This document shows positions 1 through 64,000 of a stretch of DNA of 64,000 bases, in pieces. Under the pieces are notes generated by a model. The model was given only the letters and a program-made list of their open reading frames with translations. It made no database searches and was not told the origin of the DNA. The DNA lies in the NCBI GenBank assembly GCA_017893485.1, contig CM030364.1:245533818-245597817 (forward strand). The letters run 5' to 3'. The DNA is from Hemerocallis citrina. Its lineage: Eukaryota > Streptophyta > Magnoliopsida > Asparagales > Asphodelaceae. How positions within the stretch are numbered: position 1 is the first letter of the stretch; each line of letters starts with the position of its first letter. Made by a program: the position numbers and the translations under genes.

Positions 1-918
1 GTGGGAATGTTATATGCTAGAAATACAATGGGGAGCAAAAGTACTTTGAGTCTCATGGCGGAGTAGAGGGGGCCTTACTGATTTGCCTTATGATCATGAT
101 AACTTTTGGTAGGGCCATGAGTGTCTCTAACCACAAATTCCGGCAGAGCCGCGGCAAAGTCAAATGATCATGGCCTTTCTGGGAGTGGAGAGAGACCACT
201 AATCCTGGCGGGGTGGAGAAAGAACGCAGATCTAAGCGAACAGAGTGATCACTATCGTTCAGAATGGAGAGGGACCACCTGACCGTCAGCAGCAGTGGAA
301 GTGGACCGCACAAATTGCAAACTCTACCAATCACTAGATAAATGTCAAAAACAGAGAAAGAGTACAAGAGTAGGTTGCATGGCAAGGATCGAACCCTATA
401 TTTAGAAGAACGTTAGCTTGATTGGGAAGTATATAGCATAGGATGCATATGTTTCCAATCAGGTGTGCATTGGAATAAGAGCATCGTGTACATTTGACTT
501 ATGCATTAGATTCTAGGGTCACGGCATACACCGACACATCTGTTTGTATGACTTTCACATTTTCTCCTACATTAATTTGATTTGTTTATGTTTTGGAGGT
601 CGTTGATTTTATCAGCATTGCGTCAGTTACATTTAACTGACGTGCCCACAGTTGGTTAGTTGTTGGACTGCTGATCGTGGAATAGGGGACTCGAGCTGTG
701 TGGAGCATTCAAGTAGAGGATATTGATTTTTGTACAATGTGATTTATTGATGTAATTCATAATGTATAGTTAATGTAAAATTATATTGTACAATGTAATA
801 TCCTGGGATGTAATATAAGTTTTTAATTTACTGTGATTTTCTGTGCTATGTACACGTTTGAAGTAAAAGATTCTGGATTGTGTCACAAGTTTTCGGTAGG
901 AAAAATCGGGGCGCTACA
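1..918 (+). mobile_element. 3' part of a long Ty3/chromovirus-type LTR
   Basis: The stretch ends in GGGGCGCTACA, the same LTR end seen at 63639-63649 and 47427-47437. It shares diagnostic LTR segments with those copies: the 'gggatgcat' block near 440, and the 'actgacgtgcccacag' block near 640-655. The LTR start lies outside the window. No primer-binding site follows 918. Instead the sequence runs straight into a gag remnant of another element, so this looks like a solo LTR inserted in that gag. The target duplication cannot be checked because the left end is missing. Confidence 0.7.
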
Positions 919-1067
919 GCCTCTCCGTTGACAGGAGCTTGATTAGGCTGTGGGGACGAATCCGGCTGTTGAGGAGGAATTGAGTCCTCCTTGGGAGGAG
1001 CTGGCTGACGAAGAGAGTTAGCTTGACGGCTTGAGACCACTGCTCTACCTCTTAGTCTTAGTGGCAT
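919..1067 (-). pseudogene. gag N-terminus remnant of a Retand-like element
   Basis: Reading on the minus strand from the ATG at 1067 gives about 50 residues beginning MPLRLRGRAVVSS, followed by a proline/glutamine-rich stretch. The start resembles those of the gag frames at 22429 and 38742 (Met, then a basic run). It lies just downstream, in minus orientation, of an LTR remnant and a primer-binding-like site at about 1119-1137. The frame is cut at 918 by an inserted LTR. The assignment rests on position and composition, not on a conserved domain. Confidence 0.5.
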
Positions 1068-1137
1068 GGTAGAATAAATTTTCTTACGGTTTTTTGATAT
1101 ATGAAGTAGATTTGTGTAGTCTCTCACAGATGGCGTC

Positions 1138-1731
1138 AGGTGGGGGCAAACGGATAGTGAGTTTATATTTTGAAGGAAACTATTAAAGATCTAACATTTG
1201 ATCGTCGCCGTAAAAAGTTGTTGGATCTCCCAATATTGAATCTGGATCGTTGATTGAACATCTTGGTCTGAATCTGATGGTTGCTAATGCAGCCGATGGA
1301 CCTGCAAAAAGCAAGAAACACCAGGGGTGGCCCAGGCGACAGACTCTCCGACGCTCAAGTCAGAACCAGAAAGAGAAAGAGAGTTTGAGAGAGGAATTCT
1401 TGATTATCTTCTGACTGAGGAGGTCGGAGGGTATTTATAGGCTTGAGAAACAGTTAGAAGATTGATATGAATTTATTATCTCATGTTGATTCTCCCTCTT
1501 AAGAGATAGACTCTCTTGTTTGGGGATAAGATATTTGATCTTCAGTCCTCATGAGTTAGGTGTCTCTCCTAATGGGTCAGGCTCATGTCTTGTAGATGAG
1601 CCTGAAGGAGGTTCGAACATGTTAAAGATATTTGTTATGGTTAATTTACATGTAGAAGTTTTAGGATCCATGCTGGAATCGTACGACCCTAATTTGTTGC
1701 GATTTTTACTGCTGTCAAAGGTATCTATCAA
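1138..1731 (-). mobile_element. LTR remnant, Retand-like family
   Basis: This stretch aligns by eye with the LTRs at 17500-18209 and 22502-23209. Shared parts are the 'gcaaacggat' block, the 'gcgacagactctccgacgct' block, the GAAAGAGAGTTT segment, and a minus-strand TATAAATA at 1432-1439. The sequence just left (1119-1137, reverse complement GCCATCTGTGAGAG) matches the primer-binding position of those elements. The right end is uncertain. Confidence 0.6.
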
Positions 1732-2055
1732 TTAAGAAGTATATGAATCCTACATACTGTACAATAATAAAGATTTTAAAGTTTGAAAACAAAAACAAAA
1801 TAAATATTTTAGTTGTGCACTGAAAATAAGACAATTTACAGGGGTTATATGGAAACCGCCTTTAATTATAAATTCCTTTCTTTACTTTATCCGATATTTG
1901 ATGTCGACGTCGACGAGTCAGTTTCTTTGTCCCGAATTCAAAGCCTACTCTTGATCAACGATCATTATCTATCGATCTTGAAATCAACGGTTGAGAAAGC
2001 ATGATATCCTGACTAGTTTAGCCGATCCTTTTGTACGGTTATTGGGCCGGCTGTA
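1732..2055. other. Unassigned AT-rich sequence
   Basis: No gene, domain or clear repeat structure is visible. It separates the LTR remnant from the MITE at 2059. Confidence 0.4.
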
Positions 2056-2058
2056 TAA

Positions 2059-2705
2059 GAGCATCACAATGGTGTTTCTCTTTTTTTTTTAAATGACAAG
2101 CAACAGTAGTAGCAAATAGCAAAAGGCACTACAGTGATTGTTTACTATAATATTCTCATTTAAAAAAAAAAAAATCCGTGGGACGGTAAAATATTTACCG
2201 TCACGCAAATTTTTTTTTTGAAAAATGAAAGAGACGGTACAACACCGTCTCCTTCGTTTAAAAAAATAATAATAAAAAATTAATTACTTATTAACTATTA
2301 AAATATGTTAATTAAATAAATTAAATAATATAATAATACCTAAACCTAATTAAAAATCAACTAAACCTAATTTAAAAAACCTAACCTTCCCACTAATCCC
2401 TCCTCAATTCAAGGACGGGACATGTTGTCCCGTCCGAGAATTTTTTCTTTTTTTTTTCTTTCGATTTAGTAAAACAAAAAAAATGGGACGATGAATGTTG
2501 TACCGTCCGAAGGGATTAAAAAAATAATAATAAGTGGGACGAGAAATGTTGTACCGTCTTATAATTTGAGAATGACAAGTTCGTTTCTCAAAATTGAGAA
2601 AGAACTATAGCTATTTTGTCAAAAAATAGCAAAATAGCAAACGACTGCAGCATGTCTCAAAAAATTGAAAAATTGGCAAATATAACAAAACGACTATGGA
2701 TGCTC
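2059..2705. mobile_element. PIF/Harbinger-like MITE with internal hairpins
   Basis: The termini are inverted: GAGCATCACAATGGT on the left, and on the right the reverse complement of GAGCATCCATAGTCG. It is flanked by TAA at 2056-2058 and 2706-2708, the 3-bp TWA duplication typical of PIF/Harbinger elements. There is no coding capacity. The interior holds several short interrupted palindromes built on GACGGT...ACCGTC (near 2170-2205, 2230-2250, 2410-2430 and 2485-2560). Confidence 0.75.
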
Positions 2706-2708
2706 TAA

Positions 2709-4330
2709 TAGGCCGAGGAATGGTTTGTACGGTTTCGGTTCTTATTCGAACTGATACATCCACACCTCATTTTACATGTGCGCGCGTCAATCTCATTCTG
2801 TACTGGTAGTGCGCGACAGGAGTCAAGGGAGTGAAGATAGCAGAGATTCTGACAGGTAAGATTAGCACTGGAAAATCCATATTTAAAAATATTTGAATAA
2901 ATAAATAAAGAAAGGAAGGTACAAGAAAACGTGTACGTGTACGGTCAAGATCAAGAAAGTATTTTATTATGCTTTTGTAATTTTGTTTGTTGTTGAAGAA
3001 TTGTGACATGTTGTGGTATTTTGATTTTTGAGAAAAATTGTTTTACCATTTCAACAATATAGGGGATGGATTAACCTGTCAAACAAGTCCAATAGTTGGT
3101 GTTGTTGCACGTGCAACCATTTTAATGGTAAGAGACCACTAAACAAAATTTTTAAAAATTTTGATAAACAAGTAAATTTCTTTTGATAAACAAGTAAAAA
3201 AACGTTACAATCCAACCAACTCGACAGCTCTAATATCCACGTCCACTAAATATGCAAGTTTAAAAGAAAATACAGAATTAAAAAACAAACTCCTCGCCTC
3301 CACACGACATTTATTTAATAATCAATATGCAGTTTGATTGACTGCTATGCTTAGCCTTATCAGATGTAGCAATAAACTCTTCAGCAAGCATTCAACCACA
3401 AGAAGCAATATCTGAAAAACCATCCCTCAAAAACAATCTCATTTCTTCTCTACCATGTCAGCCAAGTAACATAACAAACAACCGATTGAAACAAACAGGA
3501 TTCGTGACCAGACCTCCACATGTGAGACTTTAACCAATTCCAACTACTCGATGGATATATACAACGATATGTAAGATCGAGGTCCTTAGGCATTGTGATG
3601 CGATGCGATCAAATCCCCCCTTAAACCGGGCATGTATTTTCAATGGTGATCCGCAAGAAGATAAAGTGATGGATTAACTAGTCAAACAAGTCCACTATCA
3701 CACGATTACAACAAAATTACAACAAAATGACCAAGGGTGAGAACATTTGAACAACATGTGCACACCTATTATCGTTGTAAGTTGTAAACATGGCTGCAAG
3801 ATTTACGAGCAGATGCTGAATATTGCAATTTGAGTTGCAACTGCATAGAGCTGTTGTTACAACTACAGTGACAACGTAGCAAGAAATGATGCACCCAATA
3901 GTAATTGATCTAAAGCACTCGAGGGGCTATATTCCACCTTTTCAACGAAAAAAATAAATCCAAGTCATATTTTGTAGGATCGATCACTCAGTAGAAAAGA
4001 ATTTCCAAATTAGCACAACGTCATAACTAATCAGGTGATACTAATATATATAATTAAAAACACAATGGAATTAGACCAGTAAATGAAGTTAAAATCAGTG
4101 AGAACCAAGATGATGGCCAAGAAACACTTCTGCTTAATTTGTACAGGAAATAGAGTAAAATTGTCAAAGACCAACAGACTGAAACAAGATGGAAAAGAAG
4201 CGTTCCCTACAAAAGATTTTACGGATACTGTGCGCCTCAACAAAATTGGTCCTCACACCATCATCACTGGTCTCGGTCCTAAAAAAAATGACGCAGTAAC
4301 TGTCACAGGATTGATATAAATGGATTCTAA
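2709..4330. other. Intergenic / 3' flank of the glucanase gene
   Basis: AT-rich sequence without a supportable gene. The part nearest 4330 should hold the 3' UTR of the minus-strand glucanase gene. No clear poly(A) signal could be fixed by eye. Confidence 0.4.
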
Positions 4331-5350
4331 CTACAAAAGAAACATGCTCGAGAGAAGAAATCCGATGACTTGAACTACGGATTTGATGCCAGAGAAACGG
4401 GAAGGAGGAGAGTCGGAAGTAGCACTTGTTGAATTTGAGGATGGGGCCAAAGAGGAGCCATTGAAGAGTGTTCTATTCTTCCCGCCACTGTAAAGAGAGA
4501 ATTTTGTTCATTATCTCTGGTATAAATTAACAAATAGAATAAACAATGATTTCTGAATCATCTTTTTTGGCTAGCATTAACATGCTTTTTTGTCATGAAT
4601 ATGCGATATCATAAGGATTTTGTGGACCTGTAGTCATCTTCTGTAAAATATATTTTTTGAGTAATATTATCTGTAATATTATTTTTGAGAAAAAAATTAT
4701 GGCTAATTTATGACAAAAAAAAACTCTTAAATTTACTACTTTTTATTGTAAAATACCCTGATGTGCATTTTGTTATATGGAACTACCCCAATGCAATTTT
4801 AAGCGTTCAGTAGTAACTACTGTACAGACATAATAGAGAACACTGAAAATTAAGATACCTCCAAGATATATTCCTATCTTTTCAGCTTGGAAAATTGGGA
4901 ACTCAATATTGGATATGCTCATGGTAGCGACGGATAACAAGATACAGATGAGGGTATTTTACAACAAAAAGTAGTAAACTTCACGTTTTTTCCCCTCAAA
5001 TTAACAATATGACTCACCGAGTCATGAATTCCTATAATTTAAAAAGTAACTGATATATATATATATATATATATTGGCCATAATTTTTTTCTCAAATTAA
5101 CAATACTAGTAATTTACACGTGCAATGCACGTCTTTATAAATATATATTTTTTAAAAAAATTCTGGTGTTGTCTAGCATCGAACCTAAGACCTTTATATT
5201 AGTTATGCATGTGCATTGCACATGTTTGTTTGGTTACAATGCACGTGTTTATTTGGTTACAAATAGAGTTTGTTTGCTAACAAACTCTCCCATTAAAATA
5301 GGAGAGATGACTTGGACTCAAATTAAGAACATGACTCACCAAGTCATGAA

Positions 5351-5415
<65 letters not shown>

Positions 5416-5699
5416 TGATTTGATTTTACATATTTAGAATAATTTAGATATGTCGATCAATATGAACGGTTCAGATCGTCGATACAAGGTCTGAAGGGCA
5501 AGTGCACACGGAGGCTAGTGCACAACGGAAAGGGCCTATATATCGACGATCCGTTGTGCACTTGCCCTTCAGTATATAGGCCCTTTCCATTGTGCACTAA
5601 CCTCCGTGTGCACTTGCCCTTCAGACCTTTGTATCGACGATCTGAACCGTTCACATTGATCGACACGTCTAAATTATTCTAAATATGTAGATACAAGTC

Positions 5700-5741
<42 letters not shown>

Positions 5742-8700
5742 AAAAGGCTCCGTTGCACACTACTTGTGGTGCTCACGGCGTGAACACTACGTCTTCGGGC
5801 GTTCAAATCGAAAATCCGAACCGTTCACATTGATCTACACATCTAAATTAGTCTAAATATGTAAAATCAAATCATTTGAAATTCATTTGCCCATTCATTG
5901 AAGTATTACAAAATTGTATGGCTGAAATTCATTGTTTTTATAGTCGCGTGATGGATGGGCAAATGAATTTCAAATGATTTGATTTTACATATTTAGACTA
6001 ATTTAGATGTGTAGATCAATGTGAACGGTTCGGATTTTCGATTTGAACGCCCGAAGACGTAGTGTTCACGCCGTGAGCACCAAGGTAGTGTGCAACGGAG
6101 CCTTTCTGATGTAAAACCAACCCTAAAATAGAGAATTTTCCAAGAATTTTAATGGGTTAATTTTACCAACATGAAAGTGCGGATTTAGATTGGATATTTT
6201 AACAGTTAACAGGTTCGATGGGTTTTCAAGAATTGAATCAAATGCTAACAATCCCAATTAATAATTCAATCTTAATCAATAAGTAAATTCCTACGTGTTT
6301 TAGCAAGTAAAAAATGCAATACCAATTCGTACTCTAATCTAGCATGTGGATCACTCAATCTCAGTATTTTGTGGTCGACAGTCAAATCAGATAATATACT
6401 AGATGATAAGGCAGTAAAACACAAATACTTAATAATGAAAAGAGTATACCGAATGTGAAGAAACCCAGTGTCGATCTCAGGGTTGGACAGCAACAGCAAC
6501 ACAGTGAGCACAGTCAGCAACTCCACGAACAAGTCCACGAGGGTCGACGGCGTCGCTGATCGACGTCGACGACGGCAAGGGGCGGCGCTGGCGACGGCGG
6601 CGACGTCGTCGAAAGGTGGGGCGCGCGGAGAGCACAGGAAGAGGGAGGGCTGTCGAGGCTGTTGGGATCTGCGGGGTTAGGGTTCGGGTAGACGGGTTGC
6701 AATAGGGTCAGGGTAAGTTTGGAGGTGAGGGATTTGGTCACGGGAGTGGATCGACGGGGGTGAGTATGGTTGCAGGCGACGAGAACGGGGGTGGAGGAGC
6801 GGGATGGGGCGTGGGTTCTTGGTTCGTTTGGGACGATGGTGAAGAAGGAGGGGGAAGAAGAAGTCGACTGTGAGTGGGTTTGGTGGGGATCGGGGTAGAG
6901 AAGAAGAAGGTGAAGAAGGAGAAAGAGTGGCGGCTGGGTATGGGATATAGGATTAGGGTTTGATTAGGGGATTAGGGTTTGGATTAGGGGATTATGATTT
7001 GTATTGGGGATTTTTAAGTGGGGATAAATTTTAGAATTAATCACTAATTCTAAAACTAGATTAGGATTTATCACAAACCCTAATTTGTATCTCGGTTGTA
7101 TCACACAAAGGAGAGAAAATGAAGAGCAAAACTCAACACAGGTTTTTTTTTTATCAATAATGGCATGCTTTTATCATTAATCTCAAGGCCTTTAAATAGG
7201 CTCAATTACATCTTGAAACACATCTCCAAAATATTCTCAAAATCTAAAAATTACAAAAAGATTACATATGGCTATAATTGCCAGAAATAAAAATGGTAAT
7301 AAAATAAAAATCCTAAACTGGAAAGATGTCCTCATCATTCTCTCCGGGTGGGAGAGAGCTCGACCCAGTCGAGTCAAAACTAGTGATCCTGCCATGGTGC
7401 TCCAAAAGATCTGGATCCAGTTGCGGAAGCCCCTTACGATCACTGCAAGTATCATCCGACTTCGGTTTGTTTTTCCACCTCACCAAATACTTGTGCATAC
7501 CACCATCTCTTGTGGAGATTATCTGATCATCTAAAATATTATCTAACTCTTCTGTCGATGGGTAAGTAGTATCTGGTAGTAGAGGTAATGGGGGAATCTC
7601 ACCATTAGGCTGCAGGGTAGGCTCATCTATAAGAAAATTTCTAGGGTTGAATTCTGAGCCTTCATAAAGTACTAGATCCTCAATATTGAAAATCTTACTT
7701 ATGCCAAAACCTTCAGGAAGGTCAACGACATAGGTACTATCATTGATTGCATGTAGAATCTTAAATGGGCCTGCAGCACGTATGTTCAAGTTCTTAACGG
7801 GTCCAACAGGAAACCGTTCCGGATGAATCCGAACCATCACTTCGTCACCAATATCAAAAGTTATAAATTTCCGTCTAGTATCAGCTATTAACTTGTAGTT
7901 AAAATTATTCTCATTAAGTTCCTTGGAAATTTCTCTATGCAAGTCATGAATGTTATATGCAAATGTGGGTGCAGACTCTGTGACTTTGTGATGTTCTAAT
8001 ACATGAGTAAAATCTATGGGTTGCCAAGTAACTTGGGAAGGACTGGGTGTCTCGGGTATACTCAATAGAGGTGACTGGATAGGATGAATACAATTGAGAG
8101 ACGGGTCATTCTCTTTTTCATCAAAGTCATCACTTATATTAGGTTCATAGGTAAACTCATTGACGGGCTCATCAGCGATGACTGCGGTACCCTCTACTAT
8201 ATTAATCCTACTTGGACTAGGACAGTTGCCAGCAACATGACCGTATCCCTTACATTTATAGCACTTAGTGAGAGGGTCAATCTTACTGTAATCTCTTTCG
8301 GTGTTCTTACCCTTATGTTCATCTCTATGTGAATTAAAATTTGAATTAGATTTGCTGGGGTAAGATTTGTTGGGGTGCTGAGAGGGAGGCTGAGGTCTAG
8401 GTGGGTCAGTAGAGGTCATTCTAGAGGAATGATCTCTCGAGTCGCTGGACCTAGAATCAGAACTAGCTTTAAGGGAATCCATGTCGAGGACTAGGGCGTA
8501 GGCTGCCGCTATTGAGTCCACGTTTCTATAGATTAGCTCGTTCCTAAGGTCAGCTCGTAGTCCAGCTCTGAACCTAGAGAGAGTTTGTTCTTCACTCTCT
8601 TTACCTAACGCATTGCACCGAATAAGGAAGTCATCGAATTTATCAACATATTCTTGTGTGGATTTACTACCTTGATACAATTGGTTCCACGAATCTAGCA

Positions 8701-10689
8701 ATCGGGTGTGGAACGATAACGGTACATACCTCTCAGTGAGCTTCTCTTTCATGGCCTCCCAAGTGGCTATGGGTGCCAGGCCTCGGCCTCTGCGGGCATA
8801 TTCAAGATTGGTCCAATGTTGTTGAGCTTTACCCGTTAATTTCATAGTTGCAAATTTAACTTTAAGGGCTTCGCTCATGTCGAACCACACAAAATAGTGG
8901 TCCATGGCACGGACCCAATCAAGGTAAGCTTGGGGTTCCATGTGGCCTTCAAATTGGGGAACGTCAGCCTTAACGTTCTTTTTATATTGTTCGTCAGGGT
9001 CACGTTCTTGACGTCGATCGTCATGAACATTCCCTTGAGGGATCTGACGATGGCCATGAAGCTCAGGGATACTTGTCTGATTTAGCTCCACTTTCTCAAG
9101 CCTCTGATTGATATTGGCAAGAGTTGCTTGGATGGCAGCTAGGGTAGCGGAGATATCAGAATTGTCCATTTCAGGTCTGGGAAGTCTGGGGTTCCTAATT
9201 GGGTGATTGGGAAGGGATAGGAAAGGCTCTTCAGGGTCTGTGATGGTGCTGCGAAGACGCATTCACCAAAAGTGTGAAATAGAGTGTCCTAATTTTTTTT
9301 ATTTTTTATTTTTTATTTTTTATTTTTAATGAATCTGAAATAAACTAAAATAAAAGAAGAAAGAAGATAAAAACTACACAATCCTAAATGAATGCAAAAA
9401 TGATGCCTACGATGCAAGAACTAAAGTTTTAAGAACCTTTGCTCTGATACCAAAATGATGTAAAACCAACCCTAAAATAGAGAATTTTCCAAGAATTTTA
9501 ATGGGTTAATTTTACCAACATGAAAGTGCGGATTTAGATTGGATATTTTAACAGTTAACAGGTTCGATGGGTTTTCAAGAATTGAATCAAATGCTAACAA
9601 TCCCAATTAATAATTCAATCTTAATCAATAAGTAAATTCCTACGTGTTTTAGCAAGTAAAAAATGCAATACCAATTCGTACTCTAATCTAGCATGTGGAT
9701 CACTCAATCTCAGTATTTTGTGGTCGACAGTCAAATCAGATAATATACTAGATGATAAGGCAGTAAAACACAAATACTTAATAATGAAAAGAGTATACCG
9801 AATGTGAAGAAACCCAGTGTCGATCTCAGGGTTGGACAGCAACAGCAACACAGTGAGCACAGTCAGCAACTCCACGAACAAGTCCACGAGGGTCGGCGGC
9901 GTCGCTGATCGACGTCGACGACGGCAAGGGGCGGCGCTGGCGACGGCGGCGACGTCGTCGAAAGGTGGGGCGCGCGGAGAGCACAGGAAGAGGGAGGGCT
10001 GTCGAGGCTGTTGGGATCTGCGGGGTTAGGGTTCGGGTAGACGGGTTGCAATAGGGTCAGGGTAAGTTTGGGGGTGAGGGATTTGGTCACGGGAGTGGAT
10101 CGACGGGGGTGAGTATGGTTGCAGGCGACGAGAACGGGGGTGGAGGAGCGGGATGGGGCGTGGGTTCTTGGTTCGTTTGGGACGATGGTGAAGAAGGAGG
10201 GGGAAGAAGAAGTCGACTGTGAGTGGGTTTGGTGGGGATCGGGGTAGAGAAGAAGAAGGTGAAGAAGGAGAAAGAGTGGCGGCTGGGTATGGGATATAGG
10301 ATTAGGGTTTGATTAGGGGATTAAGGTTTGGATTAGGGGATTATGATTTGTATTGGGGATTTTTAAGTGGGGATAAATTTTAGAATTAATCACTAATTCT
10401 AAAACTAGATTAGGATTTATCACAAACCCTAATTTGTATCTCGGTTGTATCACACAAAGGAGAGAAAATGAAGAGCAAAACTCAACACAGGTTTTTTTTT
10501 ATCAATAATGGCATGCTTTTATCATTAATCTCAAGGCCTTTAAATAGGCTCAATTACATCTTGAAACACATCTCCAAAATATTCTCAAAATCTAAAAATT
10601 ACAAAAAGATTACATATGGCTATAATTGCCAGAAATAAAAATGGTAATAAAATAAAAATCCTAAACTGGAAAGATGTCCTCATCACTTT

Positions 10690-10741
<52 letters not shown>

Positions 10742-11277
10742 AAAAAGGGGTATGAGCAACTTGCTCATTTAAGTAAATGAGCAATTGATGATGTGGCAAA
10801 CATGTGACTGGAAAATCCTTAAAGAATTAGTTATCCAATGTATCACATGCATGCCACATAATCAATTGCTCATTTACTAAATGAGCAAGTTGCTCATATC
10901 CCTTTTACCCATATATATATATATAGAGAGAGTAATGTTCCGTTGTGCACTAGACCTCCATGTGCATTCGTCCTTCCCGCCTTCGTATCGACGATCCGAA
11001 CCGTTCACATTGATCTACACGTCCAAATTAGTCGAAATATGTAAAATCAAATAATTTAAAATTTATTTGCTCATCCATTATGTGACTATACAAAACAACG
11101 ATTTTCAGCTATACAATTTTGTAACACTTCAATTGATGGGCAAATGAATTTCATATTATTTGATTTTACATATATAGACTAATTTATATGTGTAGATCAA
11201 TGTGAACGGTTCGGATCGTCGATACGAAGGCGGGAAGGCCGAGTACACACGGATGCCTAGTGCACAACGGAACATTA

Positions 11278-11312
<35 letters not shown>

Positions 11313-11451
11313 ATGATTTGATTTTACATATTTAGACTAATTTATATGTTTAGATCAATGTGAACGGTTCGGATCGTCGATACGAAGGCGGGAAGGCCGA
11401 GTGCACACGAATTCCTAGTGCACAACAGAACTTTACTCTCTCTCTCTCTCT

Positions 11452-11501
<50 letters not shown>

Positions 11502-14500
11502 TGATTTTTCTTCTTTTTGACAATAATAGGACGGAGTTGTAAGAGTTCTAAAGAACTCCAGCCTGTATTTATTTTTTTATTTTTTATTTTTTATTTTTGC
11601 TTTGTCGTTTGTGGAAAGAAGACAATTTCCACAACACTAATCTAAAAATTCATGCAATATGAAATTGAAGAAGTTAAATTCACGCAACACTAGCCTTTGA
11701 CTTAAGAGAAAAGTGAAAAAGAAATTGTAGAAGTCAAAACATTAGAAAAAGAAAAGTGAAGATAGGTTCTGTGAATGAAATGGTGTTATGTAAAGACAGT
11801 ATGAATATATAAAGTAAAAGAAAATGGAATTAAAACAAAAACAAACAGAACCCCGGATTTTTGTTATGAAAATAGACAAAAAAAAATGCACATAAAAAAG
11901 CAGAAATGAAGAAATTGAGAGTACGTACCTTCCTGGAAATACACAAGAATCATGAGCTGCAAAGGGAATTGAAAAAAAAGACATTGTTAGATGTCACCAT
12001 ACTGAATTCTTTAAGAGAGTCGAGTATAAATGCAAATGTGGGTTGCACCGAAATGCCCCCTGATTCAAGGACTACTGATTATGACACCAGCATAATAAGC
12101 CATTATTGGTTCGCACATGCAAGAGGGCACAATATTTCTCTGCAAACAATTATTTTTAAAACTCTCTTCAATGGGCATATGGAACTAAACTTTTGGCCAA
12201 CTTGTTTCAATAAATCTTCAAAAGTTCTCGAAAGAGGGAGATTTTTTTAAGCTCATGCATTGCTAAGATGCAAATGTATAGATATAGGAAAGTACATATT
12301 GACTTCTAAATGAATGTAAGTAAGAATGACATTTTTAGTTAAGTTTTAACTTTGACCAGACAGTACATATCTTTCAAAATGTAGTTTCTATATGGTTACC
12401 AATAGGTTCAATTGCAATCACAAAACAAATGAGCAACATAAAACTACTTCATAATCTTTGGCTTACTTGGATCAGTAGTAGTGATCGCAGCAACCCCATT
12501 GAAGTAGCAAGTCCCTGAAGCCATTCCCATCAGGTGATAGTACGCATTAAAAGCATATGTAGCGTGCGCCTCCACTGTGTCTGGATCATAACAAGGCTGC
12601 CCTTGAAGCAATGCTGAGCAGTTAACCTTCCCAGGCCCACATGCCCAATCCAATGCCGCCTGCAACATCTTGGCATCCGACCCATCCTTCGCAATACAAA
12701 ATGTATTATTTGTTGTATCATTCGCCAGCACCATCCCTGACCCTGTCAAGTGCAGAGTGTAAACTGGCAGCCCATTCGCATCAAACAGCCCCCAAAATTT
12801 CTCAGACTCTTCTCCTGGTCTCAAATCCTCATCGTAAAGTTCATAGATGTAAGTGCTCACTGCAATGCCAGGGTGCTTTGGTGTGCCCGTGTTATTAAGA
12901 ACATGACGTATCAAGTTACTGTTGTATGTGTCGGCATTGTCCACAGTAGCATCCGGCTCATTCGCATCACCTTTCCGTGGCCAACCTGACTCGAGCACAA
13001 CCACAGGCACATTTGTCACATTCAAGTAGGCCATTGCAAAGTAGGAAGCATCCACGACCGCATCAAACACATTCATGTAGTGAAGCAGCGTGTTAGAATC
13101 AACTGCCTCTTTGTTTGGTGGCAATGGGCGAAATAGGGCATAGTCCAAAGGGATGACACCGTTTGACTGCATGTAATCGTAATAAGGATACACGTTGAGC
13201 ATTAGGTAGGAGCCAGTAGATTGAAGGAACTTGAGCATTGGGACGATAACCGGGTCCCATGAACGGTTGAAAAAGGCCTGGGAAGGAGGGAACGAGTCAA
13301 GGATGATGGAGGAGGAAAGTGGTGTGGAAACCTTGATTTGTCGGTCGAGGTTGGCAGCAACAAGTGCGGAATGGATGAATTTGAGGGCATTGACGAGGAC
13401 AGGAGCAGCATTGGGTAGGGCAGTTAGGACCTCAGAACCAACGGCTATGGCAGTGATGTTGACAGCCGGTACATGGGCGACAACATTTCGAGTAACCCAA
13501 TTGGCGGCAGTGGCATTGGACTGGCCGATGCCGAGGAGTTGCTCATTAGGGACAGATATGGTGACTTGGATGCCACTGTTTGCAAGCGCTGTCAGCATGG
13601 CGACATCGGCATCGTAAAGACGGATGTGATGAAGGTTTTGTGCCTTTAAGAGGGCGACAACTTGGGTTGGGGATGGCATATCGGATAATGCTGTTCCAAT
13701 GTTTACACCAATGAATGCATCTGAAAACAGAAAGACAGAAAAGTTAAATCAGGAAACACGCAGAAGTAAGTTCAAAATAACTTGTAAGAAATATCTGTGA
13801 GGTGATAATTAACCAGCATTGATATAAAATAAAAAACGTGCATCCATGAACACTCAAATTGGAACTCTTTGGAAATTTGCAAAAGAAAATCAGTAATTCA
13901 AGTTACAAGTGGCTATTAAGCAAAATTAGGTGTAGCACATATTTTAGAAAATAAAAATAAAATAAAATATTTTAAACGTATTTTTATTCAAAAGATATCA
14001 TGTATCTCAACAGGATAGAAGGAAAATCAGTTTCTCATCGTAGATTGTTCATATAATCCTGTAAATATTAGATACTTTCACCCTTTAACAGATAAACTCA
14101 CTAACCTCACTCCCAATCCACCTTCACCTGACCAAGAAAAGAATATGCAACACGTGCAATGTTTATCACGGTTTCATAATAGGATTAGGAGTCCCGTCAG
14201 ACCTTTTGAGCTCTAACAATTCATTGGCCAATAGGGTCCCATAGCAAACTAGAATTCTTCACGCAGTGGAAAACTAAACAGGTTGGATCTTTAAGGCAAT
14301 CAAAGCAACAGATATTCTAAAGAGACATACACAAATTCGAACTAGAGAACTAGTCACTCAACTGTTACGCCGGATGTTTGAGAGAACAAAGGAAGAGGGA
14401 AAGAGTTTTATCAGGCTTCCATATTACCTAGTTATGTTGATGCACAACAAATCCCCAACCGTGATTTCAAATACAGTCTAATTCTACCCAAAAGTAAACC

Positions 14501-16797
14501 AAACACATCAGGAAAGGTAAAATTTATTTTTCTCCAACTCAATATTCATTTAACCATATTAGAGCACAAATATCTTCAATATCACCAGAACTAGTCCTGC
14601 TAAGATTAGCACTGATACAGGATAGGAGTTGGTACTTTGGAACTTGGGATTATGTATTGGGGTTTTACAGCTTTGCTTAAATTTGCATTTCCAGCGATCT
14701 TAAAAGATAAGACAGAGACCTTTTGAATAGGGTCCACAACCCAAATTAGGGCTTAATGGAGGATTGAAATCGTGACAGGGATACAAGGGAAATGAAGCAA
14801 AACAGTGAGGCAAAAGCAAGTAAGCAGTAGTAGGTTTTGAAGCAAAACAATTTTTCCTATAAAATTCAGATTATATTTACAAAGATATGCATACATGAAA
14901 TAGAACACACCCGTGATAATAAATTAGTGTAGAGTTCACTAATAAAATAACACTATAATGACGCAAGATGTGTCCATCACAGAGCAAAAGAAATAGGACA
15001 CTCCATCAGCCATTTGGAGTTTACCATAGTCATGCACCACAAATGCCAACTATCTAGTTTCATAAAGGTATAGGCATATATATTTTAGAAAAAGAATTTG
15101 ATTAATGTGATGTTAATAGACACAAATTTGTCTATAAGTTAAGAAAAAGTAAAGGACAACATCTAAACACATTGCTAATGGATAATTAAATAGAAAGTCC
15201 TTTGCCAAAAGTGATTGCACAACTCAACTACTGACATATTATGAGTTAGATGGAAACCAGAAGTGATCGAAAATGCCAATGAAGGTTATACTTTTTTTGC
15301 GAATACACCCAACAAATGAAGGAAAAAAAAGATGAGGAATGCACTCAGTTCATTCTCAAGTCCTGGTCTTTTCCCCTATTTTTTCGTAGGCCACCTATGT
15401 CCATCAAGTAAATCAAACAAAACAGAACAAAACCTCAACTGCTTCAATATCTTGTTCAGTAATCCGCTTTGGGTTGCCACTCCCTAATCACCCCAAAAAA
15501 ACAATAAAGAAGCCGACACCAACTACTTGGGAAAAAAGCTTTGTTATTGTTGTGACCTCTAAAACAATAAAGAGAAGATCTACGCTTCATTCATATCTTC
15601 TTGCATTTAGATAATTTTATCTGCATTGAGTCAATAAATTGACACTAACAATTAACAAAATACAAAGATGAAAATATATGTAGTACACGTGCTAATCATT
15701 TAGTCTAGTCAATTAATTATTTAATCAGGCAATCAAAAAAGGGGATTAATGAAAGCAATGTAGATATCATCAGATCATGCGGGCCAGCTTCTAGATCAGC
15801 TGCACCTCCCTAACTTGTCAATTCAGGTCAGATTGGGACATGAAAAGGACAACTGGGGGCCATGCAAGCAAAGCTCTCCTCTACTCAATGCACCTTTCAC
15901 TTTTTTTCTAAAAAAATTTAAAATAATAAAAATAAAAAGCAACCCCACTATCGCATGAAATTCCAACAAAATATTGACAGGCCATTCTGAATCATGCACA
16001 TATCAGACAAGACCATCAAACTTCACCCACGACCTCACACCCACAGCCTGGACTACTAATTACTAAATCACAATCTGAACATGGACTAATTACAAAATTT
16101 GTAAGAAATTTGGAAAAGAAAAGAAAAAATTGCAGCTACTTGATTTATTTCTAGAGTTCAATAAATGAGACATACTAAAATTACAAGTTATTAAAAGCTA
16201 GAAACTCAATATCTTTGGCTCGTACCTCTAAAAAAGCCATATGTTTGGTCATGCAATAAATCACCTCAACATTCAAAATCAACCCAGTAACAAAAAATAA
16301 TCAATAAAAATACCACAAAAGACAACACTAAAACTACAAGTTAATAAAAGCTAAAACTCATGATCTTTGGCTTGTTCCTCTAAAACAGCTCTAATCTTTG
16401 GTAATGCAAATCAAAATTCAAAATCAACCCAACAACAACAACAATAACAACAACAACAAAAACCTAGGTGGGTCCTAAAAGAGAGGGTGAACAAATGCCA
16501 AATGGGTGTCGATTTTTTTGCAGCAAATCGGTCGAGCAACAAGGGCAATCTACAGAATAACAGACACATGTGATAGATTTGACATGAGTTTCTGCTCAAC
16601 AGCTGTCTCCTACCTTCTCCTCTTCCACTCCCAAACCAACCCATTTTCATCTAATCACTCTCTAATCGCTTCAGATTTGTAACAAACTCATATCACCAAA
16701 ATCATTAAAATGACAATCAAATGGAGAAAAAAATCTCACCTTCATCACCATAAGCAACTGAGAAGACAATGAGAAGCAGAAGCAGCAGCAACCCCAT
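4331..16797 (-). CDS. GPI-anchored glucan endo-1,3-beta-glucosidase (GH17 + X8/CBM43), four exons
   Basis: Exons on the minus strand are 16797-16740, 13720-12467, 11956-11929 and 4487-4331. All junctions are GT/AG, and the lengths (58+1254+28+157) sum to 498 codons plus stop, in frame. Exon 1 encodes a signal peptide (MGLLLLLLLIVFSVAYG). Exon 2 encodes the GH17 barrel starting at FIGVNIGTALSD. The likely acid/base Glu is in VGSEV (about residue 116) and the nucleophile Glu in LESGWP (about 263). The X8 module begins near residue 360 (FCIAKDG...) with its spaced cysteines; its last cysteine lies in exon 3 (HDSCVFPG). Exon 4 gives a Ser/Thr-rich spacer and hydrophobic tail (IGFLLSSMFLL), a GPI-attachment signal. 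Many N-X-S/T sites are present. Known members hydrolyse callose in walls and at plasmodesmata; that role is inferred here. The length matches family members of about 500 residues. The odd feature is the transposon-filled last intron. Confidence 0.95.
5353..5411. repeat. (TA)n microsatellite
   Basis: About 58 bp of almost pure TA dinucleotides directly abut the foldback element at 5412. A shorter TA tract lies at 5053-5076, and the 40-bp segment ending 'agtcatgaattc' occurs before both tracts. Confidence 0.95.
5412..5703. mobile_element. Foldback element F1 between (TA)n tracts, inside-out arrangement
   Basis: Two arms of about 130 bp are inverted around a centre of about 30 bp near 5540-5570, with (TA)n on both sides (5353-5411 and 5703-5739). 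The arms contain the block ending GAACGGTTC(A/G)GATCGTCGAT also seen in F2, F4 and F5. Here that block is outermost and the GTGCACAACGG end is at the centre, the reverse of F4. No ORF. Confidence 0.75.
5740..6106. mobile_element. Foldback element F2, interrupted by an LTR retrotransposon
   Basis: Long inverted repeat: the left end 'ggaaaaggctccgttgc' is mirrored by 'gcaacggagccttt' at 6092-6105. The remaining right-end bases (ccctata...) lie at 10691, beyond the inserted LTR element. It originally sat inside a (TA)n tract (5703-5739 and 10694-10737). The centre near 5900-5960 is non-palindromic. No ORF. Confidence 0.75.
6107..7337 (-). repeat. 3' LTR of the Gag-chromodomain element
   Basis: It begins TGATGTAAAACC and ends GTCCTCATCA on the plus strand, so the ends are TGATGAGG...TACATCA in element orientation. 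It is almost identical to 9456-10685. The last eight codons of the internal ORF run into it. Confidence 0.93.
7313..9262 (-). CDS. Gag-integrase C-terminus-chromodomain fusion polyprotein
   Basis: An uninterrupted 649-residue ORF. Residues about 95-260 are a Ty3 retrotransposon Gag core (AYLDWVRAMDHYF, then QQHW and RFRAGLR). C334-C337-H342-C347 forms a CCHC zinc knuckle. About 430-535 matches the end of a chromovirus integrase (GDEVMVRI, AGPFKIL, FNIEDLVLY). About 574-622 is a chromodomain-like tail (YLVRWKNKP, LDPDLLEHH). Between residues 350 and 430, where protease, RT, RNase H and the DDE core would be, only a short acidic linker remains. The start is chosen because it opens the long frame 178 bp after the primer-binding site. 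An intact frame between near-identical LTRs implies recent activity. Known: Gag packages element RNA, and integrase chromodomains steer insertion. That this chimera does either is inference. Confidence 0.9.
   Translation of the reverse strand: MRLRSTITDPEEPFLSLPNHPIRNPRLPRPEMDNSDISATLAAIQATLANINQRLEKVELNQTSIPELHGHRQIPQGNVHDDRRQERDPDEQYKKNVKADVPQFEGHMEPQAYLDWVRAMDHYFVWFDMSEALKVKFATMKLTGKAQQHWTNLEYARRGRGLAPIATWEAMKEKLTERYVPLSFHTRLLDSWNQLYQGSKSTQEYVDKFDDFLIRCNALGKESEEQTLSRFRAGLRADLRNELIYRNVDSIAAAYALVLDMDSLKASSDSRSSDSRDHSSRMTSTDPPRPQPPSQHPNKSYPSKSNSNFNSHRDEHKGKNTERDYSKIDPLTKCYKCKGYGHVAGNCPSPSRINIVEGTAVIADEPVNEFTYEPNISDDFDEKENDPSLNCIHPIQSPLLSIPETPSPSQVTWQPIDFTHVLEHHKVTESAPTFAYNIHDLHREISKELNENNFNYKLIADTRRKFITFDIGDEVMVRIHPERFPVGPVKNLNIRAAGPFKILHAINDSTYVVDLPEGFGISKIFNIEDLVLYEGSEFNPRNFLIDEPTLQPNGEIPPLPLLPDTTYPSTEELDNILDDQIISTRDGGMHKYLVRWKNKPKSDDTCSDRKGLPQLDPDLLEHHGRITSFDSTGSSSLPPGENDEDIFPV
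9441..9452 (-). promoter_or_regulatory. Primer-binding site, initiator-Met tRNA
   Basis: Reverse complement TGGTATCAGAGC, three bases from the 5' LTR end. This is the usual chromovirus and Copia primer-binding site. Confidence 0.9.
9456..10685 (-). repeat. 5' LTR of the Gag-chromodomain element
   Basis: The minus-strand promoter LTR, next to the primer-binding site. Differences seen from the 3' LTR include one base near 9894, one near 10071, one near 10323, and one T in the T-run near 10493. Confidence 0.93.
10693..10736. repeat. (TA)n microsatellite
   Basis: Pure TA tract between the right remnant of foldback F2 and foldback F3. Confidence 0.95.
10737..10912. mobile_element. Small foldback element F3 in (TA)n
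   Basis: About 175 bp with inverted arms ('gggatatgagcaacttgctc' type) of about 60 bp around a short centre. (TA)n lies on both sides (10693-10736 and 10912-10925). The arms themselves contain the small palindrome GAGCAACTTGCTC. No ORF. Confidence 0.75.
10926..11287. mobile_element. Foldback element F4 flanked by (GA)n/(CT)n and (TA)n
   Basis: Starts 'gagagagtaatgttccgttg' and ends with its inverse before (CT)n(TA)n. Arms of about 130 bp carry GATCCGAACCGTTCACATTG and its reverse complement. The centre (about 11060-11130) is unpaired. Same family as F1, F2 and F5. Confidence 0.75.
11312..11440. mobile_element. Half foldback element F5 in microsatellite DNA
   Basis: Repeats only the right arm of F4 (from 'atgatttgattttacat' to 'gtgcacaacagaac'). 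It is bounded by (TA)n on the left and (CT)n(TA)n on the right (11436-11500). Confidence 0.7.
11441..11500. repeat. (CT)n(TA)n compound microsatellite
   Basis: A CT run followed by a TA run of about 45 bp closes the foldback cluster of intron 3. Confidence 0.9.
13721..16739 (-). other. Intron 1 of the glucanase gene
   Basis: A 3.0-kb intron separates the signal-peptide exon from the catalytic exon. Donor GTGAGA and acceptor TTTTCAG were read on the minus strand. It is AT-rich; no coding sequence or clear transposon boundary was recognised inside it. Confidence 0.8.
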
Positions 16798-16963
16798 TGA
16801 AGAACCCAGAACCCACAAAGTAGCAAACTTTCTCAAACACAAGCAGATATACCACCCAAAAACCCCCTCTTTTTTCAGTCACTGTAACTCGATCTGCTAG
16901 TAGAAGTGAGGAGAAGAACAGAAAAAGAATGAGAATATAGGCAAGTGGATTCTATGCGTCTTC

Positions 16964-16971
16964 TTTATATA
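16964..16971 (-). promoter_or_regulatory. TATA box of the glucanase gene
   Basis: TATATAAA on the minus strand lies about 167 bp upstream of the start codon at 16797. A transcription start near 16935 would give a 5' UTR of roughly 140 bp. The upstream region (17000-17130) is ordinary AT-rich sequence. Confidence 0.65.
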
Positions 16972-17130
16972 AGTGGTGTGAGCTTTGGCTGTCTTCTTGC
17001 AAGGGTCGGATTTGAGTTCGCTGGATTGGAATGGACGGCTGAGATTAGTTGCTGGATTTGAGTTCTTGCAAGAAAAAAAAATTGGGGTTTTGATTTTTAA
17101 AAACCATCGAACGGAAAAGAATTTTTTTAA

Positions 17131-17499
17131 AAACAAAATTAACCACGGATAGAAAGTTATTTTCTGTTCAAGATTTTTTTCTAAATTAACTATTAATTTA
17201 ATCTTAATCCAATTTTAATTTAATCTTAATTAAATCTAAAATCTTATTTAAATCAAAATTAAAATCTAATATATACACATAATAATATCTATAGACCTAT
17301 TTCATAGAATATTTTTCCCACAAATGAGAAATTTTGGGAAGAGTAAGAGATCCTCGACTTTTTAAAAAAAAATTAGACAACGGACGGGAAATGATTTCTC
17401 GTCCAATATATTAAAAAAAAATTGAAGCGACCAAAGATAATTCTTCGTCCAATTCAACTTTTTTATTAAAAAACGGACGAAAGATCATCGTTCGTCTGG
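17131..17499. mobile_element. Probable hairpin-bearing MITE remnant, left part
   Basis: AT-rich and non-coding, with three short interrupted palindromes of the type GGACG...CGTCC (about 17377-17403, 17424-17450 and 17470-17497). The continuation across the LTR element at 17500-23209 is 23210-23300, which ends 'tatgctctaa' like other MITEs here. The left terminus was not identified. Confidence 0.45.
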
Positions 17500-18209
17500 T
17501 GTTGCTGCTAATTTATGTGTGGGAGAAAATAGATGATATGAATTCTTTTTTTTAAAAATAAAAAATTGTCCTTTTTTACTCTCATCGATATTGATTGTTT
17601 TCAATTGTTGTTGACTGTTGAATCTGACTCGTTTACAACGTTGGATCTGATCTTGATGGTGACGATCACTCCGAATGGCCTGCAAAAGTCTGAAACACTG
17701 GGGTTGATCCCGGCGACAGATCCTCCGATGTTCAAGTCAGAACTCAAGAATAGAAAGAGAGTTTTTAGAGACAAAATACTGATTACCATGTTCTAGTTGA
17801 GGTTGAGGGATATTTATAGTCACCTTGGGGGTCAGTTTCAAGATAATGATTTATCTCTACTTCCCGGTATTTTTGGATTGGATCAGTTATTTATTTTTTA
17901 TGAAAAGATAAGAGTAGTTGATGGGATTTGAGTTTTAAACTCCCCCCCTAGATAAGAGATATGATTTTTGAACCGTCTCATATAGATAATCATGAGTTTA
18001 AATCATTTTAAAATGATTTGAACTCATTTGCATGGGGCTGTTATAACAACCCAAAAAGACATATCCATTTTTTGGTTATTGGGCTTGAAAGATGCCCAAT
18101 TTCCATTCATGGACCTGTTTATATGTGAAATTACCGTTTGCCCCTGAGAACTTTAAGATTTGTACCCGATTTGAACGGTTCCGATTTAGTTCTACTTTTA
18201 CCCATATCA
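17500..18209 (-). repeat. 3' LTR of the gag-only Retand-like element
   Basis: Aligns along its whole length with 22502-23209. Minus-strand TATAAATA at 17811-17818. Both copies end 'ccatatca' on the plus strand, where similarity stops. Confidence 0.85.
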
Positions 18210-18719
18210 CAAGTTCCCTACTTCCGAAGACTGAGTTTCACAACATTTGAGAAGTAGTTCACCCGTTTTTAATGGTTTATAGAACTTATCGGAGTTCTTG
18301 AAAAAGTTTGGATCTTGTTCGAGATGTAACGGTGTTATTCTGAGTTTTTAAAATACCCAAATTATTTTTAGAATTTTTTGGACTTTTAGTGTTTTTTTTA
18401 GATTTTTTTCGTTTTTTTACATTTTTTAATCATTTTTTGAATTTTTATTCAATTTCAAAATTTTAATAATTATTTTTTGAAACTTTTAATTAATTATTCA
18501 AAATTAATAAATATTTTTTCAGAATTTTAATATATTTTTCTGAATTAATAATTATTTTTAGAATTTTTAATTATTTTTCAGAAATTTTAAATATTTTTCA
18601 GAATTTTTAAATAGTTAACTCAATTTAATAATTAAATAAAAGAAATTATCTTGATTTAATCATGACTGTTGATCATGATCGAGCATGGATTAGGAGGAAG
18701 ATGTTTTCTCTCATTTCCA

Positions 18720-19030
18720 GGTTGGGGGCAGGATTGCTCGGCGCGCGCCACCGAGCTTCGGCGTGCTGACAAGTATTGTTGACTGTTGACCCGGTCATTT
18801 TTTAACGAATCTCAGCCTTTGATCAAGATCGGGCGTGGATCGTAAGGATAAATTTTTTTTGCCATTTTCAGCTCAGAGACAAGTTTGCTCGGCGTTGCAC
18901 GTGTTTTTTTATCGAATCTTGGTCGTTGATCACGATCTGGCACAGATTTTTGAAGAGAATTTTGCTCCATTTTCACTTCGAGGGCACGTTTGCTCGGAGT
19001 AGCACATGTAGTACACGTGCTTTTTCGAGT
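18720..19030 (-). repeat. Imperfect tandem repeat, about 120-bp unit
   Basis: Two to three degenerate copies carrying GAATCT(C/T)(A/G)G, the 'gatcaagatcgggc' / 'gatcacgatctggc' block and 'gtttgctcgg'. Lies in the 3' part of the gag-only element. Confidence 0.55.
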
Positions 19031-19660
19031 GGCGAGCCGAGCTCCGCTCACTTGCTCAGGGACAAGAGGCTAGAGCGGCCATGTGAGTCACGAGTGGACT
19101 CTGAACACTGGGACGATGAGTTTTGGGAGCACTCGAAGAGCGAGTCATGATCCGCATATTTGTTCAAGGGTAAGTGGCTAGAGAGACCTATGAACCATGA
19201 ATGAACTCTACACTTGTTCGAGGTTGTTTTGGGGGCACTCGAACGGCGAGTCGTGCCCCGCGCACTTGCTCAGTGGCAAGTGGCTAAAGCATCCCTATGA
19301 ACCGTGAGTGGACTCCGAACAAGATGACGACTAGTTTTGAGAGCACTCGAATGGAGAGACGAACCCCATACACTTTTTCGGGAGCATGTGGCTAGAGCGG
19401 CTCTATGAACCATGAATGGACTCCGCACTTGTCCGGACTTGTTTCAGGAGCCCTCGAACGGCGAGCCGACCCCGCATACTTGCTCGGGAGCAAGTAGCTA
19501 AGTGGCCATATGAACCATTAATGGACTTCGAACAAGGGGACGATGAGTTTTTGGAGCACTCGAATGGCAAGCCGAATCCCGCGCACTTGCTCGGGGGCAT
19601 GTGGCTAGAGCAACATATGAACCATGAGTGGACTCCGCACTTGTCCGTTGGAGTACTTAG
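19030..19660 (-). repeat. Tandem array, about 107-bp unit, 5-6 copies
   Basis: Repeated blocks GAGCACTCGAA(C/T)GGCGAG at 19131, 19237, 19345, 19452 and 19558 give spacings of 106-108 bp. Each unit also has 'gaaccatgagtggactcc' and 'cacttgctcgggggcaagtg'. Confidence 0.85.
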
Positions 19661-20043
19661 TGTAGGGATGGTGTGGCTCAGGAGTGAACCATGCGTCTAA
19701 CTCACTAGTTGCATCTGATGGACTTGTACAAGAATACTCGAACGAAAATACTAAATTTTTATTGAAGAATAAAACTAAGTGGATGCTTTGATGCTAGTCT
19801 TTATTTCATGTTGTGACTGTTATAATTGTCGACCTTTATTACATATTTCAAGCTAACTACTTGGGGAGGGCGTTAAGCGCCCTTGTTGTACTTCATCGGG
19901 TGCTCGGTGTTACGAACGAAAAGACTTTGGTTCTCCCTAATGCAAGGGACGAGTTGCTCCTTAACTTGATGTGGGAGTGCATTGTTCACCCGAAGAAACT
20001 TGGATTGATCCACTTGGGAGAAGGGGATTTCCTGCTAGTTCAT

Positions 20044-20460
20044 CTAAGGGATCATAGCTTGCTTGTCCCCGAGGGGGAGGACTGAGCCCCTTATTGTGGT
20101 GGTGTAACATGCCCTAGCAGCTTTTTGGCTTCCTTTGGATTCCCCTACCCCTATTGATGTAGGGAACTTCATCTTCATATGGTAGGCTGAGGCAACCGCG
20201 TGAAGGGCTGCTAACCCCGGGTGACCAAAGACGGCATTGTAGGCGGACTTCATGTCGACAACCATGAAATCGAGTGCTTCCGTGCAGGTAGTTAGAGCTT
20301 TCCCCACAGTTACGTGAAAGGTGACTATTCTCTCGATTAGAACTGGGGCTCCGGAGAATCCATGGAGAGTGTTCCTGGCGGGCTTAAGGTGGTCTCGCTT
20401 ATGCTTGAGACCCTCGATTACATTCAGAAATATGAGGTTTTACCGAGCTGCTGTTATTTA
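20044..20460 (-). pseudogene. Protease-region remnant of the Retand-like element
   Basis: The minus-strand frame contains FMVVDMKSAYNAVFGHPGL and AVASAYHMKMKFPT. This is the conserved segment after the retroviral-type protease in Tat elements; compare FMVVNVKAAYNAILGRPDL at about 40684. No RT follows: sequence left of 20044 passes directly to non-coding DNA and tandem repeats. Confidence 0.75.
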
Positions 20461-20527
20461 CCAGGATGCGACACACCTCATAATTGACCATACATAAGCT
20501 GATTACCAGTGTGTTGCAGTGAGTTGT

Positions 20528-22429
20528 TTAATGACCTTCAAGGTCTTGGTCTGAAAATGTGATCGGGATCCCTGAGTTTTTGGGAGGGGGGATATTATGC
20601 ACCGAGTTCGCTTCTCGAAGAAATGCTTTCCTGGAGGGGTTAGATCCATGAGCCCCCGAGCCTTGGAACTCGGCTGGTTTTTTTGGTCGCTTATTGATTC
20701 CTCTTAGAGGAGGTTCGATGTCGTTCCTTTGGGTGAACTTGGTGAGGTACCCCCGTCGGAGCAGAGCTTTTAGCTCGTCTTTGAGAGCTCGACAATCATC
20801 AATGAGATGCCCGTGATCTTTGTGAAACTCGCACCACTTGTTCCTATCTCCTCTTCCACTTGGGGCGTTCATCTTGGGGGGAGGTTGAAGGAGTCCCTCT
20901 TTATCCACTTCCATGAGGATTGTAAAGATGTTGGCATTAAGTGGAGTATAATTCTTAAATCGAGGCATTGGGGGTGGACGGCATTGGCTTATGACATCCT
21001 TCGGGGACTTACTGGGTTCTTCTTTGTTAGTGCTCTTCTGTTTGTTCCTAGATGAGGTCACCTTATGTTCTTGAGGTCGAATAGCATCCTCCACTCGGAT
21101 GTACTTCTTAACTCTTTGGAGGGGGTCGAAGAAGTTCTGGGGAGGTCTTTTGACAAGGGAGGCTTTGAGGTAATCATAATTTACATTGTTACTGAAGGCA
21201 CCCATGACTATAGCTGATATGAGTGAGGGGATGGACCGAGACTCGGCTGCGAAGCGCTGAACATAACTCTTAAAGGACTCCCCGTTTCTTTGCTTCAAGT
21301 AGGGAGGCACTTGTCTTCTTTGTCTTGCGACTGGTGATGAAGTGTGTGAGGAAGAGCTCCTTAAATTGATCGAATGAGAAGATGGACCCTGGAGAGAGTC
21401 GAGAGAATCACTCGCATGCGGATCCCTTCAGGGTTGCTCGGAAAGTCTTGCAGAGGAGGGAGTCAGATGCTTGGTCGATCATCATGAGAGTTTTAAAACT
21501 GTCAATGTGGTATACCGGATTGGTGTTCCCGTTGTATGACTCGAATGTTAGGATCTTGAAGTTAACAGGGACAGGAGCCTCAATAATCTTTTTGGAGAAT
21601 GGGGGTCTGACGGGACGGTATCTTCTTTCTGCTTCAGCAGTGCTAGACAATCTTCCATTTTTCGAAGGCATCGAAGGACAACGTCCTCTTGCTGATCGGA
21701 TCTAGTGGACCCATGAGACTCTTCGCATTACGGATGAGTAGAGAGGTGAGGACTGGTTCGTCGGATCTTAGGAGGAATTATGTCAAGGGCCTGAAGGATT
21801 TCATCTTTGAACTCTCAGAGTCCTGCTCTGGTGATGAGTACTTCTTCCTCCCTTCCTCTTCTAGGGGGTTGTTCTGCTGGTTGGAGTTGGATGCCTCCTC
21901 TCTCGAGGAGGAGTTCTTTTTGTGGTCCCTTGGGGGAGCGGTGGCTTCTTCGCCCTCTAGGAGAGGGAGATCTTCTTCGCCTTGTGGAAGAGAGAGTTTT
22001 TCTGCGCACCCTTGGAGAGGGAGCTCTTTTGGATCATGACCTCCGAGGAGAGGGACTCCTAGCGCCTACCTGATGTGACGGATGTGGCCTGCTTGAACGG
22101 CCCTTACGTCTGGACTCCTGCTGTCTGGAGTTTATGAGATGGCGGAGATCTTGTTGAGGTTACGGTGTCTCGGAAGGCACAGTGGAGGGTGTAGAGGTGT
22201 AGACCGACCCTCTATTCTCTCCAATGTGTTGTGCAGATGGTTGATTTCTTCGGGATTCCCCCGGTGGAAGCTCCTTGGAGGGGGGTTAAGTAGGCTGCTG
22301 AGGCTGTTCCGGCTGAAGGAGTTGATCCGGCTGAAGGGTATGAGGGACGTCCTCAAGAGGAGGAGGCGGAGGAAGAGGGTTGTCTCATCAGCTTGAGGCC
22401 GCCACCTTCCCTTTCCCCTTTGCAAGCAT
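20528..22429 (-). pseudogene. Tat/Retand-type gag, frame-disrupted
   Basis: It starts at ATG 22429 with a basic leader, then a proline-rich N-terminal part (about 22425-21815). The Gag core follows: RPPFSKKIIEAPVPVNFKI and SFKTLMMID near 21600-21450. The longest open piece, 21310-20528, contains YLKQRNGESFKSYVQRF and the zinc-finger-like CEFHKDHGHLIDDC with the following LKDEL segment. The frame changes several times between these pieces, and the start of the open piece is not a true gag start. Decayed gene. Confidence 0.8.
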
Positions 22430-22501
22430 GACTTACGACTGTTAGTACCGACGAAGTTTGGTCAGACTGTTTTTTGAAGTTTCTCACAGACGGTGCCAAT
22501 C

Positions 22502-23209
22502 TGTTGCTGCTAATTTCTGTGTGGGAGCAAACGGATGATATGAATTCTTTTAAAAACAATAAAAAGTTGTCCTTTTTTACTCTTTTCGATATTGACTGTT
22601 TGCAATTGTTGTTGACTGTTGAATCTGACTCGTTTACACTTTTAGATCTAATCTTGATGGTGATGATCGCTCCGATTCGCCTGCAAAAGTCTGAAACACC
22701 GTGGTTGACCCCGGCGACAGACCCACCGACACTCATGTCAGAACTTATGAATAGAAAGAGAAATTTTAGAGGCAAAATACTAATTACCTTGTTCTGGTGG
22801 AGGTAGAGGGATATTTATGGTCGCCTTAGGGGTCAGTTTCAAGATAATGTTTTATCTCTACTTTCCGATGTTTTTGGATTGAATCAGTTATCTCTTCTAC
22901 ATGAAGAGATAAAAGTAGTTGAGGGATTTGAGTTTTAAACTCTCCCCTAGATAAGTGATATGGTTTTTGAATGGTCTCTTATATATAATCAAAGTTTAAA
23001 TCATTTTTTAAATGATCTGGACTCATTTGCATGAGGCTGTTATGACATCCCAATAAGACATATCCATTTTTGGGTTATTGAGCTTGAAAGATACTCAATT
23101 TTCATTCATGGACCTGTTTGTATGTGAAATTGCCTTTTTACCCCTGAGAGCTTTAAGATTCATGTCTAATTTAAACGATCCCGATTTAGTTCTATTTTTA
23201 TCCATATCA
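22502..23209 (-). repeat. 5' LTR of the gag-only Retand-like element
   Basis: Clearly diverged from the 3' LTR by many substitutions and small indels, so this insertion is older than the one at 6107-10685. The adjacent primer-binding-like site reads TTGGCACCGTCTGTGAG on the minus strand (about 22499-22483). This is the tRNA-Asp-like type used by Tat elements, diverged. Confidence 0.85.
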
Positions 23210-23324
23210 TCCGGTTATATTTTTCAAATTTCTATATCATCTCCTAAATATAGACAACCACTTTTTAAAAAAAATTTTGGTATTTTTTAGCCAAGCTTAT
23301 GCTCTAAGTTGAGGAGTGTGGAGA

Positions 23325-23830
23325 GTCGGAGGAATTTTTTATCGTACTAACCCACTTTTTGAAAATATTTGGGGGTCTGCCCACTTCTGAAAATAATTAG
23401 CGATCGGATCCAGTTTTGGACACGTCAGCATAAACCGTTATTGAAAATAACGGCATAGGTTATTTACGTGCCGTTATTTCCAATAACGGAATCAGTATTG
23501 AGAATGTCGTTATTAGAAATAACGACATCTGTTATAAGGTTTTCACACTTGCAATTTTTTTTTAAATGGAGACTACAAGATGTCGAAAAACAAAATAACC
23601 TATGCCGTTATTCCAAATAACGGCACGACACTTTTTTTAAAAATAGATGTCGTTATTGGGAAAAAAATATGTAAATAACCTATGCCGTTATTTTCAATAA
23701 CGGCTTATGCTGACGTGGAAAATAACAGCTTATGCTGACGTGTCCAAAACTGGATCAGATCGCTAATTATTTTTGAAAGTGGGTTAGAGTGCCAAATATT
23801 TTCAAAAAGTGGGTGATTACGGCAAAATTT
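23325..23830. mobile_element. Foldback MITE with TAACGG hairpins
   Basis: The outer arms mirror each other: 'acccactttttgaaaatatt' near 23350 and its inverse near 23795, then GATCGGATCCAGTTTTGGAC near 23403 against its inverse near 23750. Inside are several small hairpins such as CCGTTATTGAAAATAACGG. The right arm contains a short direct duplication ('cttatgctgacgtg' twice). Ends and duplication are not exactly fixed. Confidence 0.7.
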
Positions 23831-24143
23831 TCGAGCCGGAATTGGGAAAAGGAAAACTGGGGTTCTGAACGTGATGCTGACGTGGAGGGGCTTGCCAGCT
23901 GGAAGCAACGGTCAATTTTGCAGTTCTGGGGACATGGCTTTGAGTTTGTCTTGTCTTTTTGTTGATTGTTTTTTTAAGGTTAGTTTATCGGTTTTACTCC
24001 TGGAGCTTTTGGGTTGGGTTTTCGGTGGGGGTGAGGTGAGTAGGCTATAGGATGCGTGATTGGTATATGATTTTTTTTTTTAATTTCAAATTGATGTTGT
24101 AAAAATGTGCTGTGGTTTTATCCGTGCTTAGAGCATCTCGTTA

Positions 24144-24965
24144 GAGCATCCACTGTCGTTTTTTAAAAGTTTTGCATATTTAGCTTTTAGTAAGGAGTGC
24201 TGCTATTGTCATTTTTAAAATTCGACAAACAAATAAATTGGATGGATGTCGTTCATCGGTCTAACGCTATTATGTTTTTTTTTTAATTAACAAAAGAATG
24301 GACAGAACTTCATCCTCCAATTGAGAACTTTTAATTGTTTTTAACTGAATTGTATTGGATGGAGCTTGTTGATCCGTCTGTTGTTATTTTTTTTTTTCGC
24401 CGTCGAAAATAGTTAAAAAAAGAATTAAAAAAACAAAGAAAACATGCGAGACGGATGATCTTCATCCGTCTGGTTTGTTTGCTTTGTTTTTAAATTTTTT
24501 TTATGTGGTTGGCGGAATTACCTTGACGCCCCTCCCTTCATAAAAAACCAAAAAACAGTATGTTTTCTTAGGGGTAAAAGTGTCATTTCGGCAATAGCAA
24601 ATTGTAAAGTAGAAGTGAGGAACGAATGAAGTTCATTCGTCTCTCACCCACATATTTAATAAATATTGTTTAATACAAATTGTTAAATCGATGAGAGACG
24701 GAACACCTTCATCCGTCTCTCATCTGTTTTTTTTTTTCAATTTCGCATCAGACGGAGCTACTTCATTCGTCCGTTAGATTAAATTTCTCAAACGGATGAA
24801 CTTCGTCCGTCTTCTATATTTAGCACTTCGCTAAAGCGGCTCCTAAGTTTAGCGATGCACTGTTCATTCCTATTATGATTTATGGGTTTTTAGCAAACGA
24901 CTGTGAGTATGTCTTCTAAATGGATTTCCATTTTTTGGGTTTTAAGAAAACGACTGTCGATGCTC
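24144..24965. mobile_element. PIF/Harbinger-like MITE with GACGGA hairpins
   Basis: Termini GAGCATCCACTGTCGTTTT and, inverted, GAGCATCGACAGTCGTTTTC. Flanked by TTA at 24141-24143 and 24966-24968. The interior carries repeated short palindromes GACGGATGA...TTCATCCGTC (24450-24475, 24690-24720, 24750-24770 and 24790-24812). No ORF. Confidence 0.8.
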
Positions 24966-25092
24966 TTAAGACTCGAAGTTTTCATATTTAGATTATAGAA
25001 ATAGAAAATTTAAGTTGTGCTTGTAGTCGTTGAAACCCAAAATTTGGACCAACAGTGGATGATTTTTTTAATCCTGAATTTAAGCAACTGAA

Positions 25093-25095
<3 letters not shown>

Positions 25096-25139
<44 letters not shown>
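25096..25139. repeat. (CA)n microsatellite
   Basis: About 21 CA dinucleotides followed by a short TA run. Confidence 0.95.
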
Positions 25140-25148
<9 letters not shown>

Positions 25149-25344
25149 TGGTCCAACACATTTGAAAAATTTTAAAAATTGTACGCATTTAAGCATATAA
25201 CAATTTCCATAGGGCCATTCCATCTCATCCCTTCATCAAATGAACCAAACCAATCTCAAATTAACTTTCTATGCATAGAAAATCATATAGGCTATATTCC
25301 ATTGAAAATAAAAAAACCATAGGTGAAAAAATCACGGCCGCACG

Positions 25345-25666
25345 ACCTTCTTGCGTCCATTCTGATTTTTTTAATTATAAATTTCGTCGGACGCAAAATG
25401 ATATTGCGTCCGAATTTTTTACAGATTTTGTTTTTAATTGGGTCAGACGCAAAATGATCTTGCGTCCGACACATTTTTTTATATAAAATTTGATCGGACG
25501 CAAGATGATATTTCGATTCCTAAATTGGAGAATTTCCTATATCTTCTCTCAAATATAGACGACTACAGTCTTTTTTTCAAAATTTGAAAATATAGGGAAC
25601 GACTACAGCGTCTCATTCCCCATATTTCCCAAATTTTGGAAATATAAGGAACGACTACAGATGCTC
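25345..25666. mobile_element. MITE unit 1 (3' part) of a head-to-tail series
   Basis: Carries the interior blocks of the family (GGACGCAAAATGATATTGCG hairpin, 'gggaacgactaca' twice) and ends 'ctacagatgctc' before TTA at 25667-25669. The head is missing. Confidence 0.7.
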
Positions 25667-25669
25667 TTA

Positions 25670-26681
<1,012 letters not shown>

Positions 26682-26746
26682 TTAGAGCATCCGCATTCGT
26701 GTATTATTTTGCCATTTTATGTATTTTATAGCTTTTGTAGCGCTGC

Positions 26747-29700
26747 TGTAACCTCTGTTTCCCTAAATATGTATTTTCTGAATATCTTTCGTATTTTGAT
26801 TAATTATAAATTCGGTATTATTTTAAACTCGATTTGGGCCTTCTATTAAAATCTTTTCGAACTGAAAATTATATTTTCTTCAAATAATAGTATATTCTAA
26901 CTTTAATGTTTATTTTCTAAGTGATCGACTATTTGTATCTTATTTTATTACTATTTAGATTTTTATAAACTTGCTTATCTCAAATCTCATTTTGATATGT
27001 ATATCAAAATCTTTATAGTTGTTAATGTTATTATCTTGATTGTAGATTTAAAAATCTATTTCTATTGATTTAAAAATCTATTTCTATTGATTTAAAAATC
27101 TATTTATATTGATTTTTGTATTTGTAGTGATTTCAAATAATTTTCATATTGTAGTACAATATATATCTTGATATATGATCCTATATTTTATTGGTTATCT
27201 TATTTTCCTATTATATTTTTAAACCAAAAACCCATCAACTTAACCATTTCCCAGACCCATTATTATCCCCAGACCCATTAACTTAAACCTATACCCATTA
27301 ACTTGGACCCATAACCCATTAAGTATCCTTACCCGAAACCCAATAACCAAATTACCCAGACCCGTTTCTCTTAACCCTAACTAATACCCCACATATATAC
27401 ACTTTTACCTTAAAACCTGTTCACTCTCCAAAAACACACAGCCGCCTCTTCCCCTGTGCCCCTTGGCGACTGCACCGCGCCACCCTCCCACTCAGCCGCG
27501 CGACTTCATCTCCCTACCCCCGATCACCTATTGCTCCTCTTCGTCAGCCCATTGCATTGCTCAACCCCGACCACAACAACAGCAGCGACAACACCCCATA
27601 GTCGCAGCCTGTCGAAGCCCCTCCTCGTCGATAGCAGACCCCGACGCTCTGCCATCGCGATGCCGTGAGGCTGCAGCACACCCCTGCATCTGTCCCTCTT
27701 GTGCGATGCACTAGTCGACCCCACCTGCAGCACCGCCCTGTCCCACCTCACGACACAGCCAGTTCCCCAGTCATGACCCCCCTGGCCACCGTCGCGCCGT
27801 CTGTCCCCTGGCCACCGAGTGCCGTCGCCGGTTGTTGCCAAGCCAGTACATCGCCTTTGATGGGTTTCTTTTTTATCAGGTTTTGATCATGTTCGATCCT
27901 GGCCGTCGATCATCACGATCATCATCATCATCATGGTGGATTGGATGTGGATCGTCCGATTTCCTCTTGATCATCACGATCATGATGATCATCAAGATTC
28001 CTTTGATCACAGCCGTTCGATCGATTGATCTTGGTAATCATCATCATCTTCATCATCAAGGAGATCTGGCCGTCCGATCTGATTCGATCATCTTGATCTT
28101 GATCTCTTGATCTCAGCCGTCCGATCAATTTTGATCATCTCGATTATCGAGATCCGTGCTTGTGTTCGTGGTTGCGATCGTGATCGTGGATTCGTGTTTG
28201 GTTTGTGATTCGTGTATTGAGTTCGCCGCCCGGGATCCATTCTCGTTGTTCTTTCGTCAGATTCATCGTCTACACCCCAAGGCAAATATCTCTTGTACAC
28301 TTCGTTTTTCTAGTACAAGCTTCCCTTAAAAATACTGCAAATAGTTTGTGATTGTGACTCCCCTTTGTTTATCGTTGATGATCTCATATTTTGCCTTATC
28401 TATTACATGATCTAAGAGTCACAACCCTTCGTTGATATATTTACAAACTAGTTGGACCCTTTTTATCTCCTAATTACTTGAACATGAACCCCTTGACTTG
28501 TAGACGTGTGAGGTATGATGTGTTGTGTTGATCTTACATTCTTTTGAGTTAAGAAATACATGTGACTTGCTGATTTGATCCCCATTGCATCCGTATTTGT
28601 ATCACACACTAATCTAGACTCATAATAGTCATTTATCATGCAACTTGTATATAAAAAAAATTCACACTTGCTGCTGTCCTTGTCTTTACTTGCTGTTTCT
28701 ACCAAAATAAAACCAAAATCTGAACTTGAGCCATGAATATGAAATGTATCCCTAAGTGTCTAGTTGCCGATAACATCCAGAATTTTTAAATTCCGAGTTA
28801 CGATCTAGGAGATATCGCAGTTTTACTGCTGCTGTGTCGGTAATCGCAGATTCACAAAAAACTGCTGCACCACCTTTGGTTTACAATTATTTTAACTATG
28901 CTACCTGTAATTAAATAACTTGAAATTTTGCATAATGTTACTGGACACCCTAGAGAACATTTCCAAATTTTCTCAGAATTAGTTAATAAAATTTCAACCT
29001 TGTTTCATATGTATAAACTCAGATTAACAAATTCTGGCAGAACACAATTGCTGTATAGTTTGCTGTTTTGACACATGTTACCACAACTTTTATGTACCTT
29101 AATTATATGCGTTGGAACCGGAAAGGAGTCTAGTTTCTAGACTTTTTGATGGATTCATATTTTCTATCTTGTAGCAACAAGAGTCGCAGTTTTGGTGCAG
29201 CAACGTCATGCTATCTAGATTTGAGATTCTCGTTGTTCTTGATACTTTGATATGTTTTGACCCTCAAACATGTATCCTACTTAGCCTAGACTTGTTCCAT
29301 GTACTTGATTATGTTTACTTGACTTGTTTCTCATACTTTCATGCTTGCTTGATGATAATAATAAATAACAAGCCGGGGTTTAAGGAAAAGACCATAGTAG
29401 TGGACAATATAGGTAAGTGTACTCGGAAGGGAGCCCGTATTTCCCACTTGATACATGCTTTATGAACTAGTTAAATTGTATCCGATTCATGAACTAGTAT
29501 ATTATTATCCGATTCATGAACTAGTATATTAATTGATTCATGAACTAGTATATATATGATTCATGACTTGACACATGAACTGGTTATATGATTACCCGAT
29601 TCATGAGCATGGCTTGCTTTGATACTTGATGTCTGAGTACATCGCTCTATAAACTCCACCACAAGGCATAAACATAACTGATTGTATGTAGCGATCATGT

Positions 29701-30548
29701 AGTAAAAGTATGGATTCATAAAGTTCTACCTAGATAGTAATAACCACAAGACTTGTTACATGAAACCTGAATATGATACATGCTTACTTGATACTTGATT
29801 ACATGATACATGAGACTTGATACTTGGACATAATACTTGACACTTGCTACTTGATACTTGTACTTGACAAATTGACACATTAGATTTGTTACTTGTAACT
29901 CGACACTTATAAGTGATACTTATTACTTAATGCTTGATACCCTTACATGTTCACTAGCCACTTATTTTACTACTAGTATTTGTTACCCAATCTTATCTCT
30001 CGAGTTGTCTTTCTTGCTAGCTAATTTCTTGAATCCCCACTACTTATTGTATCCCTATTACATTCTTGATTTAAAATCTTGTTCCATATTTCTTGTACTT
30101 GTTTTTACTATTTGCGGTCCTAACTTGCACTAAGGGCGTTGTCTTGTTTTCTCTATTCTTTTCCTTTTTATATTTATGCATACAGACATTGGAGACGAGT
30201 TGCCTGCTAGAATTGGTGAGCAGACGTTCTAGGCTTCGTTTGGGGAAAAGACTTGCTATAATTATCTTGTATTTGAGTTTATTTCATTTTTTGCTACTTA
30301 AAGCTTGTAACGGGCTTATGTTCCCGAGTTTTATCTTTTGATCCAGAGTTGAAAACTATTGGGATATTATTATTTGTTTCAATTATTTTCTGTTGCTTAA
30401 TAAATTATTCATGCATGCGTGGTTGTGTACTTTTGTTATATTCTTGTTATGATGCTGAGTCGATCGTACAGCTCATGAATGATGAAAATTATTTGCTGGG
30501 CTTTGTCACGTACTCGTATTCCGTGTTTTTGGGAAGCGGGACGTGACA
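26747..30548 (+). mobile_element. 3.8-kb solo LTR
   Basis: Starts TGTAACCTCTG and ends GCGGGACGTGACA. The flanks are GCTGC (26742-26746) and GTTGC (30549-30553), a 5-bp duplication with one mismatch. The uninterrupted MITE copies (units 2 and 4) show the empty site 'gcgctgcaatcg'. It has no primer-binding site, gag or pol. A TATA-like 'catatatacac' lies near 27390. The GC-rich part at 27430-27850 gives open frames, but with no recognisable protein. Confidence 0.88.
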
Positions 30549-31059
30549 GTTGCAATCGTGTGCTATATATGCATAATTTAATATTTGAGCAACAACAGAC
30601 GACTATATTTGGCAGAAGAAATAACAATATGCTTATTATAACAGATAAAACATCATGTTTCGTCCCAAATATTTTATAATATTTTTTTGGGTTCCGATTA
30701 AATTAGAATTTTTTTATAATTAAAAAAACCTCAAAAAAACAAAGAAGCTCGGAAGGAACGTAATGTTTCGTCTAGAGTTCCGATTGTAAAATTTTCGATT
30801 ATTTTGGGATTCTATGGATTGGATTGCATATCACTTTCTATGGATTATTAATTGCAACCATTGTATTTTCTATGGGTTATTAATTGACTCATATGACTTT
30901 CTATAGGTCACTAACCTATAGAGATTTTTTTTTTTGAGGGAACGACTACAATGTCCGGTTTCTTTACAGATTTTGTTTTAATTGGGTCAGACGCAAAATG
31001 ATTTTGTGTTCGACACATTTTTATCTAAAATTTGATCGGACGCAAGGTCATCTTGCGTC

Positions 31060-31061
<2 letters not shown>

Positions 31062-31103
<42 letters not shown>
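31062..31103. repeat. (TA)n microsatellite
   Basis: TA tract left of half element F6. Others of this cluster are at 31256-31314, 31770-31803, 32444-32500, 36889-36921 and 37412-37452. Confidence 0.9.
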
Positions 31104-31109
<6 letters not shown>

Positions 31110-31252
31110 AATGCTCCATTGAAAACGGGTTTATTTTCACCAGGTTGGAAAACAGCGATCTCAGCCGTTGGATCGCTCTTGATCGTGATCAGCGGCTCAG
31201 ATCGCCTCCGCCTATCACCGGTTCTCACTTAAGTGGCGGAGGGTTATTTTGG

Positions 31253-31255
<3 letters not shown>
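31104..31255. mobile_element. Half foldback element F6 between (TA)n tracts
   Basis: Equals the left arm of F7 from GAAATGCTC(C/T)ATTGAAAA to 'gggttattttgggaat', then breaks directly into (TA)n. There is no second arm. Confidence 0.75.
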
Positions 31256-31314
<59 letters not shown>

Positions 31315-31317
<3 letters not shown>

Positions 31318-31737
31318 AAATGCTCTATTGAAAAGGTGTTTGTTTTCACCGAGTTGGAAAACAGCGATCTCAGCAGTTGGATCGCTCTTGATCGTGATCA
31401 GCGGCTCAGATCACCTCCGCCCATCACCCGTTCTCACTTAAGTGGCGGAGGGTTATTTTGGGAATTTCGTCCCAAATAACTCTTTGTCTGATTTGCTTTG
31501 AAAAATTGATATAACCTAGGCCGTTGTTGGGAACAACGGCCTAGGTGTTTTCATAACCTCAAAGCGAATCAGGCGAAGAGTTATTTGGGATGAAATTTGC
31601 AAAATAACCTTCCACCACTTATGTGAGAACAGGTGATGCGCGGAGGCGATCTGAGCCGCTGATCACGATCAAGAGCGATCCAACGGCCCAGAACGCTGTT
31701 TTCCAATCCGTGAAAACAAACTTGTTTTCAATGGAGC

Positions 31738-31744
<7 letters not shown>
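31315..31744. mobile_element. Foldback element F7
   Basis: Starts GCGAAATGCTC and ends with its inverse GAGCATTTC before (CT)n(TA)n. The arms (about 200 bp) carry 'cagcgatctcag' and its inverse, and GGCGGAGGGTTATTTTGGGA and its inverse. The centre is a perfect 14-bp stem hairpin, CCTAGGCCGTTGTT with loop GGG (31515-31545). No ORF. Confidence 0.82.
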
Positions 31745-31805
<61 letters not shown>

Positions 31806-32441
31806 GACGCAAGATGATATTTCGATTCCTATATTTGAGAATTTTCTATATCTTCTCCCAAATATAGATGGCTACTGTTATTTTTTCCAAAATTTGAAAA
31901 TATAGGGAACGACTACAGCGTCTCATTCCTTATATTTTTCAAAATTTGGAAATGTAGGGAACGACTACAGATGCTCTTAGAGCATCCACATTCGTGTATT
32001 ATTTTGCCATTTTATGTATTTTATAGCTTTTGTAGCGCTGCAATCGTGTGCTATATATGCATAATTTAATATTTGAGCAATAGTAGACGACTATATTTGG
32101 CAGAAGAAATAACAATATGCTTTTTATAACAGATAAAATATCATGTTTCGTCCCAAATATTTTATTTTATTTTTTTGGGATCCGATGAAATTAGAATTTT
32201 TTTGTAATTAAAAAAACCTCGAAAAAACAAAGAGAGTTCCGATTGTAAAATTTTCGATTATTTTGGGATTCTATGGATTGGATTGCATATCATTTTCTAT
32301 GGATTATTAATTGGGACCATTGTATTTTCTTTGTATGGGTCACTAACCTATAGAGATTTTTTTTTGAGGGAACGACTACAGCGTCCGATTTCTTTACAGA
32401 TTTTGTTTTTAATTGGGTTAGACGCAAAATGATCTTGCATC

Positions 32442-32537
<96 letters not shown>

Positions 32538-33356
32538 AGTCTATTATGAGATGGTGAGCGGGGCTCCTTATCTTGAGCGGGAGCTTCCAGCCATCCGATC
32601 TGAATTGATTCAGATCGAATGGCTGAGATCAGATCCCGTTCTCCATCTATTTTGTTGAGGGTAAAATGGTCATTTGACATCCTCATCTTATCTTTTGGCA
32701 TGCTGGTTCCCAACTCAAATCCCGCTCTCTTCTCGATCGTAAGAAACCCTAGCCGCGCTCTCCTTCTTCGATGAAACCCTAATCGATCTGAGAGAAACCC
32801 CCATTCTCCTTCTACGATTTCTACTTTCTGAGAGAAACCCCCAACTCTCCTGCGATTTCCCATTCTCCTTCTACGATTTCTTGGATCTGAGAGAAACCCC
32901 CAACTCAAATCCGCTGGTCGAATGGCTGTCTCTTTCTCTCTCTCTCTGCGATCGTAGATCCAAATCACCATTAGGGTTGCGAGGCGGTCTCTCTCTCTTC
33001 GACGTCAAACCCAGCTTCCGATCAGGGTTTCGATTCATCATCGATTCGAATAGAAACCCTAGCAGCCCCCAATCATTCTTACCAGGTATTCTCAGTTTCA
33101 AATTACATTTCGTTTTCTTCTTTCAAGTTTCACTATGAAAAATTGAGTCAATAGGCATCACCCTACAGAGCATTGTGCGCCATGTGTAATGATGCACAAA
33201 CATCATATAACACTGGTTAAACTATGTTAAATTATTTCAAAAGTTTGCAACTACACTGCTGAATGCATCGGAAAGTAGAAAGTAGAAACTAAGTATTTGG
33301 AGCTTGTAGATTTCCTTTGGCTAATTTTTTTACTAGTAATGTTCTTTTTTTTGTAG

Positions 33357-33933
33357 TTTGAAGAGATCCGTGATGCTGAAGATGCAATTCGTGGTCGTGA
33401 TGGCTACAACTTTGATGGCCATAGGTTAAGGGTAGGTGTTCCTTTTCTTTTGTAGATGTTATATTTCCAATGTTCTTTGCCATATATTCTATGATCTCAT
33501 TTTCTTATGTCTTACGGATTTTGTGTTTTTTTCAGGTAGAACTTGCACATGGTGGAAGAGGACATTCATCTAGTTTTGATCATCATCGCAGTTCCAATAG
33601 CGGAGGTGCCCGAGGAGGAGGTGTTTCCAGGCGTTCAAGTTATCGAGGTGAGGTTCAAATCTTTTTGCCTTCTGGTTGAGTTTTTTAGGTGATCCCTTTC
33701 ATAAGAACTTTGATTTTGATCTCACATGGGTATTGCAATGCAGTGGTGGTCACTGGTTTGCCTTCTTCTGCATCTTGGCAAGATTTGAAGGTATTGTGTA
33801 AACATGTAGTATAATTTTTTAATATTATTTTATTGAAGATGAACGGAAGTTTATATGCATCTTCTCTATGATTAGGACCATATGCGCCGAGCTGGTGATG
33901 TTTGCTTCTCTGAAGTATTTCGTGAAGGTGGAG
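33357..33933 (+). pseudogene. Captured SR34/SF2-type splicing-factor gene fragment, left arm
   Basis: Four spliced blocks keep GT/AG borders: 33357-33431, 33536-33647, 33744-33790 and 33876-33933. They join in frame to encode the end of RRM1 ([20 protein letters not shown]), the Gly/Ser/Arg-rich linker (ELAHGGRGHSSSF), and the start of the second pseudo-RRM with its hallmark SWQDLKDHMR. The family (SR34/SR30, ASF/SF2 type) sets splice-site choice in the nucleus. Missing are the start-codon exon with RRM1 RNP motifs, the rest of RRM2 and the RS domain, so no working protein can be made. A 5'-UTR-like part with telo-box motifs lies upstream (32740-33090). Confidence 0.93.
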
Positions 33934-35463
33934 GTAAGCTACATTTTAGATACATTTTGTATTGTAATGTTATCTGCTTGCACTTCAACTTTATTTTATT
34001 TATTAGCATCTTTTGTTAAGGTGCCAGACATAATTAGAGCCTGCACAAAGCCCTTTGTTTTATCTATTGGCATCTTATGTTAAGGTGCTAGACATAATTA
34101 GAGTCGGCACAAATACTGAGATGAAGTGAAGTGGGCCGAGTGGCTTTGTAGGTCTGTTTTTAGATGCATGTATATGTGTTGGATGGTATGTATATGTATG
34201 TGTATTACAGGTTAGAACACATTCAAGGTGTAATATATATAAAGTTTAGAAACACTTATGATATCAATCCCCCATGCTTCAAATTGGTGACCTGACTTGT
34301 TCGCAACTGGCAGAAAATTAGTTTGGAAAATTAGATGTGTAAAGTATGTGGATACAAGTTCGCATTTGGGGAACTTTCCTTCTGGCACCCGAAAACTGAA
34401 ATATCTATAGGGATGAGCTCCATCCTTCATTATAATATTCATGGTCATAGGTTGCCAATTTAGGACATTCCACCACATGATTGACTAATCGACAAAATTT
34501 AATGTGATCTCTATTTTATTTTATTTTAAATATTGATAAAAATGGGTTTCTAGAGCTCAGTTATCCAGCTTGTTCCATTTTGTTGAATATTAATGATTTG
34601 GAAAGTCTTTCTCAACTCTTACACAACAGAGTTTTTAGAAATTGCTCATGTTTTTAGAAATTGCTCATGTTTTTTAGCAATTCTCGTAAAATTTTTAAAT
34701 TATGAGCAATTTTTAAATTATAGCAATTATGAGAATTTCTAAAAAACATGAGCAATTTCTAAAAACTCTGTTGTGTAAGAGTTGAGAAAGACTTTCCAAA
34801 TCATTAATATTCAACAAAATGGAACAAGCTGGATAACTGAGCTCTAGAAACCCATTTTTATCAATATTTAAAATAAAATAAAACAGAGATCACATTAAAT
34901 TTTGTCGATTAGTCAATCATGTGGTGGAATGTCCTAAATTGGCAACCTATGACCATGAATATTATAATGAAGGATGGAGCTCATCCCTATAGATATTTCA
35001 GTTTTCGGGTGCCAGAAGGAAAGTTCCCCAAATGCAAACTTGTATCCACATACTTTACACATCTAATTTTCCAAACTAATTTTCTGCCAGTTGCGAACAA
35101 GTCAGGTCACCAATTTGAAGCATGGGGGATTGATATCATAAGTGTTTCTAAACTTTATATATATTACACCTTGAATGTGTTCTAACCTGTAATACACATA
35201 CATATACATACCATCCAACACATATACATGCATCTAAAAACAGACCTACAAAGCCACTCGGCCCACTTCACTTCATCTCAGTATTTGTGCCGACTCTAAT
35301 TATGTCTAGCACCTTAACATAAGATGCCAATAGATAAAACAAAGGGCTTTGTGCAGGCTCTAATTATGTCTGGCACCTTAACAAAAGATGCTAATAAATA
35401 AAATAAAGTTGAAGTGCAAGCAGATAACATTACAATACAAAATGTATCTAAAATGTAGCTTAC

Positions 35464-36040
35464 CTCCACCTTCACGAAATACTTCAGAGAAGCAAACATC
35501 ACCAGCTCGGCGCATATGGTCCTAATCATAGAGAAGATGCATATAAACTTCCGTTCATCTTCAATAAAATAATATTAGAAAATTATACTACATGTTTACA
35601 CAATACCTTCAAATCTTGCCAAGATGCAGAAGAAGGCAAACCAGTGACCACCACTGCATTGCAATACCCATGTGAGATCAAAATCAAAGTTCTTATGAAA
35701 GGGATCACCTAAAAAACTCAACCAGAAGGCAAAAAGATTTGAACCTCACCTCGATAACTTGAACGCCTGGAAACACCTCCTCCTCGGGCACCTCCGCTAT
35801 TGGAACTGCGATGACGATCAAAACTAGATGAATGTCCTCTTCCACCATGTGCAAGTTCTACCTGAAAAGAACACAAAATCCGTAAGACATAAGAAAATGA
35901 GATCATAGAATATATGGCAAAGAACATTGGAAATATAACATCTACAAAAGAAAAGGCACACCTACCCTTAACCTATGGCCATCAAAGTTGTAGCCATCAC
36001 GACCACGAATTGCATCTTCAGCATCACGGATCTCTTCAAA
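35464..36040 (-). pseudogene. Captured SR34/SF2-type splicing-factor gene fragment, right arm
   Basis: Inverted near-identical copy of 33357-33933 with the same four exon blocks on the minus strand. One coding difference is His to Arg in the linker (SFDHHR versus SFDRHR). Transcription through both copies from either side would give a long self-complementary RNA. Confidence 0.93.
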
Positions 36041-36862
36041 CTACAAAAAAAAAGAACATTACTAGTAAAAAAATTAGCCAAAGGAAATCTACAAGCTCCA
36101 AATACTTAGTTTCTACTTTCTACTTTCCGATGCATTCAGCAGTGTAGTTGCAAACTTTTGAAATAATTTAACATAGTTTAACCAGTGTTATATGATGTTT
36201 GTGCATCATTACACATGGCGCACAATGCTCTGTAGGGTGATGCCTATTGACTCAATTTTTCATAGTGAAACTTGAAAGAAGAAAACGAAATGTAATTTGA
36301 AACTGAGAATACCTGGTAAGAATGATTGGGGGCTGCTAGGGTTTCTATTCGAATCGATGATGAATCGAAACCCTGATCGGAAGCTGGGTTTGACGTCGAA
36401 GAGAGAGAGACCGCCTCGCAACCCTAATGGTGATTTGGATCTACGATCGTAGAGAGAGAGAGAAAGAGACAGCCATTCGACCAGCGGATTTGAGTTGGGG
36501 GTTTCTCTCAGATCCAAGAAATCGTAGAAGGAGAATGGGAAATCGCAGGAGAGTTGGGGGTTTCTCTCAGAAAGTAGAAATCATAGAAGGAGAATGGGGG
36601 GTTCTCTCAGATCGATTAGGGTTTCATCGAAGAAGGAGAGCGCGGCTAGGGTTTCTTACGATCGAGAAGAGAGCGGGATTTGAGTTGGGAACCAGCATGC
36701 CAAAAGATAAGATGAGGATGTCAAATGACCATTTTACCCTCAACAAAACAGATGGAGAACGGGATCTGATCTCAGCCATTCGATCTGAATCAATTCAGAT
36801 CGGATGGCTGGAAGCTCCCGCTCAAGATAAGGAGCCCCGCTCACCATCTCATAATAGACTAA

Positions 36863-36954
<92 letters not shown>

Positions 36955-36960
<6 letters not shown>

Positions 36961-37377
36961 TGCTTCATTGAAAATGGGTTTGTTTTCACGGGTTGAAAAA
37001 CAGCGATCTAGGCTGCGGGATCGCTCTTAATCGTGATCAGTGGCTCAGATCGCCTCCGCCCATCACCCGTTCTCACTTATGTGGCGGAGGGTTATTTTGG
37101 GAATTTCGTCCCAAATAGCTCTTTGCTTAATTCGCTTTGAGGTTATGAAAACACCTAGGCTGTTGTTGGGAACAACAGCCTAGGTTATATCAATTTTTCA
37201 GAGTGAATCAGGTGAAGTGTTATTTGGGGGGAAATTCCCAAAATAACCCTCCGCCACTTAAGTGAGAACGGGTGATGGGCGGAGGCGATCTGAGCCGCTG
37301 ATCACGATCAAGAGCGATCCAACGGCTGAGATCACTGTTTTCCAACCCAGTGAAAACAAACTCGTTTTCAATGGAGC

Positions 37378-37383
<6 letters not shown>
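36955..37383. mobile_element. Foldback element F8
   Basis: Second full copy of the F7 family, with central hairpin CCTAGGCTGTTGTT...AACAACAGCCTAGG. Flanked on the left by (CT)n(TA)n(GT)n (36863-36954) and on the right by (CT)n(TA)n (37382-37452). Confidence 0.82.
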
Positions 37384-37455
<72 letters not shown>

Positions 37456-37629
37456 CGCAAGATGATATTTCGATTCCTATATTTAAGAATTTCCTATATC
37501 TTATCTCAAATATAGATGGCTACTATTATTTTTTTTCCAAAATTTTAAAATATAGAGAACGACTACAGCGTCTCATTCCCTATATTTTCCAAATTTTGGA
37601 AATAAGGGGAACAACTACAGATGCTCTTA

Positions 37630-38041
37630 GAGCATCCACATTTGTGTATTATTTTGCCATTTCATGTATTTTATAGCTTTTCTAGTGCTGCAATCGTGTG
37701 GTATATATGCATAATTTAATATTTGGGCAACAGTAGACGACTATATTTGGTAGAAGAAATAACAATATGCATATTATATCAGATGAAACATCATGTTTCG
37801 CCCCTAATATTTTATAATATTTTTTTGGGATCCGATGCAATTAAAAAAACCTCGAAAAAACAAAGAAGCTAGGACGGAACATAATGTTTCGTCGAGAGTT
37901 TCGATTGCAAATTTTTTGATTATTTTGTGATTCTATGGATTGAATTGCATATCATTTTCTATGGATTATTAATTGGGACCATTGGATTTTCTATGGATTA
38001 TTAATTGACTCAAATGACTTTCTTTGGGTCACTAACCTATA
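37630..38041. mobile_element. MITE unit 5 (5' part) of the series
   Basis: Begins GAGCATCCACATTTG after the TTA of unit 4 and follows the family to 'cactaacctatag', then stops at an A-run near 38041. Confidence 0.7.
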
Positions 38042-38163
38042 GAAAAAAAACTGCACTAAAGGCGACAGAGGAAACATAAACCTGTTTAAATTTTCAGGTA
38101 AGGTCTGTGTCCCATTTGTTTTAGACTCGACACGTACCAGAATCCACTAACAATATATAGTGT

Positions 38164-38655
38164 TGATATGGTATAGATGGTGTGGCCCCATCTGGGCCAT
38201 CAGATCTCCTCAGATTTTGCTCCCCTGTGATCATCAGGTCAAACGGGTTTAATGGGCTTCTGCCAGCTCAGGCCCACTGGCTAACGGGTTCGAGCTGGCC
38301 CATCAGGGCCAGAGACCCGTTAGCCCCTGCCTATAAATACCAGAGCCCGTCCTTCCTTCACCAGGTAATAAACTTTTTCTCCCCTGAATCCTAGTTACTG
38401 TTACTTTCTCAGCGACTGGCTAGATCGTCGGAGGGCCTGTCTCCAGAAACTCTCCTGGGGTTTCTAGGCAGTGTGTAGCTACGAATATCCGAGCCGAGCC
38501 ATGAGATCCTAGTCGAGCACCCAGCATCTACCTATCTCCTGCTCCCGAGCCAGTCCTACAGCTGAGGATTGGATCAACGCCAGTATCGTGCCTTCCGCTT
38601 CACAAATTACAAGAACTCACACTGTTGCCCCCACACCTGATAATAAACAACATTA
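38164..38655 (+). repeat. 5' LTR of the Tat/Retand element
   Basis: TATAAATA at 38332-38339. Ends 'aacaacatta' where the 3' LTR reads 'aacaaatagcatca'. It is followed by TTGGCTCCATCTGTGGGA (about 38658-38675), the diverged primer-binding site typical of this group; its tRNA is not certain. Confidence 0.88.
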
Positions 38656-38741
38656 GGTTGGCTCCATCTGTGGGATTCCTTCACGTTGCTGACACCGGTC
38701 TGACCCTGGCTTAGGCTGTCATCTCAAAGCCAGGCTTCTGC

Positions 38742-40292
38742 ATGGCTCCCAAAGCCAGAAAAGCCTTCACCGTTGGACGTCGTCCAGACCCTTCTCCCTC
38801 TCGCAGCCATGGCTCCGATCGACCTCGAGCCAATGGTGTGGGAGGACCCAAACCAAGCTCCTTGCGCTCGGTGGCTGCTCCCGAATTACGACATGTGATC
38901 CAGGAACGGTAGATCACCGGTCGAGGGGAGGGCCGCTTCCAACTCGGTCCCGAACCATGGCAGGAAGCCGACCCAAGAACGGGAACCAGCACGCAGCCAC
39001 TCACCCATGGGGCCTCCACCTTCGTGCGGCCCAGTAGAGCAGACCCTAGTCACGAGGGCCGAGTTCCAAAACTTTAGGAATGAGGTCCTCTAGGCTATCC
39101 GAGGCGGTCCCAGGACCGAGGAGAGCAACAACTCCTACCCTCAGCCAGAAGCCTAAGGCAGCGAATCCCATTGTTTGACCCACCCACTGGAAAAGGATGA
39201 TGCTGTCCTTTGACGCCTCTAGGAGATGGAGAACCGCCTTGCCCATCTCGGCGAGGGTGGACCATTATCTGCTCAAGGGTACAGGCCAAACCGACCCCCA
39301 TTCTCCTCTCAAATATTAGAAGTCGAGATCCCCAGAAATTTCAGGCCTCCCCAATTTGAGAACTACAACAGCGAGGGTGATCCTGTTGATCACATGGAAG
39401 GGTTCAAAACCCTCATGTTGATTCATAACACCTCGGATCCTCTCCTGTGTCACGCCTTCCCTGCCACCCTGCATGGTCTAGCTCAGGAATGGTTCTCAAA
39501 GCTCACCCCGGCTCGGTCTTCTCATTCGTCCAGTTAGAAGCAAGCTTTCTAGCCCACTTCGTGACCAGCAGAAAGGTCGAGAAGATGAGCACGTCCGTTC
39601 TGAACCTCAAATAGAAGGAAGGGGAACTACTCCGCGAGTTCGTTCGGAGGTCACCATCGAGGCGAGGTCGGTATCCTCTCTCGATGCGGGCGTCGCTTCC
39701 GCAGCTTTTCGCGGCCAGCTGAAGGCCTCCTTAGCCAAGAAACCACCCATCGACTTCCCTGACCTCCTCAACAGGGTCGAGAAGTACGTTCGGACCGAGG
39801 AGACTCTATACACTGAGGGCAACAAAGAAGCTGCAACCAAAGGGAAGCACAAAGCGGACGACACTGATCCCGCCAAAAAAGCCACGAAAGACGCGTATGG
39901 TTAGAAGAGGCCTCTTCCAGTCCAATTTTGAAAGATATACGCCACTGACCCAGAACATGTCAGCCATCCTCTTAGAGATCGAGGACAAAGGGATCGTCTG
40001 ACTCCCTCCCCGACCGAGCAACAACAAGAAGCGAGACCAGAGGTTCTATTGCCGTTTTCATCGAGACCATGGGCACGAGATGGATAGTTTTCGTGCCCTT
40101 AAAGACGAGATCGAGGCCCTCATCCAGCGAGGGCACCTCAGGGAGTTCACCCGAGCCAACCCAAGAGACCGGAGGGACTCAAGGAATCCGAGGCCTTCGC
40201 CTCCACCTCGAACGGTCATCCGACAACCTGAGCAGGACCCTGAGCCCGAGGAAACTGGCTGGCAGGCCATCCTACACTGCGTCCATGGCTGA
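38742..40292 (+). pseudogene. Tat/Retand gag, decayed
   Basis: ATG at 38742 opens MAPKARKAFTVGRR, a basic leader like the other gag copies here. The core at 39226-39537 contains RPPFSSQILEVEIPRNF, HMEGFKTLML and FPATLHGLAQEWF. The zinc-finger-like segment CRFHRDHGHEMDSF (about 40050-40090) has lost its last cysteine, and DEIEALIQRGHL follows. At least three frame changes or stops separate the pieces. Confidence 0.8.
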
Positions 40293-40295
40293 CCC

Positions 40296-43200
40296 ATGGG
40301 AAGGGGATCCAACACTTCCTGTAAGAACTTCTTGGGGGAAGTAAATTCGGTCCACGAACATCCCTCCCCCCGGGTTCAGCAGCGAGCAGTCTCTTTCTCT
40401 GGAGAAGACCTGGAGGGCATCCGGCTCCCGCATTGTGACGCTCTCGTCATCAACCTCGTCATGGCAAACTTTGAAGCTCACCGAATTCTCGTGGACAACG
40501 GGATCTCGGTTAACATCCTTTTTTTGGAAGCATTTGAAAACCTCAAGCTCCCCCCGTGAGAAGGTAAAATCGGCCGGGTACACCCTTCACGGGTTCTCGG
40601 GCATCCCCATATAAATTGAGGGGATCGTCACACAGGATGTGACCGCCGGGATGACCCCTATCATACAAACCAAATCAATGGACTTCATGGTGGTCAATGT
40701 CAAGGCAGCGTATAATGCCATTCTCGGTCGACCTGACCTCTGCTTATTTCAGGCAGTCCCCTCGGCCTACCACTTGAAACTGAAGTTCCTTACCGACCTC
40801 GGGGTCGGTGTCGTTCGGAAAAACCAGGAGTCCACATGTTCATGCTACATGACCGCGGTAGGGTGTGGGGTATTCCCCCTTCATGCAGTAGAACTTCTGC
40901 CCGAAAGAAACCAGTCCGACTCGAAGCCCGTGGACGAGTTGGAAGAGGTCTCCTTCGAGGCGGGAGACAAATCTAAATGGTTTCGTGTGAGCCGGTACCT
41001 GTCCCAAGATCTGAGACCGATTCTAATCAAGTGTATTTACCAGAATATCGACCTCTTTGGCTGGATCCCGTCTGACATGCCTGGGACTTCTGAGGACCTC
41101 ATCATGCACAAACTGAGCGTCCACCTGGGCTCAAAGCCGATCCATCAGAAGCGACGTAAGTTCGCTCCAGAGAGGCAACAGGCAGTGAAAGAGGAGGTGG
41201 ACAAACTATTGTCCGCCCGGTTCATACAAGAAGTCAGCTATCCCGAGTGGCTGGCTAACGTTGTGATGGTGAAGAAGGCAAACGGGAATTGGAGGATCTA
41301 CATAGACTTCACGGACCTCAATAAGGCGTGCCCCAAAGCTTCGTTCCCTCTCCCAAGCATCGACGCTCAGATCGACGCGACGTCAGGTCACGAGCTACTG
41401 ATCTTCATAGATGCATTTTTGGGCTATAACCAAATCCGGATGTTCTCCCCAGATATCGCCAAGATGTCCTTCATAACCGACCAAGGTCTCTACTGTTACC
41501 GGGTCATGCCCTTCGGGCTAAAGAACGCCGATGCCACCTACCAAAGACTCGTCAACCAGGTCTTCAAAGAACAGATCGTTCGTAACATGAAGATATATGT
41601 TGAGGACATGCTCGTCAAGAGTCGACGAGGGTAGGATCATGTGGCCGACCTCGAGGAAGCCTTTGGAATTCTTCGTTCCCACAACATGAGGCTTAATCCC
41701 GTTAAGTGCGGCTTCGGCATATCCTCGGGAAAATTTCTCAGGTTCGTCGTCAGCCAGCGTGACTTAGAGGTGAATCCCGAGAAGATCCAGGTCATAATCG
41801 ACATGTCCCCTCTTAGAAATATTAAGGAGGTTCAAAGGCTCACAAGGCGACTGATGGCCATTGGTTGCTTCCTCTCTAAGTCTGGAGAGAAGTCTCTTCC
41901 CTTTTTCAAGGCTCTATGAGGGGCGAAGGGACCGAATGGGGAGACTCCCAGCAACAGGAGTTTGACCAACTGAAAACTTATCACTCTAACCCTCCGCTTC
42001 TAAGCAAACCCGAACTGGGCGAACCCCTCTTGCTCTACCTTTCAGCCTCGAAACACGCGCTCAGCGTCGTGCTGGTCAGAGAAGAAGACGAGTTTCAGAA
42101 GCCTCTCTATTATGTAAGCAAATTCCTACTCTTGGCTGAGACCCGTTACGCAAAAAAGAAGAAGGTCGCCTACGTCCTGGTCATGGCTGCACGGAAACTT
42201 CGTCTATATTTTAGGCCCACTCGATCCAGGTTCTCATGGACCAGCCTCTCAAGGTCATCATCCACAAGCCAGAAAATTCCGGCCACATAATCAAGTGGTC
42301 AATCGAGCTGAGTCAGTACGACATCAGCTACCAGTCCAGGACAGCAATTAAAGAGTAGGCCCTCGCCGAATTCATCACAGAGTGCACCATCTCTGAATCT
42401 TCTGAAATATAGGAAGGGGATCCGATTTGGGTGGTTTATTTCGACGGCTCGTCGTACGAAGTCAGAAGTGGCGCGGGTGTCATCCTCAAGGGTTCCGACG
42501 ACTTCGTCCTCCAGTATTCCCTACGCCTGAACTTTTCTGCCTCCAACAACAAGGCGGAATACGAGGCGATGATTGCAGGGCTCACATTGGCACATAAGGC
42601 TGGGGCAAGGCAAATCAGAGCCTACAGCGATTCCCAACTCGTGGTCAATCAGATCATAGGGGAGTATGAGGCTCGTGACACTCGGATGTCCAATACTTGG
42701 TGCTAGTCCAACAACTCTTAACCGCTTTCGACATCGCCTTGGTGGAATGGATTCCGAGGGAGCAAAATGCTCAAGCTGACTCTTTGTCCAAGCTCGCCTC
42801 ATCGTCCTTCGAAGGCCTCAACCGCACCATCCTAATCGAAGTTCTACTTAAGCCTAGCATCGACTTCCCCGAGGTCATTTGCCTTTCTGTTGAGCGGACA
42901 CTTGGATGGCTCCCATCCGAAAGTTTCTGATGGAGGGCGAACTTCCTAAGGATCGGGCTGAGGAGAGAAGGACTAGGGTCCGTTCAGAGAGATTCACCAT
43001 GATCGATGGGACACTCTTGAAGCGCTTGTACACCAGGGTAGACGAAAGACCTTAACTTCGCTATCGGGCCCCCGATGAGGCCAAATACGTGCTAAAGGAA
43101 CTACATGAGGGGATCGGGGGATGCCACATGGGGAGCAATTCGCTCGCTAGAAAAGTCTTAAACAATGGCTATTACTGGCCGACCATGTTACAAGATGCCC

Positions 43201-44153
43201 AGGACCACTTCAAATGGCTTCTTGCTAGAGATTCTCCTCGATCAAATGGCTTCCAAAAGCCAACCTCCACTCGCTAGCTAGCCCAACCCCCTTTGCCATA
43301 TGCGGGATGGACTTGGTCGGCCCCTTCCCAAAAGCAACAGGCCAAAGGAAATTCCTGGTGGTAGTCATCGACTACTTCACCAAGTTGATCGAAGTGGAAC
43401 CCCTAGCCACGATCGTGGAGCACTAAACTCATCAATTTTTCTGGAAGCAAATCATCTGTCGGTTCAGAATCCCACATGTGCTTATTATCGATAACGGAAC
43501 CCAATTTGTTGGCCAAAATTTTCAGAATTTCTTCGAAAACATCGACATCCAGTAGTGCTTCTCGTCGATATATCATCCTCTGTCAAACAGCCAGGCAGAA
43601 AATGCGAACCGCCAAATCCTCGATGGGCTCAAGACGGTTGGATAATTCTCCCATGGGACTGTGGGTCGAAGAGTTACTGAGCGTCCTTTGGGCACACCGA
43701 ACAACTCAGAGAATCTCCACGGGCGAATCACCATTCAACCTAACCTATGGCACTAAGGCAGTCATCCCCTTAAAAATCAGACTCCCTTCGCCCAAGATCA
43801 TGGGCTTCAACGAGGAGACCAACTCAACAGACCTCAGAGCCAACTTGGATCTGATCGACAAGGTCAGAGAAAAGTCCGCTGTCAGAAAAAGTATATACCA
43901 ACAACGAATCAAGAGATTTTATAACAAAAAGGTCTGCCCAACCAGCATCAAACAAGGTGACCTCGTGTTCAAGAAACTAGCGGTATCCGACCCCGGCAAA
44001 AAGAGAAAGCTGACCCCCAATTGGGAGGGCCCATATAAGGTCTCCGAAATGGTACGCCCCATTACCTACCGACTCAAAGACCTGGGGGGCAGGGTACTGA
44101 AGAGGCCTTGGAATGCGGAACGCCTCATCAAGTTCCTTGAAGGGGAGGGCTAG
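40296..44153 (+). pseudogene. Tat/Retand pol (PR-RT-RH-aRH-INT), decayed
   Basis: Protease: ILVDNGISVNILF (about 40486-40524), with the usual DTG/DSG changed to DNG. RT: PEWLANVVMVKKANGNWRIY, FIDAFLGYNQIRM, MPFGLKNADATYQ and YVEDML (normally YVDDM). First, degraded RNase H: SASKHALSVVLVREE near 42050. Second, archaeal-type RNase H: VVYFDGSSYEVRSGAG and DSQLVVNQIIGEYEARD (42431-42706). Integrase: an HHCC-like start near 43089, then DLVGPFPKATGQ, IIDNGTQFVG and SQAEN. The C-terminal part ends at 44153 (NWEGPYKVSEM). In-frame stops and frameshifts occur between blocks (for example near 41634, 41919, 42357 and 43277), so no full polyprotein is encoded. Confidence 0.88.
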
Positions 44154-44207
44154 ACTTCTTTTGTAACCGAACTCTTGGAACTGACCCGTTGTAATTGGCA
44201 GTACGTG

Positions 44208-47200
44208 CGTAACATCTTGTATTTTTATTTTAATTAAAAATGCATTTTTTCAATTTTTGCACGTATGATGCACGTGCAAATTTTTCCATCTTTATTTTCT
44301 TACTCTCATTTACTATTTTAGCATGCAAGAGTCTTTTATTTAGCCTTTTATTTAACCCATGGACCTAAGATTTGATTCTAGCCCACTAGACTAAATAATT
44401 AAATTGATTAAAAAGAAAGCCCACAAGACAAGCCCATTAATAAAATCTATTTTTAAGTTGTGCATGAACTCATACATGACATGTAACAACTTTTAATACA
44501 CATTTTAGAACTATAGGAATTGTATTTAATTTTGTGTATGTGTGTGCACTAGTGCACAACACGTGCACGTGTGAAGATGAGAGGTTGAGAGTGGCCGGTT
44601 TTTGGTAATAAAGGGTTGGGGGTTAGGATGTGAAGGGTTGGGGGTTATGTGGGGTAGGGTAATGAAGAGATGGAGATTTAAGTGAGAAATTATTAGGTGG
44701 AGAAATTTGCAATTTAGACCTTCACTTTGTCCTATAAATACCCTTGTTGTTTCTTCACATTTCACACCTAAACTAAAAAAATTAAAGAGAAAGAGAGAAA
44801 GAGAGTGTTCTTGTGCATTAGAGGCTTGTTGAAGAGCTCTTGCTAGGAGGAGAAGGACAAGGAGTTGCTTGTTGGAGCTAGGAGCTAGGAGTTGTGTTCC
44901 ATCATTCTTGATTGTTTATTCTTCATAAGAGGGGGGTGGTCTTTGTACTTTCTAATTCATTGGTTGAACATGCTAGAATATGACATTAGTAATGTGGATC
45001 AAATTGATGTGATGTGGGAAATCTTGTGTTTTCTAAATATAAGACATGCATGCTAGAAATGATTAATGAGTAGTATAGATTAAATTTTGATGAGATAAAT
45101 GTGGAACAAATCCATGCCATTGTATGTGCTATGAGTAGTAGTAAAATTTTTTTATGGTTAAGATTATCAACATGTTAATTAGAAAAGAGAAAAAAAAATA
45201 ATGAGTTATGGTCATATATGCATGTTAATTCTCAAATGTAGAAATATAAAAATTGTAGGAACACTTGTTGAGATTTTTCTTATGATAGAAAGTGAATTTT
45301 GGTGAAAATTGAATGGATACACATAGAATCATTTTAAAATTATTTGTAAGAGATACAATATGCTATTTTTAATTAAAATAAAGAAATAAAACTTATATTC
45401 ATTAAAGAGAAGGAAATAAGTTGAAATATAGATACAATGCCTAGAACACAAGTTTGGAAATTTGTGAATCATTGTTTTCAAGTAAAATCAGTGTGAATAA
45501 GAAAATTACAGTTCATTAAAACGGTTAGATCGATCATATGCCGAGTTTTGTGGAAAATAATTAATTTCAGAACGTTATGAACAAAACTACAATAGCGTGA
45601 TTCCTAATCAGTAATCACACTTGGACTTATTGGTTAGCCAGTGCACCACAGAGCGCTACTGTGCTTGCGGGAGATCTTGGATTCGAAACTTGTTGGACAC
45701 TTTTTATTTTTGTTAATAAAATCCGAAACTGGAAGTTAGTATATGGGGATTTCGTGATGGTATTTTGATAGCCAAGTCACTTGGACTTATTGGCTAGTGG
45801 GTTGGGCTTTGGGCGTTTGCTGTGTTGGACGGTTGGCTCGGGTTCGAAACCTGATGGCCACCTTTTTTTTTATTTTAATATTTTTGAAGGGGTTTGTTGC
45901 AAATAAAAATTCAGGAAAACTTCTAGAATTCCTATAAAATGAAATAGATTTTATAAAAAAATAGTTTTAGAATTTTTGAGAAATTAAAAAGGGAGAAATT
46001 AAGATAGAAGAAAAATGAGTTCTTGCTTTAAAAATTAATTATTAAAGAGTATGACATTATTTTAGAAGAAGAGTAAAGTATTGTTATGTGAAGTGATTTC
46101 TATTGAAGAAATTACACTCTTATTTGGTTTAAGAAATGTTTGATGTGGTTGAGACATATTTTATGAGCTTAAATTGTTAATGAGATTTCAAGTGATGAAT
46201 TTATGTTCATGAAAAGAATTATTGCTTCTAAAGATTATGAATGAGTGAATGAAACATGAATAAATGATAAAACAAGACATTGAAATTGCGAATGAGTTGA
46301 AGATGAGAATATTTGAGTTTAAGACATGATTATTGAAGGGTATGAGTACCCATGGTTTCTTGTACATGAAAGTTTATGATCTAGAGATTAGTAAGACCTC
46401 GAGTACCGGCATTGTTGAAATAAAAGAATTGAATTGTATTTTGAGATATGGTCATGGAGCTATCTCGGTATTTATGATTAAGTCCGGTAGGGGGTAAGAC
46501 TAAATCTAGGTAAGATAATTTATTCATTTCTTGAACTTAAGAACTAGGCACGTAGAAGAAGATGTATTAAACCTGGGCAAACGTAAGTGGGACACTCTAT
46601 ATAGTCAGGTGGTGGATTCCGGGACTATAGACCCAGTCGGGCGGAGGATTCCGGGACTGTGGATGCTTCGTGGGAGACGGACTTTTATTTTAAATCTGGA
46701 ACTATGCGTAGTAGGGCGGATAGTTTGCCGTACTCCAATGTATATACGTATACCGGGGTTAGAGGGGTACTTGCGGGATGATTCGCACGATAAGGAGTCT
46801 GTTATAACAGTCCGGCGGTGGACTCCGGGACTGGGATCCGTCCTCGTGGAATGATCTAAACCTTGTTTTATTACCGAGTAGTTTTCATGGCGAGGGATCG
46901 AACCCTGAAATGTGGAGTACGTAGGTTCTTGCCCTCAGACCTATGTAGTATGGGATGCATAAAATCCGAACAAGTATGCATTAGTCTCATCTTAGTATAA
47001 AATATCTGCATTAGGCATTAAGACATTGCATACACTTACATGTTTAGTGTAGTCACATTTAACACTTTATTTCATTCAAGTTTGTGATCTGTTAAAGTAT
47101 TAAGATCGTTATATATCCGGTATAGAGAGGATGGCCGTGTATAACATTTTCGTCGGTTGTAAGCAACTGACATACCCACAGTCTTATATGCAGGAGTTGG

Positions 47201-47437
47201 ATTTTCAAGAAGGAATAAAGTTGATTCGATGCTGTTGATTAATTACATATTAAAGATGTTGCAAGTTATATATTGTTTTCATTGTTGTACTTCTTTTTAT
47301 ATTCCGCTGTGTGAATGATTGTAAAGACTCTGTTGTATGATAAAAAGTTTAAATTTTCTTGTAAAATTGTACGAAGTGAAGTGTAAGGATCCTGTGAAAT
47401 CTCGAATTCGGTCTTACTTGGAATTCGGGGCATTACA
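44208..47437 (+). repeat. 3.2-kb 5' LTR of the truncated chromovirus
   Basis: Ends GGGGCATTACA. The start is placed at 44208 by aligning with the solo LTR at 60345 (the TGCACGT...TGCACGTGCAA block lies about 50 bp inside both). TATA-like TATAAATACCC occurs near 44735. The distal part shares 'gggatgcat', AGAGAGGATGGCCGTGTATA and 'actgacatacccacag' with the solo LTR. Confidence 0.8.
45634..45870 (+). other. Two tRNA-like (Pol III box) modules in the LTR, degenerate
   Basis: The second module has A-box-like TGGCTAGTGGG (45791-45801), B-box-like GGTTCGAAACC (45841-45851) and a T-run (45863-45870). The first is weaker: TAGCCAGTGCA (45635), GGATTCGAAAC (45679-45689), and a T-run after 45700. They lie about 1.4-1.6 kb into the LTR, the same place as the modules at 61825-62092. 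Confidence 0.5.
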
Positions 47438-47548
47438 GATGGTATCAGAGCCACGCTTCATAAGTAGTATAAATTTACAAGGAACGACACCCTAGAGTGG
47501 ACATTAGAGTGTGAGTACAACTTATAGAGATTTAAATGTAAGTAACTT

Positions 47549-48100
47549 ATGTTTTTGTTGCTCTATAAGATGACATTTTCTCCTCCTCTTCCCTATAAGA
47601 TGGCCAATCAACATGATCCCCAGAATGAGGCACATTGGTTTGTCCTCTTCGAGGATGAAAAGGAAGAGCCAATAAAGGAAGAAGAAGACCCAGAAGAGCA
47701 AGAAGAAGACCCAGAGGAGATAGAAGAGGAATTCCCCGAGTCCAGGGAGATTACTCCACCTCCGCCTAATTTCCCTGAAGAATCCTCAGACGAAGAACTC
47801 GTTCCAAATTACCAAGATGATATTATTGCTTCTCTTCCAAGACAATTGGATACTCAAAAGTGGAGAGTAAACCACTTGGAAGTGCAATGGGCAGAAAACA
47901 AGGAGCGCATTCAGGAGCTGAGTTTTCAAGTGTGCGAATTCGAGAAGGTTCAGCATGTGAATGATCGACACTTTGCCAAGTCGGATCACCTCACTCGCTG
48001 GGACAAGCAAGAGAGGCATCAGAGATTTGAAGATATGAAGAAGGAAATCCAGGAACTACGGGAAGAGCTCAGAGTAGCCAAGAGAAACCGTAGAATCTAG
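47549..48100 (+). CDS. Acidic coiled-coil ORF of the truncated chromovirus, unknown function
   Basis: An open frame of 183 codons starting about 100 bp after the primer-binding site, in the gag position. A strongly acidic segment (runs of E and D, residues about 35-90) is followed by a charged region likely to form a coiled coil (about 100-180, ending [15 protein letters not shown]). No Gag core or zinc knuckle is visible. The third Met (MANQHD, residue 18) could also be the start. It is probably the N-terminal part of a longer Gag whose core was deleted, because protease sequence begins right after the stop. Confidence 0.6.
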
Positions 48101-48102
48101 GA

Positions 48103-48815
48103 TGTCTTCATGAAGGGTGTGATCTTGAGATCGGAGATAGGCTCTTTGGCATCGACGTCATTGAATTGACAGTTTTGGGGGTCGACATCATTATTGGCAT
48201 CGATTGGATTTCAGTTTACAGTGCCACTATTGAGTGCAAGAGCAAGGAAGTTGTGGTGAAGGCTCCAGCAAGACCAGCAGTTACATTTCAAGGTAAGAGG
48301 AAGTGTAAGTTGTTGGTAGCAGCTTTGTCAGAGCAGAAGGTTCTTGAAGAAGTGAGGCAGATTCTAGTGGTTCGAGATTTTCTAGCAGTGTTTCTTGATG
48401 TTCTACCTGGGCTTCCCCCTCATCGAGATGTAGAGTTCAGCATCATTGTTCAGCCAGGAAGTGCACCCATTTCCAAGGCACCATACAGAATGGCACCGGT
48501 TGAGCAAGATGAGATCAAGAAGAAGATTGAGGAGTTGTTAGACAAAGGATTCATCAGGCCTAGTGCGTCACCTTGGGGAGCCCCAGTTCTTTTGGTAAAG
48601 AAGAAGGATGGATCAATGAGGATGTGTATCGACTACAGAGAATTGAACAAGGTTACAGTACATAATAAGTATCAAATTCCTCGAATCAATGATATGTTCG
48701 ACCGTCTACAAGGAGTAACTATTTTCTCCAAGATAGACTTGCGGTTAGGATATCACCAAGTCCGAGTAAAGGAAGAAGATGTGCACAAGACAGCTTTCAA
48801 AACTAGGCATGGCAT
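48103..48815 (+). pseudogene. Chromovirus protease end + RT fragment
   Basis: Contains the protease tail [20 protein letters not shown], then RT blocks [60 protein letters not shown] and [17 protein letters not shown]. It stops before the YVDD catalytic block. No protease active site remains. Confidence 0.88.
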
Positions 48816-48817
48816 GT

Positions 48818-49620
48818 ACCCGCTCACGTCCTCGCTATTCGGCATGGACTTCGAGCATCAATGAGGGATTCTACAATCGCTCAACTCCTAGCCCTCGACT
48901 GGGAAGTCACCCACTCACATCCTCGCCACTCGACATGGACTTCGAGCACCCGCGAGGGATTCTACAATCCCTCAATTTCTAGCTCTCAGCTCGGACGCCA
49001 CCCGCTCACGTCCTTGCCACTCGGCACGGACTTCGAGCACCCATGAGGGATTCTAAAATCCCTTAACTCCTATCCTTCAGCTTGGACGTCATCTGCTCAT
49101 GTCCTCGCCACTCGACATGGACTTCGAGCACTCGCGAGGGATTCTGCAATCCCTCAATTCCTAGCCATCGGCTCGGATGCCACCTGCTAAAGTTCTCGCC
49201 ACTCGGCATGTACTTCGAGCACCCACGAGGGATTTTATAATCCCTGAACTCCTAGCCCTCGGCTCAGACGTCACCCTCTCATGTCCTCGCCACTCGGCAT
49301 GGACTTCGAGCACCCACGAAGGATACTACAATCCCTCAACTCCTAGCCCTCGGCTCGGACGTCACCCGCTCACGTCCTCGCCACTCGGAATGGATTTCGA
49401 GCACCCACGAGGGATTCTATAATCCCTCAACTCCTAGTCCTCAGCTCGGACATCACCCGCTCACGTCCTCGCCACTCGGCATGGACTTCGAGCACCCGCG
49501 AGAGATTCTATAATCCCTCAATTCCTAGCCCTTGGCTCGAACGCCACCCGCTCACGTCCTCGCCACTCGGCATGGACTTCAAGCACCCGCGAGGGATTCT
49601 ACAATCCCTCAACCCTTTCG
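48818..49620 (+). repeat. Tandem array, exact 91-bp period, about 9 copies
   Basis: The block CTCGGCATGGACTTCGAGCA recurs with starts at 48843, 48934, 49025, 49116, 49207, 49298, 49389, 49480 and 49571, always 91 bp apart. The period is not a multiple of three, so the ORFs here are meaningless. It lies on the pol side of the antisense ORF. Confidence 0.95.
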
Positions 49621-50760
49621 AGCACCTAAAGGGGTTTCATCAAAATTTCCCAAGTCCTAAACCTTCGGATGGGACTTCGGCTAACCCCCGACCCAAAATG
49701 TTTGCTTGGATTTACGCCCCTCACCCACGGTGAGAGACACTAGGTCCCAAACCATAGAGCGAACCACCTTTTACCCACTGGCAACTAGGGATAAGAAACA
49801 CTCATAGCCCTTACACCAAATTGTTAGAGGCTAACAGGAGAGCCACTGGTCTAGGACTCTCGAACAGAAGTTTCATTTAGGGTTCTCGCCTATGACAAGC
49901 ACCCCGAGCCCCGTACTCCGAGATTGACCCTCCTTTCACCCACTAGCAACTTGTGGTAAAACGGCACTCATAGTCGCTTACCCCCAATTGTCTTAACCCC
50001 AATTGTCAGAGGGTGGCAGGAGAGTCACCGGCAACGAGAACTCACGGTGAGATGAGAAAGTTTCTGATGAAGCGGTAAGGGTTATATAGCCTTCTGCAAT
50101 GCGCATTAATGGCATGGGGAGTCAAAATGCCTGATAGCCATTAATGACCTTGGAAGACGAAACGTCCTTCATAACCAGGCATTCAGGATGCCTCGCCTTC
50201 GTCAACACCCTTCAGGCTCGAACACATCCCTCGGCCTGGATATTAAGGACATGCCCTCGGAAATCGGAAGTCCTAGCTTTCTTACACGTTGAAGGGGCTC
50301 AGTTCACAAGTCGAATGGGGCTACTCGACCCCATGTCCCTGCTACTCGGCAAGTTCTCAACCCTTGGCTCTTCTACCTAGCCGAACGGAGCGGTAGATCA
50401 AAGATTCTTCATTCTCCCGTCCTTTCCCTAGCCCTTGACAGTCATTCTCAAGGAACAAATTGAAGACAAATGGAAAGAATCGTTGTTATTATAACGCCTT
50501 GAAAGGCCATGGTACAACAAGTTTTTATTACAAACGACTATCACCTTAGCCTAAGTTTTCCTCAGAGGCTCTTCGGGCTAATGCCGGCTAACTCGAGCCC
50601 CACTGAGCGCATTTGCTCTCCAACGGGCTCGTCTGGCCCCATCGGCATCGCAAAAGTAGACGCTCCGGCAACAGAGCTCTGTGCGTCTCTCGACCTCGCC
50701 ATTTCCAGATGTAGGGTCGGGGATGGACCCACGACGGATGGCCAACCTCCCCTTAGGGAT
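49621..50760. other. Non-coding spacer of the Tat/Retand element
   Basis: Contains two diverged copies of a segment of roughly 200 bp ('ttttacccactggcaact' near 49770 and its relative near 49935, each followed by CCAATTGT and 'ggagagtcacc'-like text). A TATA-like 'gttatatagcc' lies near 50088. No supportable gene. Confidence 0.5.
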
Positions 50761-50764
50761 GGGT

Positions 50765-53501
50765 TCAGCCTCCGCCCAACATAATCTTCATCCACTGAAT
50801 CTGCAGCTCCTTCTCCACCACAAAATCACGAAGGAAGGACTCAGAGGTCGGCCGTCTGGTGGCATCGGACAACGACCACGCCGTCTCAGCACTCCCCCAG
50901 TCACGGTAGACGATGGCCTTCTTCTGGCGAGCCGCCTCCATGCTCAGCTCTTTAGACTTGTACATGAAAAAGTTAACAGCAGCTTCCCGATCATAGGCCT
51001 GTTTGCGATAGCGGATCAAGACAGACTCCTTAGACTCCAACCTGTCTCGAAGTTGCTTGACCTCGGCCGAGCTAAGAGCGGCTCCAAGGGTCTTATCCAT
51101 CTGACACAAAAAAGAGAGAACAAGATTTCACTCCAACTTTCAGAACAAGTCATACAAGTTCGGCCAAAAAAAAGTATGTATTCATAATTTCAAAAAATCA
51201 TTACAAAGGGCAGTGGCGAGTCCGCAATCGGCGAGTACAAAAAGGAAGAGGGGAGAAACAACTTCTCAGAAGAGAGCAACACCTCTTCATTGGCCGGTGG
51301 CTGAGTATCGGCGTCCACTGCTCCTCCCACCTCTTTCTCAAGGTTCGACTCTATCTCCACCTCCTTGCCCTCTCCCCCAGGCATCTTTGGATGGACGGGA
51401 GGCTCCTAGCCATAATGAAGCTCGTCGATCTTGGCCTGGGGGTAAAGGAACAAGAAGTTCTCCTTGGCCTGGTCGTAAGCCTCATCTTGGACTGCGAGTA
51501 CCTAGTCCCCAGTGCCAGCCTCCAGGCCCTTATACTTTGTTTCCTCTTCTGCCCTGACACGCGCTAGAGCCAGAAGATGCTCGTGTTATTGTGAGATCGG
51601 CCCGAAGGGCCTGCACTTGCCCCTGAGCAGCATCCATCTTGGTATTCAGATCCTTCGCCTCGCGCAAGAACCTGTCAGCGTTCCTTGCCTCGTTCCTCAT
51701 CTCTTTCTCATAGCACCTCTTCAACTGTGCCTTGGCCATGGATGCCTCCGAACGAGGAACCAAGAGTTTTAATTTTCAAACTCAAACAATATCACTAAGT
51801 ACAAAGCTAATGGACGGACAAAACCTAACTATCACGTGTGCTTGAGCCCACTTCATGTAACACGTCTCGACCATCTCGGTCACCAGGATAGCCCGGTCGC
51901 GGGGCGTGGCATGACTGTCCACCACCTCGGCCAGAGTGTCGGCCTCCTTTACCAACCAGTCAGGGGCCCATGGCCTGAGCCCCTTCTTTGCCACCATCGC
52001 CTAGGCATCTGAGCGTAAGGGAGGAGTCCCGCCCTTCAGAACCTCTGCCACCTTGCGACTGCTGGAACTCGGTTCTAGCTCTGGCATTCCTCTGACGGAG
52101 AGGGTCTTTTGCCTTCTTGAAAAGTCGCTCTGAGGGACCTTCGGTGCCCACCTGAGCGGACCCCGCCTTCGGCTTAGACTTCTCAGCCCTCCTCTTCACG
52201 GCCAGATCCTTCAGGGCCTTCCTCGCATCAAGCTTCGCCTGGTCTATCACTACAAGGAAAAAGAAAGAATATTAACATGAAGGCAGAAAGTTAAATAAAA
52301 AAGAAACGAAACATACAAGGGTCAACTGGGCTCAGTTCGATCTGGGCCATGTGCGACTCGGTCACATTCGGCCAGCTAATGTTGTGGCCCTCGACGATCC
52401 GCTCGACATTGACCCACTCCACTTCCGTCAAGTCTTGCCGCTTCGGGGGTTTGTGGTACGGCTTATAAAAATTCCAAGCGGTAGGAATTTCCTAAGGCAC
52501 CTCGCTTCGGACAATGAAGTATTTAGCCTTCCACCCCTTGATAGAGTCTGGATGCCCGTGCATCACCTTCTTGTGAGGACGAGGCGATATGTAGTATATG
52601 CCTTATTGCTCTCCCAATGAGCTCACCCCTAGAACGGCCCGGAAGTACTTCAGTTTCAAAGGAATCCCTTTCTCCTCATATTTCAAGATGAAGCAAACCA
52701 ACTGCTTCTAAGAGTTGAGACCATACTGCTTCGGGCAGAGGGCCCCCCATCTCAACACCCTCTTAATAAACGGGTGCAACGACAGCCTTAGTCCCAGAAA
52801 GAAGGCATCCTCGAGAAACATGCAGTAGCTAGGGACCAACTCGGTGGTAGGACGAAGGCCAGGCTAGGGATCATCAGCTTATAATCCTGCCCTATGAAAT
52901 AACTCGCCCTTATCACGTGCAGGTGGTCGTCGTCAAAACGCACTGAACCTTGTCCATCTGGATCTGAGTCAGGGCTGGCGAAAATATTTCGACACCGAAT
53001 CGAATTAAATTCTGGACGTCATCAGGATACATCCTGAAAGATCGGGGGTTCTTAACGTACAGAATGTCGAGCCCGTGCTTGGGCGCAAACTCGTCTAGCG
53101 ACTCCGGACTGTCCGAATGGCACCATTTCCTCTTCCTCTTTCATATACGAGGAGACCTCAGAGGAGACAGTGTCGCCAAAGGTGGGAGAATGGGGAGAAC
53201 CTCATCAGCATCGTCCCTACTACCCTCGTCAAGATCACCCTCGGCTCCCTCATCCTACACTTCTTCCTTGGCCTCCTTACCCTGTACCTCCACCTCACCC
53301 TCAGCTCTCTCATCTGCCCTTGCCCTGTACCTCCACCTCACCCTCGAAATCACTGGACTCCAACACATACGGCTTATGACTATGGAGCGGCACTACGTCC
53401 AATACTCAGTCGTCGAGATCCTAGGATGTGGAGGTCGACTGCCAATCCTCTTCATCCCTACCGGAGGCATTGGCCTCAGAACCGGACTGAGACTGCGACA
53501 T
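50765..53501 (-). pseudogene. Antisense ORF of the Tat/Retand element (putative gypsy-type transposon protein), decayed
   Basis: ATG at 53501 begins MSQSQSGSEANASG, matching MSRSQFGSEAGTSG at 59975 in the second element. Further conserved pieces are an acidic N-terminal region, ESLDEFAPKHGLDILYVKNP with MYPDDVQNLIRFGV (about 53100-52970), a basic segment KALKDLAVKRRAEKSK (52250-51960), and coiled-coil-like stretches (51763-51530 and 51109-50765). This resembles the plant 'putative gypsy type transposon' protein family seen as an extra antisense ORF in Retand-type elements. Its biochemical role is unknown. Stops and frame changes break it, and some gaps may be introns. Confidence 0.65.
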
Positions 53502-53631
53502 AACAAAAGTGATACTAACCTGGGTATCGTGAACGGAATGTCACCGGAAAAGTCATCGCCAGCAGCTAGAGAGAGAAGCTCTGATTTTTAGAAAGAGAAA
53601 GCAAAGTGAAGAAATAAGGAGGGGGTGGAAG

Positions 53632-53638
53632 TTTTATA
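53632..53638 (-). promoter_or_regulatory. TATA box of the antisense ORF
   Basis: TATAAAA on the minus strand, about 130 bp upstream of the ATG at 53501. The downstream leader 'cttcactttgctttc' is shared with the corresponding region of the second element (59890-59910), which supports a real promoter. Confidence 0.6.
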
Positions 53639-53735
53639 GAGGAACTATCGATGCCTCAAATTCTGCAAAAGAATCCTAACTATCGAATCTTAATCATCAA
53701 GATCTAACGGCTAATAAGATTTTAAATGCCTTGAC

Positions 53736-53750
53736 CCCCCCCCCCCCCCA
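53736..53750. repeat. Poly-C run
   Basis: About 14 consecutive C between the antisense promoter and the 55-57-bp array. Confidence 0.9.
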
Positions 53751-53794
53751 TAATGTCAGCATCACACATGTAACACCGTAGGTTTCTCAAGATG

Positions 53795-56060
53795 AGGGGG
53801 CTCAACGCTCGGCATGTACCTCGAGCAGCGCCATAGCTTTCTCACAAGTTTAAAAGGCATGACACTCGACAGATACAGCGAGCACGAACCTAGTTTTTTC
53901 ACAAGCTGTAAGGGCTTGATGCTCGGCATGTAACTTAAGCCACGCCCTATCTTTTCTCACAGGCTGGGGGGCTCGACCCTCGGCATGTATCTCGAGCCAC
54001 GCCGTAGCTTTCTCGAGCCACAAGGGCTCGACACTCGGCATATACCTCGAGCCACGCCCCAGCTTCTCCTAAGCTACAAGGGCTCTACGCTTGGCATGTA
54101 CCTCGATCCATGCCCTAACTTTTCTCACAAACTGGGGGGTTCGATGCTCAGCATGTACCTCGAGCCACGACCTAGCTTTTCTCAAGCTACAAGGGCTCGA
54201 TGCTCAGCATGTACCTCGAGCCATGCTCTAGATTTTCTCATAGGCTGGTGGGCTTGACGCTCAGCATGTATCTCGAGCCATGACCTAGCTTTCTCACTGG
54301 CTGGGGGGCTCGACGCTCGGCATGCACCTTGAGCCATGCCCTAGCTTTTCTCACAGACTGGGGGGCTCGACACTCGGCATGTATCACGAGCCATGCCATA
54401 GCTTTCTCGAGCCAAAAGGGCTCGATCCTCAACATGTACCTCGAGCCACGCCCTAGCCTTTTTCAAGCTACAAGGGCTCGCGATTGGCATGTACCTCGAG
54501 CCATGCCCTAGCTTTTCTCATAGGCTGGGGGGCTCAAAGTTTGGCATGTATCTTGAGCCACGCCCTAGCTTTCTCACTGGCTGGGGGGCTCGACGATCGG
54601 CATGTACCTCAAGCGACACCCTAGCTTTTTTTTACAGGCTAGGGGGCTCGATGCTCGGCATGTATCTCGAGCCATGCCATAGCTTTCTCGAGGCACAAGG
54701 GCTCGATGCTCAGCATGTACCCCGAGCCATGCCTTAGCTTTTCTCATAGGCTGGGGGGCTCGATGCTCGACATATATCTCGAGCCATGCCATAGCTTTCT
54801 CAAGCTACAAGGGCTCGACGTTCAGCATGTACCTTGAGCCATGCCCCAGCTTTTCTCAAGCTACAAGGGCTCGATGCTCAGCATGTACCTCGAGCCATGC
54901 CCTAAATTTCTCACAGGGCTGGGGGGCTCGACGCTTGGCTTGTACCTCGAGCCATGCCCCACCTTTTCTCAAGCTACAAGTGCTCGATGCTCGCATGTAC
55001 CTCGAGAATGCCCTAGCTTTTCTCACAGGATGGGGGGCTTGATGCTCGGCATGTACCTCGAGCCACACCCTAGATTTTCTCAAGCTACAAGAGCACAACG
55101 CTCGACGTGTACCTCGAGTCATGCCCTACCTTTTCTCACAGGTCGGGGGGCTCGATGCTCAACATGTATCTCGAGCCATGCCCTAGATTTCTCACTGGCT
55201 GGGGGGCTTGATGCTCAGCATGCATCTTGAGCCATGCCCTAGCTTTCCTCACAGGCTGGGGGTATTGACGCTCGGCATGTATCTCAAGCCAAGCCATAGC
55301 TTTCTTAAGCTACAAGGGCTCGACGTTCAACATGTACCTTGAGCCATTCCCCAACTTTTCTCAAGCTACAAGAGCTCGATGCTCGGCATGTACCTCTCAA
55401 GCTACAAGGGCTCGATGCTCGGCATGTACCTCAAGCCACACCCTAGCTTTTCTCATAGGCTGGGGCCTCGATGCTCGACATATATCTCAAGCCATGCCCT
55501 AGCTTTTCTTACAGGCTGGGGGGCTCGATGCTCGGCATGTATCTCAAGCCACGCCGTAGCTTTCTCGAGTCATAAGGGCTCGACGCTCGGCATGTACCTC
55601 AAGCCACGCCTTAGCCTTTCTTAAGCTACAAGGGCTCGACGCTCGGCATGTACCTCATGCCACGCCCTAGCTTTTCTCACTGGTTGGGGGCTCGATGCTC
55701 GACATGTATCTCGAGCCACACCCTAGCTTTCTCACTGGCTGGGGGGCTCGACGCTCGGCATGCACCTCGAGCCATGCCCTATCTTTCCTCACAGGCAGTG
55801 AGGCTCGATCTCAGCATGTAACTCGAACCACACCCTAGCTTTTCTCACAGGTTGGGGGGCTAGATGCTCGGCATGTATCTCTAGCCACACCGTAGCTTTC
55901 TCGATCCATAAGGGCTCGATGCTCGGCATGTACCTCGAGCCACACCCTAGCCTTTCTTAAGCTATAAGGGCTTGACGCTCGACATGTATCTCAAGCCATG
56001 TCCTAGCTTTTCTCACAGGCTAGGGGGGCTCGACGGTCGACACACGACACTCGATGCTTG
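53795..56060 (+). repeat. Tandem array, 55-57-bp unit, about 40 copies
   Basis: The core GCTCGGCATGTACCTCGAGC recurs every 55-57 bp (for example 53927, 53984, 54039, 54095 and 54152). Units alternate between two forms after the core: 'ctcacaggctgggggg' and 'ctcaagctacaaggg'. The array lies directly upstream of the antisense TATA box. Confidence 0.92.
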
Positions 56061-56397
56061 TCATGTACTTCGAGCAATGCACTAGCTTACTCAAAAGATG
56101 GGTCGTTCGACACTCAACGCTCGATGGTCGACGCTCAATGCTCGATACTCGATGCTCAGCATGTCAACTCTCCAGGGGATTTTTCCATCCTACCACCGTA
56201 ACCGCTGTCTCTCGTGGGAGGCCTCGCTCAGTGCTCTGTGCCACGACTCTACTGGCACTCAGCTCGGTGCCGACCCTTATTTACTCTTCAGGAACTCAAT
56301 GATCCACCTTCGCTAAAATATCCCCTCTGCTCTTCCTACAGAGAGAAACTACTCCTCCTTGGATGGCTTACATAGCCCTCCAGGAGTAGGGGGCTCC
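56061..56397 (+). other. 3' untranslated part and polypurine tract of the Tat/Retand element
   Basis: Unique sequence ending in GCTCTTCCTACAGAG...GGAGTAGGGGGCTCC. Its mirror image precedes the LTR of the second element (57920-57990). Confidence 0.75.
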
Positions 56398-56893
56398 TGA
56401 TATGGTATAGATGGCGTGGCCCCATCTGGGCCATCGGATCTCCTCAAATTTCGCTCCCCTATGATCATCAGGTCAAACGGGTCTAACGGGCTTCTACCAG
56501 CTCAGGTCCACTGGCTAACGGGTCTGACACGGCCCATCAGGGCTAGAGACCTGTTAGCCTCTGCTATAAATACCAGACTCCCTCCTTTCTTCCCCAGGTA
56601 ATAAACTTTTTCTTCCTTGAACCCTAGCTACTGTTACTTTCTCAGTGACTGACTAAATCGTCGGAGGGCCTCTCTCCAGGAACTCTCCTAGGATTTCTAG
56701 GCAGTGTGCAGCTACGAAGATCTGAGCCGAGCCACGAAGATCCGAGCCGAGCACCCAGCTTCTACCTCTCTCCTCCTACTCCCGAGCCGGTCCTATAGCC
56801 GAGGATCGGATCAACGCCAGTGTCGTGACTTCCGCTTTACAATTTATAAGAACTCACACCAGTTGCTCCCACAACCGAAAACAAATAGCATCA
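56398..56893 (+). repeat. 3' LTR of the Tat/Retand element
   Basis: TATAAATA at 56565-56572. Preceded by the purine-rich tract GGAGTAGGGGGCTCC (56383-56397), the plus-strand priming site. Ends CATCA followed by target copy AGTGT. Confidence 0.88.
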
Positions 56894-56898
56894 AGTGT

Positions 56899-57378
56899 TG
56901 ATTAGACCTTTATCTCAACATAAAGTTATAATCTAATGTGTTGATTGACATTTGTCAAAACTAAGAAAAATTAGATAATAATGGAGTTTAGATAAATACA
57001 ATTATATTGACTTCAAAATGAGTCCCAAATAATTCCAAATTGTGGGAACTAGAGTTTTATAAAGTTATGTGAGATACCTCTAGCTATACTAAATTAACTT
57101 TGTTCACAAATACAGCCTTAAAGTTTAAATAATTGCAATGATCTAACTTCAAAATTTGAGATAAATAGAAGCTACCTAAAATTCTACCTTGTTTTATTAT
57201 CAAAATTATGGCCAAAGTTTTTTTCCTTTTAACTGAGTTGCTGAACACTTCGTTAAAAAATAATTGTAGTCATCTTGTAAGTTGGAAGTAACGGTTCAAT
57301 AAGTTAGTGTAATGCTATCTTCAATTATAGTTTTCAAAGTTGTGTGAGAAAATTCAGCAGAACTTCAATTATCGGTAA
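56899..57378. other. Non-transposon flank between two Retand-like elements
   Basis: AT-rich and unique. It carries the outer copy of the AGTGT duplication at its left edge. No gene seen. Confidence 0.5.
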
Positions 57379-57383
57379 CTTAA

Positions 57384-57919
57384 TGATGCAGTTTGTTTTT
57401 GGGGGGTGGCTGCACCAGGTGTGAGTTCTCTCAATTTGTATTTTTGCGGAAGCTTCGGTACTGATGGTACGCCCGACCCTCAGCTGAGGGAACGGCTCGG
57501 GAGTAGGTAGGATTGAGGTGGAGGTCGGATGCTCGGCTCGGATCGGGAGGCTCGGTTCAGATCTAGAAGCTCGGATCCGAAAGTATCATATATCTGCACT
57601 CGGCGTAGGAACACCGGGATTGATCCTGGTGGTAGGCCCTCTGATGGTCTAGTCAGTCACAAAAGAGTAACAATAACTAGGGTTTTGATAGGGGAGAGAT
57701 TGATTACCTTTTGAAGGGGTAGAGGGCCTGGTATTTATAGGCAGTGCCAACTGGGTCTGGACCCGTTTGGAGCTGAGTTTGGATCCGGTTGCCCATGGGC
57801 CTGACGTGGCAGAAGCCCAGGAGGCTTAGGGCTGACCTGGCAGACCTGATGATTGGCGGTGAACAGCTTTTGAGGGGATCCTGTGGCCCAGGAGGGGCCA
57901 CGTCATCTAACCCACATTA
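57384..57919 (-). repeat. 3' LTR of the second Tat/Retand element
   Basis: Reverse complement starts TAATGTGGG and ends 'caaactgcatca', with 'gaactcacacc' shared with the LTR at 56398-56893. TATAAATA on the minus strand at 57732-57739. The candidate target copy is CTTAA (57379-57383); its partner is outside. Confidence 0.85.
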
Positions 57920-58129
57920 GGAGCCCCCACTCCTGGAGGGCTAGGTAATCCAGCCATGTTGGAGTGGTTTTTTGCCTCTGTAGGAAGAGCAGAGTGGAGT
58001 GTACGGCAAAGAATGGGATCCGTATCTTCCCAAATAGGTAAGGGGGGTAGGATGGAGGGGATCCCCTCTTGGAGTCACGAGGGGTGCCGGGTGCAGAAGA
58101 GTCGGAGCTCGGTTTACCGAGATGGTCAG

Positions 58130-59049
58130 TGGACGAGTCCCTTCACTTGTTGGAAAAGGGGACGTCGAGATTCGTGGAGTGGAAGGTCTTCTTGCCGAGC
58201 ATCTAAGGTCGGTAGACGAGCCCCTCACTTATTGGAAAAGCAAGGGACGTAGGGCTCTCAGGAGTTGGGGACTCCTTGCTGAGCATCGAAGGTCGGGAGG
58301 GGAACCCCTCACTAGTTGGAGGATAATTTGAGGCTCGCAGTGACATCCGAGCATCGATCCCAAGGTCTCTTGGCCGAGCATCGAGGGTCGATAGACGAGC
58401 CCCCTCACTTGTTGGAAAAGCAAGGGGACGTCGAGATCCGTGGAGTAGGGGGTCTTCTTACCGAGCGTCGAGGGTCGGGAGGCGAGCCCCCTCACATGTT
58501 GAAAAAGCATTGGGACGTCAAGATCTGAGGAGTAGGGGGTTTTCTTGCTGAGTATTGAGGGTCGGGAGGCAAACCCCTCACTGGTTGGGGGTAATTTGGG
58601 GCTCGCAGTGATATCCGAGCGTCGACCCCGAGGTCTCTTGGCCGAGCGTTGAGGGTCGATAGAAGAGCCCCCTCACTTGTTGGAAAAACAAGGGGACGTC
58701 GAGATCCGTGGAGTAGGGGATCTTCTTTCTGAGCATCGAGGGTCGGGAGGCGAGCCCCCTCACTTGTTGGAAAAGCAAGGGGACATCGAGATCTGAGGAG
58801 TAGGGGGTCTTCTTGCCGAGCATCGAGGGTCGAAAGGCGAGCCCCCTCACTGGTTGGGGGATAATTTGGGGCTCACGATTGCATCAGAGCATCGATCCTG
58901 AGGTCGCTTGGCCGAGCGTGGGGGGTCGGTAGACAAGCCCCCTAACTTGTTGGAAAAGCAAGGGTACGTAGGAGTCTGTGGAATAGGGGTTCTTCTTGCC
59001 GAGCGTCTATGGTCGGGAGACGAGTCCCTCACTTGTTGGGGGATAATTT
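58130..59049 (-). repeat. Tandem array, about 87-95-bp unit, about 10 copies
   Basis: GAGGGTCG recurs at 58383, 58470, 58557, 58651, 58738 and 58824, spaced 86-95 bp. The units carry 'gcgagccccctcacttgttgg' in diverged forms. Confidence 0.85.
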
Positions 59050-59660
59050 GGGGCTCGCGGTGACATCCGAGTGTCGAGGCCCAAGCTATTTAGGAGAAAC
59101 TTTTTGGGGCTCGTGGTGACATCCAAGCTTCGAGGCCCAAGCCGTCGAGAGAAACTTTTTGGGGCTCGTGGTGACATCCGAGTGTCGAGGCCCAAGCCGT
59201 TGAGAGAAACTTTTTGGGGCTCACGGTGATATCCGAGCGTCGAGGCCCAAGCCATTGAGAGAAATTTTTTGGGGCTAGCGGTGACATCTGAGCATCGAGG
59301 CCCAAGCAGTTTAGGAGAAATTCTTTGGGGCTCGTGTTGACATCCGAGCGTCGAGGCCCAAGCAGTTTAGGAAAAACTTTTTGGGGCTCGTGGTGACATC
59401 CGAGCGTCGACCTTGAAGCCGTTGCGAGAAACTTTTTAGGGGCTCGCGGTGTCATCCGAGCGTCGATGCCCAAGCTGTTTAGGAGAAACTTTTTGGGGCT
59501 CGCGGTGTCATCTGAACATCGAGGTCCAAGTAGTTTAGGAGAAACTTTTTGGGGCTTGCAGTGACATTCGAGCGTCGACCCTGAAGCCGTTGATAGAAAC
59601 TTTCTGGGGCTCGCAGTGACATCCGAGCATTGAGGCCGAAGCAGTTTAGGAGAAACTTTT
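59050..59660 (-). repeat. Tandem array, 55-57-bp unit, about 11 copies
   Basis: GGGGCTCGCGGTGACATCCG recurs at 59050, 59106, 59161, 59216 and so on. Its reverse complement (CGGATGTCACCGCGAGCCCC) aligns with the array core of the first element (CGGCATGTACCTCGAGCC). Confidence 0.88.
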
Positions 59661-59869
59661 TGTAGGAGGAATTTGGGTGAATAAAGGTGAAGTACCTGAG
59701 AGGTTGACCCTGCGCACCGAGCCGCCGCGTTGGTCGACAGAGCCGAGGGTAAGAAGGTATTTTTGCGCTCTAGGCTGACATCATCAAGATCTTAGTGGCC
59801 GTTAGATCTTGATGATGGAGATCAGATGGCTAGATCCCTTTGCGGAATTAGAGGAGTCCCGTCTGCACT

Positions 59870-59876
59870 TATAAAT
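59870..59876 (+). promoter_or_regulatory. TATA box of the antisense ORF, second element
   Basis: TATAAAT, 105 bp upstream of the ATG at 59975 and 210 bp downstream of the tandem array. Its relation to the array matches 53632-53638 in the first element. Confidence 0.65.
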
Positions 59877-61815
59877 CCCCCCACCCCACTTCTTCACTTT
59901 GCTTTCATCCTCTTCACAACAGAAATTTCCTTGCACACCGCCGGTGACCACTTTTCGTTGAACTTTGCTATAAAATGTCACGATCTCAGTTCGGCTCCGA
60001 GGCAGGCACTTCAGGTCACGCTGAGGAGGAAGTTCATTCGTCTTTGATATCGTGGTCGTTGGGTGACTTGCGTTAGGTAGCTTTCATCGTAGAGCCCTTG
60101 TAATCCCGTAGGCCAGGTAAGGATCCTGCCGAGGAGGAGCACGAAGAGAGAGACCCCGAGGGAAAGGGGTTTGTTGAGGAGGAGAATGAGTCCGGGGAAG
60201 GAGGCCCGAAAGAAGAGGAGCAGGTTGAGGAGGGCGATGGTCAGGAGGGGTCCGAGCGAGGGATTGAAGGTGGTAGTGATCATGGCGAGGTCGGAGGAAC
60301 CGCAGAAGAGGTAGAGGAAGAACAGACAGACCTCCCACCGTTGCTGTAATGCCCCGATTTTCATTTATGAAAATTATTTATTTTGCACGTAGTGTGCACG
60401 TGCAATATTTTTTGTAATATTAAATTTTACAATTATTTTATGATGATGAGTATATGCATATGTGCTCTTTAATTATTTTTATATAAAGGATCTTTTTCAA
60501 ATAAACAAAAGCCTTTCCTTTAAGCCTAAATTTAATTTATTTATTATCTTTTATAAACTATTATTTTGGCCCATAAACTAAAGCCCATGAGTATTTTTAT
60601 TTTAAATGCAACTTGTAATGTAGCACACATTTTAAAGATTATTTTTATGAAAAATATAATGTACAATTTTTTGTTAAATGGGGACAAGTTGCATGCACGT
60701 GCATTGCACGTACACGTGCACATGCATATGTGCGGCCGGTTTTGATCTTTGGAGGGAAAGGAAAATTTTCAAGTGGAGTCATGGGTGGTGGTTGCTTGAT
60801 CATGGTTGGTTATGGTTACTCCTCCTTGAATTCTAGCCCTTTGTTTCTAACTCCTAGTTTAATCTTAGCCTTCCATTCACTCCAAATTTTAGTATAAATA
60901 CCCCCCCCTAGCCTAGTTATTTTTGTACTAATTATTCCTCCAAATCCTATAGTTTAAAATACATTATTAGTAGTATAGCAATTGAGTTATAAGATTGAGA
61001 TTGTGTGTGAGGAGTTTGTGCTTGCATCAAAAGGAGAGGCTGGCATTCTTTGGAGCTCAAATTGCATCTTGGAGGTGCGTGTGCACTTCGACGAGGAGGA
61101 GGATCGCTCTCTTGGCAAGGACATTTGTTTAGGAGGTGTTTCTAATTGTATTCTCTCCAAATTAAGGTGGGTAATTTTCCGTATTTCTAATTAGGAAGCA
61201 CGCTAGAATTAAATTGAATGAATGATGCATGAAAAAGATTAATAAAGAGTACTTTTTAATTGGAAAAAAATGGCTTATTAATTGATTGGAATGTTAATCA
61301 ATGGCCTGTATGTGTTTCCATCATTTAATTTGAGTTGTGTGTAAATTGATTATAGCTATGGATTGTTTGAAGAAAAATTTATTATGCTTAAATGGACCTT
61401 CAAGAACTATAAGCAAAAATTAGTAGATGACAATGTAGTTTTGTATGCTTAAATGGACCTTGTGTGATAATATTGTGATGAATGACTAAAAATATAATTT
61501 GTGGGTTTGTGAAAGGATTAAAAACAGAGAATTGATGTAGAGATTATTGAAATCAAAATTTGATAAGAAATGTTGAAAAAGAAATGTGTTAGTAGTAGCT
61601 TATGATTTAACCAAATTGTATGGAAAATATGTGTTTAATTATTGAAAAAATTATTTTTAATATACTGGAGTATAAATTATGATGGGAATAATCAATCTGG
61701 AAATTTACAGTAAGTTTAGTAAAAGCAAAATCAAATGAAAGCTTTTGAACATCGAAATATTTTATTAGACAGAAAGAATGGATTTAATTAGATTTCGAGT
61801 TGCACTATTGACAAC

Positions 61816-61916
61816 CTGAGCTTATAGCTCAAGTGGTCGGGATGCTCTTAATTGCTACAGTGTGCGGGGTTCAGTACAGGTCGATGGTTCGAATCCTGTG
61901 AACAACACATTTTTTT
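61816..61916 (+). other. tRNA-like Pol III promoter module 1 in the solo LTR
   Basis: A box TAGCTCAAGTGG (61825-61836) and B box GGTTCGAATCC (61886-61896) both fit the tRNA-gene consensus. A T7 run (61910-61916) could end Pol III transcription. The A-B distance (61 bp) is longer than in an intronless tRNA. I cannot form a convincing cloverleaf, so this is not called as a tRNA gene. Confidence 0.55.
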
Positions 61917-61988
61917 GTGCACATTTAAAAAATTAAGTTAACTGCAGCCGAGAGCATTTAATGCTCTTGACCTCTTTTATATCTTTCG

Positions 61989-62092
61989 GCGCATGTGGCC
62001 TAGCAGCCAGAGCGTGCGGCTTGCTTCTCGGGGGTTGTGGGTTCGAATCCTGGTCTCGGCCAGTGGTAAATTGTGGGAAAAAATATTTTTTT
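61989..62092 (+). other. tRNA-like Pol III promoter module 2 in the solo LTR
   Basis: A box TGGCCTAGCAG (61996-62006) and B box GGTTCGAATCC (62040-62050), spaced 44 bp start to start as in real tRNA genes, with a T7 run at 62086-62092. Acceptor and T stems pair poorly, so it is a tRNA-like relic or promoter module rather than a functional tRNA. Confidence 0.6.
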
Positions 62093-64000
62093 GGGTGTTT
62101 TTGATGATTAAAAAAATATGAAAAAAATATGATTATTATTCTGAAAATATGTGGGACTTATGAAAAATAATTTGGTAGTTATCAAAATAAAATAGAGTGT
62201 ATTTTGAGAACGAATGTATAAATAGAACTATGGTTCTACACCTATATTTTGTGGAGGTTATAATTCGTAAAAGAACTTGAAATAAAGTGTTAGAAAAGAA
62301 ATATGAATAAGAAGGAAATTATATAATGTGAGGTGATGTGAATTATTCTCATTGGAGAATAGTGTGACAATTATGAGTTGTGGATATTCATTTTTTGACC
62401 ATATAATTAGTAATGTAATTTTAATGTGGAAATGATATTTGATGAATTACATGATGAATAATTGAATTCCATGTATAGTTATGGACTCATGAATAATTTA
62501 GAAATCATGATTGGAAAAGAGAAATATTATTGAGTATGACGACTCAGACATGTGAATTTATGAATTGAAATTAAAAATTAGAGTGTAGCCAAAACTCACA
62601 CCGGCAAGTGAAAAATGATGAATTATGATTATTGACATTGAAAAGACCAAGTTTGGGTCATTGTGAAATGGAAGAAATAAGACCGGTAGTAGTGAGAGGG
62701 CTAACTCTAAAGGATTGATTTTGTTCATGATTTCATTAAACTAAGGATTAGTTACATAGTGAAGATGTGATGAAAGTAAGAGAAAAACATTGAGTATGAG
62801 GGCCATTGGATTGACTGCGAGAGAGTATCCCAGGATGTCCCATGATGAGTCACGATAGGGCGTGGATATTGCTCCAGAGTACCGTCCCAGTGGCGACGCT
62901 CGTGGGGTGTTGGACGACTGCGGGTGGTGTCATGTCTATGGTAGGAGCTGAATTACCACAGGATGCCTGCATGATGAGTCATGTGTCAGTGCGTTGGGAT
63001 TCTCTCCAGGGTGCCTAGACATGAGTTCGTATGTCAAAAAACATCTAGGATACTTACCGTAGTTACAGTAGTAGATTAAGTCATGACGAGGGATTGAACC
63101 CTACAAGATGAAGAACGATTAAGGGCTTGCCCTCGGACCTATGTAGTATGGGATGCATAGAATCCGAACAAGTATGCATTAGTGTCATATAATATAAATA
63201 ATTGCATTAAGGACTAAGTGCACAATCACAACACGACATCAATAGGGTATTCCCTTTAGTTTGACATGTGACAAGTTTGTGTTTGTTAAATATGGAAAAT
63301 CAGTTATACTCTTTCCGTCATAGAGAGGATGGCCGTGTATAATGTTCGTCGGTTGAATAAACTGACGTACCCATAGTTTTGTATGCAGGGTAAATGACAT
63401 GATAAAGATTAAAGAGGAACAGATGCTTAAAGATTCTTCAAGCATCTTTACTTGAAGAGTAAAGAGGAACAGATGACTTTATTTAAATGTTGTGAATTTG
63501 CTTCCACTGTACAATGTAAAGTGTAAAGTTTTCGTGTAACTCTGATGTAAAGTGAAAAGTTTCAATTTCCTTATAAAATTGTACTAAATGAAGTGTAAAG
63601 GTCCTGTGGAATCTCGAATTCAGTGTATTTTGGAATTCGGGGCGTTACAGTTGCCTCCCCTAGTGACCCCTTCCCCCGATCGGAAGGATCGCCCCCGAAG
63701 GAGGAAGAGGAAGTGGATACGACTCGACAGTCCGGCCGAGAAGGACAAGTATGGCCCTCAAGATGGGGGTTTAAGTACCCCCATCTCAAGTGGAGGATCT
63801 TCTGGCGTACACCTCGCTACTGAGGGATGAAGGTCGGTCCATGATCAAGATGGACAGCGTGAAGTGCGCCTTGCATAGGGACTACTTGCCCATCTTGAGT
63901 GCGGCTTACCTTATTCCACGGGAGTTTGAGCTTCTTGTGCCGAACCCCGGAATCCGCTCGACCACCGCGCTTGAGTCGAGCTTCTGCTTGTTCCCTGAGC

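Follow-up and report, generated by a model that had tools for sequence, protein, structure and literature searches.

How does a plant genome come to hold a near-perfect palindrome whose two arms carry the same exons of an SR34-type splicing factor, and does such a locus act on the gene that it resembles? The palindrome lies in a 64-kb window of the Hemerocallis citrina genome (C7:245533818-245597817), which is the whole stretch of DNA analysed here and supplies all coordinates given without a contig name; genome-wide searches covered 3.78 Gb in 701 contigs. A sequence-only reading of the window had attributed the structure to a gene-capturing transposon, taken the similarity of the arms as a sign of recent origin or ongoing gene conversion, and suggested that a transcript of the locus might regulate SR34 in trans. 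With a probability of roughly nine in ten, we consider it a Pack-MULE-type, foldback, (TA)n-targeting and most likely Mutator-like (Jittery/FAR1) non-autonomous element that resembles MuTAnT, carries a captured gene inside its arms and has lost its loop.

Geometry and reality of the palindrome

The near-perfect palindrome, originally placed at 32501..36888, was borne out, with refined ends at ~32536 and ~36862 within (TA)n/(GA)n microsatellite. Its left arm (32536-34668) is inverted relative to its right arm (34729-36862), each being ~2.13 kb long, and the inverted matches (32470-33352/36046-36928 and 33345-34668/34729-36052) are 99% complementary. The few arm differences and the short centre described at first sight hold as well: inside the microsatellite edges, the arm alignment gives 10 substitutions in 2116 compared columns besides three 1-nt indels, and only 60 nt separate the arms. 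This centre (34669..34728) is AT-rich with short local duplications, and we interpret it as a scar left where a loop was lost. Rfam at gathering scores gave no match in the window, and an ARAGORN scan found no tRNA.

Hairpin-read artefacts can yield near-perfect palindromes, and a single SR34-bearing element might in principle have been mirrored during library preparation or assembly. We regard this as very improbable because the window arms carry private differences (the substitutions and indels given above), the outer flanks are the two sides of one host repeat, with the right side reached only past a small foldback, and sister loci with inverted arms exist on two other contigs (C11 and C1). 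The unequal length of the microsatellite at the left and right ends of the element also speaks against mirroring.

A captured SR34-type piece inside both arms

SR34-type sequence makes up the inner ~1.5 kb of each arm; the outer ~616 bp are not SR34 and form a transposon terminal inverted repeat (TIR). The left TIR proper occupies 32536..33151 on the forward strand (~616 bp, with the end TTAGTCTATTATGAGATGG...), and the right one 36247..36862 on the reverse strand, as delimited by the arm alignment and by inverted pairs at other loci. Inward of these lie the captured pieces, each in sense orientation on its own strand: 33152..34658 (forward), which is 97.3% identical to a gene on C5 and aligns to positions 5730-7233 of the gene-oriented C5 stretch, and 34738..36246 (reverse), with 97.6% identity to the same gene.

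Four spliceable exon blocks per arm with the SWQDLKDHMR hallmark had been recognised before and were found again. In the left arm they are exon A (33357..33431, 75 nt), exon B (33536..33647, 112 nt), exon C (33744..33790, 47 nt) and exon D (33876..33933, 58 nt), all on the forward strand with AG...GT borders; in the right arm, the arm alignment and the left exons place exon D at 35464..35521, exon C at 35607..35653, exon B at 35750..35861 and exon A at 35966..36040 on the reverse strand. Spliced together, exons A-D form an open 97-codon frame (FEEIRD...SWQDLK/DHMRR...FREGG). Neither the start-codon exons nor the RS domain is present in the window arms, and we interpret the captured piece as running from the last part of RRM1 across the linker into the first part of RRM2 of an SR34/SF2-type protein. 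In Pfam, the captured piece has one RRM_1 stretch, whereas a protein assembled from the exons of a paralogue on C4 has two; for this C4 protein, not one built from the window, the PDB set gave the match 'serine/arginine-rich-splicing factor SR34' (1.1e-113).

Likely donor gene and sister copies

A search of the genome for the donor gene and for copies with the same ends, as the sequence-only reading had proposed, uncovered a likely donor and sister copies. With the whole left arm as query, the best 40 of 1362 candidates were scored, which gives a lower bound; an exon-bearing query of 608 bp yielded 14 matches from 13 candidates, all 13 of which were scored. These matches fall in both arms at three loci (the window, C1:47.68M and C11:49.19M) and in the genes on C5 (98%) and C4 (92%); a single C398 locus contributes two fragments and C1:50.14M a small piece, and the remaining three matches are distant (75%). 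The C5 gene differs from the window arms at 28-30 of 1498 columns, compared with 148-150 differences in 1408-1409 columns for C4, and is therefore the likely donor, or the donor's closest copy found. It holds the SR34 coding blocks seen in C4, one of them with a 10-residue gap. The Pack-MULE hallmark of a captured host-gene fragment with an identifiable parent is thus present, the parent being the C5 SR34-type gene.

The sisters on C11 and C1 have arms as in the window, with the right arm of the C1 sister shorter (1567 bp), and enclose loops of ~3.4 kb (C11) and ~3.0 kb (C1); in C11, the 3' exons of the gene lie within the loop. The window copy, alone among the three, is nearly loopless, and we read it as a loop-deleted form of the element. 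Flanks differ among the three loci, which speaks against a segmental duplication with shared flanks. Local gene duplication was also dropped as an explanation, given the transposon-end and TA-repeat flanks together with the three differently flanked loci.

Capture junction and a one-armed relative

TIR and gene meet at the identical base in all six arms and at C398 (...GAGTCAA followed directly by TAGGCATC...), where the TIR sequence ...ATTGAGTCAA gives way to TAGGCATCACC... of the C5 intron. The captured piece begins inside an intron of the SR34-type gene, and the only micro-homology seen at the junction is a shared TA. Five TIRs of four members that lack SR34 run on as ...GAGTCAATATGGCC at the same point. 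Because the junction falls on the same base in the six arms and C398, one capture event would explain all SR34-bearing arms.

At C398, SR34 is present in one arm only within the stretch compared, the left end lying outside it. Ten columns set the six arms, which agree with one another there, apart from C5; C398 keeps the C5 base at three of these and has the arm base at seven. The locus is chimeric, mixing two TIR types, and a short tree left its placement unresolved. Given the mixed C5 and arm bases, this tree and the two TIR types, C398 is suggestive, not proof, of a one-armed ancestor; the one-armed state may also be a loss, since the locus is chimeric and its left end falls outside the compared stretch.

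Element ends, family and transposase

The long terminal inverted repeats expected of MULEs are present: arm positions 1-506 or 1-617 recur as inverted pairs at other loci (a shared outer TIR of 506-617 bp), and the paired arms of the family measure 0.5-2.2 kb and are 86-99.9% identical. The end motif TTAGTCTATTANGAGATGGNNAGCNGNNCTCCTT has 518 exact copies in the genome (253 + 265), while the control has 0. Among 100 end places listed of these 518, 36 convergent neighbour pairs formed within 40 kb, with a median of 8.96 kb, and six neighbours within 40 kb had another orientation. One such pair, 8.97 kb apart (C1:148529109-148538077), encloses locus L052, where two open frames of 416 and 339 codons with one stop between them, probably exons, carry FAR1 (4.1e-19), MULE (2.4e-32) and SWIM (8.4e-8) domains. 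The TIRs of L052 are 468 bp long, 99.6% identical and set in (TA)n.

A genome search with the first L052 frame, in which the best 100 of 10983 candidates were scored, returned matches that were all 97-100% identical, 85 of the 100 without an internal stop. Among the matches listed, 15 of the 36 end pairs enclose a FAR1-MULE transposase frame. Conversely, 15 of 20 transposase matches listed within range of listed ends lie inside pairs; of the other five, four have one listed end within ~8 kb, and C1:9436852 has no listed end nearby. All 15 transposase-holding pairs have AAGAGATGG ends, a subtype to which 26 of the pairs belong; no match among the best 100 of 10983 fell within any of the 10 pairs that share the ATGAGATGG subtype of the window element, and no transposase was found in the window element itself. 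A transposase in elements sharing terminal sequence, as in MULEs, is hence present for the end motif overall and, among the matches listed, only in the AAGAGATGG subtype. The window arm has only its first 87 positions in common with L052 (78%), and the C11 and C1 sisters ~130 bp (85%). Given the subtype split and this short similarity, it is the shared outer end that supports the Mutator assignment, and we infer mobilisation by L052-like elements. The likely donor, the sisters, the shared ends and the transposase found in elements whose end is closely similar together support a gene-capturing transposon as the maker of the palindrome.

Other family members contain SecA and RPE65-like fragments. 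Among 10 interior open reading frames submitted to Pfam, four had no match, and L039 and L042 matched ARPC4 with scores under the curated cut-off. For a FAR1 piece of L039 (171 bp, 78.6% to L052) we favour a transposase remnant over a captured gene, and a by-eye reading of the inner-arm frames of L036, L045 and L048 made no gene apparent.

Target site

The inferred insertion target is a microsatellite, with (TA)n then (GA)n on the left (32444..32535) and (CT)n(TA)n(TG)n on the right (36863..36957), where a second small foldback (36957-37381) follows in the same TA tract. Another copy of the host repeat matches on both sides (32298-32485 = 26324-26506; 37411-37691 = 26466-26746) and holds an uninterrupted (TA)21 at 26440..26530. 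Insertion in TA microsatellites, as in MuTAnT, Micron and TAFT, is accordingly accompanied by an empty site, in this case a paralogous one. A TA run adjoins 30 of the 31 family ends examined, directly or via a short GA run, and is short and interrupted at one of these 30; the left end of the C11 sister is the sole end without a TA flank. As to the 9-11-bp target duplication of MULEs, none is readable at the window element; the elements are flanked by (TA)n, and the C11 left end, which lacks TA, is unlike its partner.

Arms evolve together within each copy

Of the 1559 columns that all six arms cover, 10 show a state private to both arms of one element. Pairings that break every true pair (eight) give no such column and those that keep one true pair (six) give 3-4. 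Likewise, arms cluster by element in a tree (98/97, 89/89 and 87/86, of which only 98/97 was starred by the tool). A second sub-family (three elements, 1474 columns) has eight shared private arm mutations versus none; for a third (four elements, 668 columns) the figure is two versus none, a weak case since some arms of different elements differ by only one column, which does not exceed the difference between the two arms of one element. Recurrent methylation-type mutation was rejected as the source of the shared changes, given that five of the 10 columns are transversions (327, 328, 603, 1196 and 1565). Judged by the donor, columns 1478 and 1485 are C-to-T; column 1222 is A-to-G, and columns 177 and 213 are transitions to which no direction was assigned.

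These patterns indicate that the two arms of each element are copied onto each other, and both gene conversion between arms and the rebuilding of one arm from its partner during transposition fit. An independent inverted duplication in each copy, in which the palindrome was re-formed from one arm and not maintained by conversion, would also produce the 10 columns of private mutations common to both arms, and C398 provides a relative whose SR34 piece lies in a single arm. We consider this unlikely, if still a serious contender, as the six arms share one junction and are uniform at 10 columns unlike C5, and two sub-families with ordinary TIRs have the same within-element pattern, which re-formation explains less simply than arm-to-arm gene conversion. 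Since the arms seem to evolve together within a copy, arm identity alone is no clock for the insertion. From the earlier alternative of recent origin or ongoing conversion, arm-to-arm copying stands, while recent origin does not follow from arm identity: a 99.5% palindrome need not be newly made.

Possible RNA hairpin and SR34 regulation

The predicted RNA fold of the palindrome reaches -4012.9 kcal/mol, with 2109 of 2117 left-arm bases paired with their mirror base and perfect duplex runs of up to 541 bp; after removal of the three sense introns, 3826 of 4035 bases are still predicted to pair. If a promoter in a TIR drove its transcription and the product were processed into 21-24-nt RNAs, the palindrome could act as an endogenous hairpin-RNA locus that lowers the SR34 donor gene. 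The near-perfect duplex of ~2.1 kb favours this, as do the 21-mers of the spliced left-arm exons, 188 of 272 of which are identical to the C5 donor and 76 of 272 to the C4 paralogue, and the symmetry by which a transcript from either side would run sense and then antisense. Pack-MULEs moreover are described as having the potential to regulate their parental genes (PMC3310237). Against it, the near-loopless state occurs in one of three copies only, and one C11 arm has a stop inside the captured exon frame. In rice, genic MULEs are reported to bear age-dependent 24-nt small RNAs and methylation (PMC4858842), which makes silencing of the element itself the default expectation and means that RNA from the locus could reflect just that. 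The proposed siRNA or trans-regulator function is hence plausible at the level of sequence; we consider it improbable as an account of the locus, whose likeliest host role is none. Still more tentative is the generalisation that the family draws captured genes into its TIRs, where conversion keeps them matched. If true, host genes would be turned into self-maintaining hairpin loci, and the RNA hairpin of the window would tune SR34, a general splicing factor.

Proposed course of events and significance

The piece of the SR34-type gene would have been captured at a TA micro-homology during repair, and the second arm might then have been extended by copying the first, either in the repair of an excision break or by template switching across the long TIRs. 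The window copy would subsequently have lost its loop, with gene conversion between arms presumably continuing and with elements whose end is closely similar supplying, in trans, the FAR1-MULE-SWIM transposase that mobilises it. A transcript begun in either TIR would form a duplex of ~2.1 kb which, if made, is expected to feed mainly the silencing of the element itself, with silencing of SR34 as a possible side effect. One genome thus seems to hold a likely donor together with a relative bearing SR34 in one arm, two sisters with loops and a near-loopless copy, which outline a route from a host gene to a long inverted repeat. Such a repeat, made by a gene-capturing transposon, is the raw material in the inverted-duplication model of plant small-RNA genes.

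Comparison with known systems

Inverted-duplication loci that make siRNAs or miRNAs include Mu killer, soybean CHS and rice Lgc1. Such loci (PMC3237417) hold inverted copies of a transcribed gene, like the palindrome, which differs from them in being a mobile element. The Tm1 Mutator/Foldback elements of root-knot nematodes are similar in having a Mutator-type (Phantom-like) transposase and composite, Foldback-like TIRs whose length varies, and differ by readable 9-bp target duplications and TIRs made of short repeated motifs, according to the report on them (PMC3169594). Galileo of Drosophila mojavensis has recruited internal sequence into its TIRs, as in the window element, and recombination and conversion between its long TIRs have been proposed; unlike the window element, it belongs to the P superfamily, and no host gene in its arms features in the available part of that account (PMC3573991).

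Pack-MULEs, including MULEs with tandem TIRs, amplify captured host exons and introns as the window family does, with the gene fragment located between the TIRs (PMC3310237). In the window element, by contrast, the fragment is not between the TIRs and lies inside both arms, the C11 loop additionally holding 3' exons; with the captured gene in both arms, the element becomes a hairpin. Titles and opening lines of abstracts in the literature searched contained no description of SR34 in such an element or of a Pack-MULE with an in-arm gene, and relative to these the combination of a captured host gene inside both arms with a lost loop appears new.

The (TA)n-inserting MuTAnT and AutoMuTAnT of Medicago truncatula are Mutator-like with foldback TIRs, and have a relative with a Jittery-like mudrA transposase and target duplications that are mostly unreadable (PMC4486113). 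MuTAnT copies are mostly 200-300 bp, compared with the paired arms of 0.5-2.2 kb in the window family, one set of which is gene-bearing, and a captured host gene, present in the window element, is not described for MuTAnT in the available part of that source (PMC4486113). The terminal mask of MuTAnT (GGGGTTTGCTAGAACA) differs from the ends of the window family (TTAGTCTATTAWGAGATGG), so the window element is not a member of the MuTAnT family (PMC4486113). MuTAnT is nevertheless the closest published system seen, being like the window family in its (TA)n targeting, its foldback TIRs and its Jittery-like relative (PMC4486113).

Captured host genes and a possible transposase supply

Two captured genes are present within a single related element on C1 (L038, C1:50135000-50141200): it carries SecA fragments and also 220 bp of the SR34 gene from which the window element took its piece. 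Another related element, on C9 (L037, C9:131987500-131996500), holds an RPE65-like (carotenoid oxygenase) fragment whose score was barely over the cut-off. The chimeric element on C398 (L034, C398:248500-256000) has SR34 in one arm only, within the fetched stretch, and is possibly a one-armed intermediate. In the likely donor of the SR34 piece, the C5 gene (stretches L033 and L051), one intron is ~3 kb longer than in the C4 paralogue; the extra sequence looks LINE-like, judged by eye only, and the long intron is closed by (CT)n(TA)n ~500 bp ahead of the capture point.

The transposase matches from the 100 candidates scored, of 10983, were compared in position with convergent pairs of the family end motif. 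Among the matches listed, they lay inside 15 of the 26 AAGAGATGG-type pairs on C1/C2 and inside none of the 10 ATGAGATGG-type pairs on these contigs. The ATGAGATGG subtype, to which the window element belongs, may be reliant on the transposase of the AAGAGATGG subtype.

Genomic neighbourhood and insertion targets

Elsewhere in the window, a long beta-1,3-glucanase-like ORF with GH17 and X8 was found on the minus strand (12447-13748), and long tandem-repeat arrays with 91-, 57/113-, 268- and 56/111-bp units occupy GC-richer sequence (48818-49613, 53796-56042, 58132-59662). Direct repeats of 1.23 kb (6107-7337 and 9456-10685; 99.7% identical) stand either side of a gag ORF at 7313-9262. A domain search of this ORF gave Retrotrans_gag, a Tf2-1-like SH3 and a Chromo match below threshold, and no polymerase domain. 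By its sequence, 6107-10685 resembles an LTR element that is young and has gag, with no polymerase domain in the gag ORF. Beside it lie further inverted repeats (5354-6105 and 10693-11499; 84-91%) with TA tracts at their borders.

A host repeat, mirror-like about its own (TA)n, is present in several copies (25480-26750, 30551-32500, 37437-38043), one empty and the others occupied by foldbacks. Small foldback elements of a second family, with GCATTTC... ends (36957-37381 and 31104-31741), sit in TA tracts of this same repeat and likewise have (TA)n on their flanks. The (TA)n target is common to two families, these GCATTTC-ended foldbacks and that of the window element.
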